Positions 1 through 64,000 of a stretch of 64,000 nt of DNA are shown piece by piece; the first letter of the stretch is position 1; every line of letters begins with the position of its first letter. The notes under the pieces were generated by a model, which was not told where the DNA came from, made no database searches, and was given only the letters and a program-made list of their open reading frames with translations. This DNA is from Halobacillus karajensis (GTDB lineage: Bacteria > Bacillota > Bacilli > Bacillales > Halobacillaceae): positions 62,001 through 126,000 of the forward strand of contig NZ_FNWW01000007.1 in NCBI RefSeq assembly GCF_900108515.1, read 5' to 3'. A program made the translations under genes and the position numbers.

Positions 1-1500
1 AGAGATAACTAGAGCACACGGACAAGCCACTACGAGTAATGCAAGCCCCTTATAAAACCACTCTCCCCAAGTACCCGAACCAAACAACGGCGGAATGATC
101 ATCACGGAAAGGGCTAAACCAAACACAATTGGAGTGTAGACCCTGGCAAAACGATCGATAAACGCTTGAGTAGGGGCTTTCTTCTCTTGAGCCTCTTCCA
201 CCAAGTGAATGATCTTAGCTATCGTTGTATCCTTCACTAATTTGGTTACCTTTATTTCTAAGGATCCGCTTTCATTTACGGTTCCAGCATACACAATGTC
301 CCCTAGTTGTTTATCTACAGGGAGGGATTCTCCAGTAATCGGAGCCTGATTAATACTCGAAGTGCCTGTCAGGACTTCTCCATCCAGCGGAATTTTCTCA
401 CCTGGTTTGACAAGGATGACATCACCGACAGTCACTTCTTCTACAGCTTTCCGGATCAGGTGATTCCCAGATTTAATGGTCGCTTCTGGAGGTGTGAGAT
501 TCATTAGGCTTCTGATAGATTCTCTCGTACGCGCAATCGATTTATTCTGAAGGGTATTTCCTAAAGCGAAAAGCCAAACAACCGTAGCTCCTTCCAACCA
601 TTCACCGATAAGAGCAGCACCGATGGCGGCTGATACCATAAGAACATTCATATCCAGGGATCCACTTTTTACGGCATAGAAGGCGCTCTTTGCTGGCTTA
701 AATCCCCCGATAACCATAGCCACGGCATAGAAAGCCGTAAGGAACTCCATCGGGACGTTTGAAAAAGATCCCGCAAAACCAAGGGCCAGAAATATTCCGG
801 AAACTTGAGTTGTAGATGCTCCCTCTCTCTTTTTCTTACTTGATGCTTCATTCTTTTGGTATTCGAATGAATCTAAGGCTGCCTCAAAACCCGCCCTTTG
901 TACTTCTTTGACAATTTCCTTTTCACTCGTCGTATGATCCACATGCATTTTTCCTGTGGAAAAGTTCACTCGGACCTCATGCACCTTTGGGTTTCTTCCC
1001 AGGTGCTTTTCAATGGTCATGGCACAAGAGCCACAGTCCATGCCTTCGATTTTATAGGTTTCCATTTTAGGTGAGTGTATGAATTCAGCTTCAAATCCCA
1101 ATTTCTGTACTTGCTTCGGAACCTGATTGTAAATCGTGGGGTCTCCCGCACCCACCACCATTTTCCCCGTTCCATAATGGACCTGAACCGATTGGATTCC
1201 TTTCATTTTTCGGAGGCTTTTTTCAAGAGTGGCTGCACAGGAAGGACAATCCATCCCATGAATGTTGTACTCGACAACCCCCTTTTTATCTTCTTTACCA
1301 TTCAGAAGGTTGTTGTTCCCATCCTTTACACTACAGCACGATGAACTTTTTGGTAATTCTTCATGGCAACAGGTAGAAACCTTTTCTTCTTTCTCTCTTT
1401 CCTGTGTGGACCTATGGATATCTCCGCCAGCGCAACCGTGACCTCCCGACTCCTGATTGCTAGCACAACAGCTTGATTGAACCACTTTATCACTATTCAT
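1..1500 (-). CDS. cadA: Cadmium/zinc-translocating P1B-type ATPase CadA (C-terminal part beyond window)
   Basis: Heavy-metal efflux ATPase of the inner membrane, exporting Cd2+/Zn2+/Pb2+ in its family. The reading frame runs from an ATG at 1500, with an AGGAGG-type site just upstream, for 500 codons to the window edge without a stop. The N-terminus has a Cys/His-rich stretch (SSCCAS, GGHGCAGG, STCCHEE), then two heavy-metal-associated domains with GMDCPSCA and GMDCGSCA motifs, transmembrane helices, the actuator TGES loop, and the CPC metal-channel motif of the sixth helix right at the edge. The phosphorylation and ATP-binding domains lie outside the window. The gene sits 24 bp behind cadC, so the two form a cadC-cadA operon, most likely derepressed by metal. 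Family is certain; exact metal range is inferred. Confidence 0.93.
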   Translation of the reverse strand, partial: MNSDKVVQSSCCASNQESGGHGCAGGDIHRSTQEREKEEKVSTCCHEELPKSSSCCSVKDGNNNLLNGKEDKKGVVEYNIHGMDCPSCAATLEKSLRKMKGIQSVQVHYGTGKMVVGAGDPTIYNQVPKQVQKLGFEAEFIHSPKMETYKIEGMDCGSCAMTIEKHLGRNPKVHEVRVNFSTGKMHVDHTTSEKEIVKEVQRAGFEAALDSFEYQKNEASSKKKREGASTTQVSGIFLALGFAGSFSNVPMEFLTAFYAVAMVIGGFKPAKSAFYAVKSGSLDMNVLMVSAAIGAALIGEWLEGATVVWLFALGNTLQNKSIARTRESIRSLMNLTPPEATIKSGNHLIRKAVEEVTVGDVILVKPGEKIPLDGEVLTGTSSINQAPITGESLPVDKQLGDIVYAGTVNESGSLEIKVTKLVKDTTIAKIIHLVEEAQEKKAPTQAFIDRFARVYTPIVFGLALSVMIIPPLFGSGTWGEWFYKGLALLVVACPCALVIS

Positions 1501-1524
1501 TTAATCGCCTCCTTTCAGGCATTA

Positions 1525-1893
1525 TTAAGCTTCCTTGGAGTGTAATAATGCAACCGAAACCAATTGTTGAACATGCTCATCAGCTAAGGAATAAAACACA
1601 AGCTTCCCCTCCTTGCGGTACTTCGCTAATTTCATGTTTCGTAATAATCTTAAGTGATGGGAAGCTGTAGCCGTGGTAGATCCGATAATATTCGCCACAT
1701 CACAGACACAAAGTTCCTTTTCTAAAGTTAAGGCATAGGCAATCTTCATCCGTGTAGCATCAGCCAAGGCTTTAAAAATAAGCTCTACACCCTCCACCTT
1801 TTCTATCTCTGGCTGCACCCGTTGTACAAGCGCTTCATCGTAACAAAACGTATCACATGTATCCTTGGCATTTTTTGTGACCTTATTACTCAT
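1525..1893 (-). CDS. cadC: ArsR/SmtB-family metal-sensing repressor CadC
   Basis: Winged-helix repressor that leaves its operator on binding Cd/Pb/Zn. About 122 residues, the usual CadC length. It carries the N-terminal cysteine pair (TCDTFC) and the ELCVCD motif whose cysteines form the alpha3N metal site in staphylococcal CadC, followed by the SHHLRLLR recognition helix and the KEGKLVFYSL wing. I chose the ATG at 1893 (MSNKV) over the one nine bases earlier because a GAGGTGG site lies five bases before it and overlaps the earlier ATG. It precedes cadA in the same direction. Confidence 0.9.
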   Translation of the reverse strand: MSNKVTKNAKDTCDTFCYDEALVQRVQPEIEKVEGVELIFKALADATRMKIAYALTLEKELCVCDVANIIGSTTATASHHLRLLRNMKLAKYRKEGKLVFYSLADEHVQQLVSVALLHSKEA

Positions 1894-1935
1894 TCCATCC
1901 ACCTCATTCTAATAATCGTTTGGATATTTATTTAT

Positions 1936-1964
1936 AGTGTATGATGCTCCTCCCTGTCCGTCAA
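1936..1964 (-). promoter_or_regulatory. Putative sigma-A promoter of cadC-cadA
   Basis: On the minus strand TTGACG (-35, 1959-1964) and TACACT (-10, 1936-1941) are separated by 17 bases, about 40 bp ahead of cadC. An AT-rich stretch with TAAATAAATATCCAAA follows immediately and would suit a CadC operator, but its symmetry is poor. Confidence 0.45.
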
Positions 1965-1988
1965 CAAAAAACATTCAAATAGGCGTTA

Positions 1989-2032
1989 GAATGAAAAAAG
2001 AGACTCCATAACGGAAGTCTCTTTTTTCATTC
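1989..2032. terminator. Symmetric terminator hairpin upstream of cadC
   Basis: A 17-bp perfect inverted repeat (GAATGAAAAAAGAGACT and its complement) around a 10-base loop, A-rich on one side and T-rich on the other, able to act on either strand. It separates the cadCA unit from the sigma-54 operon. The rest of 2033-2269 shows no gene or clear motif. Confidence 0.7.
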
Positions 2033-2269
2033 TATTCATTTCTTCCTTATAATATAGAAGGTTTTTGATGCCTCATCCCCTCAAATCCCTACTAATCCCT
2101 ACTGTCTTGGATATTAAGAAAAGTTCAGAAACAATGACATAGAAGCCCTATTATCTACTTGATGATGGATTTCTTCTATTTAAATAGTCATTTTCTTATC
2201 CTCGATGATAGATGCCTTTCCTTAAAGAAAAATGCCCAGGTCGTCACGCATAAGGGGAATGGGATTAAA

Positions 2270-2313
2270 CTAGCTGTTCAATCGGGTCAAACAACCCCTG
2301 ATTGAACAGCTAG
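2270..2313 (-). terminator. Terminator of the sigma-54 operon
   Basis: Fourteen-base inverted repeat CTAGCTGTTCAATC/GATTGAACAGCTAG immediately after the stop codon of the dehydrogenase gene at 2323, followed on the minus strand by a short T-rich tail. Confidence 0.65.
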
Positions 2314-2322
2314 ATAAAACCC

Positions 2323-3783
2323 TTATACCCAGCGGGATGTCAAAACTTTTTTGCGGGTGTAGAATTCCAGTCCATCTTTACCATTTGCATGAAGGTCGCC
2401 ATAGAAAGAATCTTTCCATCCTGAGAATGGGAAGAAGGCCATCGGAGCTGGGACCCCAATGTTAACCCCTAACATACCGGCATCAATGGTTTCACGGAAT
2501 TGACGTACTTTACCTCCATCTTTAGTAAAAATACAGGCACCGTTGGCAAAACGTGATTGGTTGGTCAATGTTACAGCTTCCTGTAAGTCTTTGACACGGG
2601 CGATTGACAGGACAGGGGCAAAGATTTCATCCTGCCAGATCTTCATTTCCGTCGTCACCCCATCAAAAATGGTGGGCCCTACAAAATAACCATTGCCCTC
2701 TACATTTTCATCCTTCCTACCATCCCGGATAAGAACGGCTCCTTCTTTTTCACCTGTTTCGATATAGTTAAGCGTGCGTTCTTTGTGATTTTCTCGTATC
2801 ACAGGCCCAAGAAAAACTCCTTCTTCTAATCCATTACCGATACGTATGTCGTCTGCCTTACCCTTAAGCATATCAATGAACTCGTCGGCTACATCCTCTT
2901 CTACCGCTACTACTGAAGCGGCCATGCAGCGCTCTCCCGCCGATCCGAAAGCTGCATTCAATATTTGTGTCGCGGCATTCTCGATGTTTGCATCCTTCAA
3001 GACAATCGAATGGTTTTTGGCTCCTGCCAAGGCTTGTACCCTTTTTAAATTTTCAGTTCCTCGTTTATATACATACTCCGCTACTGGTTGTGAACCAACA
3101 AAAGAGATGGCTGCTACTTCTTTATGGTCTAACAGTCCATTCACGACATCGTGTGCCCCGTGGACAATATTAAAGACTCCCTTAGGCAGCCCGGCCTCTT
3201 CAAGAAGCTCAGCCAAACGGTTTGCCAATAACGGTGTGCGCTCAGAAGGTTTTAATACAAAGGTGTTTCCCGTTACGATGGCCATAGGGAACATCCAAGC
3301 CGGAACCATCATAGGGAAGTTAAACGGTGTAATCCCCCCTATGACTCCGATGGGATATCGATATACCCCTGAATCCAATCCTGCGGCAATAGAAGGAAGC
3401 TGTTCTCCCATCATTAAAGTAGGAGCGCCAGAAGCAAATTCTACGTTTTCAATTCCACGCTGCACCTCTCCATAAGCTTCCTTAAAGCTCTTTCCATTTT
3501 CAATCGTTACAATTTCAGCTAACTCATCCCAATGATCGACAAGCAACTGCTGAAATTTAAACAGAATCCTTGCCCGCTTAGGCACGGGAACCTCTTTCCA
3601 CTCTTGAAAAGCTTCGTTTGCTGTTTTCACAGCCTCCTCTACATCTTCTTGAGACGAAATGGGAACATGGGCAATCACTTCTCCTGTGGCAGGGTTATAA
3701 ACGGGCTCTATATCGCTAGATTTTGCATCCACCCATTCGCCGCCAATATAATTTTGCAACGTACCTTCGTTTATTTGTGTCAT
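2323..3783 (-). CDS. mmsA: CoA-acylating (methyl)malonate-semialdehyde dehydrogenase (MmsA/IolA family)
   Basis: NAD-dependent, CoA-acylating aldehyde dehydrogenase. In its family it turns malonate semialdehyde into acetyl-CoA plus CO2, or methylmalonate semialdehyde into propionyl-CoA. About 486 residues, full length. Visible are the cofactor region ([19 protein letters not shown]), the catalytic cysteine in [11 protein letters not shown], and the family C-terminus ([18 protein letters not shown]). An ATG follows a GTG; either is compatible with the GGAGG site. It is the last gene of a tight operon with a GntP permease and an iron alcohol dehydrogenase and has no inositol genes beside it. 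A role on the semialdehyde made by the neighbouring dehydrogenase is therefore more likely than myo-inositol breakdown. Substrate is inferred. Confidence 0.88.
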
Positions 3784-3807
3784 CACTAATTTCCTCCTTC
3801 ATGATCA

Positions 3808-5160
3808 TTAAAAAATAGAATACAAGATTACGGCTAAGAACATCGCTATCAATGGAACCAAAACACTTAATATAAAAATAGGTTTGTAGGCTCGTTTATG
3901 TGATTCCCCGCAAATCGCACGTATGGTAGTCACCACATAGCCATTATGGGGCAATGAATCAATTCCCCCAGAGGCAAGAGCCGAAATTCTATGCATCCCC
4001 CCAGGATCAAGTCCTTGACTTAAATAAATCGGACTTAGGATAGGCAGGGCAATTCCTAATCCACCAGAAGCAGAACCAGTAATCCCACATACGATTGTTA
4101 CGCCTAATGCTAGGCTTAATAAAGGTGGACCAGGCATGTTAACTAGAGAATCGACTAGATTGTCAAAAGCTGAAACTTGTGCTGCTACACTGCCAAACCC
4201 CACAACAGCACAGGTATTCGCTAAAGCTACTAAAGCATTTTGGGTGCCAATAGCAAGAGAACCCCAAAAATCAGACAAAAACTTAGACATCGTTATGGAA
4301 GCAAAAGCGATCCCTGCCGCTAGTGCAATCAATAAAGCGGTAGTAGGATTCATGAACTGACCCAATATGTTTAAAAGGACGATAACTAAAGCCAGCGGTA
4401 AGATCGAAATAAGAATCGCCGGCAATTGCTTTATTTCTGTCTGCTCCTTTTCCTGGAGCTCACCTGCTTCCACGGCCGAAGCAGATTCATTTTTGGCCGA
4501 AGCCATTTCTTGGGGCAGCATAAAGAATTCTCCGTCTTCCTTAGCTTTCCTTACTAATCTGCCTAACCAAAAACCTCCGGCAACCATGACAAAAAATGCA
4601 CATAGAAAACCAATAAAACCACCAGCTGTTGGAGTTGTTCCAAAATATTCTGTCGGAATAATATTTTGAATTTCTGGCGAACCGGGGGCTGTCATCGTAA
4701 ATGAGATCGAACCGAAAACGAGGGCTGCTGGTATAAACCGATGGGGTAAGTTGGCAGCCCGAAATAATGAGACGGCAATTGGATATACGGCAAAACCTAC
4801 AACAAATAAACTGACCCCACCATAGGTCATAATAGCGGCAGCTGCTACAACAGCAAATACCGCTCTTTTTGTCCCGAACGTATGTTTAATCCATTGAGCA
4901 ATACTTTCTGCTGATTTTGTCTCTTGCATCACCTTCCCGAAGATAGCTCCTAATAGAAAGACTAGAAACCAGGAAGAGAAATAATCCGTAAAACCGCTCA
5001 TGTAGTCTTCTTTTAGAGCGGTTGCTAGATTTAAGCCACCGGTGACTGCAACCAAAACAGAACTTAGAAGGGCAGCAATAATGATATTAATCCCCTTCAT
5101 CGTAAGATAGATTAATAGAACAAGGGATAATACTAACCCGACGACACCAATGATATTCAC
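3808..5160 (-). CDS. GntP-family carboxylate:H+ symporter
   Basis: Integral membrane permease of the GntP (gluconate/hydroxyacid) family, about 450 residues with 11-13 hydrophobic segments across the whole length and a hydrophilic loop near residues 210-245. Small-residue stretches such as TGSASGGLGIALPIL and the late GGIDSLPHNG segment fit the family. The start is a GTG four bases after the stop of the upstream dehydrogenase gene, so the two are probably translationally coupled. With its neighbours it most likely imports the short hydroxycarboxylate they oxidise; the exact substrate cannot be read from sequence. Confidence 0.85.
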   Translation of the reverse strand: MNIIGVVGLVLSLVLLIYLTMKGINIIIAALLSSVLVAVTGGLNLATALKEDYMSGFTDYFSSWFLVFLLGAIFGKVMQETKSAESIAQWIKHTFGTKRAVFAVVAAAAIMTYGGVSLFVVGFAVYPIAVSLFRAANLPHRFIPAALVFGSISFTMTAPGSPEIQNIIPTEYFGTTPTAGGFIGFLCAFFVMVAGGFWLGRLVRKAKEDGEFFMLPQEMASAKNESASAVEAGELQEKEQTEIKQLPAILISILPLALVIVLLNILGQFMNPTTALLIALAAGIAFASITMSKFLSDFWGSLAIGTQNALVALANTCAVVGFGSVAAQVSAFDNLVDSLVNMPGPPLLSLALGVTIVCGITGSASGGLGIALPILSPIYLSQGLDPGGMHRISALASGGIDSLPHNGYVVTTIRAICGESHKRAYKPIFILSVLVPLIAMFLAVILYSIF

Positions 5161-5164
5161 GGCT

Positions 5165-6352
5165 CTACCCCAACTTACTTTCTAAGTATTCGTAGTTATA
5201 GCAAACCCTGTAGAGCTCTTCGATTTCCAGCTGATCCGGAACTCGTGGATTATTGGAAGGGCTGCCGCTTTCTAATGCATCGGTTGCCATTTTTCTGATA
5301 GCGCTGTCAAATGACTCCTCTTCGATTCCCCATTCTTTTAAATTCGGGATATTCAACTCCAAACATAAGTCTTTCACAGCATTTACGGCTAAGTCGGCCG
5401 CTTGGTTATCCGGCCATGTTTCTGAACGGGAATCAAAAATTCTGCCTAAATCGGCTAAACGTTCAATGGCATACGTTTTACTGAACTCTAATACAGCGGG
5501 TAACAACATAGCATTAGAGTACCCATGAGGAACATGAAATAATGCACCAATTGGACGCGACATCCCATGGACAAGACAAACGGAGGAATTGGAGAAAGCG
5601 ACTCCCGCCTGCATGGCTCCTAGAGACATCGCTTCTCTTGCATCGATATTCTCACCATCTTCATACGCCGTTTTGATATGACCGACAATCAATTTCATAG
5701 CAGACCGGGCCATATCATCAGTCATAGGATGGGCTCTTCTAGAAATATAAGCTTCAATAGCATGGCTTAAAGCGTCAATCCCAGTTGCTGCCGTTACATT
5801 CTTGGGTGATGTTACGGTCAACAATGGATCAACAATAGCCGCATCAGGCATAAATGCCGGCTGTTTGATCATCATCTTCACATCATTCGTAGTGTTGGTA
5901 ATGATCGTTACATCTGTAGCTTCTGAGCCAGTCCCAGCTGTTGTTGGGATGGCTATATGCGGAACATTTTTACTGGCGATTTTTCTTCCGCCCATGTACT
6001 CTCCAATATAACCACCATTTACGGCTAAAACAGAAACAGCTTTTGCTGTATCGATGCAGCTCCCTCCACCAAGGGAGATCACTATATCACAGCTTTCATT
6101 TTTAAATATTTTCATAGCCTCTGCGACATAGGTATCGGTAGGCTCAGATTCCACCCCTAAATATAAAGCGCTTTCAACTCCTTCATGGTTTAAATATTCC
6201 TTTGCTTTACGAACGTGCCCAAGGCTGTCCATCACATGATCGCTGACAACAAGAGCTTTGTTACCCCGCTCAGCCGCTTCTTTTCCTATTCTTTCAAAGG
6301 CATGACGGCCATAATTTACCGTAGACGGCATTCGAAATACATAGCTTTCCAT
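5165..6352 (-). CDS. Iron-containing alcohol dehydrogenase
   Basis: NAD(P)-dependent, Fe-type alcohol dehydrogenase of about 395 residues. Seen are the GGGSCIDTAKA nucleotide-binding segment, PTTAGTGSEAT, the iron-binding region with DALSHAIEAY, and two further His ligands in LVHGMSRPIGALFHVPHG. It is the first gene of the operon, directly behind a sigma-54 promoter, and is followed by the permease after four bases. Since the third gene is a CoA-acylating semialdehyde dehydrogenase, oxidation of an omega-hydroxyacid (for example 3-hydroxypropionate to malonate semialdehyde) is the simplest reading. 4-Hydroxybutyrate is an alternative. Fold is certain, substrate is inference. Confidence 0.87.
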   Translation of the reverse strand: MESYVFRMPSTVNYGRHAFERIGKEAAERGNKALVVSDHVMDSLGHVRKAKEYLNHEGVESALYLGVESEPTDTYVAEAMKIFKNESCDIVISLGGGSCIDTAKAVSVLAVNGGYIGEYMGGRKIASKNVPHIAIPTTAGTGSEATDVTIITNTTNDVKMMIKQPAFMPDAAIVDPLLTVTSPKNVTAATGIDALSHAIEAYISRRAHPMTDDMARSAMKLIVGHIKTAYEDGENIDAREAMSLGAMQAGVAFSNSSVCLVHGMSRPIGALFHVPHGYSNAMLLPAVLEFSKTYAIERLADLGRIFDSRSETWPDNQAADLAVNAVKDLCLELNIPNLKEWGIEEESFDSAIRKMATDALESGSPSNNPRVPDQLEIEELYRVCYNYEYLESKLG

Positions 6353-6390
6353 TTAACTCACACCCCTTTTTTCATATTCACTTATCCATA

Positions 6391-6407
6391 TGCAAGATTT
6401 ATGCCAA
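6391..6407 (-). promoter_or_regulatory. Sigma-54 (-24/-12) promoter of the hydroxyacid operon
   Basis: The minus strand reads TTGGCATAAATCTTGCA, matching the RpoN consensus with GG at -24 and GC at -12 in correct spacing, about 40 bp before the dehydrogenase start. A sigma-54-dependent activator is encoded immediately upstream, which makes this call strong. Confidence 0.88.
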
Positions 6408-6446
6408 GTTAAACGGACTTTCCTGCCAGCCTTTTTCACCCTCATT

Positions 6447-6486
6447 TGTAGATTCACCCCTACACTTTTGTATATATACATCTACA
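6447..6486. promoter_or_regulatory. Candidate enhancer sites for the sigma-54 activator
   Basis: Repeated TGTAGA/TCTACA-type half sites: TGTAG at 6447, CTACA at 6460, a TGTATATATACA palindrome at 6469-6480 and TCTACA at 6481. They lie about 45-85 bp upstream of the -24 element. The same half site recurs as a full palindrome in front of the regulator gene (8320-8333). Confidence 0.6.
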
Positions 6487-6491
6487 CTTGT

Positions 6492-8303
6492 TCATTCTAA
6501 CCGATACTTTTTCAGCTTTTGATACAAAGTTGTTCGATGAATCCCTAGTTGTTGAGCAGCTTTAGTTTTATTCCCATCGGTTTGCTTCAGCGTTTTTTCT
6601 ATAAGGTCCCTTTCTCTTTCCATCTTTTCATTTTTCACTTGATGAAAAAGGGAGTATGAAGACTCTTCCATTGGACTTTTACGGCGTTCTTCTCTTATAA
6701 ATTCCTCTGGAAGGTGATTCGTGTCGATCATATCTTCATCCACCATAACGACCAATTTTTCCAATGTATTGATTAATTCTCTAATATTCCCCGGCCACTC
6801 ATAATTCATAAATATAGCCATAGCCTCCGATGTCAAACCTTTTCGAGAAACCTCATATTTCTTGCACAACGCTTTTAAATAATAGGAGACAAGAGGTGGA
6901 ACATCATCTGGTCGGTCCCGCAGTGGTGGAATAGGTATTTCGAGGATATTTAAGCGATAGTAGAGATCTTCCCGAAACTCTCCTTCCTCTACTAATTCTT
7001 TAAGATTTCGATTGGTGGCTGCTATGATTCTAGTATTGATGTTATAGACATGCGTGCCTCCTACACGTTCTACTTGTTTTTCCTGAAGGACCCTCAGCAA
7101 TTTTGCCTGCATCATTAACGGCATTTCCCCAATTTCATCTAAAAATAAGGTTCCGTTTTGTGCTAATTCAAATTTGCCTGGCTTTCCTCCTTTACGAGCC
7201 CCAGTAAAGGCTCCTTCCTCGTAACCAAACATTTCCGATTCAAATAACTGCTCAGGAATAGCTCCGCAATTCAAAGGTACAAAAGGGCCTGATGAAAAGG
7301 AGCTCAAGTGATGAATGCCTCTTGCAAACAATTCCTTTCCCGTTCCACTCTCGCCTGTAATTAAAACGGTGGCACTCGTTTTGGCTACCTTCCGTGCCAA
7401 CCGTTTACGGTCCGCGTTCCTTTCACTATCCCCTATAATTTGGTCGAGGGTCATTTTATAAGTCTTTGTTTGTTTTTGCTCTGTTGTTTTTTGAGAGCTC
7501 TCTAGTTCCCGTTGGGTTCCCTGTAGTCTTTCATAAATTCGATATACCTCTGTAACCCCTTCAAAAATCAGCATCCCAATAGCCCCCACCACTTTACCCT
7601 CTTTCCATATTGGAATACGATGAACAATCATCGGCTGTCCTTGAATATACTGAATAACCCCTCTTTCTGGCATCCCTGTTTTTAATGTTTCAGGTAATCT
7701 TGTATTATCAATCACGTCTTCTACATGACGCCCTAACGCATGGTCTTGAGAAATACCAGTGAAGCGGCTATAGGAATGATTAAATTCCCTTAGTATCCCA
7801 TTTTCGTCTACAACGGCTATCCCTTCATAGGCACTTTCCAAAATGACAGGAAGAATCTCAGCTGAATGTTCTTTTTCATTTATCTTTTCAAAATAACTTG
7901 TAAACCCTTTCAATATTTCGTTTTTTGATAGGATTCCCATGAACTGATTCTGGTCATTCACCACATTAAAATAGGAACATTTCGTCTCCACTAGATCTAA
8001 TAAAGAATCGTTTACATTTACAAGGTGATTTAGATCTCCTACCTTTGTGTCTTTCAATCCCTTTCCTGGTCTGTTCATCAATTCTTTCCCGAGTATAGGC
8101 CACGTCGCAATCCCTGCTGGTTGAGAATCATCCCCAAGAACAGGCAAAACGTCTGTATCCAGCTCAACCATCATTTCCGCTGCTTCTCTCACAGTCATAT
8201 AGACTGAAATATGAGCAGGCGGCTGAATCATCCAATTTTCCATACGTAAAGGATTATCTTTTCCGGCCTGTTGATTCGGTTGATTTATAAAATTCTTCCC
8301 CAT
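6492..8303 (-). CDS. Sigma-54-dependent transcriptional activator with CBS and PAS sensor domains
   Basis: Bacterial enhancer-binding protein of about 603 residues. In order: a tandem CBS-domain region (about residues 20-135), a PAS domain (about 150-260), an AAA+ domain with Walker A GESGTGKE, the sigma-54 contact loop GAFTGA and Walker B LFLDEIGEM, and a C-terminal Fis-type helix-turn-helix (TKAAQQLGIHRTTLYQ). Start chosen at ATG 8303 (MGKNF), five bases after GAGG; an in-frame ATG 33 bases upstream lies within a probable operator. It should sense a small ligand or adenine nucleotide through CBS/PAS and switch on the adjacent operon at 6391-6407. Confidence 0.92.
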   Translation of the reverse strand: MGKNFINQPNQQAGKDNPLRMENWMIQPPAHISVYMTVREAAEMMVELDTDVLPVLGDDSQPAGIATWPILGKELMNRPGKGLKDTKVGDLNHLVNVNDSLLDLVETKCSYFNVVNDQNQFMGILSKNEILKGFTSYFEKINEKEHSAEILPVILESAYEGIAVVDENGILREFNHSYSRFTGISQDHALGRHVEDVIDNTRLPETLKTGMPERGVIQYIQGQPMIVHRIPIWKEGKVVGAIGMLIFEGVTEVYRIYERLQGTQRELESSQKTTEQKQTKTYKMTLDQIIGDSERNADRKRLARKVAKTSATVLITGESGTGKELFARGIHHLSSFSSGPFVPLNCGAIPEQLFESEMFGYEEGAFTGARKGGKPGKFELAQNGTLFLDEIGEMPLMMQAKLLRVLQEKQVERVGGTHVYNINTRIIAATNRNLKELVEEGEFREDLYYRLNILEIPIPPLRDRPDDVPPLVSYYLKALCKKYEVSRKGLTSEAMAIFMNYEWPGNIRELINTLEKLVVMVDEDMIDTNHLPEEFIREERRKSPMEESSYSLFHQVKNEKMERERDLIEKTLKQTDGNKTKAAQQLGIHRTTLYQKLKKYRLE

Positions 8304-8319
8304 GTAAACCTCTTCTCCC

Positions 8320-8333
8320 TCTACATTTGTAGA
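8320..8333. promoter_or_regulatory. Palindromic operator in front of the sigma-54 activator gene
   Basis: Perfect palindrome TCTACATTTGTAGA between the alternative start codons, 17 bp before the preferred start. The half sites match those upstream of the target operon, suggesting autoregulation. The remaining intergenic sequence 8334-8611 has no further feature I can name. Confidence 0.55.
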
Positions 8334-8611
8334 CATTTATTTTTAATTATTACAAACAAAGGGACTTCACACAAATAAGGTTCACATGAGATCAGCGCCT
8401 TTGGTGTTTAATTAATGTTTCCCCCTTGTCTTCAGCACCCATTCTTATAGAGAAGACATCCATTCCAAATCTTTGATATTCAGCGGATACAATGGGCGAT
8501 GAGGCAAGGATTTTTAATCCCCACTTTCGCCCACACAAAGTTTTTTAAAGGGCAATAGGATATCACAAAAGATTGAGTTTCCAAAATTTCAAGAAAAGGA
8601 TGATTCTAAAG

Positions 8612-9374
8612 ATGAAAAATCGTAATTGTGGGAGAAAGATCGAAGTTCCAGGAAAATTACCAATCAAACCTAAAAAACGCCAAAAGGAATGTAAACCAGA
8701 ACCGGAACATTGTCCAGAAGAACCGAAAGTATGTGATTCCACTTGTCAATGTAACGCGAAAGCACCAGGTCCAAAACCAGCAAAATTAACCAATGATTGT
8801 GTAGTCGTGAATTCATTGGTTGGTTCAAAAAACCGTACAAAAAGTAGGAGAAGTGACATTGCCACTCACTGCTTTTGGTGATATAGGCGCAATAGATGGC
8901 CTTATTAGCGTCAGCGTGGAACCTGACCTTGACGCCATTACCCAGAATGTAAGAGTCATTAAAGATAAAGTCGTCAATATGGGTCTAATCCCAGCAACGC
9001 TCACTCTTAACATTGCTGGGATACCAGTCGGTACTCCACTAAACTTCCCTATTCAATTCCAAGGTCATACGGATTTCCCTGGAGCTTGTCCTGAGGATAC
9101 GGTCCAGGAAACGCCGCTTGAAGTAGAGGGTATCTTCACACAACCTGGTATTGAGATTTTTGACCTTGCAGGTGTGGAATTGGTTGAAGGTGTTTGGGTT
9201 AAAATCGTTTTGCGCACGACTATTACCGTCACACGCCCAGTCATTCAGGATCGCTTTGGTCATGTTTGTGATGTAAATCCAAATAGATGTGAGAACAATA
9301 CCACTCCGCCTTCTTTCACACTCCCTGCTCCCCCTGAAAATGGAGGACTTTTAGGTGGAGGCGGAGGTGTTTAA
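8612..9374 (+). pseudogene. Cysteine-rich secreted or spore-surface-type hypothetical protein, frameshifted
   Basis: Two overlapping frames form one protein. The first, from ATG 8612 (MKNRNCGRK), is Cys/Pro/Lys-rich (HCPEEPKVC, CQC) and runs to NDCVVVN. The second begins near 8820 with LVQKTVQKVGEVTLPL and continues for about 180 residues of beta-rich sequence to a Gly-rich tail (GGLLGGGGGV). The break is a tandem TTGGTTGGTT at 8816-8825; removing one GGTT restores a single frame of about 253 codons. The DCVVVN motif followed by beta-sheet sequence recalls conserved hypothetical proteins of sporeformers, but I do not recognise a named family. The break could be a genuine mutation or a sequence error. 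A strong terminator follows at 9626. Confidence 0.6.
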
Positions 9375-9625
9375 CCAGAGGAATAGACAGGAACGGGTCT
9401 AATCAGGAGCTCGATATAAAAAAGATACCCTTTTAGGCGTCTCTTCCTGGACACTAAAGTCTTTAGCCACCCGGACTTTTCCTATAAGAATAGTCTTATA
9501 TCCACTTTTTATGGAAGAGGATTTCATGGGAGCATTTGGATGGTCATGGATTTTTATTCTTACAACCTCCCCCCTACAATCCTTTCTTTAAAAATGAAAC
9601 TTTCGGCTTTCCCAAAGTGAGTGAT

Positions 9626-9665
9626 CCCCGAATAATGGAATGTTGTCCTTATTCGGGGTTTTTAT
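9626..9665 (+). terminator. Rho-independent terminator after the cysteine-rich gene
   Basis: Stem CCCCGAATAA/TTATTCGGGG with a 13-base loop and a run of T on the plus strand. The stretch between the gene end at 9374 and this hairpin contains nothing else I can identify. Confidence 0.8.
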
Positions 9666-9879
9666 TTTCAATCTTCCTTTATAGTTGAATAAAAGGATTG
9701 GAGAAAGATTTTAAGATCATCCTTACTGAGCCATAAACCACTCCAATCATGATCAGATTTTTTTCCATTCCTTATCTATTTAAAATCTTATACTCTCTAC
9801 ATGCTTATCGCTTTGGTCACATTTCCAATAGGTTTGGAGTCCATTATTTTTTAAACAGCTTTTCTTGGCACTTGAATGA

Positions 9880-10312
9880 CTAATAGAATGAGAATAAGTA
9901 AACCAACGAAGATGCTAGCGAATTTATTACTATTAAAGCTTTCAGGGTGAGGGTTAGAATGCCTGAAAAACCTAGAGTGATAGGGCTTAAAATGGAAATG
10001 ATGATATACCTGGCTTTAGATAGTTTTTCTTCCGTTTGTACATAACCATCAAATATCGTAAGTCCGATCCATGTTTTTTGAATGAAGGGTGATGGATATT
10101 GAATGAGAAGGCAGACCAAATTCATTAAAGGAAATAGACGAAAAAATATGGATCGCACCTATGGTCATCCGTCCATTTAAGATCATGAAAGGAATGGAGA
10201 ATATCATAGCGGCGCTCAAACTTTTTGGCTCCTTCATTGGAACCCATCTATTTTCAATAAGATGAAGGTGTGTTTTGGCATTCGTTTTTGGCATCCTGTT
10301 TTGTATTCTCAT
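9880..10312 (-). pseudogene. Decayed DUF3267-type membrane zincin gene
   Basis: Two overlapping minus-strand frames match successive parts of the DUF3267 family from memory. The N-terminal part reads KEPKSLSAAMIFSIPFMILNG and ISFNEFG; the C-terminal part, in another frame, reads KTWIGLTIFDGYVQTEEKLSK and continues through a hydrophobic end (LKALIVINSLASS). The segment that normally joins them, carrying the HExxH-like metal motif, is missing, and the junction near 10080 is out of frame. It is best read as an internal deletion plus frameshift. No function is expected. Confidence 0.5.
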
Positions 10313-10511
10313 CAGCCCCCCCTATTTTGTTCATACGTCTATTTTACAAAGGATCCTAAATGATAGAACTCAAAAAGAACATTCTAATAAGCTATCCACC
10401 TTTTCACTTTATTTACTAAATGACTATGTAAATGCAGCAAGAAGAATTAAACAGTCCAGGCCACCATTCCAATTATTTCAAAAGATTTGCTTTGTACTCA
10501 ACTTTTTTAAA

Positions 10512-10546
10512 TAAGAAAAGACGCACTTCTAGCAAGAGTTGCGTCT
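10512..10546 (-). terminator. Terminator at the end of the arabinose/arabinan operon
   Basis: Minus-strand hairpin AGACGCA...TGCGTCT followed by TTTTCTTAT, just beyond the GH127 stop codon at 10586. Confidence 0.75.
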
Positions 10547-10585
10547 CGATTCATAACCTATTTAAATCTTCATTCTTTAAAATCT

Positions 10586-12526
10586 CTAAAGCTTTTCATT
10601 GATCCAAACAACCATCCCGCCCGGCTCCCTATTACACCAAGCATAATAGGGAATAGCTTTTAAATGAATCGGCTTTACTTCCTGATCACTTGTACTGTAT
10701 AATGCATCCTTCCACACACTCCCTTCCACCCTTTCAGCTTCCCCAAAGAGCGTAACGACACCGCCCAGCAGATCCTCTTCATACTCAAATTTAAGATCAG
10801 CATCTTTAGGGAGGTAAATCGAGTGGAGCTCCTTACCATGATCAACTTCTTCCAAGCAATACACGATCGGTCCTCTTTGAATCGCCACTTTCCCCAAGCT
10901 ATGCCTTACTGAAGGATGGGAACGAACCCTTTGAATCTCCATATCTAAATTCAGTTCGACTGTATCGCCTTGCTTCCACGTACGGGAGAGGCGAGCATAT
11001 CCATTTTTCATGATCGGTTGGAAGTCCATGATCTCCCCATTTATTTTTACGTCAGCTTTTGTCGCCCATCCGGGGATCCGAAGAGCCAGCGTAAAAGAGG
11101 TATCAACTTCAGGTGAAAGCTTAATAGTGACTTCCCCATCCCAAGGATAGTTGGTCTTCTGTTTAATTTCCACTTGGTGACCGCCGACTTCCATGTTATT
11201 TTCATTGCTCATATATAAATGGACAAAAATTTCTTCTTCCCTTTTTGTGTAAATATAGTGGGAGATCGATGCAATTAGACGTGCCAGGTTCGGCGGGCAG
11301 CAGGCACACCCATACCATTTCTGCCTAACAGGCGGTACATGTTTCTTTTCATCACGACTTTCCACTTCCTTCGGGACCACTTCAAGGGGGTTGACGTAAA
11401 AGAATGTCCGCCCGTCTAAATCCATACCGCTGATCGCCCCATTGTATAATGCCCGTTCCATTACGTCCGCATATTTATGGTGAGCCTCCAGGTCAAGCAT
11501 TCGCTTAGCCCAGAAAATCAAACCAATGGAAGCACACGTTTCCGTATAAGATAAATCATTGGGAAGATCGTAATCAAAAGAAAAAGCTTCTCCATATTCC
11601 ATAGAACCTATCCCTGCGGTCAAATACATCTGCTTGTTGGTCACATTATTCCATAGTTTTTCACATGTTTCTTTTAGCGAGGGATCATTGGTGTAAGCAG
11701 CTAAATCAGCCATCGCTGAATACATATACACCGCCCGAACCGCATGACCTGTGGCTGTTTCCTGTTCTCGAACAGGCAGGTGGGATTGACTATACCTATA
11801 TCCCCCTGTGAACCAATAAGGCTTTTCTTCCTTTCTTGCTTGTTTTTCCAAATCGAAATAATGAGGCCGCTTGCCTCGTTCTTCAATAAAGAACTCGCTT
11901 AATTTCAAATATTTATGGTTGTTAGTGACTTCATACAGTTTCACCAGCGCAAGTTCGATCTCCTGATGTCCCGGATATCCCTTCCTTTTATGGTTTTCAG
12001 GTCCGAAGGTCTCCTCGATATAATCGGCGTATCTGATCATAATATGGAGGAATTTATCTTTTCCCGTCGCTCTATAATAAGCAACCGCCGCCTCAATCAA
12101 ATGACCGGCACAATACAATTCGTGATGGTCACGTAAATTCGTCCAGCGCTGATCAGGTTCTTTGACCGTATAATAGGTATTTAAGTAACCATCTGCCCCT
12201 TGCGCTTTCTCCAGAAGGTTAATGACTTCATCCGCTGTCGTTTCCCACTTAGCATCTGGTTCATTTTCCAGCAGAAAAGCGACAGCCTCCAACCATTTGG
12301 CGACATCACTGTCTTGAAAAACCATGCCATAGAATTCTCCTTCTGATTCCCCTGCAGCTATCCGAAAGTTTTCAATCGCATGACTGGGCTCTGTATCAGG
12401 CAATCGATCATTTAAAGCCTCCCATTGATAAGGGATCATTTGATTTTTGACGATGTCTAATCGTTTTTTCCAGAATCTGTCGGTGATTTTCACATGACTC
12501 TCCCACACTTTTTCCATGTAAATCAC
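10586..12526 (-). CDS. GH127 beta-L-arabinofuranosidase
   Basis: Glycoside hydrolase of the GH127 (former DUF1680) family, about 646 residues with no signal peptide, hence intracellular. Family members release L-arabinose from beta-1,2-arabinobiose and related hydroxyproline-linked chains of plant extensins. The zinc/cysteine active site is visible: SYTETCASIG (Glu and Cys ligands) and the CACCPPN motif with the nucleophilic cysteine and second ligand. An (alpha/alpha)6 barrel is followed by beta-domains (LRIPGWATKADVKING). A GTG start follows AAAGGAG; an ATG three codons later is possible. It is the last gene of the long operon, separated from araL by 41 bp. Confidence 0.9.
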   Translation of the reverse strand: MIYMEKVWESHVKITDRFWKKRLDIVKNQMIPYQWEALNDRLPDTEPSHAIENFRIAAGESEGEFYGMVFQDSDVAKWLEAVAFLLENEPDAKWETTADEVINLLEKAQGADGYLNTYYTVKEPDQRWTNLRDHHELYCAGHLIEAAVAYYRATGKDKFLHIMIRYADYIEETFGPENHKRKGYPGHQEIELALVKLYEVTNNHKYLKLSEFFIEERGKRPHYFDLEKQARKEEKPYWFTGGYRYSQSHLPVREQETATGHAVRAVYMYSAMADLAAYTNDPSLKETCEKLWNNVTNKQMYLTAGIGSMEYGEAFSFDYDLPNDLSYTETCASIGLIFWAKRMLDLEAHHKYADVMERALYNGAISGMDLDGRTFFYVNPLEVVPKEVESRDEKKHVPPVRQKWYGCACCPPNLARLIASISHYIYTKREEEIFVHLYMSNENNMEVGGHQVEIKQKTNYPWDGEVTIKLSPEVDTSFTLALRIPGWATKADVKINGEIMDFQPIMKNGYARLSRTWKQGDTVELNLDMEIQRVRSHPSVRHSLGKVAIQRGPIVYCLEEVDHGKELHSIYLPKDADLKFEYEEDLLGGVVTLFGEAERVEGSVWKDALYSTSDQEVKPIHLKAIPYYAWCNREPGGMVVWINEKL

Positions 12527-12567
12527 AAGTCTCCTTTAATGGATTTCTAAGATATACAATCCTTCCT

Positions 12568-13350
12568 TCATGTACCTGCTAAATCTTTAAGGGAATGGAA
12601 GACATAATCCGGAGGCCTCTCCACATCGGAAATCATCTCTATGGTGGTATTTCCAGACAGAACGAGCGCTGTTTTAATGCCATATTTCCCCATCGCGATG
12701 TCAGAATCAAGACTATCACCGACGATCATGGTTTTTTCTACCGTCATTTGAAGACGATCCATAGCACATTCAAACATGTGAACAGATGGTTTCCCCACCA
12801 CGACCTCTGGGGTCTTTCCAGTAGTTGCTTCAATCGCTCCCAGCATTCCAGCTACATCTATAGATAAGCCGCGGGAGCTGGGATAGGCACGATCATTATT
12901 CGTAGCGATTATTCTTGCACCATTCATAACTGCTTGAAACGCCTGATCCAAATCGTGATAGGTGACTCCTGTATGAAGGGAAACCACAAGCCAAGCAGCA
13001 TCCTCAGGGAGTGAAGCTAATGGAATACCGCTTTCTTGCAGTTCCTCGATCAACCCTCCTTCCCCTAACACCCAAACAGCTTCATTCGGATGATGTTTTC
13101 GTAAATATTCAGCTGCCACATGGGATGTCAGGATGATATCTTTTGGGGCAAGGTTCACACCTTTCTCTTGTAAAATAGAGGCCACCTGCCTGCGGGAATG
13201 CGTCCCCCGATTACTCAGAGCTGCCACTCGTTTCCCTGCCTTTTGGAGTTCCTGGATGGATTCTGCTGCTCCTTCAATCAGCTCCAGCTCTTTCCATACA
13301 GTTCCATCTAAATCAATCAGGAATCCTGATGTTTCATCAAACCTGCTCAT
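12568..13350 (-). CDS. araL: HAD-IIA sugar-phosphate phosphatase AraL
   Basis: HAD-superfamily phosphatase of the NagD/AraL group, about 260 residues, cytosolic. Motif I is FLIDLDGTVW and motif IV VGDSLDSDIAMG; a C2-type cap lies between. In B. subtilis AraL lies in the ara operon and dephosphorylates sugar phosphates, probably to prevent their accumulation. The ATG overlaps the galM stop codon in an ATGA arrangement, indicating translational coupling. Context and length support AraL over other NagD-like enzymes. Confidence 0.85.
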   Translation of the reverse strand: MSRFDETSGFLIDLDGTVWKELELIEGAAESIQELQKAGKRVAALSNRGTHSRRQVASILQEKGVNLAPKDIILTSHVAAEYLRKHHPNEAVWVLGEGGLIEELQESGIPLASLPEDAAWLVVSLHTGVTYHDLDQAFQAVMNGARIIATNNDRAYPSSRGLSIDVAGMLGAIEATTGKTPEVVVGKPSVHMFECAMDRLQMTVEKTMIVGDSLDSDIAMGKYGIKTALVLSGNTTIEMISDVERPPDYVFHSLKDLAGT

Positions 13351-14402
13351 TGAGTTGCTCCTATCCCGAACTTAAACACCGTTCGTCTGTGATAGGGCTC
13401 ATCAGGGGAAAGAACGATCTCAGGAAATCCTTCTTCATGTAAAGATGCCGGAGAACTTTGCGTTTCGATACAGATACCTGAGTGCTTCCTTGTTTTCCCT
13501 TCAACCAGGGCTTTCCCTTCTGGAAGATTGTTAGAGGTATAGACGACAACGCCTGGCTGGTCTGTTTCTACTTCAAGCGTACGTCCTGACGTTTCATCCT
13601 CCAGCCGAATGTCTGGCTTTTCTTCCCCATCGAGCAGGAAGAAATGATCGAGTCCACCATTCGCAACCCTTTGTTGTGTTGTTTCATAGGAAAGGCTGGA
13701 ACCCAGCAATCTCTGTTTTCGAAAATTAAACGGCGTCTCATTTAGGTTGATCCATTCTCCTGTCGGGATGAGCTCCTCATCCAGCTCGGCAAAGCATGAA
13801 CTGTTTAAACGTAAGGTATGGTCATGAACAGTCGTATCGGCTTGTCCACTCAAATTAAAGTAAGAGTGGTTGGTCAATGTCAGCACTGTGGTCTGATCGG
13901 TCTCAGCAAAGTAGTCGATGATCAAGCAATTATCATGGGTCAGCGTGTAAGTTACCGCAACATCAATAGTCCCTGGATAGCCTCCCTCCCCGTCAAAACT
14001 TTTGTGGGAAAGCGTGACGCCGATTTCCCCATCATCTTCAAAGGGGGAGGCGTTCCAAAGTTGTTGGTGAAAGCCTTTTTTTCCGCCGTGAAGGTGATGT
14101 TCTCCTTCATTCGCTTCGACCCGATACTCTTTTCCTTCTAATTGAAAAGAAGCTCGCTGAATACGGCCAGCTACTCGTCCAATTAATGCGCCAAGATACC
14201 CTGGATTTTCCACGTACTCAGCGAAATTTTTATAGCAGAGTACGACATTTTTAGAATCCCCCTTACGATCAGGGACAGAAATATTTGTGATTATACCGCC
14301 AAAGTTTAGAAAATGGACACTCATCCCCTGGTCATTTTCCAATTGAAATAAATTCCAAGTTTCTTGTCCTGGTACTTGGATTTCTTTTGTCTTCCTATTC
14401 AT
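13347..14402 (-). CDS. galM: Aldose 1-epimerase (mutarotase)
   Basis: Interconverts alpha and beta anomers of free sugars such as L-arabinose. About 351 residues from ATG 14402 (MNRKT), preceded by GGAG at seven bases; a longer in-frame start has no ribosome site. Catalytic His residues appear in HLHGGKKGFHQQLW and LTNHSYFNLSG, and the catalytic Glu in GICIETQSSP. It is embedded between the DUF6171 gene and araL with overlapping ends, so it serves this operon, supplying the anomer used by arabinose isomerase. Confidence 0.9.
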   Translation of the reverse strand: MNRKTKEIQVPGQETWNLFQLENDQGMSVHFLNFGGIITNISVPDRKGDSKNVVLCYKNFAEYVENPGYLGALIGRVAGRIQRASFQLEGKEYRVEANEGEHHLHGGKKGFHQQLWNASPFEDDGEIGVTLSHKSFDGEGGYPGTIDVAVTYTLTHDNCLIIDYFAETDQTTVLTLTNHSYFNLSGQADTTVHDHTLRLNSSCFAELDEELIPTGEWINLNETPFNFRKQRLLGSSLSYETTQQRVANGGLDHFFLLDGEEKPDIRLEDETSGRTLEVETDQPGVVVYTSNNLPEGKALVEGKTRKHSGICIETQSSPASLHEEGFPEIVLSPDEPYHRRTVFKFGIGATQ

Positions 14403-14659
14403 AAACCGTCTCCTTCTTCCCAACGACTGCCCTCAGGATGAGGACAGTGTTTATAAGATAACTTTGCTCTAAATTGGACAAAACAGCCACAATGCATGCA
14501 GGTGGTTTTGTCATGAAGCGATGTACATGAAGCACACTCTGTCAGCCTGTTTTCATAAACACTGGGTGAAACTAAATCGGTCTCTAGAGCGAGCTGATCT
14601 TCGATTTGCTCCATTACATCCTCCCGATATAAATGAGGCGGACAAGCTCTACAACTCAT
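14399..14659 (-). CDS. Small Cys-rich DUF6171-type protein
   Basis: About 86 residues starting MSCRACPPHL, with further cysteine pairs ECASC and CMHCGC and a late KHCPHP, a likely zinc-ribbon arrangement. It resembles the DUF6171 family as I remember it; no biochemical function is known to me. ATG 14659 has a GGAG site at eight bases; the gene overlaps araM upstream by 11 bp and galM downstream by 4 bp, so it is co-translated with sugar genes. Its regular place in an ara operon suggests a link to AraM or sugar processing, but that is inference. Confidence 0.7.
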   Translation of the reverse strand: MSCRACPPHLYREDVMEQIEDQLALETDLVSPSVYENRLTECASCTSLHDKTTCMHCGCFVQFRAKLSYKHCPHPEGSRWEEGDGL

Positions 14660-15833
14660 GGTCACTTCTCCATGAAATCGAGAGGTCTTCTGTTTTTGCC
14701 TGATTGATCAAGTACAAACCTGTACAACGATCTCGAATCGTAAAGGCTTTGTTAAGGCTTTCATGAACGAGCGCACTGTCTATTCCTAAATCGGAGGGTA
14801 CTTGAGCCCCCCCTGTTAATTGCAGCCAATCTAAAACATCAACATAGTCAGGCAGACGGGAGATTTCTTCTGCTATTCTAGGGGTGTGCGCTCCGAATAC
14901 ACTCTCATCCTCGGCATAAAATTGATAGAGTTGGATCAGGATGGCGGTAGCAACCCCAACTTTCGCTCCATGCAGGACTTGCGGCGCGCCTTTTTTCAGT
15001 AAATCCATTTCCCAATAATGCGAGAGATGATGTTCCCCTCCGGATGCTGGCCTTGAAAAGTCGAGCAGCAGCATGACAAGTCCTGACTCAATCAGTGCCT
15101 TTATTAAGATGCGAATGCCTTCCTCATCAGCTTTGGCAATTTCATTGACGTGATCTACACAGTTGTAAAGAGAACGTCTCGTCAAGTTTGCCGCCGTTTC
15201 ATTATAGGGTTCATCATTTACCCAATGAGAAATCTTCCAGTCTAGCAGAGAGGTCATTTTAGCAATCATATCTCCAAAACCGGCGGCTGTCATTTCAAGG
15301 GGTGCCTCTTTAAGAATATCAATATCGGCAAATACAGCTATTGGGGAAACCGTTTGGATCGTCTGCTTGAACCCCCGCAAAATCAAGGGTGCCCCTTTGG
15401 AGGTAAAGCCGTCCACTGAGGCAGCTGTAGGGACAGAAATAAAAGGGGCACCCATTTTGGAGCTGCAGAAACGGGTAATGTCATGAATCGTTCCGGATCC
15501 AATTGCAAGGAGTACATCTACCCGGGGCGGCGTTTCAACGAGTACTTGAACGATGGATGGTTCATCAGCAAGCACCTGACCATTGGTATTGGGTGTTATC
15601 TGTACTGGTGCCACCTCATACCCGCCCTGTTCCAGGATAGTAGCTATTTTCTTTCCCGCAGCTTTCCATGTATGCTGATCAGCAATGAGGGCCACATGTT
15701 TGAAGCCCCGGTGGTTCAGATATTCTGGTAAGGCTTCGATCGACCCTTTATCAATATTTATGTAAGGCAGGACCTTGTCAGGATCTTCCTCTAATTCAAA
15801 AGCCAATTGTTTCATCTCTTGTAAATCATTCAT
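14649..15833 (-). CDS. araM: sn-Glycerol-1-phosphate dehydrogenase AraM
   Basis: NAD(H)-dependent reduction of dihydroxyacetone phosphate to sn-glycerol 1-phosphate, as shown for B. subtilis AraM. About 394 residues, full length. The nucleotide-binding segment LLAIGSGTIHDITRF and PTAASVDGFTS, and metal-site regions (AAGFGDMIAK, SGGEHHLSHYWE, LHGAKVGVAT) are all present. The ATG is preceded by AGGAGG. Part of the downstream half of the arabinose operon, as in B. subtilis araL-araM order but with extra genes between. Confidence 0.93.
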   Translation of the reverse strand: MNDLQEMKQLAFELEEDPDKVLPYINIDKGSIEALPEYLNHRGFKHVALIADQHTWKAAGKKIATILEQGGYEVAPVQITPNTNGQVLADEPSIVQVLVETPPRVDVLLAIGSGTIHDITRFCSSKMGAPFISVPTAASVDGFTSKGAPLILRGFKQTIQTVSPIAVFADIDILKEAPLEMTAAGFGDMIAKMTSLLDWKISHWVNDEPYNETAANLTRRSLYNCVDHVNEIAKADEEGIRILIKALIESGLVMLLLDFSRPASGGEHHLSHYWEMDLLKKGAPQVLHGAKVGVATAILIQLYQFYAEDESVFGAHTPRIAEEISRLPDYVDVLDWLQLTGGAQVPSDLGIDSALVHESLNKAFTIRDRCTGLYLINQAKTEDLSISWRSDHEL

Positions 15834-15895
15834 TCTTTTCCTCCTATCTATGTGTTTAGTTTAAGAAGCTTCCCCCCATAAACTGAATCCATGGA

Positions 15896-17380
15896 TTAAG
15901 GTTTGAGAGATAATAGAACGACAGACATTGCCGGTATCGTTGCCTTTAATTGATTATCCTCTATAGAGAAACCTTGAAAGCCCTGTGGTTTCACTTTTTC
16001 CGGATTTTCAAAGGTATTATGATCGTTCATATGGTCGGAGGTGAGAATTCTTCCCGTTCCATCATGATAGCTTTTTCCTCGGAGGGCTATCTCAATCATT
16101 GCCTCTTCCTCTGTATCTAAGTTACACGCGCTGATGTTTACGGTCCCATCCTTAGCCATGGAGGCTGAAGCTTGGATTTTAGGGAGATTCACATCTCCAT
16201 GGACAATCTGTTCTGTTTCTGCTTCGATAGGCAGGCTCTCTGCATCCTGATGCACTTTATACATGTCAAAAATATGATAAGTCGGGGTGAGAATCATTTG
16301 ATCCCCTTCTGTGAGAATCATAGATTGTAAAACATTAACCGTCTGGGCTATATTAGCCATTTGAACCCGATCAGAATGATGATTGAAAATGTTTAACGAA
16401 ACTCCTGCAACTAAAGCATCTCTGATCGTGTTTTGCTGATAAAGGAAACCAGGGTTGGTCCCAGGCTCAACATCGAACCATGTTCCCCATTCATCAACAA
16501 CTAAGCCCACGCGCTTTTCAGGGTCATAATGGTCCATAATTGTGGAATGCTTTGTAATTAATTCATCCATATAAAGCGCTCGTGACATTGTGATATCCCA
16601 TTCATTTTGGTCAAAGTCTGTGGCAGAACCTTTTTTCTTCCAAAATTCCCCTGGGTATGTATAATGGTGGAGACTTAACCCGTCCATTAAGTCGGAAGCT
16701 TCTCTCATCAGCACTTCTGTCCATGTATAATCGTCCACATTTGGTCCGCAGGCTATTTTGTAGAGGTTATTGTCTCCATAATTTCTGACGTAGGTTTGAT
16801 AACGACGATATAAGTCTGCATAATATTGCGGTCTCATATGACCCCCGCATCCCCAATTTTCATTCCCAATGCCAAAATATGTCACCTTCCACGGATCCTC
16901 TCTGCCGTTTTCTTTTCTCCAGTCCGCCATCGGAGATTCTCCATCGAACGTCATATACTCAACCCACTCAGACATTTCCTGGACTGTACCGCTGCCAACA
17001 TTCCCGGAAATATACGGCTCGGCTCCCAGAAGATCACAGAGCTTCATGAATTCGTGGGTACCAAAGTGGTTGTTTTCGATTATCCCACCCCAATGCGTAT
17101 TGATCATTCGCTTGCGATCTTCCCGCGGCCCTACGCCGTCTTTCCAGTGATATTCATCAGCAAAGCAACCGCCCGGCCAGCGAAGGACAGGAATATCAAT
17201 GTTTCGAAGCGCTTCCAAAACATCTGTACGAATACCGTTCTGATTAGAAATGGGGGAGTCTTCCCCCACCCAAATTCCTTCATATATACAACGGCCTAAA
17301 TGCTCGGCAAAATGTCCATAAATATTGCGATTAATTTTCCCTTTGGAAATATCTGTATTAATCACCATTCGATTTCCCAT
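15896..17380 (-). CDS. GH51 alpha-L-arabinofuranosidase (Abf2-type)
   Basis: Intracellular GH51 enzyme of about 494 residues that removes terminal alpha-L-arabinofuranosyl groups from arabino-oligosaccharides. Acid/base Glu lies in [12 protein letters not shown] and the nucleophile in LVVDEWGTW; an (alpha/beta)8 barrel plus C-terminal beta-sandwich is typical. The start is ATG 17380 (MGNRM), since GAGGTGG overlaps the ATG nine bases upstream. Paired AraR boxes and a 220-bp intergenic region show it begins its own transcription unit, which continues into araM, DUF6171, galM, araL and GH127. The second GH51 gene is at 20168. Confidence 0.92.
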
Positions 17381-17458
17381 TCCATCCACCTCTTTGATTA
17401 TTTTTCATCTTTAGAACCATTAAAAGACGCTTGAAGTAGAAAAGCCACAGCCATCTCA

Positions 17459-17516
17459 ACTTAATCGTATATGACGACCTCACACAGGACCACACCAATA
17501 ACTTGTACGTATATTT
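17459..17516. promoter_or_regulatory. AraR box pair upstream of the GH51/araM unit
   Basis: ACTTGTACGTATATTT (17501-17516) and a weaker ACTTAATCGTATATGA (17459-17474), with centres 42 bp apart. The first is close to the B. subtilis AraR consensus ATTTGTACGTACAAAT. Confidence 0.75.
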
Positions 17517-17567
17517 AGAGTAAGGAATGTATTCCTATTTGTCAATAATCATTCAGAAAGTTTCGAA

Positions 17568-17616
17568 TAAAAAAACTGCCTGTCTACTTAATAGTAGAGA
17601 TCAGGCAGCTTTTTTA
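17568..17616 (-). terminator. Terminator overlapping the 3' end of the DUF624 gene
   Basis: Minus-strand hairpin built on AAGCTGCCTG...CAGGCAGTTTTTTTAT; its 5' arm encodes the last residues of the DUF624 protein. Confidence 0.8.
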
Positions 17617-18239
17617 TGAGCGGTAGGATTGGTTCTGATGTTGGCAAGCACTTGATAAGCAAGCCACATCCAGCCCAGAAAGAGCAAGGCGAAAGAAAAG
17701 AAAGGGATCAATGATGGCAGTTTTAAGGAGTAATATCCCACTGCAAACCATACCACTGCCATTCCGAAGGACAGGTGGATTTTAGTAAGTCCCAGAATAA
17801 AAGCGTTTTTTATGTGCTGCTGGAGGGATCCTTTATAATAAACCATTAATGGGAAAACCCACAGAATCACCAACCCGTACAAAAAAACAAGAGCTATAAA
17901 AGCAAAAGGGACGAGAAAAAAGATCGAGCCATCCATGGATTTCAGGAGGAGATAGTTGATATATAGAATTCCGCCGGTCATTGATATCAGCACCCCTATG
18001 AGATTAGCGGTTTTCCATTCCTGCTTATACAGCTGCCAATAGGTCTGCCAAAGCGGAACAGTGACATGACCGTTAAACCATTTCTTTGTCAGACTGAGAG
18101 TGGCGGCTATGGATGGGAAAAGACCGAATAATACGCCCCCAGCAAGCATGCCAATTAGAAACAGAGCATTTAACCCCGCTAGTCGTGTCATCCATTTTAA
18201 ATATCCATTCAGCTTAGAAATCAGGCCATTATTATTCAT
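17601..18239 (-). CDS. YesL-like DUF624 membrane protein
   Basis: About 212 residues with five to six hydrophobic segments (LFLIGMLAGGVLFGLFP, FFLVPFAFIALVFLYG, FALLFLGWMWLAY), matching the DUF624 family that accompanies sugar ABC transporters in Firmicutes. The molecular role is unknown; a membrane accessory to carbohydrate uptake is the usual guess. It sits 97 bp after araQ in the same direction, behind a terminator-like hairpin, so expression may depend on partial read-through. Confidence 0.82.
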   Translation of the reverse strand: MNNNGLISKLNGYLKWMTRLAGLNALFLIGMLAGGVLFGLFPSIAATLSLTKKWFNGHVTVPLWQTYWQLYKQEWKTANLIGVLISMTGGILYINYLLLKSMDGSIFFLVPFAFIALVFLYGLVILWVFPLMVYYKGSLQQHIKNAFILGLTKIHLSFGMAVVWFAVGYYSLKLPSLIPFFSFALLFLGWMWLAYQVLANIRTNPTAHKKAA

Positions 18240-18297
18240 TATTCATTGAGAGCCCCCTTGGTACCAGTCAGCTTTATGATCACACAAACCTTTGAAT

Positions 18298-18331
18298 TAG
18301 AAAATAACCGGACTCTAATCCAGAGCCCGGT
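18298..18331 (-). terminator. Terminator-like hairpin after araQ
   Basis: Minus-strand stem ACCGGGCTCT/AGAGTCCGGT with one mismatch, followed by TATTTTCT, immediately after the araQ stop codon. Confidence 0.65.
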
Positions 18332-18336
18332 GATAG

Positions 18337-19176
18337 CTATCCTTTTACTCCCCCGACAGTCAGGCCCGAAACAAAGTACCGTTGGAAGAAAATAAATAAT
18401 AATATGATCGGTATGATGGTCATAACCGATCCGGCAATTAAAACATCGTAATTGTTGCCGTATGGCGTCAGCAAGGTAGCTAAACCAATCGGAAGGGTAA
18501 ACATATCATTGGATCTGAGCACTAATAATGGCCACAAGAAATTGTTCCAGCTTGCTAAACCTTGCAGTATCGCCATCGCTGCAAGAGATGGACCCATGAG
18601 AGGAAGCATAATTCTGAAGAAAATCCCATACTCTGTCGCCCCGTCGATTCTCGCTGCATCCATTAATTCTTTAGGAAGCCCTAACGCATATTGTCTGAAA
18701 AAAAATACGGCTACCGGGGCCACAATCATAGGAAGAACCACGGCAAAATAAGTATTGATCAGTTGCGTATCAATCATCAGTTGGTAAAGCGGGAGCATCA
18801 GGATCTCGAAGGGAACCATCAGAATGAACAGGACAAGAACAAAGAAAACGTTCCCTCCCTTAAAGTTGTACATGGCTAATGCATACCCGACCATTGATGA
18901 GAAGAACAAGGACAGAATGATTGTAATGGCTGAGATGATCATACTGTTGCCATACCATGCCCAATATTCACTAGATTGTGTGAAGATGTACGCATAATTA
19001 TCAAGACCTAATAGTTCCGTATCAATGTTAAAGGTGATGCCGCTTCTCATTAAAACAGAAGAAGGCATAAAGGACGAAATCAATAAGCTGATGATCGGAA
19101 ATAAAGCGATTAGAGAAATAAGCGCAAACGCTCCATTGGCAAACCAGACAAGGCCTTTATTTTTTTTATTCTTCAT
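18337..19176 (-). CDS. araQ: Arabino-oligosaccharide ABC transporter permease AraQ
   Basis: MalG-type inner-membrane permease of about 279 residues with six predicted helices. The EAA loop, which contacts the ATPase, is present as LMDAARIDGATEYGIFFRIMLP, read here in part as AARIDGATEYG. It directly follows araP, whose stop abuts this start. The operon lacks an ATPase gene, so, as in B. subtilis, a shared multitask ATPase (MsmX) is expected to energise uptake. Confidence 0.92.
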   Translation of the reverse strand: MKNKKNKGLVWFANGAFALISLIALFPIISLLISSFMPSSVLMRSGITFNIDTELLGLDNYAYIFTQSSEYWAWYGNSMIISAITIILSLFFSSMVGYALAMYNFKGGNVFFVLVLFILMVPFEILMLPLYQLMIDTQLINTYFAVVLPMIVAPVAVFFFRQYALGLPKELMDAARIDGATEYGIFFRIMLPLMGPSLAAMAILQGLASWNNFLWPLLVLRSNDMFTLPIGLATLLTPYGNNYDVLIAGSVMTIIPIILLFIFFQRYFVSGLTVGGVKG

Positions 19177-20124
19177 TTATGCCCCCTCCTTTTTAAAGGT
19201 TCCTGTCATAATAAGGTAAATGAAGCTGACTACGAAAATGATCAGCATGAGAACAACTCCAACTGCGGCACCGAATCCCATGTCATTCTGCTGAATGCCC
19301 TGCTGATAAATATAGCCAACTACCGTCAGGCCAATGTTCCCCGGTGAACCGGCTTCCCAAAATACAAAGCTTTCTTCAAACATCCTGAAACCATTAATGA
19401 TGGTAATCGTACTCACGAAAATGATGATAGGTTTCAATTGAGGCAGTGTGATATACCATAGCTTTTGGAAACGGGAAGCGCCGTCAATATCAGCTGCTTC
19501 GTATAGCTCTTCGGGAACGTTTTGCAGGGCGGCTAAAAAGTAGAGCAAATTAACACCAATCCATCGCCAAGAAGCTAATAAGACCATTAGCAACATTCCC
19601 GACCAGGCTGTAAATCGCCAATTGACAGGATCAAAACCAAGGAAACTAATAAATTGGTTCGCTGCAGCTGTTTCCTGCTCCCCAAACATCAAGCGGAAAA
19701 TCATCCCCCCGACAATCGTAGAAGTTAACGCTGGCACAAATAACGATGCTCGAAATAGAGTCTTAAGTTTTATAACTTTTGAATTTAAAAACACTGCAAG
19801 AAGCATCGGGATAAAGGTCAAAATAATCACCGTTAATATGACATAGACCGTCGTATTGGTCAAAGCTTTATAAAAGGTGCCATTCGGGACCCTAGTATAG
19901 TTCTGCATCCCAATGAATTCCACTTGACCCGGTAAAACACTTTGGAAACTCATGATGATTCCCTGAATGGCAGGGTAGAGAGTCAAGACCAGAAAAGAAA
20001 GGATGAACGGTGTAACAAAAATATAAGGAACGACTTTTTTGGAGTTTAAGAACTTCATAACCTTACTGGATTCTCTTTTGGTCTTCGGACGCACTCTTGC
20101 ACCGCTATTAGACATTGTATTCAT
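19177..20124 (-). CDS. araP: Arabino-oligosaccharide ABC transporter permease AraP
   Basis: MalF-type permease, about 315 residues, six predicted helices after a basic cytosolic N-terminus (RVRPKTKRES). The ATPase-coupling EAA loop appears as EAADIDGASRFQKLWYITLP. ATG 20124 has an AGGAGG site. It lies between the GH51 gene abfA and araQ in one transcription unit, fitting import of arabinose oligomers that abfA cleaves. Confidence 0.92.
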   Translation of the reverse strand: MNTMSNSGARVRPKTKRESSKVMKFLNSKKVVPYIFVTPFILSFLVLTLYPAIQGIIMSFQSVLPGQVEFIGMQNYTRVPNGTFYKALTNTTVYVILTVIILTFIPMLLAVFLNSKVIKLKTLFRASLFVPALTSTIVGGMIFRLMFGEQETAAANQFISFLGFDPVNWRFTAWSGMLLMVLLASWRWIGVNLLYFLAALQNVPEELYEAADIDGASRFQKLWYITLPQLKPIIIFVSTITIINGFRMFEESFVFWEAGSPGNIGLTVVGYIYQQGIQQNDMGFGAAVGVVLMLIIFVVSFIYLIMTGTFKKEGA

Positions 20125-20167
20125 AGGAACCTCCTCCTAAGTAGATAGCTAATTTCAAACAAGGACG

Positions 20168-21685
<1,518 letters not shown>

Positions 21686-21714
21686 TCACTCCTCCTGTTA
21701 TTTTTGACCCTTTC

Positions 21715-21728
21715 TGTATGCGCTTCCA
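21715..21728. promoter_or_regulatory. cre-like CcpA site upstream of abfA
   Basis: The minus strand reads TGGAAGCGCATACA, fitting the cre consensus TGNAANCGNWNNCA, between the AraR boxes and the abfA start. Confidence 0.65.
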
Positions 21729-21754
21729 ACATTTGCAATGTTTCCTTAGTTCCT

Positions 21755-21812
21755 TGATATACGAACATATTAATTACCAACCTATCAAACAACTAAATAT
21801 GTACGTATAAGC
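21755..21812. promoter_or_regulatory. AraR box pair upstream of abfA-araPQ
   Basis: TGATATACGAACATAT (21755-21770) and ATATGTACGTATAAGC (21797-21812), with centres 42 bp apart and both containing the central ACG core of AraR operators. Confidence 0.75.
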
Positions 21813-21906
21813 TATTGTTTAAAGTATAGCTAACTTCCCATCCGTTTTCAATAAGTTTTCAATGATTTTGTAGAATAATCTGAATTTTCCGCCGGTGTTT
21901 GTCATA

Positions 21907-21940
21907 ACAAAAGCGGCCAGGAAAATAATCCTTGCCGCTC
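21907..21940 (-). terminator. Terminator after the arabinose-binding lipoprotein gene
   Basis: Minus-strand hairpin around GCGGCAAGG...CCTGGCCGC with a TTTTGTTA tail, just past the stop at 21948. Confidence 0.75.
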
Positions 21941-21947
21941 CTTTCTT

Positions 21948-23279
21948 TTATTTCATGTCTCTTATTTTATCGGCCGCTTCCTTCAATGCTTCCTCGGGCG
22001 ATTGAGACTGCTGTCTTAATACATTTTCAGCGACATTTGTATTGTATTCTGTCGCTACATCTGGGGTATATTCTGTTAATTGAATTTCGTTAATTTCATC
22101 TTTAACCTCCAGTAACATATCAAAGATGCCTTCCCCGAAGTAATCATAATATTCGTTGTCTTGTCTCACAGCATCGCTTTCCCATACATCCCATCGAGGA
22201 GGGTCAAAACCAAGGACTTTCCATAAATTCACATTACCTTCTTCTGAAAGCTTAGTGAAGGCCAAAAACTCTTTAGCAAGCTCTGCCTCTTCCGCTTGAT
22301 TTGTAACAGCCGTACCTGTTCCTCCCATACCAGCCGTTCGATCTCCACCTTCTTCCCAAGCAGGAAGCGGACGAATCGCCATTTTCCCTTCCAAGTCAGG
22401 CATATTATCAATAAAACGACCCATATACCAAAGTGGTGCTAAGACCGCGGCTGCATTTCCTTCATTCATGTAACCATAAAACTCTTCTGTCTGATTCATA
22501 CCACCTGGAGTTAATTCCGCAATATTATGTTTGTAAAGGACATCGCTAAGGAACTGGAGTGTATCCACATTTTTTTCATTATCAAGCGTAACTTCTCCCT
22601 CTTCATTGAAGAAATCGGACTCTCGCTGTGAAACCATTGGGAAGAAGTCCATTAAGTAATCAGTCGTCCCAACATTCCACATGACAGCATCGGTGTTTTC
22701 TCCCACTTTCTTACCTGCTTCCACGAAGTCATCCCATGTTTTAATTGAATCGATATCCACACCTGCTTGATCCATAATTTCTTTATTATAGTACATGACC
22801 GTTGCCCCGACGTGGGTAGGAGCTCCATAATACTTTCCATCTTTTGCATACATTTCGAATCGGGATGTGACGGAGTCTTCCAAGACTGGTTCCACGTATT
22901 CGTTCAGAGGCTCAAGCTGTGGTTCCCCTTGCATATAGTTGGCATATTTACTCTGCTCAATATCAACGATGTCAGGTGCGCCCTTTCCGGATTGTAAAGC
23001 CAGCAATAAATTGTTATGCATTTGATCATAAGGGTAAGTTTCAGCTACTAATTTAATGGGGCGATCCGGATTTTCTTCATTCCATCGCTTAGCAGAATCA
23101 CGAAATAAGTCGACGTGCTGACCAACGAATGTCCAAAAGGTCAGTTCCGTTGCTCCTTCCACATCCTCCCCAATTACCTCTGTTTCTTCCGCTTCTCCTG
23201 AAGCTTCATCTCCTCCCCCACATGCGAGCAATACAAGCGACATAAGAGAAAACATTAAAACTAACAAGCCTTTCTTCAT
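21948..23279 (-). CDS. araN: Sugar-binding lipoprotein of the arabino-oligosaccharide ABC transporter (AraN-like)
   Basis: Extracellular solute-binding protein of family 1, about 443 residues. A lipoprotein signal peptide ends in LVLLAC with the lipidated Cys at residue 20, followed by an acidic Gly/Glu linker. The mature part begins ATELTFWTFVGQHVD, typical of oligosaccharide-binding proteins. It is a separate unit from araPQ, with its own terminator and a cre-like site upstream, which would allow higher expression of the binding protein. The name AraN is by context. Confidence 0.87.
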   Translation of the reverse strand: MKKGLLVLMFSLMSLVLLACGGGDEASGEAEETEVIGEDVEGATELTFWTFVGQHVDLFRDSAKRWNEENPDRPIKLVAETYPYDQMHNNLLLALQSGKGAPDIVDIEQSKYANYMQGEPQLEPLNEYVEPVLEDSVTSRFEMYAKDGKYYGAPTHVGATVMYYNKEIMDQAGVDIDSIKTWDDFVEAGKKVGENTDAVMWNVGTTDYLMDFFPMVSQRESDFFNEEGEVTLDNEKNVDTLQFLSDVLYKHNIAELTPGGMNQTEEFYGYMNEGNAAAVLAPLWYMGRFIDNMPDLEGKMAIRPLPAWEEGGDRTAGMGGTGTAVTNQAEEAELAKEFLAFTKLSEEGNVNLWKVLGFDPPRWDVWESDAVRQDNEYYDYFGEGIFDMLLEVKDEINEIQLTEYTPDVATEYNTNVAENVLRQQSQSPEEALKEAADKIRDMK

Positions 23280-23338
23280 CTTATTTCCCCCTCCAGGTTA
23301 GTGAAATGATGATACTGTTCCTGTTGATTTTTTCCTCT

Positions 23339-23352
23339 TGAAAACGAAAACA
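23339..23352. promoter_or_regulatory. cre-like CcpA site upstream of araN
   Basis: TGAAAACGAAAACA fits the cre consensus, 60 bp upstream of the araN start. A second, weaker element TGATAGCGCATACA lies about 20 bp further on, and an AraR-like ACTCATCCGTATAATT lies near 23458-23473. Confidence 0.5.
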
Positions 23353-23509
23353 ACTAAAATGATAGCGCATACAAAAAATCATTGGATAGATTGGTTATGT
23401 AAAATAGTATCACTCCCTTTATAAGTGGTCAATAAGTTTTTTCTTAGGAAGAACAAAACTCATCCGTATAATTGATAATTCTCTCCACGTTATCTTTCTT
23501 TCTATCATC

Positions 23510-23541
23510 GAGAAGAAGGGATCCGCTGTCCACGAATCCCT
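23510..23541 (-). terminator. Weak terminator after araA
   Basis: Minus-strand AGGGATTCG/CGGATCCCT stem with a TTCTTCTC tail. It separates araDBA from araN; partial read-through is likely. Confidence 0.5.
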
Positions 23542-23546
23542 ACCGT

Positions 23547-25022
23547 TTAACTCCATACCGCTTGGTTCCACTTTAATTCATTGCAAAATTGCCTCATATT
23601 CAAATCTTCATCAATCACTAGACACTCGACACCTGCCATGTCGGCGAAGTCGCACAATTGTTCCGAGGTGACTTGGAAGGAAAATACCGTGTGATGAGCA
23701 CCACCGGCATGAATCCATGCTTCTGTGGCCTGAGATAATGATGGTTTAGGTTCCCACATGAGCTTGGCTACAGGCAAGTTCGGGGTGCTTATTTCCGGCT
23801 GATGTGCCTTCACTTCATTGATAATCATCCGATAACGCCCCCCCATTTCGACGAGGGACACATTGATGCCTTCTCCTCCTCGACCATCGAACACGAGTCT
23901 GGCTGGGTCTTCCCGATCCCCCATTGTTAATGGATGGACCACCATGGCAGGTTTTGTGGCGGAAACCGTCGGGCACACTTCCAACATGTGTGATCCTAAA
24001 ATCATTTCCTTTCCTTTCTCTAAATGGTACGTATAATCTTCCATGAAGGAGGTACCTTTATTGTCAGCCATAATCTTCATCATCCTCAATAGCGCTGCTG
24101 TTTTCCAGTCTCCTTCTCCTGCAAAGCCGTAACCTTCCGCCATCAAACGCTGCACAGCTAACCCAGGCAGCTGCTTCATACCATGCAAGTCTTCAAAATT
24201 AGTCGTAAATGCATTGTAATTTCTTGAAGATAGGAATGACTTCAAGCCAAGCTCAATACGGGCTTGTTCTTTTATAGATCCTTGAGCCTCCTCGCTATCA
24301 TCCTCAAGCTCATACAATTCCCTATACGTATGATATAAATCTTCGACTTCCTGTTCAGAAACTGTGTCAATTTCCGCTACTAAATCACCAATACCATAAT
24401 AATCAACCGTCCAGCCGAATTTCATTTGGGCTTCTATTTTATCTCCATCGGTTACAGCTACATGACGCATGTTATCCCCAAAACGAGCCACACGAATGTG
24501 GTTGCCTTCGGTATGAGCTACGGCTGTTTTCATCCATCCGGATAATTTTTTGACGACATCCTCATCCTGCCAGTAGCCAACAACCACTTTCCGAGCAATA
24601 TTCAGCCGGGAAACCATAAATCCAAACTCCCGGTCTCCGTGCGCCGATTGGTTCAAGTTCATAAAATCCATATCGATCGATTCCCAGGGCACTTCCCGGT
24701 TATATTGAGTATGCAGGTGAAGCAAAGGCTTCTGTAGTGCCTTCAAACCAGCCATCCACATTTTTGCAGGGGAAAAGGTGTGCATCCAAGTCACTAGACC
24801 AGCACACTGCTCATTCGTATTTGCTTCCCCCATCACTTTATAGATCTCCTCTGATGATGTTAAGACGGACTTAAAGACAAGTTTAAACGGTAAGTGCTGG
24901 GATTCATTCAACTGATCTACGATTTCCTCGGAGTGAGCCTTCACTTCTCGTAATGCTTCCTCCCCGTATAAGTGCTGACTTCCTGTCACAAACCAAAATT
25001 CATAAGGCTTAGTTTTTAACAT
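23547..25022 (-). CDS. araA: L-arabinose isomerase
   Basis: Converts L-arabinose to L-ribulose, a Mn2+-dependent hexameric cytosolic enzyme. About 491 residues, near the family norm. Landmarks are [12 protein letters not shown] at the N-terminus, [10 protein letters not shown], and the metal-ligand region [21 protein letters not shown] and [13 protein letters not shown]. The ATG at 25022 (MLKTK) has an AAGGGG site at seven bases; the ATG six bases earlier is too close. The start overlaps the araB 3' end, giving a coupled araD-araB-araA order. Confidence 0.96.
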
Positions 25023-26709
25023 AAACATTCCCCTTCCCCATATCCGCAGAATTTCTAAGCGCTTTCAAACGTTTCATGACTTGATTATCTCCTCTACCGA
25101 AATAGTCATGAAGGGTCGAATATTCCTTGTACAATTCTTCATAGATTTCAACGTGCTCGGGAATCGGCTCAACCGTATCTTCTTTTATCCGTGCCATTTG
25201 TTCGGCAGCAGCAACGACATGGTCAAATCCACCTCGCTCTTTGCCGGCCGCGATTGCACCAAACATCGCTGCACCAAGAGCCGGCGTTTGCTTAGAATCC
25301 GCAACCTTGATCGTTCGGTTCGTCACATCCGCATAAATCTGCAGGAGCAATTTGTTCTTCTGTGGAAGTCCGCCGCACGCATACAATTCTTCGACTGGCA
25401 CCCCATTATGATGGAAGGCATCGACGATTTTTCTTGTTCCGAATGCAGTTGCTTCAATAAGTGCCCGATAGATTTCTTCGGGTCTCGTTTGCAGCGTAGC
25501 ACCGATGAGGATCCCGCTTAATTCCGTGTCAACAAGGACAGAACGGTTTCCATTCCACCAATCTAAAGCAAGAAGGCCCGTTTCTCCTGGCCTATAATTC
25601 GAAGCTTTTTCTTCTAAATATTGATGTACATTTAATCCTCGTTCATGAGCAGCGTCCTTTACAGAGGGGGGGATCCCATGATCGACATACCAGGCAAAAA
25701 TATCTCCAACGGCGGACTGCCCTGCTTCATATCCGTACAACCCAGGAATAATCCCGTCTTCTACCACTCCGCACATGCCCTCGACATGTTTTTCTTCATC
25801 CCCAAGCAGTAAATGGCAGATAGATGTCCCCATAGCCATGACCATTTTTCCAGGTGACGTCACTCCAACAGCAGGAACTGCAGCATGGGCATCGACATTT
25901 CCTACGGCTACAGGAGTGCCTTCCAGTAAACCAGTCCGTTTCGCCATTTCCTTCGTTACGCCACCAGCCTTAGTCCCTAATGAGACGACGTCCCCTCTTA
26001 ACTTCGTATCTGTTATATCTGCTAACCGAGGATCCAATGCTTGAAAAAAGTCTTTGCTTGGATAACCCTCTTGTTTATGCCATATCGATTTATAACCAGC
26101 TGTACAGCTATTTCTCAGCAGGGTACCCGTCATCTGGGAGATGACCCAGTCTGTTGCTTCTACAAATTGATCGGCAGCTTGATAGATTTCGGGTGCTTCG
26201 TCAAGGATCTGCCAGATTTTTGCAATCATCCATTCCGAAGAAATTTTCCCACCATACCGATTCAAAAATTCTTCCCCGCGCTGTTCAGCCATAACATTCA
26301 GTTGATTAGCTTTATCCTGTGCCGCATGGTGCTTCCATAATTTCACCCAGCTATGCGGATCGTTTTTCCAAGAATCACTAAACGATAGCGGTAAGCCATT
26401 TTCATCGATGGGGAGCATCGTACAGGCTGTAAAATCAATCCCAAGACCAATGATATCCTCAGGGTCCACCCTAGAAGAATTGATCACAGCAGGAATCGAT
26501 TGCTCGAGAACTTCAATATAATCATTCGGATGCTGTAGTGCCCATTCATGCCCAAGTTCAATAGTTGTTCCTGGCAGCCGCTCATCAATCACGCCGTGCG
26601 GATAAGGTGTCACGTGATCGGCAACTTCTTCCCCATTAGCCAGTGACACTAACACCACCCTACCTGATTCTGTACCATAATCGACTCCAATCGCATATTT
26701 TGTTGACAT
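25009..26709 (-). CDS. araB: L-ribulokinase
   Basis: Phosphorylates L-ribulose to L-ribulose 5-phosphate with ATP. FGGY-family carbohydrate kinase of about 566 residues. The N-terminal phosphate-binding segment [17 protein letters not shown], the middle [15 protein letters not shown], and the C-terminal [18 protein letters not shown] block are characteristic of AraB. It begins 22 bp after araD and overlaps araA. Confidence 0.96.
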
Positions 26710-26730
26710 TCAACGTTCCTCCTCACTCAA

Positions 26731-27423
26731 TCATTGACCGTAATACGCATTCACGCCATGCTTCCGCAAATAGTGCTTATCTAATAAAGCTTGATCCATT
26801 TCAGGAGTATCCGGATTGATTTGATAGGTGTGTAAAGCCATTTTCGCTACCTCTTCTAAGACAACGGCATTGTGTAACGCGTCTTTCGGGTGATGTCCCC
26901 AATTAAACGGGGCATGGCTATGGACAAGTACTCCAGGAACCTGACCCGGCTGAAGTCCTCTCTTCTCAAATGTTTCTATAATTACGTTACCGGTCTGCTC
27001 TTCATAATCTGTGTTGATTTCCTGACTGGTAAGTTTTCGCGTACATGGAATCCCCCCGTAAAAATAATCTCCCTGCGTCGTTCCTAGGCAAGGAATGTCC
27101 CGCCCCGCCTGGGCCCAACTGGTTGCCCAAGGCGAATGGGTATGTACAACGCCGCCTAGATATGGATATTTCCGATATAGGGCCGTGTGTGTCGGTGTGT
27201 CTGATGATGGCTTCCATTTTCCTTCCACTACATTCCCCTGTAGGTCGACCACCACTAAATCTTCTAGCTCCAGCTCCTCATAAGGTACTCCACTCGGTTT
27301 AATCACCACAAGTTGTTTTTCTTGATTAAAACCGCTTACATTTCCCCATGTAAATGTGACAAGATGATGTTTAGGAAGATCCTTGTTTGCCTCAAGCACT
27401 TGCTGTTTTAAATCCTCCAGCAT
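26731..27423 (-). CDS. araD: L-ribulose-5-phosphate 4-epimerase
   Basis: Class II aldolase-like Zn enzyme that converts L-ribulose 5-phosphate to D-xylulose 5-phosphate. About 230 residues. Zn-binding His residues lie in [14 protein letters not shown] and [18 protein letters not shown] and KPSGVPY form the phosphate site. ATG 27423 (MLEDLK) has a GGAGG at eight bases; an upstream TTG in frame is not supported. It is first in the araDBA unit, whereas B. subtilis has araA-B-D. Confidence 0.95.
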
Positions 27424-27443
27424 TTCAGCTTCCTCCCCTTTCA

Positions 27444-27502
27444 ACTTATACGTATATTTTCAAGTGTTTGACTTTATATTATACTAATTCGTACGTACGT
27501 TC
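27444..27502. promoter_or_regulatory. araDBA promoter with two AraR boxes
   Basis: Boxes ACTTATACGTATATTT (27444-27459) and ATTCGTACGTACGTTC (27487-27502), with centres exactly 43 bp apart, as for the cooperative operators of B. subtilis. On the minus strand a TTGAAC/TAATAT promoter with 17-base spacing overlaps the upstream box, so AraR binding would block RNA polymerase. Confidence 0.85.
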
Positions 27503-27597
27503 AAGAATAAATTAGACAGAAAATAAGTAATTTTTTAAACTACCCTCTAAAATCCAGTTCAGTCAACATAAAGAGGGCTTCATAAGTTTTAATGAGT

Positions 27598-27630
27598 TAA
27601 AAAAAGACAGGATTTTCACTCCTGCCTTTC
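27598..27630 (-). terminator. Terminator after the secreted arabinanase gene
   Basis: Minus-strand stem GGCAGGA/TCCTGTC with one wobble pair and seven or more T in the tail. Confidence 0.8.
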
Positions 27631-27639
27631 TCCTTTCAC

Positions 27640-28695
27640 TTATTGGGGGACTGTCGGCCAGCCGTCCTTCCAGGTCAAGCTACTCCCTTGCATACGAATA
27701 ATTCCATCCGCATCCCCGTCATAATAGTGGTATAGTAAATAGTCTCGGCCGCGGTCATGGATATAATCCTGTCCACCTGGACCGACTTGATTACCTTCAC
27801 TCGTTAAGATTACCGTTCCTCCTCCTTCTAAAAGCGGTACACCTTCTTTGTCTACATAAGGCCCCGTAATGGATTCCGATCGTCCGATGGCTATCTTGTA
27901 CGTACTATCTAAACCCTCACAACAGCGATCCCAGGAAGTCACTAAATAATAATATTTCCCTTTTTTGAACACAGTCGGCCCTTCGATAGAATTATGTTCC
28001 GTAGTCTGGGCTCGGCTTGCGATTGAATAGACAGGCCCGACCGGTTCGGTCATATTCTTCAGCTCCTGCATATGAATGCCGCTGAAGTGAGAGCCAAATA
28101 CCATCCACCATTTCCCATTATCTTCTAAGACCATCGGGTCAATGGCATTGTAATAGACCTCTCCTGGATCGGATGTTAAAACAGGACCAAGATCTTTCCA
28201 CGAATTTACATCTCCTGGCGTTTTCGTTGTCGCAGCCCCGATCGCGGAGTTATTCGTACCAAAAATAGATGCCACATAATAAAGGTAAAAAGTGTCGCCT
28301 TTTTTCACAACATGCGGCGCCCACAGGTGAGCGACATTGAAGGCTTTTGTCCACTCAGGTACGGGAATTTCACCAATTGCATCCCATTCGCCTCCAATGG
28401 TTCCTTCTGACTTTCGGATAAAAATACCACCTGGATCATCCGTTGTTTTCAACGCGCCTGTTGATACAACGTAGTACGTATCCCCATCCTTAAATATCGA
28501 TGGATCATGAACAGGGTCATCAATTTCTCCTGGCACATAATCCCCAATATCCCCCGTCATCTCTATTTTTCCTTCGGGGGGAGACGCATCGCTTTTCGCT
28601 AGTCCCACCCCATTTCCCACGGCAAATACAAAGAAAGCAGCCAAGCCTAAGGCAGCTATAACCCAGCCTCTCCTCCACCTTTTTTTCAATGTCAT
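27640..28695 (-). CDS. abnA: Secreted GH43 endo-1,5-alpha-L-arabinanase
   Basis: Cuts the alpha-1,5 backbone of arabinan outside the cell. About 351 residues. A basic N-terminus and hydrophobic segment (residues 10-32, ending GVGLAKS) form a signal peptide or anchor. The five-bladed beta-propeller has the catalytic triad: base Asp in PVHDPSIF, pKa-modulating Asp in NAIDPMVLED and acid Glu in SIEGPTVFKKG; the metal-site His is in GGQDYIHDRG. ATG 28695 follows GGAGAGG. It is the second gene of a unit with another GH43 and is the likely first step of polymer use. Confidence 0.92.
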   Translation of the reverse strand: MTLKKRWRRGWVIAALGLAAFFVFAVGNGVGLAKSDASPPEGKIEMTGDIGDYVPGEIDDPVHDPSIFKDGDTYYVVSTGALKTTDDPGGIFIRKSEGTIGGEWDAIGEIPVPEWTKAFNVAHLWAPHVVKKGDTFYLYYVASIFGTNNSAIGAATTKTPGDVNSWKDLGPVLTSDPGEVYYNAIDPMVLEDNGKWWMVFGSHFSGIHMQELKNMTEPVGPVYSIASRAQTTEHNSIEGPTVFKKGKYYYLVTSWDRCCEGLDSTYKIAIGRSESITGPYVDKEGVPLLEGGGTVILTSEGNQVGPGGQDYIHDRGRDYLLYHYYDGDADGIIRMQGSSLTWKDGWPTVPQ

Positions 28696-28746
28696 GAAAC
28701 CTCTCCTTTATATGTTTTTTTCACGTTAGAAACGAAAACTCGTGGC

Positions 28747-29901
28747 TTATTTAACATAAACAGTAGCTCGTACTTTTCTGTTTTCTAAACGAAAACCCGG
28801 GTATCCGAAGAACGGTGTTCCATCCTTTTTCCAGAACATCCTCTGAATGCGGGCATGACGATTGTGGTCATACAACGGATTTCCCTGGATATTTTTGTAT
28901 GGCCGGGCATGATACACAAGCAAATCAGTGCCATCTTTATCTGTTGTAAAAGAATTGTGTCCTGGTCCGTACTCTTCTGTCTTTTTACAAGATGCAAAAA
29001 CAGGTTCCGAATGCTTGGTCCAAGAGTCGGGATCCAATAGATCACTGTTCTGATCGGCCTCAAGCAGCCCCATTGCATATCGATCATCCGTTGCACTTCC
29101 GGAGTAACTGATAAACACACGGCCATTTCGGCCGATCACTGCCGGTCCTTCATTAACATCAAACCCCTGTTTTTCCCATTCATACTCAGGAGCAGCCAGT
29201 AACACTTGCGGTCCTTTAATGGTCCATGGATTCGCCATTTCTGAGATATACAAGTTAGAGATCGTATCCTCCTGAACTTTTTGCGCCCACACAAGAAAGC
29301 GCTTTCCGTTATGTTCAAAAGTTGTTGCATCCAAAGAAAAACTTTGGAACTCCGTATTGATCTGTCCTTTTTCCATCCACTCACCTTCTAATGGATTGGC
29401 ATGATCATTTTCCAACACATACGGGCGAATCGCCCACACATCCTCTTTTTCACCACCAGCAAAATAGATGTACCATTTGCCATCGATGAAGTGTATTTCC
29501 GGAGCCCAAATATGTTCCGACATCAGGCCGCTCTCATGCTTTTCCCACACAACAACTTCCTCGGCATCAGGTAATCCTTCAATCGTACTTGCTCTGCGCA
29601 GGACAATACGATCATAAAGCGGATGGGAAGCTGTGAAATAGTAAAAACCATCATCATGGAGGTAAATATAAGGATCCGCTCTTTGTTCAATTAATGGATT
29701 GGGGTAATCTTTGTCTTGAATGGTCCCTTCTACTTTAAAGCTTCCAGGTATTTGAAAGTCCTGTTCTTTCACATCGTTCCATTTGACCTCGACATTTGCC
29801 TCTACCTCTTCAGCGATGGCGACCTTCACTCTGCTCGGCAAATCAGGCGGAACTCCCCGACTAGTATGGACGTCCACGTCATGTATTGTTTTTACTTTCA
29901 T
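28747..29901 (-). CDS. Intracellular GH43 arabinosidase with an N-terminal Ig-like (Big_4-type) segment
   Basis: About 384 residues, no signal peptide. The first 65 residues (GVPPDLPSRVKVAI, VKWNDV, FKVEGTI) resemble the bacterial Ig-like group 4 domain, followed directly by a GH43 propeller with PLIEQRADPYIYLH (base Asp), FSLDATTFEHNGK (Asp) and DVNEGPAVIGRNGR (Glu). A cytosolic location suggests action on imported oligosaccharides. Start at ATG 29901 (MKVKT), preceded by AAAGGAGGG. It precedes abnA in the same unit. Exact linkage specificity cannot be told. Confidence 0.85.
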   Translation of the reverse strand: MKVKTIHDVDVHTSRGVPPDLPSRVKVAIAEEVEANVEVKWNDVKEQDFQIPGSFKVEGTIQDKDYPNPLIEQRADPYIYLHDDGFYYFTASHPLYDRIVLRRASTIEGLPDAEEVVVWEKHESGLMSEHIWAPEIHFIDGKWYIYFAGGEKEDVWAIRPYVLENDHANPLEGEWMEKGQINTEFQSFSLDATTFEHNGKRFLVWAQKVQEDTISNLYISEMANPWTIKGPQVLLAAPEYEWEKQGFDVNEGPAVIGRNGRVFISYSGSATDDRYAMGLLEADQNSDLLDPDSWTKHSEPVFASCKKTEEYGPGHNSFTTDKDGTDLLVYHARPYKNIQGNPLYDHNRHARIQRMFWKKDGTPFFGYPGFRLENRKVRATVYVK

Positions 29902-29923
29902 GTTTCTCCCTCCTTTTGACATC

Positions 29924-29996
29924 ATTATACATACACCAACTCATCCATACAAGTTAAAATATTCAGTTATTTATGAATGCACTCATACTGATAAGA
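29924..29996 (-). promoter_or_regulatory. Promoter of the GH43 unit with two degenerate AraR boxes
   Basis: The minus strand shows TTGTAT and TATAAT separated by 17 bases. AraR-like ACTTGTATGGATGAG (about 29939-29954) overlaps the -35, and TCTTATCAGTATGAG (29982-29996) lies upstream. Centres are again 42 bp apart, which supports two otherwise weak sites. Confidence 0.5.
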
Positions 29997-30005
29997 TTGT
30001 CAAAA

Positions 30006-30047
30006 ATAAAAAAGAGAGAACTATTCGATAGAATAGTTCTCTCTTTT
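30006..30047 (-). terminator. Terminator after araR
   Basis: Seventeen-base perfect stem AAAAGAGAGAACTATTC and its complement with a four-base loop, flanked by A and T runs. Confidence 0.85.
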
Positions 30048-30054
30048 CGATCCA

Positions 30055-31191
30055 TTACGTGGCATCTTGTAAGCTTTTACTAGTCGCGTTGATATTTTTA
30101 GTCGATCTGCGCAGCACCAATTCCGGGGAATAAATCACGCTTTTCACTTCTTCTCCCACATCTTTTTTCATATGTTTCCGATGAATCATACTTAAAATTA
30201 ACTTGCCAGCCGTCTTTCCTAAATCTGATTTTGGATGTTCAATGGAGGTAAGCTTGACTTCTGACATTTCCGCCAAAAACGAATTATCATATCCAATAAT
30301 GGATAGATCGTCAGGGACCCGAAGCTGATGATCGCGAATGACATCCAAAAGCTTCATGGCCAGTTCGTCGTTATAGCAGACAATTGCTGTCGGATGAGCC
30401 CCCTGCTGACTGAAGAAACCTTTCAATTCTTCCATCGGCTTCGTATGTTTCTCTGTGGTATTATAACTAACAATATGCTTCGGATTAATCGGGACTCCAT
30501 ACTCCCTGTGGGCTTTCAAGTATCCCTTCATCCTAAGTGTTCCCTGCATATCATCAGTCTTGAAAAAGCCAAGGATCTCCTTATGGCCATTTTCGATCAA
30601 ATGCTCCGTCTGCAAAAACGCCCCTTGTTCATCATCCACGACAACTCTTACGGGTTCCAGCGCATCATAATAGGCATTAATCATAATATATGGAATATCA
30701 AGACGCTCAAGATTCAAATAATAGTTGATATTCGGATTTGTAAAGGCACTCTGGGTCGGCTCAATAATCGCTCCATCAAATCCTTGAGTAATAATCTTTT
30801 CTAAATAAATTCTCTCTTTTTCATGGTCATTGTTTGTATTAAACAATGTCACATGATAGCCTTGGTCACTCAAATACGCTTCAGCTCCGCGAATGATCGA
30901 TGGGAAGATATAGTCGGAGATGTATGTCGTTACAATAGCAATATTTTTCCTTGAGCCGGACTCCTTTCTCTGCTTCTCTGTACGTTCAGCACAAAAAGTC
31001 CCAGCCCCTTGTTCGCGGTAGAGCCACCCTTCGCTGACAAGTTCCCCAACCGCTAACCTGACCGTATGGCGGCTTACAGTAAATTGCCGCATCATCTCAC
31101 TTTCTGATGGAATTTTTTGATGGGGCTCATACGTACCATCTAATATTTTGGATTTTATCGATTTTTTGACGATGCTATATTTCGGTTCCAT
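30055..31191 (-). CDS. araR: Arabinose-responsive repressor AraR (GntR-LacI hybrid)
   Basis: About 378 residues: an N-terminal GntR winged helix (SESEMMRQFTVSRHTVRLAV) fused to a LacI-type periplasmic-binding fold (GFDGAIIEPTQSA, IIGYDNSFLAEM, LTSIEHPKSDLG) that binds L-arabinose. Start at ATG 31191 (MEPKY), five bases after GAGGTG. It should repress the units starting at araD, abfA, the GH51/araM unit, the GH43 unit and itself, all of which carry matching boxes. Confidence 0.93.
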   Translation of the reverse strand: MEPKYSIVKKSIKSKILDGTYEPHQKIPSESEMMRQFTVSRHTVRLAVGELVSEGWLYREQGAGTFCAERTEKQRKESGSRKNIAIVTTYISDYIFPSIIRGAEAYLSDQGYHVTLFNTNNDHEKERIYLEKIITQGFDGAIIEPTQSAFTNPNINYYLNLERLDIPYIMINAYYDALEPVRVVVDDEQGAFLQTEHLIENGHKEILGFFKTDDMQGTLRMKGYLKAHREYGVPINPKHIVSYNTTEKHTKPMEELKGFFSQQGAHPTAIVCYNDELAMKLLDVIRDHQLRVPDDLSIIGYDNSFLAEMSEVKLTSIEHPKSDLGKTAGKLILSMIHRKHMKKDVGEEVKSVIYSPELVLRRSTKNINATSKSLQDAT

Positions 31192-31208
31192 ACCTTCACC
31201 TCGTTCCA

Positions 31209-31224
31209 ACATATTCGTATAAGT
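31209..31224. promoter_or_regulatory. Single AraR box in front of araR
   Basis: The minus strand reads ACTTATACGAATATGT, close to the boxes at the other ara promoters, 18 bp before the araR start. No partner is found at 42 bp; a poorer ACTTGTACGAAG copy lies 91 bp upstream (31300). The remaining stretch to 31583 has no gene I would support. Confidence 0.7.
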
Positions 31225-31583
31225 TAGCATACCATACTTTAGCAGGTAATTTCACTTAACTGGAAAAATTGCTAAAGATGAACGTCTTTTCCACAGCTAA
31301 CTTGTACGAAGAGATAGGAACTTTATATGGGATAGTTCTTTCACTTATAAAGCAGCAGCATTTGAAATATTGATAAGGATCATTGACTAATGGTTCAAGA
31401 CACCCAAATGAAGGAATATAGGCAGATCCATAAAATGTTATTTCCATTCGTTTTATTAATAAAGACATGATTTATAGCTGTTGAACCTACTACGAACTTT
31501 ACAGATACTTCTCTTAATATTCATTATTTTGATTTATCCTCTCTGCTAACACTTTAAGTTCTTAAAGATAATATTTACAGAAA

Positions 31584-31608
31584 AAAATCGCTCAAAAATG
31601 AGCAATTT
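31584..31608 (-). terminator. Terminator after gudD
   Basis: Minus-strand hairpin ATTGCTCA/TGAGCGAT with a following T run, directly at the gudD stop codon. Confidence 0.7.
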
Positions 31609-32957
31609 TAAGAACGTACTAAGGAGGGCTTTTTAGGGTCAAATGCCCAATTCGGAATCAAATACTGCATAGCTTTTGCATCATCCCTAGCCCCTAAGTT
31701 CATTTGCTTATATAAATGATGAGCTTTCTCAACTTGTTTCATGTCAATATCAATTCCAAGACCCGGCTTATCTGGGAGCTTAATTTTTCCTTCGATGATC
31801 TTATATGGATTTTTTGTTAAGTGCTGTCCTTCCTGCCAAATCCAGTGAGTATCAATTGGTGTGATATCACCAGGAGCCGCAGCAGCGACATGAGTAAACA
31901 TGGCCAAGGAAACATCAAAGTGATTGTTGGAATGTGACCCCCATGTAAGACCCCACTCTGAACACATTTGAGCTACACGGACGGAACCGCTCATCGTCCA
32001 GAAATGGGGATCCGCTAACGGAATATCAACGGAATGTAGCTGAATCGCATGCCCCATTTGCCTCCAGTCTGTCGCAATCATATTGGTTGCCGTTGGAAGT
32101 CCTGTCGCTTTTTTAAATTCAGCCATGACTTCTCTTGCGGAAAACCCTCCATCTTCCCCACATGGATCTTCCGCATATGTAAGAACATTGTTTTTTCCCT
32201 TACATAGGCGAATAGCTTCTTCCAGTGACCAAGCTCCATTAGGATCTAAAGTAATTCTTGCATTCGGAAAACGTTCATGTAGAGCGGTGACGGCTTCAAT
32301 TTCCTTGTCACCTTCTAATACGCCTCCTTTAAGCTTAAAATCGTTAAATCCATAACGCTCATAGGCAGCTTCAGCCAAACGTACAATTTCTTCTGAATTC
32401 AATGCTTGCTCATTGCGAATTCTAAACCACTCATTATCTGCTTCCGGTTCCTTACGATAGGGAAGATCCGTTTTTAAGCGGTTCCCTATATAAAATAAAT
32501 AGCCTAAAGTTGGAACCTCATCCCTCTGGATTCCTTCCCCTAACAATGCAGCAGCCGGCACATTCAGAAACTTTCCTAATAAGTCTAAAAAAGCAGATTC
32601 TAATGCTGTGACAGCATGAATGGTCACTCGCAGATCAAACGTTTGATTTCCCCTGCCTGAGGCATCCTGATGGGCGAAAGTTTGTTTTACTATTTTTAAT
32701 ATATTTTTATAGTTACCGATAGTTTGACCTTCTATTAACTCCCTTGAGTCCTCAAGGGTCTGTTTGATGCTTTCTCCACCAGGTACTTCCCCTACACCAA
32801 TCTCCCCTGTGCTATCTTTTACTATCACAATGTTCCTTGTAAAATATGGGCTGTGAGCTCCGCTTAAATTTAACAACATACTATCCTGTCCGGCTACCGT
32901 ATAAACTTCTACACCTGTGATGACCGGTGTTTCCTTTTCAGATTTGATGGAATTCAT
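31608..32957 (-). CDS. gudD: Glucarate dehydratase
   Basis: Enolase-superfamily enzyme that dehydrates D-glucarate to 5-dehydro-4-deoxyglucarate. About 449 residues. Features are the KxK catalytic pair in NDFKLKGG, metal-ligand residues in TLDPNGAWS and [19 protein letters not shown], and the catalytic His in [15 protein letters not shown], all typical of GudD. It is the last gene of the glucarate operon, 25 bp behind tctA. Confidence 0.94.
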
Positions 32958-32981
32958 CTATAATCACTCCTGACTTCATTA

Positions 32982-34484
32982 TTAAGAAGCATCTCTTGCA
33001 TCATTTCTCTTGGCACTTCGATTATCCAATATTGCATAAACGAAGGCTCCTATGATTAAAATCCATAAAACTAGAGCGACCGGACCATTTGTAAAAAAGA
33101 CGGTCAGGTCTCCTCCATTTCCTTTTAAACTATCGATAAAGTATTTCTCGCATTGAGCTCCTAGAATAAACCCAATCAAAAATGGCGGAATTTGAATACC
33201 TATTTTCATAAAAATGTAACCTGCAAGACCAAATAATAGAAGGGTCCACACATCAAACATTACTCCATTGTTGATCGCATAAGAACCTACCGTACACATT
33301 ACAATAATAATAGGAAATATAATGTACTTTGGAATATAGACAATCTTGGCAAAGTACCTTATTGAAAAAAACATCATAGCAAACATCACGATATTCGCTA
33401 TGATCAATGCATAGACAATCCCGCTCCACAAATCTGGATTTGTAGGAATAAACAGTGGTCCTACCTCAATTCCCTGAAGCAAAAATGCACCGATCAATAT
33501 AGCTGTGGTACTGTCGCCCGGAATACCTAAGGATAACAGAGGAATAAGCGCTCCACCGGTAAGTCCATTATTAGCTGATTCACTCGCGATAAGACCCTCG
33601 GGCTCTCCTTTCCCAAAATTACTTGGTTTTTTCGAGAAACTCTTAGCTTGAGAATATGCAGTGATGGAAGCTGCACTTCCCCCTACTCCTGGTAAAATAC
33701 CGATAAATGTTCCTAATACGGAAGATCGGAATAGATTGACCATTTGATTTTTAAAAACGCGAAACTTGAACCTACTCTTTTCTCCTTTGTTCAAATCAAT
33801 ATTTTGATGGGTCGCTGGTTTCATTCCCTCTTCAGCTTCTATCAGCATTTGCCCGATAGCAAATAATCCGATGAGAACGGGCAATAAGGAGAACCCATAG
33901 ACGAGCTGTTCTTCCAAACCCGGAGGAATAAGCCGCATCTCATTGTTATCAGCAAAAGTGCCGATCAGACTGACAAAAACCCCTAGAATTCCACTGAATA
34001 TTCCTACTAATAGACTTCCTTTCGATATGGAAGCGATGATGGTCAAAGCAAAAATAATAATCAGGAATTTTTCAACAGATGAAAAATCAATAGCTACAGA
34101 GGCCAAAAGAGGGGCAAAGAAATATAAGATGGTAAGACTCAGAAGTCCTCCTATAAGTGAAGCTGTAATTCCAACTTTAAGAGCTTTCTCCCCTTGTCCA
34201 TTTTGGGTCATAGGATAACCATCAAATGTCGTACAAAGGGAAGAAGGTGTACCTGGGATATTTAATAATATAGCTGGAACTAAACCGCCACTGATCCCGC
34301 CTACATATAAACCAATCAATAACCCGATTGAATCTATCATATCCAGCGCATAAGTAATAGGCAGGAAGATAGCAATGGCCATCGTTGCTGTCATCCCAGG
34401 AATGGAACCGAAGATGATACCGATCAACACCCCTAGGAAACAAAGCAAGATAGACATTGGACTTAATACCCCTATCAACTCCAA
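32982..34484 (-). CDS. tctA: Tripartite tricarboxylate transporter, large membrane subunit (TctA family)
   Basis: About 500 residues with roughly 12 hydrophobic segments, the TctA signature GIIFGSIPGMTATMAIAIFLP near the N-terminus and its internal repeat GTFIGILPGVGGSAASI. The start is a TTG nine bases after GGGAG, since no ATG is suitably placed. With TctB and TctC it forms a secondary, binding-protein-dependent uptake system. In this operon the cargo is most likely D-glucarate or galactarate rather than citrate. Confidence 0.92.
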   Translation of the reverse strand: MELIGVLSPMSILLCFLGVLIGIIFGSIPGMTATMAIAIFLPITYALDMIDSIGLLIGLYVGGISGGLVPAILLNIPGTPSSLCTTFDGYPMTQNGQGEKALKVGITASLIGGLLSLTILYFFAPLLASVAIDFSSVEKFLIIIFALTIIASISKGSLLVGIFSGILGVFVSLIGTFADNNEMRLIPPGLEEQLVYGFSLLPVLIGLFAIGQMLIEAEEGMKPATHQNIDLNKGEKSRFKFRVFKNQMVNLFRSSVLGTFIGILPGVGGSAASITAYSQAKSFSKKPSNFGKGEPEGLIASESANNGLTGGALIPLLSLGIPGDSTTAILIGAFLLQGIEVGPLFIPTNPDLWSGIVYALIIANIVMFAMMFFSIRYFAKIVYIPKYIIFPIIIVMCTVGSYAINNGVMFDVWTLLLFGLAGYIFMKIGIQIPPFLIGFILGAQCEKYFIDSLKGNGGDLTVFFTNGPVALVLWILIIGAFVYAILDNRSAKRNDARDAS

Positions 34485-34500
34485 ACGAACTCTCTCCCTT

Positions 34501-34905
34501 CTATGGCAAAGTTATATCGAACAGTTGACCAAATACATACCAAATCACAAAAGTGGTAGCTAATGCATTTGTCAATGATGTAAATAAGGCTGTTTTTTTG
34601 ATCTTTCCTATAAAAAGCAATGTCATGAAAAACATCAACCCTATTGTTGATATCAGAAATCCTAGCCGTTCCATCATAAAAGGATAGAGAAAGAGCAGGA
34701 TTGCCGAACCGAAAAGTTTAGTTTTATCATAGGTAGCTATAAAAAAAGAGAAATCTCGTTTTTTTGAACTTCCAAGTTTCATGCGTTTATAAAAGTACCT
34801 AAATACGATGATCGCTCCTAAAATCAATAAGATAGTAATGACTATCCTAGGAAAAATTAGATGATATTCGCTGAATGAAAGTTCAACAGTAAGTAAATCC
34901 TCCAT
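34501..34905 (-). CDS. tctB: Tripartite tricarboxylate transporter, small membrane subunit (TctB family)
   Basis: About 134 residues, four predicted membrane helices (ITILLILGAIIVFRYF, LFGSAILLFLYPFMM, FLISTIGLMFFMTLLF, ALATTFVIWYVFG). Poorly conserved in sequence, as the family is, but placed exactly between tctC and tctA. An AGAGGTGGG site precedes the ATG. Confidence 0.85.
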   Translation of the reverse strand: MEDLLTVELSFSEYHLIFPRIVITILLILGAIIVFRYFYKRMKLGSSKKRDFSFFIATYDKTKLFGSAILLFLYPFMMERLGFLISTIGLMFFMTLLFIGKIKKTALFTSLTNALATTFVIWYVFGQLFDITLP

Positions 34906-34973
34906 ATTCCCACCTCTTTTATTGTTAGTGAGAAGGGCCAGGATCCACTTCCGCTCCCGGCCCTATTTTGAAA

Positions 34974-36020
34974 TTATTGCGCTATTTCATCCAAATCAGG
35001 TGCTTTTTCAATAATCTTGTTGACTTCTTTACGTTTTTCTAATAAATATTCAGTGGACTCACTTGCTGGAATATAATTCGTTATATAGGAGTTCTTTTGT
35101 AAATCCTCTTGATACTTCTCCATACCCACGACTTCCTGAACAGCCTGGTCCAATTTGTCAGCAAACTCTTTATCCACATTTTTCGGCATTAAGAAGTAGA
35201 ATTCTTTATCAAACGTAAACTCTTTTCCGTTCACCATTATTCCTTGTTCTGCCATGGTCGGGATATCATATCCCTCCACACGCTCACTAGCCGTCAGTCC
35301 TAAAAACTTCATTTTGATCTTGTCCTCTACTTCATCCTTTGTGTACTCTGCATTGGCTCCAATGGACCCATGGATAATATCGGCATTTCCATCCCATAAT
35401 GCTTGGTTTTTATCTTCTTGGGACCCTGTCACATAAACATTAATTCGGTCCGATACCCCTGTTCCGAATTCCTCTTTCGCCCATAGATAGTAACCATCAA
35501 AAATAACCTCGGAAACACCACCAGCTTGAATAGCAACCGTTATGGTTTCCTCAGGATTCTCATTTAACCATTCAGCGGATTCTGCCAGGGTATCGTAGGG
35601 AGCCTCTCCACTGGTTAAAAAGCCGTTTCCTGGATTAATCGCTACTACAGGTCCAATCGTCCAATTTTCCAATTTATTCTCTTCTTTAAATGCGCCATAC
35701 TCTACACCTAAATAAGCCATATCATGGAAGAACATCACCGTGCTTCCGTCGTCTTTAGCTGATGAAAGTTCATCGAACGCCTTGACTGCACCAATAGCAT
35801 CTACTTTCATATTTGTGCCCATTTCATCTTCTAAGTACCTGCTTACGGCTTCAGCATTTTGATAGGTGTCTCCCCCTGTAGATGAGGAACCAATCACCAC
35901 TCGCACTCTTGATAAATCAACATTATTTCCGTCATCCTGACTGGCATTAGACTCACTTCCACAAGCGGACAGTAAAAGAGCAGTCACCAATATAAATGTC
36001 GTTATTACTATTTTCTTCAC
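34974..36020 (-). CDS. tctC: Tripartite tricarboxylate transporter substrate-binding lipoprotein (TctC family)
   Basis: About 348 residues with a lipoprotein signal (LLLSAC, Cys at residue 20), so it is anchored outside the membrane. The mature protein starts RVRVVIGSSSTGGDTYQNAEAV, the typical Bug/TctC opening. GTG start nine bases behind GGGAGTGG. It delivers substrate to TctAB; a sugar diacid is inferred from the adjacent catabolic genes. Confidence 0.88.
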   Translation of the reverse strand: MKKIVITTFILVTALLLSACGSESNASQDDGNNVDLSRVRVVIGSSSTGGDTYQNAEAVSRYLEDEMGTNMKVDAIGAVKAFDELSSAKDDGSTVMFFHDMAYLGVEYGAFKEENKLENWTIGPVVAINPGNGFLTSGEAPYDTLAESAEWLNENPEETITVAIQAGGVSEVIFDGYYLWAKEEFGTGVSDRINVYVTGSQEDKNQALWDGNADIIHGSIGANAEYTKDEVEDKIKMKFLGLTASERVEGYDIPTMAEQGIMVNGKEFTFDKEFYFLMPKNVDKEFADKLDQAVQEVVGMEKYQEDLQKNSYITNYIPASESTEYLLEKRKEVNKIIEKAPDLDEIAQ

Positions 36021-36113
36021 GCATTTACCACTCCCTTATATGAGGATCATAAGATTAAACGCTTACATTTTAAGGTTTTATAATAATTCAAATAGAGTCA
36101 GGGAACGCAATAT

Positions 36114-37580
36114 TTATTTAACAAATACAGTTTTAATAGAGGTGAAAAATTCCTTAGCTGCTTGTCCCTGCTCACGGGAATGGGAGCTAGACTGTTTCAT
36201 TCCTCCAAATGGTGCCTGAAGTTCTACACCAGCACTTTCAGCATTAATTCTAACTAGTCCTGCATCCATATCTTTAATGAAGGAAAGCATTTGTTGGATG
36301 TTTGTTGTGAAAATAGAAGCACTCAACCCATACTCCACGTCGTTTGCTAGATTAAGAGCTTCTTCTAATGAATCCACTTTCATTAAGGCTAATACCGGTC
36401 CAAAAATTTCTTCTTGTGCAATTGTCATTTCTGAATTCACATCTTCAAAAACGGTAGGTTCAACAAAATAACCCTTTTCACGGTCATCATCTTTTAATCG
36501 TTTTCCTCCTGCAAGGAGCTTACCGCTTTCTTCTTTACCTTTTTCGATATAATGAAGGACCGTTTCCAGCTGCCGCTCACTTACACAAGGGCCCATCCAA
36601 GAGCCTTCCTGCATTCCATCTCCAACGCTTATATCTTTTACTTTTTCTAGTAATCTTTCTTTGAATTTATCATAGATTCCGTTTAAAAGGATGACTCTGC
36701 TCGTAGCCGTACATTTCTGTCCAGTAGATTTTAACCCTCCACTAATGGTAGATTCTACAGCTAAATCCAGGTCGGCATCTTCTGTAACGATAACAGGGTT
36801 TTTCCCTCCCATTTCTAATTGATATTTTGCACCTCTTGCTAATGCCTGATGGCCGATCTGCTTCCCAACCAGGTTGGATCCTGTAAACGTGATTCCATGA
36901 ACATCCGGGTGTTCAGCAATAGCTTGCCCTATGACAGAACCTGGCCCTGTGACCATATTGATGACCCCTTTAGGTAAACCTGCTTCCGCAAAGCATTCAA
37001 TAACCTTAGCGCACGTCACAGCTCCCTCCGTCGCAGGCTTCAGGACTATAGTGTTTCCATAAATTAAAGCAGGTGCTGATTTCCATATCGGAATGGCTAC
37101 CGGAAAGTTCCAAGGAGTGATTACTCCAACCACTCCAAGTGGTACGCGCGTTGTAAACATCAATGCTTCACTATCTGTAGAAGGAATAACATCGCCAACT
37201 GCTCTCATTCCTTCTCCTGCATAATATCTTAAAATAGCAACCCCTCTTGCTGTTTCCCCTTTTGCTTCAGGATAGGTTTTGCCCATTTCTCGTGTCATAC
37301 ATTCTGCGATTTCTTCCAAACGCCGTTCCATTATATCTGCTGCTTTATAGAGATACTGTCCTCTTTCTGCTCCTGAGAGATCCTTCCAACCTTTAGAAGC
37401 TGATTTGGCAAAGTGAACCGCTTTATCTAAATCCTCTACTGAAGACTTAGCAACTTCCCCTACAACCTCTTCGTTGTTAGCCGGGTTATAATTGACTATT
37501 TTTTCTTTACTTGCAGCAGCGATCCATTCTCCATTTATAAAATTAACAAATTGATTCGTTTGGTTTGTTTTTGTAGTCAT
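36114..37580 (-). CDS. 2,5-Dioxovalerate (alpha-ketoglutarate semialdehyde) dehydrogenase
   Basis: NAD(P)-dependent aldehyde dehydrogenase of about 488 residues. Seen are [25 protein letters not shown] (general base Glu) and the nucleophilic Cys in [11 protein letters not shown]. It corresponds by context to YcbD of the B. subtilis glucarate cluster, oxidising 2,5-dioxovalerate to 2-oxoglutarate for the TCA cycle. It lies between the dehydratase and the transporter genes. Confidence 0.88.
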
Positions 37581-37626
37581 ATATGACTCCTTCCATTAAA
37601 TGTAAAAGACTCCTAAAAAGTTTCAC

Positions 37627-38562
37627 TTATTTTACACTGATTATTCCGGTTTTGGATGGATACTTATCCAACACTTTCGTTAAAACAAATTTCAGCTCTT
37701 GATAATGTTCACTAGTTACTGGCACCACAGGGGGCCTGACAGTGTTCTCTACAGGGAATCCCACGATCTCCATTCCTGCTTTAATCAGGGAGACAGCGTA
37801 CCCTTTTCTTTTTCTTCTTATGTTATTAATAGGGAGAATAGCATCTTCATATAGCATGTTGACCGTATCTTGATCACCAGATTGCAGAGCATCAAAAAAC
37901 ATCCTTGAAATATGCGGAATATAATTAGAAATGGCCGAAGAATAACAATTAAACCCTAGTGGTTTATAAGCTGGCATCGTCACTTCTGCCATAGGCATAC
38001 CATTAATCCAACCTAAACGATTGCCGAACCTTTGCGTAAGTTCTATATTTAATTCCATATTTCCGTGGCCATCTTTAAGACCAACCACCTGCTCGTAATT
38101 CAAAAGACCCTCTAATGTATCCGCTTTCAAAACTGCGTTATTTCTTTGGTAAAGGATAGCGTTAAGATCCGTACTACGAACAATCGTTTTATAGTATTCA
38201 TATAGACCTTCTTGCTCCCCTTCTATTAGGTAAGGGGGCAGGATCAGGTATCCATCCGCCTTTTTTTGTTCGGAAATCTTTGCTTTTTCTAATGCTTCAC
38301 TGAGGTTCCCCCCTACTCCTGTGTAAACAGGGACTTGACCATTTACAATAGTTACTGCAATTTCAACCATCGTTTCATATTCTTTCTTGCTTAAGTTATG
38401 AAACTCTCCTGACCCACAGGCGATGAAAATAGATTCAAGCCCCTCGTCTAAGAGGAACTCTATATTTTTCTTCAACGCTTCTTGATCCAGCTCATTTTGA
38501 TGATTGAACGGGGCTACCGGAAAGCCGGATATTCCAGTAGGCGCTTTTCTGTTTTTATTCAT
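37627..38562 (-). CDS. 5-Dehydro-4-deoxyglucarate dehydratase (DapA superfamily)
   Basis: Class I aldolase-fold enzyme of about 311 residues that dehydrates and decarboxylates 5-dehydro-4-deoxyglucarate to 2,5-dioxovalerate. The Schiff-base Lys is in VVGLKDGHGN, the catalytic Tyr in ILYQRNNAV, and the N-terminus has GISGFPVAPFN. It is the first enzyme gene after the regulator. YcbC is the B. subtilis counterpart. Confidence 0.9.
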   Translation of the reverse strand: MNKNRKAPTGISGFPVAPFNHQNELDQEALKKNIEFLLDEGLESIFIACGSGEFHNLSKKEYETMVEIAVTIVNGQVPVYTGVGGNLSEALEKAKISEQKKADGYLILPPYLIEGEQEGLYEYYKTIVRSTDLNAILYQRNNAVLKADTLEGLLNYEQVVGLKDGHGNMELNIELTQRFGNRLGWINGMPMAEVTMPAYKPLGFNCYSSAISNYIPHISRMFFDALQSGDQDTVNMLYEDAILPINNIRRKRKGYAVSLIKAGMEIVGFPVENTVRPPVVPVTSEHYQELKFVLTKVLDKYPSKTGIISVK

Positions 38563-38580
38563 TTAACCTCTCCTCATTAG

Positions 38581-39270
38581 TTAATAGCTGAGCCTTTCCC
38601 TCACATAAACTAAATGCCTGTGCATGCTTGCGTGAGCAGCAAGTGGATCTCTGTTTTCTAAAGCTTCATATATTTCTCTATGTTGTTGGACCGTTTTTTC
38701 TTTGTCACGATTTTTTAATGGGATGTTCTCAAGGGTCTTATCGTACATGTTTAACAACGGGTCAATAATCCCCTCTGTAATTGGATTGCTTCCGCTAAAG
38801 GCAATAATTCTATGAAATTCACGGTCAATCTCTGAATAATCTCCTTCTGCTTCTTCCATTGCTCTGATATTTTCTTCTAAACGCTTCAAATCTAACTCCG
38901 TGATTTTCTCCGCAGCTAAGGTAACCAATCCTAGTTCTTGAGATAGCCTAGTTTCTATAATAGATTCCATGTCGCCCATCGATATCGCTAACATGATTCG
39001 ATAAGGTTCACTTCCTACCCTGTCCGTGAAAAAAGTTCCTTCCCTAGTTTTACGATGGACTACTCCTAGGGTTTCCAATGAAATGAGAGCTTCTCTAAGT
39101 ACAGGACGGCTTACATTCAACATATCCATCAACTTCATTTCTGAGGGAAGTTTATCCCCTGCCTTCAGTTGGCCACTCATTAGCAAATCAATAATCTGTT
39201 CAATCACTTGATTAGAAAGTGTTTTACGTTTCACGGTCTTCATATTAAGATCCTTTTGCAACTCGTTCAT
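38581..39270 (-). CDS. FadR-type GntR regulator of the glucarate operon
   Basis: About 229 residues: winged helix at residues 18-80 (KLPSEMKLMDMLNVSRPVLREALISLE) and an FCD ligand domain with the expected metal-binding His residues (EFHRIIAFSGS, QQHREIYEAL, MHRHL). First gene of the operon, so probably an autorepressor released by glucarate or a product. It resembles YcbG in place and type. AAGGAGG precedes the ATG. Confidence 0.9.
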   Translation of the reverse strand: MNELQKDLNMKTVKRKTLSNQVIEQIIDLLMSGQLKAGDKLPSEMKLMDMLNVSRPVLREALISLETLGVVHRKTREGTFFTDRVGSEPYRIMLAISMGDMESIIETRLSQELGLVTLAAEKITELDLKRLEENIRAMEEAEGDYSEIDREFHRIIAFSGSNPITEGIIDPLLNMYDKTLENIPLKNRDKEKTVQQHREIYEALENRDPLAAHASMHRHLVYVRERLSY

Positions 39271-39322
39271 CTTGAATAACCTCCTTTCTTCTAAATTTAT
39301 CTAATTATCGTTCGTCAATCAA

Positions 39323-39385
39323 ATTGTAAGACAAATGAATTTATATGTCAATTCGTAATTTTTAGAATATTTATTTGTAAGACAA
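39323..39385 (-). promoter_or_regulatory. Glucarate operon promoter with two FadR-type operators
   Basis: The minus strand has TTGACA (39346-39351) and TACAAT (39323-39328) spaced by 17 bases. Two copies of TTGTAAGACAA lie at 39324-39334, overlapping the -10, and at 39375-39385, upstream of the -35. They fit the FadR-subfamily pattern TNGTNNNACNA. Confidence 0.8.
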
Positions 39386-39436
39386 ATTGATTTAAGAAAT
39401 TAAAATAAAAGTTTCGAAAGCTCTAGAAATGGTTAA

Positions 39437-39474
39437 TTAAAAAAAGCAAATCAATCAAGAGATCAATTTGCTTT
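39437..39474 (-). terminator. Terminator after the 102-residue hydrophilic protein gene
   Basis: Minus-strand stem AAGCAAAT/ATTTGCTT, T-rich tail, right behind the stop at 39489. Confidence 0.65.
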
Positions 39475-39488
39475 TAAAACTCATACAC

Positions 39489-39800
39489 TTATTCCATTTG
39501 ACTGTTGGCTTTATTTGGAGCTTCATTATAGGGATCTTCGGATTCACGGTTTTGATCATCATGAGTCGGGTGTGCGCCATCCTCTTGTCTAGATAACCCT
39601 GCATGTAAATTTCTATTTTCGTAAGCAAAGTTGCTGTAATATTGTTGGCCTTCTTGCCAAGGTGTATCCTTATTCGAGACAGCTTTTTCCTTCCCTATCG
39701 AGTTCCCATAAGAACCCTCTGGGAATTCTTCTGATGTTAGAAAATTACGTTGTGTTTCAACATTTGCAAAGTCCGTGTACTTTTGGTTTTTCTTAGGCAT
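39489..39800 (-). CDS. Small hydrophilic Bacillaceae protein, function unknown
   Basis: About 103 residues from ATG 39800 (MPKKNQ), preceded by GGGAGG at six bases; the longer frame upstream lacks a ribosome site. Composition is charged and Asn/Gln/Glu-rich with no hydrophobic segment. The middle part YYSNFAYENRNLHAG and HPTHDDQN look like conserved motifs of a small cytosolic family found in sporeformers, but I know no function. Located beside the gamma-SASP gene in the same orientation with its own terminator. A spore role is a guess. Confidence 0.65.
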   Translation of the reverse strand: MPKKNQKYTDFANVETQRNFLTSEEFPEGSYGNSIGKEKAVSNKDTPWQEGQQYYSNFAYENRNLHAGLSRQEDGAHPTHDDQNRESEDPYNEAPNKANSQME

Positions 39801-39934
39801 AGTAACCCTCCCGTAGTCATTATTTTTTACAACGGCCGCACATTTTATGTGTGCATGCCTAATAAAAAACACCTATCACGGGAGTCTCATCTCTAGACCC
39901 AATAACCAGGCTGTTTAAAACCGTTTCCCCTTAT

Positions 39935-39970
39935 CGCAAAAGGCTGCCAGTTTGTTTATACTGGCAGCCT
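39935..39970 (-). terminator. Terminator after the gamma-SASP gene
   Basis: Minus-strand stem AGGCTGCCAG/CTGGCAGCCT with a TTTTGCG tail. Confidence 0.8.
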
Positions 39971-40035
39971 CCTTTGTGTTCTACTTTGATATTAATAAGG
40001 ATCGGATTCAAGCACTACTTTATTGCATAAAATGG

Positions 40036-40347
40036 TTACTTTTTATTTCTTTGAGATTGTTGATTCTGGCGTTTGACCTCTTGAACATCAGTCTCAGAAG
40101 CAAATTCAGTTCCGGAATTGGCTTGTTGTTTAGGACTATTTTGGCTTTGAAGGTTTTGGGCACCTTGAGCCATATTTTCTAACTCCTGTGCAGCTTGCGC
40201 TTCAAGGTGAGCCATATTTTGAGCCTTCTGGCTACCCTGTTGCTGTTGAAGTTGTGCTGCATTTTGTTGTTCTTGTTGCGCAAGTTTCTTACTTTCTTGC
40301 TGAATTTTGTTCAGTTGCTGGTTCATGTTCCCTTGGTTATTGTTCAT
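40036..40347 (-). CDS. sspE: Gamma-type small acid-soluble spore protein
   Basis: About 103 residues, very rich in Gln and Asn, from ATG 40347 (MNNNQG) with AGGAGGAG upstream. The family motif GTEFASETDVQEVKRQNQQS is present near the C-terminus once, whereas B. subtilis SspE carries a repeated version. It is an amino-acid store made in the forespore and degraded on germination. Its presence shows the organism makes endospores. Expression by sigma-G is expected but I did not identify its promoter with confidence. The 40348-40768 gap to the next gene shows nothing further. Confidence 0.85.
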   Translation of the reverse strand: MNNNQGNMNQQLNKIQQESKKLAQQEQQNAAQLQQQQGSQKAQNMAHLEAQAAQELENMAQGAQNLQSQNSPKQQANSGTEFASETDVQEVKRQNQQSQRNKK

Positions 40348-40768
40348 GAGAGATCTCCTCCTGTTGTTTAGGGATTCTTTCGCCTTTTCACATGTAGACA
40401 CAGCATGATTTAGCTCATGCCTGTTGTATTGTGCACGATTGTTATTTTTTATATACCGTTAAATAGCTAACTTGATCTCCCTCAAATGCCAAGATTTAAC
40501 GCAGCCAGGTGGTATGGAATAAAGAATCCGGCAGATAATATATAGCACAATGGTGACAAACGAACGTATCCGAAAGATCGATGGGATTTCAATCTCCTTG
40601 CCTTTAAAGCGTTTGACATGGGGTCTCATTTAAGCGCTAAATAGAAGTGGTCATCTCCCTATACATAAGGACAAAGAAATGATCTTTCTTCTTGTCATTT
40701 TTGTTTAACAATCGTGACTACAAGGGTAAAGAACCCCTGTAATAGATCAAGAAAGGATGGGGTTAAGA

Positions 40769-41884
40769 ATGAAGGAACGTGTATACATCAGCCCAGCTAA
40801 ATATGTACAAGGCAGAAATGCTATTCAAAAGATCGGACAACACTTAGAAGGTATGGGTGAGAGGGCTGTTGTCATTGCGGACGAAACGGTATGGAAGATT
40901 GCAGGCGATGATGTCGTATCTTACCTAAAAGAAGCCAACATCAATACGAAAAATGTCGTATTCAAAGGCGAAGCATCCCCAACAGAAATGGATCGGATTG
41001 CTGAGATTGCGAAAGAGGCTCAAGCTTCTATCGTCATAGGTGTTGGTGGAGGCAAAACGCTGGATACGGCAAAAGCCGTTTCTGATGAGGTGCAAGGGTA
41101 TACGGTAATCGTTCCCACAACCGCTTCAACAGACGCTCCCACCAGCGCACTTTCCGTTGTTTACTCAGACGAAGGCGTATTTGAATCCTATCGCTTCTAT
41201 AGCAAGAATCCTGACCTTGTTTTATTAGATTCCAAAATCATTGCAGAAGCACCCCCTCGTTTCTTAGCGTCCGGGATTGCCGATGCACTGGCTACATTTG
41301 TAGAGGTGAGAAGTGTAGTGAATAATAGCGGCCATACGATGGCAGGAGGACAAACGACACTCGCAGCCCAGGCCATAGCTGAAAAATGTGAAGAGGTATT
41401 ATTTGATTATGCATTACTTGCTTACCAATCGAACGAACGTCGAGTCGTAACCCCTGCTCTAGAAAATGTGATTGAAGCGAACACCCTTCTCAGCGGCCTT
41501 GGATTTGAAAGTGGTGGACTAGGTGCTGCCCATGCTATTCATAACGGATTCACCGCACTCGAAGGGGAAATCCATCACCTCACACATGGAGAGAAAGTAG
41601 CTTTTGGTACCCTTGTTCAATTAACGATGGAAGAACACCCTCAAGAAGAGATCGAACAATATATGGCCTTATATACAAGCCTTGATTTACCGATTTCTTT
41701 AGAAGATATCAAACTAAAAGATGCTTCAAGAGAAGATATCCTCAAAGTAGCTGAAGCTGCTACAGCCGAAGGAGAAACCATACATCAAGCCTTTTCAGTT
41801 ACAGCAGATGAAGTAGCTGATGCGATTATGGCTACCGATCAATATGCCAAAAGCTTCAAAGGCATGTTGCAAATAGATGGTTAA
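40769..41884 (+). CDS. gldA: Glycerol dehydrogenase
   Basis: NAD-dependent oxidation of glycerol to dihydroxyacetone, or the reverse; Fe-ADH-superfamily Zn enzyme of about 371 residues. Motifs: [44 protein letters not shown] (metal Asp), [12 protein letters not shown] and [10 protein letters not shown] (metal His residues). Two ATGs are possible; I prefer 40769 (MKERV). It stands alone, with a terminator. A decayed copy of its 3' end lies at 43336. Confidence 0.93.
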
Positions 41885-41886
41885 TA

Positions 41887-41916
41887 CAAAAGCTGGGGGC
41901 TTCCCCCAGCTTTTTA
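41887..41916 (+). terminator. Terminator after gldA
   Basis: AAAAGCTGGGGG/CCCCCAGCTTTT with a two-base loop and T tail. Confidence 0.88.
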
Positions 41917-42617
41917 TCCATTTATATGCTTCTTCAAATTGTCATTTATAAGCCATCGCCCACTCCCTACTTTCTGCTTTTTTGAATAGTGCTGTTTTAT
42001 AACCACTTACAATAGTTCATTTCATTCTCTTCGCTCTTGAACTTCATTCGTTATAGCAACGATATACTCCCCCAAAAAATTTTAATAGTATGGCCCATGT
42101 TCTTTATAAAAAATCTTCCCATTCTTTATCTCCACCTACATTTGTCCCAGCTCAAAGGGGAATCATCAATCAAAACTGAATTTTTCATCGTCCGTTTTCC
42201 TTCATGGCAAACTCTCTAACCACTGCAGAAAGCGTATGTAAAAGTTCAACACCTAACCATTAAAAAACCACTTATCCAGAAGGTGAATTTGGAATAAGAT
42301 TAGAAAGATAAATCGAAGAATAAATCTTTAAAAGAAAATGTTCAAGCTCCTCCCAATGGTTTAGAAAAAACTACAGTTAGATTCTCAATACGGAACAAAA
42401 ATGGATTCGTGGTATTCAGGATAGTGATGGAAGGTGGTTTTTAAGGCTCTTCATTATTCAAAGTTAAGATTAGGTAAAATCACGAATAATCACTAAAAAT
42501 TGATCTATCATTCACTCATCAGGGCTTATTTATATGGTTTATCATGTTTCTTCATTCAGAAATTCGCTTGGAAGCAGAATAGAAGGTTGAAATAAGGAAA
42601 AGGAAGGTGTGTGTGGC
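41917..42617. other. Intergenic stretch without a supportable gene
   Basis: AT-rich sequence, stops in all frames. A short plus-strand run near 42380-42450 reads like part of a protein (EQKWIRGIQDSDGRWF) and could be a gene remnant; I could not place it in a family. Confidence 0.4.
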
Positions 42618-43271
42618 TTGAAGAAAATACTTTGGGTAATCAGTACGATCCTTGCCGTTAGTATTTCTGGGTATGCTTTCGTGCAATATTTTATTTTGGG
42701 CCCTAGTAAATCAGGGTTTGTGATAACAAAAATTCAATCCGGAGAAGTATTAAACCAACTTTGGTATACCATGTTATACATTCATGCTTTCTCAAGTTTG
42801 CTTGCTTTAGTGATAGGACCTTTTCTTTTATCCCGAAAAATAAGAAATAAAAATCTGGAAAGACATAAGCTAATAGGAAAATTGTATTTCATTTGTATAT
42901 TTTTTGGTGGACTTACTGGAATCTATTTAGCTTTCAAAGCAACAGGTGGAACAGTAGCTACCTTAGGATTTGGATTCTTATCTATCTTCTGGCTCGCAAC
43001 GGGTAGTATGGCTTTTTATAGGATCAGACAACGACAAATTCAACTACACCGTAAGTGGATGATTCGAAACTACCTATTAACCTTTGCGGCAGTAACACTC
43101 AGAATATGGCTACTAATATTCATCCTAATCGACGGATTGGAAAATTATATAACCAGTTATATGGTCATATCATGGTTATGTTGGGTCCCGAACCTCCTTG
43201 TTGCGGAACTGTATGTAAGGAAAAAGGGAACTAAGCTAAAAAGTGACCTATTAGATCAAAAGTTTTCTTAA
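42618..43271 (+). CDS. DUF2306 membrane protein
   Basis: About 217 residues with six to seven hydrophobic segments (LWVISTILAVSISGYAF, FSSLLALVIGPFLL, FICIFFGGLTGIYLAF). Conserved polar spots HRKWMIRNY and the early MLYIHAFSS fit DUF2306, a predicted membrane family without known activity; the His residues hint at haem or metal but this is speculative. The start is most likely a TTG at 42618, ten bases after AGGAAGG; a GTG at 42609 is too close to that site. Confidence 0.75.
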   Translation: MKKILWVISTILAVSISGYAFVQYFILGPSKSGFVITKIQSGEVLNQLWYTMLYIHAFSSLLALVIGPFLLSRKIRNKNLERHKLIGKLYFICIFFGGLTGIYLAFKATGGTVATLGFGFLSIFWLATGSMAFYRIRQRQIQLHRKWMIRNYLLTFAAVTLRIWLLIFILIDGLENYITSYMVISWLCWVPNLLVAELYVRKKGTKLKSDLLDQKFS

Positions 43272-43335
43272 CCGAATATTCAATTGGAGATCGCCCCTTT
43301 GGATACATCTCTTTCCATAATCGTACGAAGCTCAC

Positions 43336-43430
43336 CAAGAAAGTTTAGTAGAATATTGCAGATGGATGGCTAATACAAATAGCTGGGTATCATTCCCCAG
43401 CTATTTTAAATATTTTTATTGCTTCTCAAA
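43336..43430 (+). pseudogene. Remnant of a second glycerol dehydrogenase 3' end and terminator
   Basis: The segment encodes KFSRILQMDG followed by TAA, against [10 protein letters not shown] and TAA in gldA. It continues with ATACAAATAGCTGGG...CCCCAGCTATTTT and TTGCTTCTCAAAT, paralleling the gldA terminator and the bases beyond it (41887-41945). Similarity covers about 90 bp of mostly non-coding sequence, so it reflects duplication, not convergence. The body of this copy is gone. Confidence 0.65.
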
Positions 43431-43578
43431 TGGACGACTGCGCACAAAAAGCCACTTTTATTCCCATCGGAAAATTGCCCACTAGATGGGAATGGAACCC
43501 TAACATGAATTAATCCCGAAAATTCTCTCACCCCAAGACGTTCTTTTCCTTCATATTCTTTTTATGAAATCATCATGT

Positions 43579-43917
43579 CTAAACTTCCCTCACTATCGAT
43601 CTCCCTTTGGTTTGACTTTTATCCAGCCATTGCCAATTTTCATGCAGTTCAATTTTCCCCTCAGCGTTTAAGCGGGGAACAGAATTGCACGTCCCTCCTC
43701 TGATTTCATTTGATGTGTTCACATGATTATATCGGAATTCTAGAGTGTCATCAGGATTTACTATTCCTACTATTTTCCCTTTAATGATCTCTCCCCCAGA
43801 GTAATCACCATAAAAAACATTTCCCTCTTGATAGTAGTCGAAATATGTTTCGGAAGATACTTCACCACTTTTTGTATTCTCTATGGAAACAAATTGACGG
43901 TTATTATAATTCAACAT
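43579..43917 (-). CDS. Small conserved protein (family mislabelled 'n-acetylglutamate synthase')
   Basis: About 112 residues, predicted all-beta, MLNYNNRQFVSIENTKSGEVSSET through GGEIIKGKIVG, LEFRYNHVNT and the end HENWQWLDKSQTKGRS. I recognise it as a short family often given the above name in databases without evidence; it has no acetyltransferase fold. Good site AAGGAGG before the ATG at 43917. Function unknown; it stands alone. Confidence 0.7.
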   Translation of the reverse strand: MLNYNNRQFVSIENTKSGEVSSETYFDYYQEGNVFYGDYSGGEIIKGKIVGIVNPDDTLEFRYNHVNTSNEIRGGTCNSVPRLNAEGKIELHENWQWLDKSQTKGRSIVREV

Positions 43918-44339
43918 CTAAAGTTCCTCCTTGTACTTATAAATTAAAATATTATCACATAATTTCAAATATTTACATAAAAAAGACGACTCTCACTTAT
44001 TTAGGATTGTCCCTTTAGTCAAGGACGCCCTTCCATTTGTTTAGTAACTCTATACATAATCCGGGATCGTTTGTCGTTCAAAAGGAGCCTTTCAAACGAT
44101 AGATGCACTCGAAGGAGCACAACGATATAGATCAAAGATGGGAAAGACCTATAATCTTATAAAAACAACCCATCTGTTTAATTTTGCAAAAATATAACAT
44201 ACAAACTCTACACACTGAAACCCCTTTCAAATCCAACAATAAAGCATTACAATTACCTCATAAGATGATCATCAAAATTAAAAAACAGTATAAATTTGCA
44301 AATACCCTTCCGGAGAAGCAAGAAAAAAGGGGGATCCCC
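43918..44339. other. Intergenic region upstream of the PTS regulator gene
   Basis: No gene or clear operator seen. An open frame continues upstream of the regulator's preferred start but lacks a ribosome site and codes for unlikely sequence. Confidence 0.4.
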
Positions 44340-46454
44340 ATGGCACTGGATAAAAGACGTGCACACTTATTATCCATTATTCAACAATCGCATGAGCCCA
44401 TCCCAACAAAAGATCTGGTTGCCAAAATGAATGTGTCGCAACGTACGATTTATTATGATCTCGATCAGATTAATAGTTGGTTACGAACCCGTCATCTATC
44501 ACCGATAGAAAGCAAGCATGGCAAGGGGCTATTTCTGCCTCATGCGACCAAATCAAAGCTGATGGTTGATCAAGATCAGAGTTTTGAAGGTTGGCAGTAT
44601 CAATTATCGAAGCAGGAACGCGAGGTGCTGATTAAGGCAAAAATTTTATTAGAGGAACAAGATGCTTCGATGCAGCGTTTTTTGGATCTGACGAGTATGA
44701 GCCGGGGGACGATCGCCAAAATAATCAAAACGATCAAACAAGAGTTTAGTGAAGCCGGTTTGCAGTTGTACTACCAGAAAGGCTCGGGTTACCGGTTGAG
44801 TGGTCCGGAGGAAGTAAAACGAACCATACTTTCCGACATCCTGGCGACGATTTTCTCGCATCCGAATTGGCAGAATGTCCGGAATGAGGTTCATAGAATG
44901 ATTCAGCCGGAAGCCAATCAATGGTCAGAGGAAACCGATCAACGGCGCTCAGTGAGAGACCTTCTTTTTGAAGCTGAAAAAGAATTAGGATGGACACTGA
45001 CCGATGAAATGGTCGAAATCCTTTCATTACAAATATTAATGATTACCAAGCGGATCGAATTACAGAAATATATTAATGTTCAGCCAGCTGAAAAGCAGGT
45101 ACTACAGCAGACGGAGGCTTATCAGGCTTCCCTGCTCATCGCCAAAAAGCTCGAAAACTTATGGGAGGTTGCTTTCCCAGAGGATGAAGTTTGCTTCATT
45201 ACTATGAATCTGTTGGGATCAAAGGTCCAGCACGATGACTTTAGCCGCTATACAGAACGAGAACGGTCAGGACTGAAAAATGTCGTTCAACAAATGATTG
45301 CTGATTTTCAGCTGTATTCTTGTGTAGTGTTCGATGATAAGGAAGGACTTGAGGAAAACCTAATTTCTCATGTCAAGCCGACATATTACCGGTTAAAGTA
45401 TGGCGTGCAGGTTGCTAACGATCTAGCTCCAAGCATCCAGGAAACCTATCAAGATCTCTTCTATTTAACGAAACGAGTGATGAGGCACTTAGAGTTCTAT
45501 GTAGGAAAAACGATCCCGGATGAAGAAATCGCCTATATCACCTTACACTTCGGAGGCTGGCTGACGAAGGAGAAGAAACAGGTCAAGACGAAGTTCAGAG
45601 CCATCATCGTTTGTGAAAATGGAATTGGAACATCCAACATGCTTCGGACCCAGTTAGAAAATTTGATAGCAGGCTTAAATGTCATCACCACCCTATCCAT
45701 GAGGGAATATCAAAGGAAGGAACACCAGGCAGATGTGATCTTTTCAACGAATTATATCAAGCCGAAAAATATTCCTGTCATCCATGTTCCCGCAATCTTG
45801 ACAAACATCGAAAAGGAAAGAGTCATACAACGAATGAATGGCCTATTTGATTCGAAACAGACGGATAAAGATACGGTGGATCACTTCATGGATGTGATCG
45901 AACGACATGCAACCATCCATCATAAAGACGAACTAAAAAGAGAGTTGGTTCACCTTTTGGACCAAAATAGTCCGCGAACAAAGGAGCTCAGAAAGCCTAT
46001 GCTCAATGAATTATTGACCGAAAGAACGATACAATTCAAAGACCAGGTGTCCAATTGGAAGGAAGCGATCGAAATCGCTGCACAGCCCTTGGTCGAACAG
46101 CAATCGATTCGCCCCCATTACATTCAGGCTATGATCGATAACGTGAACGAGTTAGGACCTTATATTGTAATCGCACCAAGAATCGCCATCCCCCATGCAC
46201 GTCCGGAAACCGGGGTCGAACAGCTAGGGATGAGCTTCTTACGATTGAAAGAACCCGTTTATTTTTCCGAAAAAGAAAAACATCGCGCCCAGTTAATCAT
46301 CGTACTAGCGGCGATCGATAATCAAACCCATTTAAAAGCATTAGCCCAACTTAGCGGAATGTTATCGAATGAAGACAATGTCAATCAGTTGATTGCAGCA
46401 AATGATAGTAAAAATGTGATCGAATTGATCAATCAATCGATCGAAGTTTCATAA
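44340..46454 (+). CDS. PRD-containing transcriptional activator with EIIB- and EIIA-like domains (MtlR/UlaR-activator type)
   Basis: About 704 residues from ATG 44340 (MALDKR) behind a G-rich site. Order: HTH domain (about 1-60, VSQRTIYYDLDQINSWL), a second HTH region, PRD1, PRD2 (His in ISHVKPTYYRL and TLHFGGW), an EIIB-like domain with Cys425 in IIVCENGIGTSN, and a fructose/mannitol-type EIIA domain with His619 in AIPHARPETG. PRD1 lacks the usual histidines (SLQILMITKRI, TMNLLGSKV). It should activate the adjacent PTS genes in response to PTS phosphorylation. The EIIA domain may also donate phosphate to the EIIB, since no separate EIIA gene is present. Confidence 0.9.
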   Translation: MALDKRRAHLLSIIQQSHEPIPTKDLVAKMNVSQRTIYYDLDQINSWLRTRHLSPIESKHGKGLFLPHATKSKLMVDQDQSFEGWQYQLSKQEREVLIKAKILLEEQDASMQRFLDLTSMSRGTIAKIIKTIKQEFSEAGLQLYYQKGSGYRLSGPEEVKRTILSDILATIFSHPNWQNVRNEVHRMIQPEANQWSEETDQRRSVRDLLFEAEKELGWTLTDEMVEILSLQILMITKRIELQKYINVQPAEKQVLQQTEAYQASLLIAKKLENLWEVAFPEDEVCFITMNLLGSKVQHDDFSRYTERERSGLKNVVQQMIADFQLYSCVVFDDKEGLEENLISHVKPTYYRLKYGVQVANDLAPSIQETYQDLFYLTKRVMRHLEFYVGKTIPDEEIAYITLHFGGWLTKEKKQVKTKFRAIIVCENGIGTSNMLRTQLENLIAGLNVITTLSMREYQRKEHQADVIFSTNYIKPKNIPVIHVPAILTNIEKERVIQRMNGLFDSKQTDKDTVDHFMDVIERHATIHHKDELKRELVHLLDQNSPRTKELRKPMLNELLTERTIQFKDQVSNWKEAIEIAAQPLVEQQSIRPHYIQAMIDNVNELGPYIVIAPRIAIPHARPETGVEQLGMSFLRLKEPVYFSEKEKHRAQLIIVLAAIDNQTHLKALAQLSGMLSNEDNVNQLIAANDSKNVIELINQSIEVS

Positions 46455-46470
46455 ATTTGAGGAGGAATCA

Positions 46471-46740
46471 ATGATGAAAAAAGTATTAGTCGTATGTGGA
46501 AATGGATTAGGAAGCAGCATGATCGTAGAAATGAACGTAAAAGCAGCGCTAGAGGATATGGGAAAAGAAGCGGAAGTCTCCCACACCGATTTAACCACAG
46601 CTAAAACTGAACAGGCCGATCTCTTCTTAGGTTCAGAGGATATTGTCGAAAGTCTAGAAGATGGCCATAAAAATGTCGTGAAACTTAAGAACTTGATGGA
46701 TAAAAACGAGCTCCGGGAAGCCTTAGAGCAAAATATGTAA
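46471..46740 (+). CDS. ulaB: PTS EIIB component, ascorbate (UlaB/SgaB) type
   Basis: About 89 residues; the phosphorylated Cys9 lies in KVLVVCGNGLGSSM. It transfers phosphate from EIIA to the sugar bound by EIIC. It follows the regulator by 16 bp with a GGAGG site and precedes ulaA by 29 bp. Confidence 0.9.
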   Translation: MMKKVLVVCGNGLGSSMIVEMNVKAALEDMGKEAEVSHTDLTTAKTEQADLFLGSEDIVESLEDGHKNVVKLKNLMDKNELREALEQNM

Positions 46741-46769
46741 GTCCACTATAATACGAAGGAGCGTTCCAC

Positions 46770-48137
46770 ATGATTGATTTAATAATGAAGGATATTTTAG
46801 GTACCCCTGCGATTCTGGTCGGTCTATTTGCCTTAATCGGACTACTTGTGCAACGCAAAAATTCGGGTGATGTCGTTTCCGGCACTCTTAAAACTGTGAT
46901 GGGCTTCGTTATTCTCGGAGCCGGGGCGAATGTCCTCGTCCAGTCCCTGGGACAGTTCAGCAGCATGTTCAACGAAGCCTTCGCTGTCGACGGGGTCATC
47001 CCAAACAATGAGGCGATTGTAGCTCTAGCTCAGGAAAGTTTCGGTACAGAGACAGCGATGATCATGTTGTTTGGTATGATTGTCAATATTTTGCTTGCTC
47101 GGTTCAGTCCTTTTAAATATATCTTCTTAACTGGACACCATACCATGTTCATGGCCTGTTTAATCGCTGTCATCTTAACCACTGGAGGTTTTTCCGGTGC
47201 GTCCATGATCCTTCTCGGATCGATTATTCTCGGCACATTGATGGTCCTTTCACCAGCGATGCTTCAACCTTTCACACGTAAAGTCACCGGTTCCGACGAT
47301 TTTGCGATTGGCCACTTCGGCTCGATCGGTTATTTTATTTCCGCTCTAGTCGGTAAAGCAGTCGGAAAAGGATCAAAATCGACGGAAGACATCAAAGTTC
47401 CAAAATCACTAGGTTTTCTCAGAGATACTTCTGTTTCCGTCTCATTAACCATGGTCATCCTATTCTTTGTCGTCGCCGGTGTCGCTGGACCAGCCTTCGT
47501 TGAAGGAGAACTCAGTGATGGTCAGAACTTCCTTGTCTTTGCCTTCATGCAAGGGCTTACCTTTGCTGCCGGGGTCTATATCATTTTAGCCGGTGTCCGT
47601 ATGTTGCTTGGTGAAATTGTACCAGCCTTCAAAGGGATTGCCGATAAAATTGTCCCGAATGCTAAGCCAGCCCTCGATTGTCCAGCAATTTTCCCATTTG
47701 CCGGAAATGCTGTCATCATCGGTTTTCTATTCAGCTTCGTCGCTGGACTCATCAGCATGCTATTCTTGCCCTTATTGGGATTGAAAGTCATAGTTCCCGG
47801 CTTGGTCCCTCACTTCTTTACCGGTGCAGCAGCCGGAGTCTTCGGAAACGCAACAGGTGGACGCCGCGGGGCCATCATTGGTTCTATGGCAAATGGAGTA
47901 ATGATTAGCTTCTTACCAGCCCTGTTGTTACCAGTTCTAGGCTCCCTAGGGTTCCAAGGAACTACGTTCGGAGATGCTGATTTTGGTTTAGTTGGAATCG
48001 TTTTAGGTAACCTGATCAGAATCATCGAATCGAATATCATCCTATTTGTCGCTATTATACTCATCTTGGCCATCCTATTTTCCATTGGTGCAAAAACAAA
48101 AGCGAATGACAATAAAAAAGATACAGAAGCTGCATAA
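46770..48137 (+). CDS. ulaA: PTS EIIC component, ascorbate (UlaA/SgaT) type
   Basis: Membrane permease of about 455 residues, with 11 or so helices and family signatures GFVILGAGANVLVQSLG, LTGHHTMFMACL, PHFFTGAAAGVFGNATGGRRGA. It takes up L-ascorbate or a related compound with phosphorylation. No ulaD/E/F/G catabolic genes follow, so the fate and identity of the substrate are open. Confidence 0.9.
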   Translation: MIDLIMKDILGTPAILVGLFALIGLLVQRKNSGDVVSGTLKTVMGFVILGAGANVLVQSLGQFSSMFNEAFAVDGVIPNNEAIVALAQESFGTETAMIMLFGMIVNILLARFSPFKYIFLTGHHTMFMACLIAVILTTGGFSGASMILLGSIILGTLMVLSPAMLQPFTRKVTGSDDFAIGHFGSIGYFISALVGKAVGKGSKSTEDIKVPKSLGFLRDTSVSVSLTMVILFFVVAGVAGPAFVEGELSDGQNFLVFAFMQGLTFAAGVYIILAGVRMLLGEIVPAFKGIADKIVPNAKPALDCPAIFPFAGNAVIIGFLFSFVAGLISMLFLPLLGLKVIVPGLVPHFFTGAAAGVFGNATGGRRGAIIGSMANGVMISFLPALLLPVLGSLGFQGTTFGDADFGLVGIVLGNLIRIIESNIILFVAIILILAILFSIGAKTKANDNKKDTEAA

Positions 48138-48140
48138 AAA

Positions 48141-48189
48141 AACCAAAAACATTCCCTGCCTGAATAGAAGCAGGGAATGTTTCTGGTTT
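48141..48189 (+). terminator. Terminator after the PTS operon
   Basis: Stem AACATTCCCTGC/GCAGGGAATGTT extended by AACCA/TGGTT. The stretch 48190-48692 holds no supportable gene. Confidence 0.7.
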
Positions 48190-48692
48190 CATTCGACATC
48201 ACAACGACAACGAAAAGATTTCCTCTATTCCTATACATCCCGCTGCTGCCATTGGACAAAAAGAATGGCCCCTTTCCCCTTTTTATGAGTAAGGAAGGTT
48301 TCTTACTAACGTTCATTTCTTGAAATTTAGCCATCTCGCTTCAGAAGATAGTTTGAACCTTGAATATTTCCTATAACACTTGAATATCATTAACCTCAAA
48401 AGTGGAAACACTCCTTTCCATTATTGAAAGACAACGAACAACTCTAACCTCCAATAATGGGGAAAAGAGAAAAGTTACGAAAACATTAAGTTCTTATATC
48501 CAGGAATGGGAGGGAGTAAAGAATCCCCCACAGGATTTCCTTAAAGGAGATCTCACTCCCCTTCACTTTATGAAATATTATTGTAATTCTGAAAAAAATC
48601 GTTGTTTATCCTCATCCTATGTGGTAATATATCTATGTGTAAAATGGTACTAAGTACAAAGTCTAATACACGTTCATTTTACATTTAGAGCA

Positions 48693-48718
48693 AATAAAAA
48701 ACCCCGCCTAAGCGGGGA
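48693..48718 (-). terminator. Terminator after the small membrane protein gene
   Basis: CCCCGCTTAGGCGGGG followed by TTTTTTATTTG on the minus strand. Confidence 0.85.
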
Positions 48719-48727
48719 AACTAAAAG

Positions 48728-49000
48728 TCAATTTGAAAATGAAACAACTAATACAGATACGACAAATGTACACAGCAATACTAGTAGTACCATAAGCAGT
48801 ACCCAAAAGGGTTTACTGACAATAAAGGCTATGATAGTGGTGGCATACACAATTACACAAAGAATGCCTCCGACAGAAACAAAACCAACAAGTACCCATA
48901 GCCTCTTTATTAGAGACCATGATGAGGCTATACCTTCAATTTCAAAGCTAAACAACTGGTTAGTGAGGGTCACAAACACACCTAACAAAAATGTAATCAT
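48728..49000 (-). CDS. Small membrane protein, function unknown
   Basis: About 90 residues, nearly all hydrophobic, with three predicted helices (MITFLLGVFVTLTNQLF, VLVGFVSVGGILCVIVYAT, FWVLLMVLLVLLCTFV). GGAGGGG lies six bases before the ATG and a strong terminator follows, which supports a real gene. No family recognised. Confidence 0.6.
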   Translation of the reverse strand: MITFLLGVFVTLTNQLFSFEIEGIASSWSLIKRLWVLVGFVSVGGILCVIVYATTIIAFIVSKPFWVLLMVLLVLLCTFVVSVLVVSFSN

Positions 49001-49019
49001 CTTTTCCCCTCCCTGTCTG

Positions 49020-49135
49020 TTTAGTTACCTAAAACTAAGGGTACAACCAACCATTTATATGAACATGTCCGTGAGCTGCCACTCACGACATGGGAAACAC
49101 ACACCTTCTTTAGATAAAGAAGGTTTTTTATTTTA
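49020..49135 (+). ncRNA. Candidate structured RNA or mobile-element end
   Basis: Three successive hairpins on the plus strand with no reading frame: TTAGTT/AACTAA (49021-49038), a strong CATGTCCGTGAG/CTCACGACATG stem (49064-49092), and CCTTCTTTA/TAAAGAAGG with a T run (49104-49130). The arrangement suits a small RNA with its own terminator, or the right end of an IS200/IS605-type element whose protein genes are gone. I cannot decide between them. Confidence 0.35.
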
Positions 49136-49954
49136 AAAAAAAAGACAACAAAACACCACCTGTAGTTTGTAATTTTCAAACTATTAAGCGTTTCATAGTC
49201 TTTTCTAAAAAAGGATATACTTGTCCTAAGAGTCAAGTCATATTGTAGCATATATTCCAATTTATGTCTACATAATTATGCAATAATTTATGTATTTATA
49301 AACAGTGACATTCTATCCTTAAAAGGCAAGTTCTCCCGTTAAGATCCTCTCCTTTTTATGCCAAAAGGTGACCAATTGTTAGCATCCTCCTCTCTTAAAG
49401 GTTCGATAATCTAGGAATATAAGGAATCTAGGACAACCCTCACCTTTCTACTCCATATGAGGTGGATAATAAGAGTAACTAATCCTGTAATAGAAAGGCT
49501 TATGAAACCTTTTCTTTTATATTTCTTTACAATGGTTGCTCCTTTTTGTAACCGTTTTACATAGGAATTCTATGATTAAGACCAAAGAAAGAATTGCTTC
49601 CCGTAATCCCTCCTTTTAAACAGAATCCTCTTCCACCTCCCTTTTTAACAATAAGAATCCCCCTTATAATGGAAAACTGTTGTTCTAACAGACTAAGAAA
49701 TACGCCAAGTGGATGTCTCTCCTATCAAAGAATCTCGGATCCTCCATCAAATGATCAAGAATAAAGTTTCTTATTCTACGATTCGACCCGAACATCACAC
49801 GATAGAATAAACCTATTTATCCTGAATCGTTTCATCTAATCATTATAAAGATCATTCTGTATATCCCTGATAATAAGCAGCTTCCCTTTCCATGGGGGAA
49901 CCAATTGGTTAGTTTGACTTATAAATAGGGAAGTCCATTTTCCTTATTTTATTA
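49136..49954. other. Intergenic stretch without a supportable gene
   Basis: AT-rich sequence with many stops. I see no RNA gene or repeat in it. Confidence 0.4.
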
Positions 49955-49968
49955 TGTAAACGCTTACC
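49955..49968. promoter_or_regulatory. cre-like CcpA site upstream of the carbonic anhydrase gene
   Basis: TGTAAACGCTTACC matches the cre consensus nearly perfectly, about 80 bp before the start codon. Confidence 0.6.
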
Positions 49969-50047
49969 CTTACAAATACTATTTTGTTACTATTTCTCTT
50001 TATTGTATTTTAATGGATAGATAATAAAATAGAGGAGGAGATCACCA

Positions 50048-50872
50048 ATGATGAGAACAAAGCTTGGGTACACATGTGTAGTATTATCTTTCAGTTTTTT
50101 ATTAGGCGCTTGTTCAGAGAAAACGAAGGAAACCTCTCAGACAAACCATAGGGAAGCAGAAAAGTCTGAACACTCAGATGATGATCAATGGTCTTATAAA
50201 GGAGAAACAGGACCTGGTCACTGGGGAGAACTTGACCCAGCAAACAAAACCTGTGCAGACGGAAGTGAGCAGTCTCCCATCAATATTGAATTTTCCCAAT
50301 TAAAAGCCGATGAACAAATAAAAAACATTCACATTCAATATGAACCAACCCCTTTCAGCATTCTGAACAACGGTCATACGGTGCTGGCTAATCCCTCCAC
50401 AGACAGCAACCACATGGTAGTGGAAGGTCATAAGTATCAGCTCGCTCAATTTCATTTCCATACTCCTAGCGAGCATCAATTTAATGGAGTCCATTTTGAT
50501 ATGGAGCTGCACCTTGTACATAAAGACGCGAATGGGGAGATAGCGGTCCTTGGAGTGATGATAAAGGAAGGAAAAGAAAATGAAGAATTTGCCTCTATTT
50601 GGGGTGAATTACCTGATGAGGAAACTTCCGAAGAAAGACAACTAAAGGGAAAAATTGATTTAGAGGCGATACTCCCTCAAAATCAAACATCCCTTCATTA
50701 TAGTGGATCGTTAACCACTCCACCTTGTACAGAAGATGTGAAATGGGTTATTTTTAAGCAGCCCATTGAAATGTCAAAAGATCAAATTCAAGCATTCCAG
50801 CAAATCTTCCCTGACAACCATCGACCTGTTCATCCTTTAAACGACCGTACTGTCAAAGAAGTTCAGGAATAA
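50048..50872 (+). CDS. Alpha-class carbonic anhydrase lipoprotein
   Basis: Hydrates CO2 to bicarbonate at the outer face of the membrane. About 274 residues: lipoprotein signal ending LLGAC (Cys22), a charged linker, then the alpha-CA domain with SPINIEFSQL, the three Zn histidines in QFHFHTPSEH and ELHLVH, and the TTPPCTEDVKW motif near the C-terminus. GAGGAGG precedes the double ATG. Stands alone, convergent with paiB. The cre-like site upstream suggests catabolite control. Confidence 0.95.
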   Translation: MMRTKLGYTCVVLSFSFLLGACSEKTKETSQTNHREAEKSEHSDDDQWSYKGETGPGHWGELDPANKTCADGSEQSPINIEFSQLKADEQIKNIHIQYEPTPFSILNNGHTVLANPSTDSNHMVVEGHKYQLAQFHFHTPSEHQFNGVHFDMELHLVHKDANGEIAVLGVMIKEGKENEEFASIWGELPDEETSEERQLKGKIDLEAILPQNQTSLHYSGSLTTPPCTEDVKWVIFKQPIEMSKDQIQAFQQIFPDNHRPVHPLNDRTVKEVQE

Positions 50873-50903
50873 TCACCTTATACCTTTTTTAGATACAAAC
50901 GAT

Positions 50904-50967
50904 GAAGGCCGTTTAATTTTTTAATTTTATCATCGGATTTGTATAAGATTAAACGTCCTTCATAGGA
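50904..50967. terminator. Nested inverted repeats between convergent genes
   Basis: ATGAAGGCCGTTTAAT and ATTAAACGTCCTTCAT pair with one mismatch across a 30-base loop, and TACAAACGATGA can also pair with TCATCGGATTTGTA. The right arm enters the paiB 3' end. It may act as a bidirectional terminator. Confidence 0.45.
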
Positions 50968-51587
50968 AAGGTAGATAGGTGTGTTTTTCTAGCTTTCATC
51001 GCTTCTGCTAAACGTAGAGACTGTGAATCACCCTCCTTATTTAAATGATCAATGATGTGATCATAGTCCTCTTCGTTTCGGTTTTGACTTAATTTATAGG
51101 CCGCTTGAATTTCTTCCACTTTTACTTTTAATCCCACGATCCCTTTGATTTGTTTTTTTGTTTGTGGAGAAAACTTTTCCCATAAAGCTGCTTTTTTACG
51201 GTGTTGTTCGTACTTTTTCAGGAGTAGTTTCAGGTCTTCCTGCAATTCCTGTTCACTCATGAGAGTAGCCGTTCCATATATATGGACGGCTTGATAATTC
51301 CATGTAGGTACATTCTCAGACTTGTACCAAGATGAGGAAATATAAGCATGTGGGCCTTGATGCATAACAAGTACACGATGATCCTCGAAAGTTTTCCACT
51401 GAGGATTCGCACGAGCCATATGTCCGGTGAGATAGTATTCATCACCTTGCTTGTGTAACTCCAAAGGCAAATGGGTAGCTATAGGTTTTTCTTCTTTCGC
51501 CGTTACGATTGTTCCAAAAGAGTTCCTCTGAATAAAATCCCGGATTTCACCGATGTCTGTTACTTTAAAATGCTTGGGAATATACAT
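50949..51587 (-). CDS. paiB: FMN-binding split-barrel protein PaiB
   Basis: About 212 residues, MYIPKHFKVTD opening, THLPLELHK, GHMARANPQW, and the typical SSWYKSENVPTWNYQAVHIYG block of the PaiB/FMN-binding family. In B. subtilis PaiB with PaiA affects sporulation and degradative enzyme expression; the mechanism is unclear. Third of three consecutive ATG codons preferred for spacing to GGGAGG. Follows paiA closely. Confidence 0.9.
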   Translation of the reverse strand: MYIPKHFKVTDIGEIRDFIQRNSFGTIVTAKEEKPIATHLPLELHKQGDEYYLTGHMARANPQWKTFEDHRVLVMHQGPHAYISSSWYKSENVPTWNYQAVHIYGTATLMSEQELQEDLKLLLKKYEQHRKKAALWEKFSPQTKKQIKGIVGLKVKVEEIQAAYKLSQNRNEEDYDHIIDHLNKEGDSQSLRLAEAMKARKTHLSTFPMKDV

Positions 51588-51608
51588 CATCATCCACCTC
51601 CCCTTTTG

Positions 51609-52611
<1,003 letters not shown>

Positions 52612-52636
52612 AGTGAACTCCTCTGCTCTATAATTC

Positions 52637-52703
52637 GTTGAAAATGCAACAAAAAGTAACTTATATTAAATTTACCTCATTTTTGTTGTACTTGCAACAA
52701 AAA
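52637..52703. promoter_or_regulatory. Two operators of the MarR-pai operon
   Basis: GTTGAAAATGCAAC (52637-52650) and the longer palindrome TTTTTGTTG-N6-CAACAAAAA (52680-52703) share GTTG-N6-CAAC and are 48 bp apart. They lie 25-90 bp upstream of the marR start, around the expected promoter. The remainder to 52960 has only broken frames, possibly a gene remnant. Confidence 0.7.
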
Positions 52704-52963
52704 ATAACGGTGGAAAGGCCGAGAATAAAAATTGACCTTTAAGGATTAGGGATTTTACGATTTACTGGAGGGTTTCTTTCCCTATACAATCAGAATTTGG
52801 GACTCCACCTGTGATGCCTTTTTTGGAAGGATTACCTATAAAAATGGGGATTCATATGGTCCTCTAAAACGGCCGAAAAGATGGCTCAACCTCTATCAAA
52901 AGGGAATGGTAGAGAAGACTGGGAAAATCGTAGGGTAGATTTTGAACATTAAAGACATGCATC

Positions 52964-52998
52964 AAAAAGAAAAAGCTGACTACGCATCTAGTCAGCTT
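52964..52998 (-). terminator. Terminator after the DinB-like gene
   Basis: AAGCTGACTA/TAGTCAGCTT stem and TTTTTCTTTTT tail on the minus strand. Confidence 0.85.
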
Positions 52999-53005
52999 CT
53001 CCCTT

Positions 53006-53464
53006 TTACTCCGCCATATTTGCTTTCAATGCTTTAATCGTACCGGTATGTACGCCTTCATGATACAACGTGAAATTAAGAATTTCTCCAACCGTCGGTA
53101 AGGATAAGAAGGCTTCTGCTGCTTCATCGTCCAACTGTCCGTTGAGCGTCTCTTTCAGTTTCGCCGGCTGTTCCTCAAGCTTCTGCTTCAGCTCGTCAAG
53201 GGACGGGACGTCACTCTGCCAATCAGACGGTTTTGTTCCTGGTGCGAACAGTTTAAGGTAGCGGGACGGCGTTTCCATCGGTTTTCCACCAAACTTAGCC
53301 ATCAATGAGTTTTGCACAACGTAAATGTGTCCAAGATTCCAGCGGATTGTATTTTTAAATCCTTCCGGCTGTTTATCCGCTTGTTCTTCTGTAACACCAT
53401 CCATTTCCTTCAGTGTTGCTTGTCTTATCATGTTGATCTGTTTAAAAATCTGTTCTTCGTTCAT
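53006..53464 (-). CDS. DinB-like superfamily protein
   Basis: About 152 residues, four-helix DinB fold with the three metal-type His positions: NTIRWNLGHIYVVQN, and YHEGVHTGTIKAL near the C-terminus. Such proteins bind a divalent metal; some are thiol-dependent transferases (bacillithiol S-transferase group), most are uncharacterised. Start at ATG 53464 (MNEEQ) after GGGAGAGG. Single-gene unit. Confidence 0.8.
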   Translation of the reverse strand: MNEEQIFKQINMIRQATLKEMDGVTEEQADKQPEGFKNTIRWNLGHIYVVQNSLMAKFGGKPMETPSRYLKLFAPGTKPSDWQSDVPSLDELKQKLEEQPAKLKETLNGQLDDEAAEAFLSLPTVGEILNFTLYHEGVHTGTIKALKANMAE

Positions 53465-53665
53465 ATTATCCTCTCCCTTCTTACCTTTTATTCTACCTTT
53501 CCCTCTTATCGTCCTCAACCGTCCAGCTCGGACCTTGTGTTATTATTATACTTTTGAGATTTTGGTTCCTTAGGCTTTTTTTATGATACAGGCACATTCT
53601 CCATATTCTTACATTAACTACTATAACGATAACAATGCGAATAGCGAACGGCAGGAGGGGATGGG

Positions 53666-54607
53666 ATGGCAAAGAAAGTTCTGGTTTTCGGGGATATAGG
53701 AGTAGATGATACCATTGCACTGATTTATGCCCATTTAAATGATGAAATTGATTTGGTAGGCATTGTGGCCGATTATGGGAATGTTCCAAGAGAGGTAGCT
53801 GTCGGAAGCGTCCATTACCTTTTTGATCTCTTTGGAATTAAAAATGTCCCGATTATCGTAGGCGCCGAAGCTCCTATGACCGGGGAAACTCCTACTTATT
53901 ATCCTGAAGTTCACGGCGAGTATGGATTAGGTCCTATAACACCGGGGCAATATGAAGGAGTAATCGAGAACTTCTTTGAAATCGTAGATATTATTCACAC
54001 ATATAAAGACGAACTGATCATATTAAACGTTGGCAGGCTCACGGCACTTGCAACAATGTTCATTTTATATCGGTCTCTCATGGAAGAGGTGAAAGAATAT
54101 TATATCATGGGTGGAGCCTTCTGGGTTCCAGGTAATGTCACGGCTGTATCAGAGGCAAATTTTCACGCCGATCCCGTTGCTGTAAAAATAGTTCTCAATT
54201 ACGCAGACAATGTCAAGATTATTCCATTGAATGTGACAGATCACGCCATTGTTACCCCTGAAATGGCTGACTATATTGGCGCCAGAGGGAAGGTTAAAAT
54301 GGTGAAACAACTATTGGACTATTATTATGATTTTTATAAAAAAAGGAACCCTGATATCAAAGGGAGTCCCGTCCACGATGTGCTTACCATGATGGCGATC
54401 CTGCATCCTGAAATGTTTCATTATCAAAAGCTGCCCGTTTATATCGATACCACCACTACTGGAATACTTAGAGGTCAAAGCATTGCCGACATTCGACCTT
54501 ATATCGAATTTGAAGAAACGGCCCAACGCCATGATATCGCATTTCAATTCGACTATTCTCTGTTCTTCAAAGATTTTATGAATATCATGACAGGAGAAGC
54601 TTTTTAA
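53666..54607 (+). CDS. Nucleoside hydrolase-like protein (IunH family) with altered metal motif
   Basis: About 313 residues. The family hydrolyses the N-glycosidic bond of nucleosides with a Ca2+ held by a DxDxxxDD motif. Here the N-terminus reads VLVFGDIGVDDTIAL, keeping the later aspartates but with Phe in place of the first. Other expected parts are present: ILNVGRLTALA, MGGAFWVPGNV, EANFHADPVA and the late HDVLTMMAILHPEMF. It may define a subgroup with different activity. AGGAGGGG precedes the ATG; it stands alone. Confidence 0.8.
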   Translation: MAKKVLVFGDIGVDDTIALIYAHLNDEIDLVGIVADYGNVPREVAVGSVHYLFDLFGIKNVPIIVGAEAPMTGETPTYYPEVHGEYGLGPITPGQYEGVIENFFEIVDIIHTYKDELIILNVGRLTALATMFILYRSLMEEVKEYYIMGGAFWVPGNVTAVSEANFHADPVAVKIVLNYADNVKIIPLNVTDHAIVTPEMADYIGARGKVKMVKQLLDYYYDFYKKRNPDIKGSPVHDVLTMMAILHPEMFHYQKLPVYIDTTTTGILRGQSIADIRPYIEFEETAQRHDIAFQFDYSLFFKDFMNIMTGEAF

Positions 54608-54761
54608 TGATCCTTCAAGAAAGAGAACCCCATTTGTTCAAAAGATACACCTTTTGTATGACGTACGTTTCCCGTCCCCAAAGTCAATAAAATATGGAGA
54701 ATACACAACAGGTGCCCCTTACTAATGCTCCTTCGTCAATAGATGTCCTTGATAAACGAAA

Positions 54762-54787
54762 TACCCTCATCATAACCGATGAGGGTT
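54762..54787. terminator. Bidirectional terminator between the nucleoside hydrolase and chrA genes
   Basis: CCCTCATC/GATGAGGG stem between convergent genes, with T-rich sequence on both outer sides. Confidence 0.7.
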
Positions 54788-54803
54788 CGACAATTTTTCT
54801 CTT

Positions 54804-56003
54804 TTAGAAGCCTAATCCATTGAGGATATAACCTCCGATGACACCTATGATAACAATAAGCCATGCCGGAACTTTCCAGATATTTAATAAGGCAAATAAA
54901 ATAACGCCTAGAGCAAAATCAGTTCCATCAAAGATCGAACTCTTAATGACCGGGTCATAGAATGCAGCCAAAAGGATACCTACTACGCTGGCATTCACTC
55001 CCATTAGAATGCCCTGGAAGGATGCCCGCTTCCGTAATTCACTTAAGAAAGGCAAGGCTCCGATAATAAGCAGAAAAGAAGGTAGAAAAATGGCTATGGT
55101 AGCAACGACAGCTCCCGTTATCCCTTCCATCATTGTCCCGAGGTAACTTGAAAAAGTAAACAATGGTCCTGGTACAGCCTGTGCCATACCATAACCAGCC
55201 AAGAACTCATCTGGAGACAATAGACCTTGTGGGACGAGCTCCCTTTCAATCATAGGCAAGACGACATGACCGCCGCCAAAGACTAAGGAACCTACCCTGA
55301 AGAAGGTATCAAAAATATTAATCAATGAGTGATTAACTGCGTTATTAATGAGGGGAAGAACAATGAGCGAACTCCCTAAGACCGTTAAAGAAAGAACACC
55401 TGTTTTCTTCGATATATTCACAGGGAAAGATTCAATATTAGAGGCAGCTTTATTTTTAAACAAGGATAACCCTACTAACCCGGCAGCCAGGATGATCATG
55501 ATCTGTATCCATGCCGAAGGATACAGCAGCATAATAAGGGCAGCTGCAAGAGCAATGGCCATTCTGCTTTTATCTGGAGTCAATTTCTTACCTAAACCGA
55601 TGAGAGCATGCAGGACAACAGCTGCTGCGACCACTTTTAGACTATGGATGAACCCCACATCATCCAATGTGAAATGTTGATAAAGTAAAGCGAAAATAAC
55701 AAGAACAATAACGGAAGGAACCGTAAACCCTAAAAAGGAAGTCACTCCCCCTAAAATCCCGCCACGTAATATTCCAATAGAAATTCCAACCTGACTACTT
55801 GCTGGTCCGGGGAGGAATTGACACAACGCTATCAAGTCTGCATAGGTTTTGTCGTTTAACCATTTCCGACGATCGATATATTCATCTTTAAAATAACCTA
55901 GGTGTGCGACTGGCCCGCCAAAGGAAGTCAATCCTAGTTTGGTAGATGTAACTAAGATTTCTAAAAGGGTTTGTATTTTATTTTTCTCTTGCTTTTGACT
56001 CAA
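54804..56003 (-). CDS. chrA: Chromate transporter ChrA
   Basis: Membrane protein of about 399 residues composed of two homologous CHR halves: SFGGPVAHLGYFKDEYI, ALCQFLPGPASSQVG in the first, GSLVFGGGHVVLPMIE and GYGMAQAVPGPLFTFSSYLG in the second. The long-chain type exports chromate. Start probably a TTG at 56003 (GGGGGTG six bases before); a TTG at 56018 is the alternative. It follows a PadR gene in the same operon. Confidence 0.9.
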   Translation of the reverse strand: MSQKQEKNKIQTLLEILVTSTKLGLTSFGGPVAHLGYFKDEYIDRRKWLNDKTYADLIALCQFLPGPASSQVGISIGILRGGILGGVTSFLGFTVPSVIVLVIFALLYQHFTLDDVGFIHSLKVVAAAVVLHALIGLGKKLTPDKSRMAIALAAALIMLLYPSAWIQIMIILAAGLVGLSLFKNKAASNIESFPVNISKKTGVLSLTVLGSSLIVLPLINNAVNHSLINIFDTFFRVGSLVFGGGHVVLPMIERELVPQGLLSPDEFLAGYGMAQAVPGPLFTFSSYLGTMMEGITGAVVATIAIFLPSFLLIIGALPFLSELRKRASFQGILMGVNASVVGILLAAFYDPVIKSSIFDGTDFALGVILFALLNIWKVPAWLIVIIGVIGGYILNGLGF

Positions 56004-56018
56004 TTCATTCACCCCCAA

Positions 56019-56324
56019 TTATTTAATTTCTTTAAAAAGTTCGTAAGCTTTGGTCCGTGCTTCCTGTAGAACAGAATCCCCCTTGTCTGTAATTCGGTAA
56101 TACTTTCGAATCTTTCCATTCACATTGACATCTTCCCGATCCAGCAGTTGATCTTTTTCCATACTGTGAAGGATGGGATATAAGGTTCCGGCACTCATTT
56201 CATAGCCATGCTCATATAACTCTTCAAGCATCCAAGATCCATAAATAGCTTCTTCTTTCGCATGATGTAAAATGTGGATTTGGATGAATCCTAAGAAAAG
56301 CTTCCTCAATACTTTATTGTCCAA
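56019..56324 (-). CDS. PadR-family repressor of chrA
   Basis: About 101 residues with a TTG start at 56324, seven bases behind AAGGAGGG; there is no ATG at a usable distance. Winged helix with AIYGSWMLEELYEHGYEMSAGTLYPILHSMEKDQLL and a typical short C-terminal helix. Its stop nearly abuts chrA. A perfect inverted repeat lies upstream. Confidence 0.88.
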   Translation of the reverse strand: MDNKVLRKLFLGFIQIHILHHAKEEAIYGSWMLEELYEHGYEMSAGTLYPILHSMEKDQLLDREDVNVNGKIRKYYRITDKGDSVLQEARTKAYELFKEIK

Positions 56325-56348
56325 ATCCGTCCCTCCTTTTTTTTGAAA

Positions 56349-56386
56349 ATCGTTATCGGTATTCGATATCAATTTCCGATAACGAT
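56349..56386. promoter_or_regulatory. Palindromic operator upstream of padR-chrA
   Basis: ATCGTTATCGG (56349-56359) and CCGATAACGAT (56376-56386), a perfect 11-base inverted repeat with 16 bases between, 25 bp before the padR start. PadR proteins bind such long-spaced palindromes. Confidence 0.7.
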
Positions 56387-56496
56387 AGTGTATAGGGATG
56401 AATTCCGTTAGTCAATAAAGACTGCAAATCTTTAACATGAACTTTACAAATATACAGGAATAGAGGCTATAAAAATTCGAAACATGTAACAAGCAT

Positions 56497-56530
56497 CAAA
56501 AAAAGGGAGCAGCACTAGATGGCTCCCTTT
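56497..56530 (-). terminator. Terminator after the DUF3231 gene
   Basis: AAAGGGAGC/GCTCCCTTT stem with seven T on the minus strand. Confidence 0.85.
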
Positions 56531-56585
56531 AAATGTTTGCTATTCATCCTGCCCAATTTTCAAGCCAAAAAGCGGCGATTTTCTA

Positions 56586-57590
56586 TCAATCATTCGAAGA
56601 CAGTTGGTCTCGATTAACCGCAAAAGGCGGTTGTTCCATCCACCCATGTTCAATCAAAATATTCGCCCCGCTTTTTACATAGAATGAAACATCCATTAAA
56701 CATCGAGCATATAAGGCTCCAATATCTTTTCTTCCATTTAAGGACGCTCCATTTGCATATTCCCTTACTTTCATGGAGAACATATCTACTTTATGAAAAA
56801 CCATCAATTTATCAGAAAAGGGGGGGATCGTAGATGATGTAACCAAATGGTCTAAAAGGGAAGGAAAAGGCAAATAGTCTTCCCTAAGTTTTTTTGATAA
56901 CTTTTCGATATGCTTTTCATTCAAGTTTCTGCCACGTTCTAAAAATTTTCTTACTTTATTATTTTTTGCTCCTTGGCTAAATCCAATAATAAGGGCTTTA
57001 CTGGTAACATCATTGTTAATATTATCATATAAATGCGCAATTTCCAGGCCGTGAAGAGGCCTTACATCTCCTAAATATCCATTTAAAAAACTTGGATCAT
57101 GAACAAAATCCACCCCCTTAGGGTTCGGAATTTTGGGTGTATTCATTAACAACCCTCTTGATTTTAAAATGTCATTGGTATGGTTCATTAATTTGACAAC
57201 ATCATGAAGGGCTTTCATGTAAAAATCCCTGATATCTTTTCTCGTTACAATACTTATGGCAGCACTATATAAGCTAATTCCTGCTTTTGCTGTGTATTGT
57301 AAATAATAAAGGTAAAACTCATCCTTAAACAGTCTGGGTGCCTCTAAGTTTACGTCGTCCTCTGTTAATCCTACTGGTATCGGGAATCCTCCCTTTTTAA
57401 AAATCATTTCTATATCTTTTATATAGGTTCTGGTTAAATCTAAAGCATATTGTAAAACTTTTTTAATGTCCTTATCTTCTACATTTTTCAGATAATAACT
57501 AAGCACACAATCGGCCATTGTATTGCCAGCATATGTAGCCCAAAGTTTCCCCATTTCACCTGAAGTTAAGCTTGATATATCCGTATTCAT
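56586..57590 (-). CDS. DUF3231 family protein
   Basis: About 334 residues built from two similar all-helical halves (LTSGEMGKLWATYAGNTMADCVL and its later counterpart LHGLEIAHLYDNINNDVTSKALI). DUF3231 proteins are common in Bacillaceae, often several per genome, with a predicted ferritin-like helical bundle and no proven role. GGGAGG before ATG 57590. Single gene. Confidence 0.85.
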   Translation of the reverse strand: MNTDISSLTSGEMGKLWATYAGNTMADCVLSYYLKNVEDKDIKKVLQYALDLTRTYIKDIEMIFKKGGFPIPVGLTEDDVNLEAPRLFKDEFYLYYLQYTAKAGISLYSAAISIVTRKDIRDFYMKALHDVVKLMNHTNDILKSRGLLMNTPKIPNPKGVDFVHDPSFLNGYLGDVRPLHGLEIAHLYDNINNDVTSKALIIGFSQGAKNNKVRKFLERGRNLNEKHIEKLSKKLREDYLPFPSLLDHLVTSSTIPPFSDKLMVFHKVDMFSMKVREYANGASLNGRKDIGALYARCLMDVSFYVKSGANILIEHGWMEQPPFAVNRDQLSSND

Positions 57591-57936
57591 GGCCTTCCTC
57601 CCATTTCATACATTCCTTTACAAATAGAATGCCTAAGGATGGATAAAAGTATGCAAACCGAAAATCCAAAATAAAATATCGCTTCATGTCTAATAACCGG
57701 TATACAAAAAAAGCATACTATTTTCGATAGCCTAGAATGGGTAACATCCCGGTCATCCAATAAAGAAATAGCAGGGAATCCCCTTATTGATCTTCGGCTC
57801 TACCCCTCTCAAAGGAATAGGTTAGGGTGAAGTGGATGGGGAGATCCTCCGATTAAAATACTTCTGCCGATATTGCAGAAAGACGCATGCGCAAATAGGT
57901 CTTTTAAGTATCATTCTTAACCATGGTTCCTTCCAC

Positions 57937-57977
57937 AAAAAAAGGAAAGGAAATCCATTTGATTTCCCTTCCCTTTC
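57937..57977 (-). terminator. Terminator after the 63-residue protein gene
   Basis: AAAGGGAAGGGAAATC pairs with GGATTTCCTTTCCTTT, followed by T residues on the minus strand. The upstream gap 57591-57934 has nothing I can identify. Confidence 0.8.
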
Positions 57978-57985
57978 ATAAAAAA

Positions 57986-58174
57986 CTAGACATGACTTTT
58001 CACATTTTCCAAAGCCATAAAGTAATTGAGGACAAATTGGCGGACTTCCCATTCGGGTACTTCTTTTTTCCCATCCGTAAAAACCGACTGATGATAAGAG
58101 TAATTGCCAAATTGCAAACGTTTCCCTGCGATCAGCTCTGCCATCACTTTGTTTGTCTTTTCCATGTAATGCAT
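57986..58174 (-). CDS. Small hypothetical protein
   Basis: About 62 residues from ATG 58174 (MHYMEKTNKVM), nine bases after AAAGG. Mixed composition without membrane segment; the piece YSYHQSVFTDGKKEVPEWEV looks well ordered. A terminator follows directly, and the competing longer frame on the same strand is low in sense. Family not recognised. Confidence 0.55.
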   Translation of the reverse strand: MHYMEKTNKVMAELIAGKRLQFGNYSYHQSVFTDGKKEVPEWEVRQFVLNYFMALENVKSHV

Positions 58175-58539
58175 ACTCATCATCCTTTCTAGCATTAGGA
58201 TAGCCAGAATAAGAGACTCTTATACTATCGGTGGATGCCACTGCTTTACTTCCCTACTTCTTTACCTTTTGAGCCTACGGTATTTTCCTTCTGTGTCTTT
58301 GACCAACCGTCATAGTCACATCATTTCCACTCTTTTCCCCTCCCTTTTTAAATAAAAGAAATCCTCTTAATCAATCCTAATTAACGGTTCGTAATTCCCA
58401 ATGTCGCAACGGATGATAGATGAAAAGATTTTATTTCTAATTGGATGGGTCACATAGAAATCACCATATTTTTCAATTCTATGATATCCGGATGACTTTC
58501 TGTTCCTCTGAAGCAAGCTTCCTAAGAAGAGGAGTATCT

Positions 58540-58725
58540 ATGACACATATTATGGAGAAAACGCATGTCTTAAGCGTTTTTTGATCAATTTTTCTGCCTT
58601 CTTTCGTGACCATGGGGGATAAACAGGCTCAAGCCGAATCGGCCCCGCTGTCTGGATTACCATTCGTGTGACCGTATTTTGGAGGAACAATCATAACGGT
58701 GATGACTATCAATCCAGCCACTTAA
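58540..58725 (+). pseudogene. Short membrane-type reading frame broken by two TGA codons
   Basis: A GAGGAG site precedes ATG 58540. The frame (MTHIMEKTHVLSVF, TGA, SIFLPSFVTMGDKQAQ..., TGA at 58669, PYFGGTIITVMTINPAT, TAA) has hydrophobic ends that look like coding sequence, and both stops could derive from TGG. It is either a decayed small membrane protein gene or chance. No family recognised. The rest of 58175-58752 is empty. Confidence 0.3.
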
Positions 58726-58752
58726 CTACAAAAAGCCATTCCATAAGAGCGA

Positions 58753-59988
58753 TTACCCTGTAGACGCCTTCACCAATTCCCCTTTTTTTCCTTTCATGTG
58801 CGTGCAAGCCATTCCCTGCATAAGCGTAATCCCTAACATCACGAAAGAGCCAATGAGGACCGCAGATTTAATCGATCCCCACTGTGCCCCTACACCAATG
58901 AGAACGGTGGCCATAATAATCAGTATACCCTCCACCAAACCGAAAACACTGGCTACTCTTCCCATCACATGCACGGGTATATGATCCTGATAAAAGGTAT
59001 GAAAACCAGTATTCGCAAAGGCCAGAGAAAACGAAAGGATAAAGAATCCAATCGCTGCCATAAAGAAACCTTCTGAAAAAGCATAAATCAGATAGCCGAC
59101 AGCAACGAAAAGAGAGCCATAACCAAGCAGGAAAAAGATCGACAGTTTATTAGAAAAATAAGCCGTAACTAAGGATCCAAGTGCAATTCCTGCACCAGCC
59201 AAACTAACTAAGAAACCGTATGTAGTATCAGATAACAACAATACTTCCTTTGAAAAAGCAGCTTCAAGCGAATCGAGTGCTGTGGCCATGACCATCATAA
59301 ATCCAAATAAGAAATAAATCCACATCACCCAAATCTTTTTCCTCGAAAACGCCACCACGACCGCCCAGTCATTTTTAATGAGCGTTTTAGATAACTTGAA
59401 AGGTTCCCTCTTCCCGTTTTCTTCAAGATTGGGCAGCCACCGTGTCATCATGCCCGATAAAAAGAATGTCGCTGCATTCACATACATCGCGATGTGGGGA
59501 GTCCCTAACATGAACAGCACGCCGGCAACAGCCGGCCCTACTAAAAACCCCCCGGAATCAATAAACCCTCGAAAAGAATTGAAGCGTTTCCTCTTTTCCG
59601 GTACCACTAATTTGGTGATATAGGTCATCGATGCCGGTACAAATACGGCACTCGCCATATGGACAATGAACACGATGCTGTAAATCATCCATAGAGAAGA
59701 TAGAAAAGGAAGAAGGACAATCAGGATAGCTCTAATGATATCCATCGCTACCATCAACCGCCGCTGATTCACCCTATCAATGAAAGAACCGGCCCATACA
59801 TTTGTAAGAAGGGATGCCAAAGGCTTTAAAATGTAAAGCACAGCCACCGCAAGTGGCGACCCCGTCATTTCAAGGACGATGAGATTTAAAGCAATTAAAT
59901 AGATCCAATCTCCAATATTGGATAATCCGATCGCTGATAATAACAAGAGAGGAGCTTTCCATGAACGAGCAAATTTTGTAACCTCCAT
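58753..59988 (-). CDS. MFS transporter, DHA3 (macrolide-efflux-like) type
   Basis: About 411 residues, 12 predicted helices. The N-terminal half carries SNIGDWIYLIALNLIVLEMTG, FIDRVNQRRLMVAMD (motif A-like) and the second half a repeat of the fold. It resembles drug-efflux-type DHA3 members by overall appearance; substrate cannot be named. ATG 59988 follows GGGG at seven bases. A T-box leader stands immediately upstream in the same direction, so its expression should answer to uncharged tRNA, which points to an amino acid or peptide-related cargo. Confidence 0.87.
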   Translation of the reverse strand: MEVTKFARSWKAPLLLLSAIGLSNIGDWIYLIALNLIVLEMTGSPLAVAVLYILKPLASLLTNVWAGSFIDRVNQRRLMVAMDIIRAILIVLLPFLSSLWMIYSIVFIVHMASAVFVPASMTYITKLVVPEKRKRFNSFRGFIDSGGFLVGPAVAGVLFMLGTPHIAMYVNAATFFLSGMMTRWLPNLEENGKREPFKLSKTLIKNDWAVVVAFSRKKIWVMWIYFLFGFMMVMATALDSLEAAFSKEVLLLSDTTYGFLVSLAGAGIALGSLVTAYFSNKLSIFFLLGYGSLFVAVGYLIYAFSEGFFMAAIGFFILSFSLAFANTGFHTFYQDHIPVHVMGRVASVFGLVEGILIIMATVLIGVGAQWGSIKSAVLIGSFVMLGITLMQGMACTHMKGKKGELVKASTG

Positions 59989-60103
59989 ACGCATTCCCCT
60001 TTTTTAAATTAGATTAGGATGAAAAACGACTCACTTAAGACGTTTCCACTCCCAACGAAGTAAGTCTCTTCCACAAATGAGCCTGCAACCATTTTCTAAA
60101 CAA

Positions 60104-60390
60104 ACAAAAAAACCCCACCCCCAAGACCAATGGTCTTGGGGGCGAGGTTATTCATTCGTCGCGGTGCCACCCCAGTTTATTAATATGTCACCATATTAAT
60201 CTCATCAGGTACGCCAATTCTGATTCGGAATACCTTCTCTCTAACGGGAGCTCCCGTCACACGATCCCCTGTCTAGTTCCCGTGTGAAGCTCAGAGGCTT
60301 GGTTCACTAAAAAATTCCCTGCTCCTTTTCACCTTCTGGAGCTCTCTGTGAAGGATTCTTTCCAGCTACTGTTCTCTTCATCGCCTTTAT
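60104..60390 (-). promoter_or_regulatory. T-box leader RNA controlling the MFS gene
   Basis: Read on the minus strand. Stem I starts near 60390, with AGUA of the loop-E motif, the distal loop AGAAGGUGAAAA closed by GCUCC/GGAGC, and a specifier-side GUGAACCAAGCCUCUGAGC. The T-box GGGUGGCACCGCG lies at 60160-60174. A terminator CCCCCAAGACC/GGUCUUGGGGG with a T run ends at 60104. By comparison with glyQS leaders (GAA-N-codon-purine) the specifier is CAA (Gln); reading one base earlier gives CCA (Pro). Leader end to gene start is about 115 bp. Confidence 0.92.
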
Positions 60391-60591
60391 AATTTATTTT
60401 CTACATTACGCCTGATTCCCCCACATCTGTAAATAATAACCACCAAAGTCTGTTTAAATACAGCCCATCCTTCTTCCATTAGTATGGAAGATCGTTCGCT
60501 TTATTCTTTAACTTTTTTCAACTACCAGCAAAAGCAGGCGCACGACTCATACGACTCCCTTCCTCCAGGAGCTGATCCTTTAGCTAAATCT

Positions 60592-62523
60592 TTATTTCAT
60601 ATATCGATATTCCATCAAGCTGTTCAAAATATAAATTTCTTGTAATAATTCCTCACCCACATTCGTCTCCAACACCTTTTTTCTCTCCAATTCTTTATCG
60701 ACCAATCGTTTAACCGATAAAACGTCGGCTCCATTTCTCAGGACCTCTTCTTTGGAGTTGAATTGTTTATGGGCCACCAGCTGCATCCCATACGAATTAA
60801 AGAGTAAGGTGTAACCAGCAATTCCTGTTGTTGATTGATACGCTTTGGAGAAACCTCCGTCGATAACAATCATTTTTCCATTAGCTTTAATAGGATTCTC
60901 GCCATCAATCTCTTTGATAGGGGTATGGCCATTGATAATATGACCTTGATCTGGATTCAGATCAAATTCTTCCAGGATTCGGCGGCACATCTCTTCATTT
61001 TCTCGTAAATGATAATACGGATTCTTTCTCTCTTTATGGGTTTCCTTATCGCTTATGAAATATCTCTCAAAGGTCGTCATTTCTCTTTTTCCAAAAAGGG
61101 AAGAATATTCGCCTGTCCATAAATACCAGACCATATCTGTCGCTAAATCATCGGTTTCTTCTGGATGGGCGAAAGCCTGACGTAAGTAATGCTCAAATAT
61201 ATCAAGCAGTTCCCGGCCGGCATAGGTTTTATTTTCGATCGTCATTTTTTCCATGTTCCCTTCTTCATCTAAAGGAATACAGCCATGGATTAATAGATTC
61301 CCGTTATATTTCAAATAAAGGCTTCCTTTTTTCATAAGAAACTTCATGTGTCTGGCCAGTTTCTCTGAATGTTGGACAGAGAATAGCAACTTCTCGATCA
61401 CCTGTTCTTCTTCCTCTAATAGTTGGTCAGGTGCATCCGGATCGACCGCCTGAAAACAGGTGTTTTCCAGCGGGTATGTTTTCCCGTGGATGGTGATTTC
61501 GTGATTATCCTGATCCATTTTCTCCAATAGCAGACGTTCAGACATGTTGAAGTACGGACGTCGTTTTATGATCGAGCTTTCCAATTTGAATTGGATGATG
61601 GCAATCGCTTGATGAATTTTGGTAATTTGTTCCCTTTCCAATGCGGAGGGTTTATCTTCGGTCTCTATTTTCGGTCTGAAGGAGGGGTTATCCTCGTAAT
61701 ATTTCTCCGCAAGATTGAGAAGTGGTCTTAAATTAATGCCATAAACGTCTTCAATGATCTCCAAATTGTTGTAACGGGCACAGATTCGAATAATATTGGC
61801 CAGGCAGACCTTGGATCCGGCAAAAGCGCCGATCCATAATACATCATGATTCCCCCATTGAATATCAACCGAATGGTAATTGATCAGTGTTTCCATAATC
61901 TTATCCGGTTCAGGTCCACGGTCGTAAATATCGCCCACAACATGAAGATGATCCACGACTAACCGCTGTGTCGTATAGGAAAGACCAATAATCAACTTGT
62001 CCGCCTGTCCGAGCGAAATAATTTGCTGGACTATTTTATTATAGTAAGGTTCTTTATTTGTGAAATCTTCTGTTTTGTATAGCAGTTCTTCCACTACATA
62101 AACAAATGGATCGGGTAATGCTTTGCGTAACTTTGAACGCGTATATTTGGAAGAAGCGTAGGAAATAAGCTTTAACATCCGGTCAATCATTTGTATGTAC
62201 CAGTGTTCTAATTCCTGGTCATTATCAAATGCATTCTTAATTAACTTGATTTTTTCTTCAGGGTAATACACTAATGTAGCAAACTCATTCATTTCTTCTG
62301 CTGATAATTCCTCTTCAAAGAGATCGGCTATTTTCTCTTTCACTTTCCCGGAACCATTTCTTAACACATGTTGGAAAGCTTGATATTCCCCGTGTAAGTC
62401 ACTGACAAAGTGCTCTGTCCCCTTGGGCAGATTAAGAATGGCTTTTAAGTTAATGATTTCTGTAACGACTTTTTCTTCACTATCATATTTTTGAGCCAGT
62501 AAATCTAAGTATTTGCTGTTCAA
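60592..62523 (-). CDS. fbp: Fructose-1,6-bisphosphatase, class III
   Basis: Gluconeogenic removal of the 1-phosphate from fructose 1,6-bisphosphate. About 643 residues from a TTG at 62523 ([13 protein letters not shown]), with AAAGGGG at nine bases; a longer in-frame ATG version has no ribosome site, although the B. subtilis protein does carry an N-terminal extension. Metallophosphatase motifs: [32 protein letters not shown] and INGHTP. Very close to B. subtilis Fbp throughout. Confidence 0.96.
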
Positions 62524-62869
62524 GTTATGGTTCCCCTTTCCAAACGCATCTCTATATAGGAATGAACGTCCTATTATAATTTTTAGTTTCCTCAATTATA
62601 TATGATGGTAACATGTTTTTTCTTAAGAAAGGCGTGGAGATCAGCAATTTTTCAGAGAATTTATTAAACGAACGAGATGTCAGATAAAAGCATGGAGGAT
62701 TATCAGCGGATGTATGCCAGGGGGTGGATAAACAAAAGGAGAGGCAGCTATGAAAGCTTCCTCTCCCTTATTCTTTAAGAACGTTCGCCATTCACCGCGA
62801 TAACAGGTTAGCTCTTATGAATCGGCAGACAGACCATGAGAAGATTTGTCACGAGGGCGGGTACTTGTT
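62524..62869. other. Intergenic region with a terminator
   Basis: Contains only the hairpin at 62731-62766 and the promoter region of fbp, in which I did not identify a clear -35/-10 pair. Confidence 0.4.
62731..62766 (-). terminator. Terminator after the RsbR-like gene
   Basis: GGAGAGG-CAGCT/AGCT-CCTCTCC stem with TTTTGTTT on the minus strand, about 105 bp past the stop at 62870. Confidence 0.7.
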
Positions 62870-63706
62870 TTATTGATTGAAATGGGGGAAAAAATATTCA
62901 CTTAACGCTTGCTGCAAAGTAGCAAGCGTTTCCGTCTGTTGATTGAATTGGATTCCGAGATTCGTAACCTCTCTTACAGTTTCTTTCCTTAATCCCGTGA
63001 TTACCGTTTTGCATCCCATCATTGATATACCGTCAATCACCTTCGTTAACTCAATCGTACTTTCTTTATCCATCGTAGCGATACCAGATAAATCCATGAT
63101 TAGTGTTTCTATGCTCAAATCGGAGACCTTTGTTAACACTTTGTCTTTTAGAATTTCTATCCGATTGTTATCCATCGCACCTATAAGCGGGAGAATACAG
63201 ATCGAGGAACCGATCGGGATGATGGGGACAGACAGATTTTTGACCAGCTCCTGCTGAGCCGAGAGCAATGAGTCTTTGTAGGTAGAATAGGTGATGAAGA
63301 ATGAATTCAGAAATTCATCCACCCGGTCATTAATCGCGCTTTCCAATTGAAAAAAATCACGAATTTTCTTATTTTCATTCATCTCATAGAATTTCTCAAT
63401 GAGTCTCCACAGGGACCTGCGGATAGCCTGGAACCATTCTAATTTGAATGAAAGATCAATGGAATGAGTCGCCCAGGCAATTCCCTCTTGTTTGGCGAAT
63501 TTCCTCAACGCTTCATCTTCTCCATCAATAATATAATAAACCAGGGTATGAGCATTGTTCACCAGATCGATGTTCCCCACGGTTAGGATTTCATGAATCT
63601 TGTCTTTGACATTCACAGCCTCAGACAAAAGGATCTGCTCAAAATTTTGATTATTTTTCTCAAAGAAACCTTTTAATTGATTGGAATACTCATATGTTTG
63701 TTCCAT
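62870..63706 (-). CDS. RsbR-family STAS-domain protein (stressosome component-like)
   Basis: About 278 residues: an N-terminal helical RsbR_N-like sensor half (residues 1-150, LKGFFEKNNQNFEQILL) and a C-terminal STAS domain (PIIPIGSSICILPLIGAM, IMDLSGIATMDKESTIELTKV). RsbR paralogues build the stressosome that releases RsbT to start the sigma-B cascade. The usual phosphorylated Thr after the STAS Asp is here a Lys (MDKES), so phosphorylation may be altered. No rsbS/T genes adjoin. ATG 63706 (MEQTY) follows GGGTGAGAG. Confidence 0.83.
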   Translation of the reverse strand: MEQTYEYSNQLKGFFEKNNQNFEQILLSEAVNVKDKIHEILTVGNIDLVNNAHTLVYYIIDGEDEALRKFAKQEGIAWATHSIDLSFKLEWFQAIRRSLWRLIEKFYEMNENKKIRDFFQLESAINDRVDEFLNSFFITYSTYKDSLLSAQQELVKNLSVPIIPIGSSICILPLIGAMDNNRIEILKDKVLTKVSDLSIETLIMDLSGIATMDKESTIELTKVIDGISMMGCKTVITGLRKETVREVTNLGIQFNQQTETLATLQQALSEYFFPHFNQ

Positions 63707-63857
63707 TCTCTCACCCTTTCCCATTTAGATAAAAAGGTTTCACATTGAAGATATGTCTTCTTTCCTATTTTAACTCAGTAAACATATCGTACTATATTTT
63801 ACAACAAGGTACCTATTATTTGCACTTATAGATTTCAAGTTTTCTATGTTTCGAAGC

Positions 63858-64000
63858 TCATCCAAAATAGGTGACCAAAGCTTCTTTTAACCCCCTCGCT
63901 TGGTTCATTGACGTGCGGACTAAAGAATAGGCATCAGGCCGAATAATCATGACATCCCCTTTAGACAAACCTAATCTGTCTTTTGCATCCCCTTTCATAT
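63858..64000 (-). CDS. C-terminal end of a protein cut by the right edge, possibly an FAD-dependent aromatic monooxygenase
   Basis: Forty-seven codons up to a TGA at 63858, ending AYSLVRTSMNQARGLKEALVTYFG. The piece DRLGLSKGDVMIIRPDAYSLVR resembles the thioredoxin-like tail of phenol-hydroxylase-type flavoproteins, where VRPDGYV is common. Too little is visible for a firm call; reading direction and stop are clear. Confidence 0.45.
   Translation of the reverse strand, partial: MKGDAKDRLGLSKGDVMIIRPDAYSLVRTSMNQARGLKEALVTYFG

Follow-up and report, generated by a model that had tools for sequence, protein, structure and literature searches.

A sigma-54-controlled operon of halophilic Bacillaceae proposed to serve 3-hydroxypropionate catabolism

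The dddB-dddC genes of DMSP catabolism in gammaproteobacteria, where the regulator DddR is LysR-type, pair an iron-containing alcohol dehydrogenase (Fe-ADH) with a (methyl)malonate-semialdehyde dehydrogenase (MMSDH). In the accessible part of PMC9327192, dddBC are assigned to the catabolism of 3-hydroxypropionate (3-HP) through malonate semialdehyde. The hpdH/hbdH-mmsA operons of Cupriavidus necator and Pseudomonas denitrificans likewise combine a hydroxyacid dehydrogenase with an MMSDH. According to the accessible part of PMC6572756, these operons use HpdH and HbdH for 3-HP rather than an Fe-ADH, expression of hpdH and mmsA2 rises with 3-HP, and the C. necator relative of HpdH is annotated as a choline dehydrogenase; no sigma-54 activator or GntP permease is described there. 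Within the Bacillaceae, a sigma-54 operon for 3-hydroxybutyrate (GntP, scoAB, 3-hydroxybutyrate dehydrogenase) also places a PAS-type activator and a GntP permease beside a 3-hydroxyacid pathway, but it relies on CoA-transferase chemistry, lacks both Fe-ADH and MMSDH, and has activators (457 and 465 aa in two loci, L132 and L141) too short to include a CBS part.

Here we analyse a four-gene set of Halobacillus karajensis that lies on the minus strand between positions 2323 and 8336 of the window, the whole 64,000-nucleotide stretch under study. A sequence-only reading had placed linked Fe-ADH, GntP and MMSDH genes behind a -24/-12 promoter with a dedicated activator, and open reading frames, family models and the promoter box confirm this. 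The features are listed below.

2323..3786, minus strand: CoA-acylating (methyl)malonate-semialdehyde dehydrogenase, 487 aa (TIGR01722, 1t90, conserved residues)
3808..5160, minus strand: GntP-family permease, 450 aa (PF02447)
5165..6352, minus strand: iron-containing alcohol dehydrogenase, 395 aa, proposed 3-hydroxypropionate dehydrogenase (PF00465 and PF25137)
6391..6406, minus strand: -24/-12 promoter TGGCATAAATCTTGCA (sequence match, conservation)
6447..6464, minus strand: putative proximal upstream activator site TGTAGGGGTGAATCTACA (conservation)
6469..6486, minus strand: putative distal upstream activator site TGTAGATGTATATATACA, one mismatch (conservation)
6492..8336, likely start 8303, minus strand: CBS-PAS-AAA+(sigma-54)-Fis HTH activator (Pfam CBS, PAS, Sigma54_activat, HTH_8)

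Scores above the Pfam gathering thresholds were obtained for Fe-ADH, GntP_permease, one CBS stretch, PAS, Sigma54_activat and HTH_8. The earlier end coordinate, 8303, corresponds to an ATG that is a likelier activator start than 8336 and is preceded by AGAGGGAGAAGAGG. Compared with the ddd clusters, the operon adds a GntP permease and a sigma-54 CBS-PAS activator, resides in a Bacillaceae host, and lacks the DddD-like lyase and BCCT genes that stand beside Fe-ADH and MMSDH in a DMSP cluster. Relatives of DddD, considered as a possible source of 3-HP, were found in 0 of 44 family genomes, the host's own included, at 1e-60 in a search run without a positive control; therefore, no internal source of 3-HP was identified.

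The dehydrogenase at the end of the operon is a CoA-acylating MMSDH as judged from its model score (609.1 bits against TIGR01722, cut-off 448.5) and its catalytic Cys, and CoA-dependent catalysis is predicted. Its best solved match is 1t90 (762 bits), and Cys287, Arg110 and Arg286 are kept in 60/60 aligned MMSDHs. Enzymes of this family accept both malonate and methylmalonate semialdehyde. Within the same genome, the IolA-type copy situated between iolC and iolE shares 84% identity with the cassette MMSDH, the copy in a dihydropyrimidinase cluster 66%, and the one beside a 3-hydroxyisobutyryl-CoA hydrolase 60%. The 16 kb around the iol copy contain no Fe-ADH, GntP or window-type activator gene; a different sigma-54 activator (36% identity) is encoded about 6 kb from it. 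In a tree from which locus L119 was omitted, its sequence being a 35%-identical aldehyde dehydrogenase, no supported branches separate most cassette sequences from iol sequences, the pyrimidine-linked and beta-hydroxyacid-dehydrogenase-linked groups are distinct, and the iol-like group does not include the MMSDHs of the Marinococcus, Metabacillus and Pseudalkalibacillus cassettes. Where a cassette has no MMSDH, one was found elsewhere in 7/7 searched genomes (that of L117 was left out, and the L133 match is partial with a stop), a weak count because 35/44 family genomes carry such an MMSDH anyway. The genome of L112, a cassette cut by a contig end, yielded no MMSDH elsewhere at 1e-120.

The permease belongs to the GntP family (39.6 bits against PF02447, gathering 22.5), and we rejected a gluconate permease since its TIGR00791 score of 37.7 bits is far under 292.75. 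A paralogue in the same genome, 44% identical, is part of the 3-hydroxybutyrate operon. On plasmids, relatives numbered 101 records at 1e-5, one of these at 1e-74, all less than 60% identical.

The Fe-ADH has the expected fold and the D/H/H/H metal ligands (D193, H197, H262, H276). Its AlphaFold2 model has a mean pLDDT of 94.9, and the Foldseek and VIA-align matches were Fe-ADH-type dehydrogenases that gave no hint of the substrate. The family does not fix that substrate either, because none of the 17 matching NCBIfam models reaches its cut-off; assignments as choline dehydrogenase GbsB, lactaldehyde reductase or 4-hydroxybutyrate dehydrogenase were thus discarded. What distinguishes the protein is the signature HGMSRP, with Arg at 266, present in 48/48 and 30/30 relatives (two partly overlapping sets), whereas 5/5 solved relatives compared have His instead of this Arg. 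Among 18 hand-picked plasmid Fe-ADHs, 13 bear the Arg, and an MMSDH (at least 46% identity) adjoins eight of these 13 versus none of the five without it. The other five Arg-bearing enzymes have no true MMSDH alongside, among them one from Peribacillus, 70% identical, and one from Vibrio ponticus with GntP and methylglyoxal synthase genes nearby. We propose here to define a DddB-type 3-HP dehydrogenase by the HGM(S/A)RP signature together with an adjacent MMSDH; the signature occurs in the window and its relatives, and the MMSDH in the same operon. A Pseudomonas plasmid cluster encodes an 838-aa double CoA_transf_3 protein, a BCCT transporter, Fe-ADH, MMSDH, IclR and LysR, and its Fe-ADH, one of the 13 with Arg and 43.8% identical to ours, has the HGMSRP signature as well. 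The gene layout of that cluster resembles the dddBCDRT set tied to 3-HP catabolism in the accessible part of PMC9327192.

The gene-neighbourhood search for which the sequence-only reading had called found all four genes in the window's order in 23 of 79 fetched named loci and in 8/44 family genomes. The set is not rare in Bacillaceae. Because the same arrangement is found in many genera between different neighbouring genes, it is beyond chance. The Fe-ADH and the MMSDH belong together: the gene after the Fe-ADH in the 30 best order-wide loci is an MMSDH in 17, a GntP in 11 and neither in two, and an MMSDH is linked to this Fe-ADH in at least 13/44 family genomes. GntP-FeADH-MMSDH also occurs, together with IclR, on two Acinetobacter plasmids. 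A survey of 39 loci (ORFs of at least 100 aa, identity of at least 33%) for a fifth module gene found no other protein family in more than five of them.

The activator has the features of a sigma-54 enhancer-binding protein: an AAA+ domain (PF00158) with GAFTGA in the translation, an HTH (HTH_8), a -24/-12 target, and a single rpoN gene in the genome scoring above its cut-off. Its PAS region is strongly conserved. The best NCBIfam model is PrdR, the proline reductase activator of Clostridia, which is similar over nearly the full length but controls other target genes; at 531.4 bits against an equivalog cut-off of 795, the protein was not taken for PrdR. The strict pattern TTGGCAYN5TTGCA occurs at six places in the 4.07 Mb genome versus one for the reversed control, and 38 of the 46 upstream regions inspected contain a box of the window's form. 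Upstream of it, TGTAG-N8-CTACA with 0-1 mismatch appears in 28/28 cassettes with an activator at least 51% similar to that of the window, mostly in two copies, the proximal one 57-60 bp from the box in 24/28. By genome count the motif is not over-represented (two places versus five for the reversed control), and its evidential value as a candidate site is in position and conservation rather than in that count. An everted CTACA-TGTAG repeat at the activator start was set aside as a candidate autoregulatory site, its orientation being unlike that of the upstream sites.

Which hydroxyacid the operon handles is a matter of comparison, and the evidence leans to 3-HP over 3-hydroxyisobutyrate. The latter, an intermediate of valine breakdown, would be converted through methylmalonate semialdehyde to propionyl-CoA, the route after which MMSDH is named, and TIGR01722 is blind to which semialdehyde is used. 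In nine related loci the Fe-ADH is missing and an additional gene accompanies GntP and MMSDH; in the two that were scanned (L123 and L126) this additional gene encodes a beta-hydroxyacid dehydrogenase with 3-hydroxyisobutyrate dehydrogenase (HIBADH) and tartronate-semialdehyde reductase as top models, that of L123 being closest to 5je8, named 3-hydroxyisobutyrate dehydrogenase. The two dehydrogenase types need not be equivalent, because three Lysinibacillus loci (L169-L171) carry both a gene of this type (scanned in L169) with MMSDH and an Fe-ADH of 60-61% identity. Rhodococcus neighbour genes fit acrylate and methacrylate routes equally and are also compatible with 3-hydroxyisobutyrate. However, the H. 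karajensis genome has a separate cluster whose 3-hydroxyisobutyryl-CoA hydrolase scores above its cut-off and whose HIBADH-like enzyme scores below, and this cluster has an MMSDH of its own that is only 60% similar, whereas the cassette MMSDH is nearest to the iol copy and the Fe-ADH signature is common to the ddd-like cluster; we therefore consider 3-hydroxyisobutyrate unlikely.

The sub-threshold model scores, 4-hydroxybutyrate dehydrogenase included, would also suit a different short hydroxyacid or a diol (4-hydroxybutyrate, glycerate, 1,3-propanediol), with the MMSDH as a general semialdehyde dehydrogenase, and two Shouchella cassettes do adjoin an SSADH-like enzyme (L125: 641.3 versus 646.35) together with a second Fe-ADH. 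That second Fe-ADH, though, has HALAYP in place of HGMSRP, and the semialdehyde dehydrogenase that directly follows, where present, in the 23 four-gene loci is an MMSDH relative, making such a substrate quite improbable. Fe-ADHs often act as reductases, and with a permease in the set the operon might run in reverse, turning malonate semialdehyde from beta-alanine or inositol into 3-HP for export against toxicity. We give this little credence: the MMSDH of the same operon would use up the same intermediate, the Fe-ADH-MMSDH pair is kept without GntP in four family genomes, and dedicated inducible control would better suit catabolism.

The earlier suggestion of a 3-hydroxypropionate-like substrate thus still stands as the best provisional reading, given the iol-closest MMSDH, the Arg266 signature and the beta-hydroxyacid dehydrogenase of related cassettes. 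The cassette of halophilic Bacillus relatives is probably a portable catabolic operon by which 3-HP is imported and burnt to acetyl-CoA. The GntP-family permease would take up external 3-HP; the Fe-ADH would oxidize it with NAD+ to malonate semialdehyde, Arg266 holding the carboxylate; and the MMSDH, by its family chemistry, would release acetyl-CoA and CO2. The activator may detect the substrate or malonate semialdehyde via its PAS region, with the CBS part perhaps supplying an energy input. It would bind the TGTAG-N8-CTACA sites, which lie some 60-90 bp upstream from the -24/-12 box, and drive RpoN-dependent transcription of the three genes. Conservation supports the sites and the box; binding and the inducer are predicted. 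The notion of a self-contained sigma-54 hydroxyacid operon is backed by the conserved gene set and promoter, and by upstream sites that had gone unremarked before. We found no match for this sigma-54 regulation and permease in the open-access literature, which weakly accords with the view that no Bacillaceae operon of this make-up has been described. Oxidative 3-HP catabolism is already known, but control of this type seems to be new to it.

The operon may, as a tentative proposal, exemplify a new class of 3-HP sensor in which a CBS-PAS sigma-54 activator has upstream sites of its own, on a scavenging cassette spread through halophilic Bacillaceae. An inducible sensor of this kind, its candidate binding site already mapped, would be of use since 3-HP is both a platform chemical (accessible part of PMC6572756) and a product of DMSP breakdown (accessible part of PMC9327192). 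If the proposal is true, the Fe-ADHs with HGM(S/A)RP would make up a single family of 3-HP dehydrogenases across Bacillaceae, DMSP degraders, Rhodococcus and haloarchaea, and this residue signature would help to annotate Fe-ADHs for which lactaldehyde reductase and similar models score best. Gram-positive halophiles would then have a defined 3-HP route, and free 3-HP would be a shared currency of saline habitats.

The sequence-only reading had placed three linked genes behind a -24/-12 promoter, with a dedicated activator. Open reading frames confirmed the positions of all four genes, on the minus strand, and family scans agreed with each name:

2323-3786, minus strand, CoA-acylating (methyl)malonate-semialdehyde dehydrogenase (MMSDH)
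3808-5160, minus strand, GntP permease
5165-6352, minus strand, iron-containing alcohol dehydrogenase (Fe-ADH)
6492-8336, minus strand, activator with CBS, PAS, sigma-54 AAA+ and Fis HTH parts

The promoter was likewise found, as TGGCATAAATCTTGCA at 6391-6406, 39-54 bp upstream of the Fe-ADH start, and the genome encodes RpoN. Seventeen bases identical to the cassette promoter, TTGGCATAAATCTTGCA, also lie at G000:C6:111736-111752, adjoining another sigma-54 activator (C6:111980 onwards). Elsewhere in the window, 10586-29925 resembles by eye an arabinose/arabinoside utilisation region, and 31608-39270 a pathway of glucarate type that includes a tripartite tricarboxylate transporter.

The gene-neighbourhood search that the same reading had proposed showed that the set recurs. 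Among the 44 genomes of the family, eight carry a permease orthologue (at least 76% identity), and all eight hold the four genes in the order activator, Fe-ADH, permease, MMSDH between varying flanks; in one (G027, locus L060) the activator frame stops before the HTH. A ninth genome (G029) has the set with its permease reduced to a remnant, G039 has activator, Fe-ADH and MMSDH, and only Fe-ADH and MMSDH were seen in G041, G017 and G019. MMSDH is linked to a cassette-type Fe-ADH in at least 13 of the 44. A permease alignment search of named genomes found 86 relatives and returned 79 distinct loci, four of them from genomes already in the family set. Fe-ADH lies directly upstream of the permease in 32 of the 79, and 23 of these hold all four genes, counting L103, where the activator matches in part, and L106, where the MMSDH is short and another Fe-ADH and permease come after it; L112 ends at a contig edge. 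Among the genera represented are Thalassobacillus, Halobacillus, Oceanobacillus, Virgibacillus, Lentibacillus, Pontibacillus, Marinococcus, Salibacterium and Caldibacillus. Across the order, a Fe-ADH match at 1e-120 or better was obtained in 92 of 397 genomes; in the best 30 of these loci the following gene is MMSDH (17), GntP (11) or neither (2), and the activator lies upstream in 17.

We compared 46 upstream regions, with four duplicates removed, and found a sigma-54 box in 38. In 28 regions the cassette's activator shares at least 51% identity with that of the window, and all 28 carry the putative upstream activator site TGTAG-N8-CTACA with at most one mismatch. The site is exact in 25 and present twice in 25, and in 24 its proximal copy begins 57-60 bp before the box (exceptions L102, L108, L118 and L168). 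None of the other 18 regions has an exact site; one-mismatch sites occur in L105 and L119, both without a detected activator, and in three Marinococcus loci the half-sites are separated by 14 bp. The site is absent in Shouchella and Neobacillus, whose activators are below 50%; it therefore varies with the activator. Of 4600 dinucleotide shuffles, a control that covered the TGTAG-N8-CTACA site alone, none held it either exactly or as two one-mismatch copies. The genome-wide count proves nothing, as the exact site occurs in two places (the cassette and within an ORF on contig C16) versus five for the reversed control. PMC6615313 reports sites laid out as TGT-N10-12-ACA for many activators of the Clostridiales, among them PrdR. 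Nine family activators share 75 invariant positions in residues 156-272 (PAS and following) versus 9 in residues 1-155, with the CBS part, a disparity that points to PAS as the probable sensor. On a Metabacillus dongyingensis plasmid (L234), an aminoglycoside 6-adenylyltransferase gene precedes an activator (48%), Fe-ADH, MMSDH, a histidinol-dehydrogenase-family protein and a different GntP (36%); a sigma-54 box is present there and the TGTAG-N8-CTACA site is absent.

What the cassette consumes is suggested by its enzymes and permease. The genome has four MMSDHs, in clusters whose HIBADH-like and amidohydrolase names rest on scores below cut-offs:

Cassette MMSDH: reference for the identities
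MMSDH between iolC and iolE: 84% to the cassette MMSDH
MMSDH in a dihydropyrimidinase cluster: 66%
MMSDH adjoining 3-hydroxyisobutyryl-CoA hydrolase: 60%

In trees of 61 and 60 sequences no supported branches part most cassette MMSDHs from iol MMSDHs; in the 60-sequence tree the Marinococcus, Metabacillus and Pseudalkalibacillus enzymes lie outside the iol-like group. Because the inositol route runs via malonate semialdehyde and the cassette MMSDH is iol-like, malonate semialdehyde, hence 3-hydroxypropionate (3-HP), is the simplest reading of the substrate. A short 3-hydroxyacid is a reasonable candidate cargo for the permease, which scores far from the gluconate model and has a 44% paralogue in its own genome grouped with scoA, scoB and 3-hydroxybutyrate dehydrogenase, each of which scores above its cut-off. 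That sigma-54 3-hydroxybutyrate operon (L065, C13:954000-970000) has its PAS activator broken into two ORFs. By eye, L062 and L064 hold a cluster of SDR, hydroxyacyl-CoA-dehydrogenase-like, histidinol-dehydrogenase-like, LacI-type and GntP (46-47%) genes, which adjoins the cassette in G028. A plasmid tblastn with the permease gave a 1e-74 match at limit 1e-5, though nothing at limit 1e-60, an anomaly of the search cut-off with this query.

The Fe-ADH signature HGMSRP, holding Arg266, is present in 48/48 and 30/30 relatives (two partly overlapping sets) and absent from four paralogues of the same genome; His takes this position in all five solved relatives compared. Among 18 plasmid Fe-ADHs, hand-picked from listed matches rather than random, 13 have Arg, eight of which adjoin MMSDH, as do none of the five without it. 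DddB is an Fe-ADH. An Arg-type Pseudomonas plasmid encodes a double CoA_transf_3 protein of 838 aa, a BCCT transporter, the Fe-ADH, an MMSDH, and IclR and LysR regulators, and by analogy its Fe-ADH may be DddB; synteny of dddBCDRT is described in PMC9327192, and the clustering of dddT, dddB and dddC with dddD in PMC8163506. On Rhodococcus plasmids the Fe-ADH/MMSDH pair lies among enoyl-CoA hydratase, crotonyl-CoA carboxylase/reductase and quinone-oxidoreductase-family genes, a setting that might suit an acrylate-to-3-HP route or one from methacrylate. On a haloarchaeal plasmid the arrangement is MMSDH-FeADH (signature HGMARP), and on two Acinetobacter plasmids it is GntP-FeADH-MMSDH, accompanied by IclR. 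Counting against 3-HP are Peribacillus pD, with Fe-ADH (70%) and no other cassette gene, and Vibrio ponticus, with Fe-ADH and GntP and no MMSDH.

Nine of the 79 loci (L123, L126-L131, L166, L173) have permease (56-64%), one gene and MMSDH (42-45%), with no Fe-ADH upstream of the permease and, in five, an activator (42-46%) in that position. The middle gene was scanned in L123 (Neobacillus) and L126 (Lysinibacillus) and in both is a beta-hydroxyacid dehydrogenase that scores under the cut-offs for HIBADH and tartronate-semialdehyde reductase; the best solved match of the L123 protein is 5je8, named 3-hydroxyisobutyrate dehydrogenase. Replacement of Fe-ADH is not the sole pattern, since Lysinibacillus L169-L171 hold a similar dehydrogenase (scanned in L169) together with MMSDH, permease and Fe-ADH (60-61%). 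This co-occurrence and the common MMSDH background weaken two arguments for 3-HP. Cassettes without linked MMSDH in Shouchella and Bacillus sp. JCM 19041 (L124, L125, L133), perhaps of changed substrate, have glutaminase A as the next gene (named from the scan of L125 alone); L124 and L125 further carry an SSADH-like enzyme and another Fe-ADH, with HALAYP.

In conclusion, the operon most likely applies known chemistry to 3-HP, and the pathway itself is not of a new kind. The control system, permease and setting of the cassette are described in no paper that we found in the open-access literature. We tentatively suggest, at somewhat less than even confidence, that the CBS-PAS sigma-54 activator, with its own upstream site, may represent a new class of 3-HP sensor on a scavenging cassette spread through the halophilic Bacillaceae.
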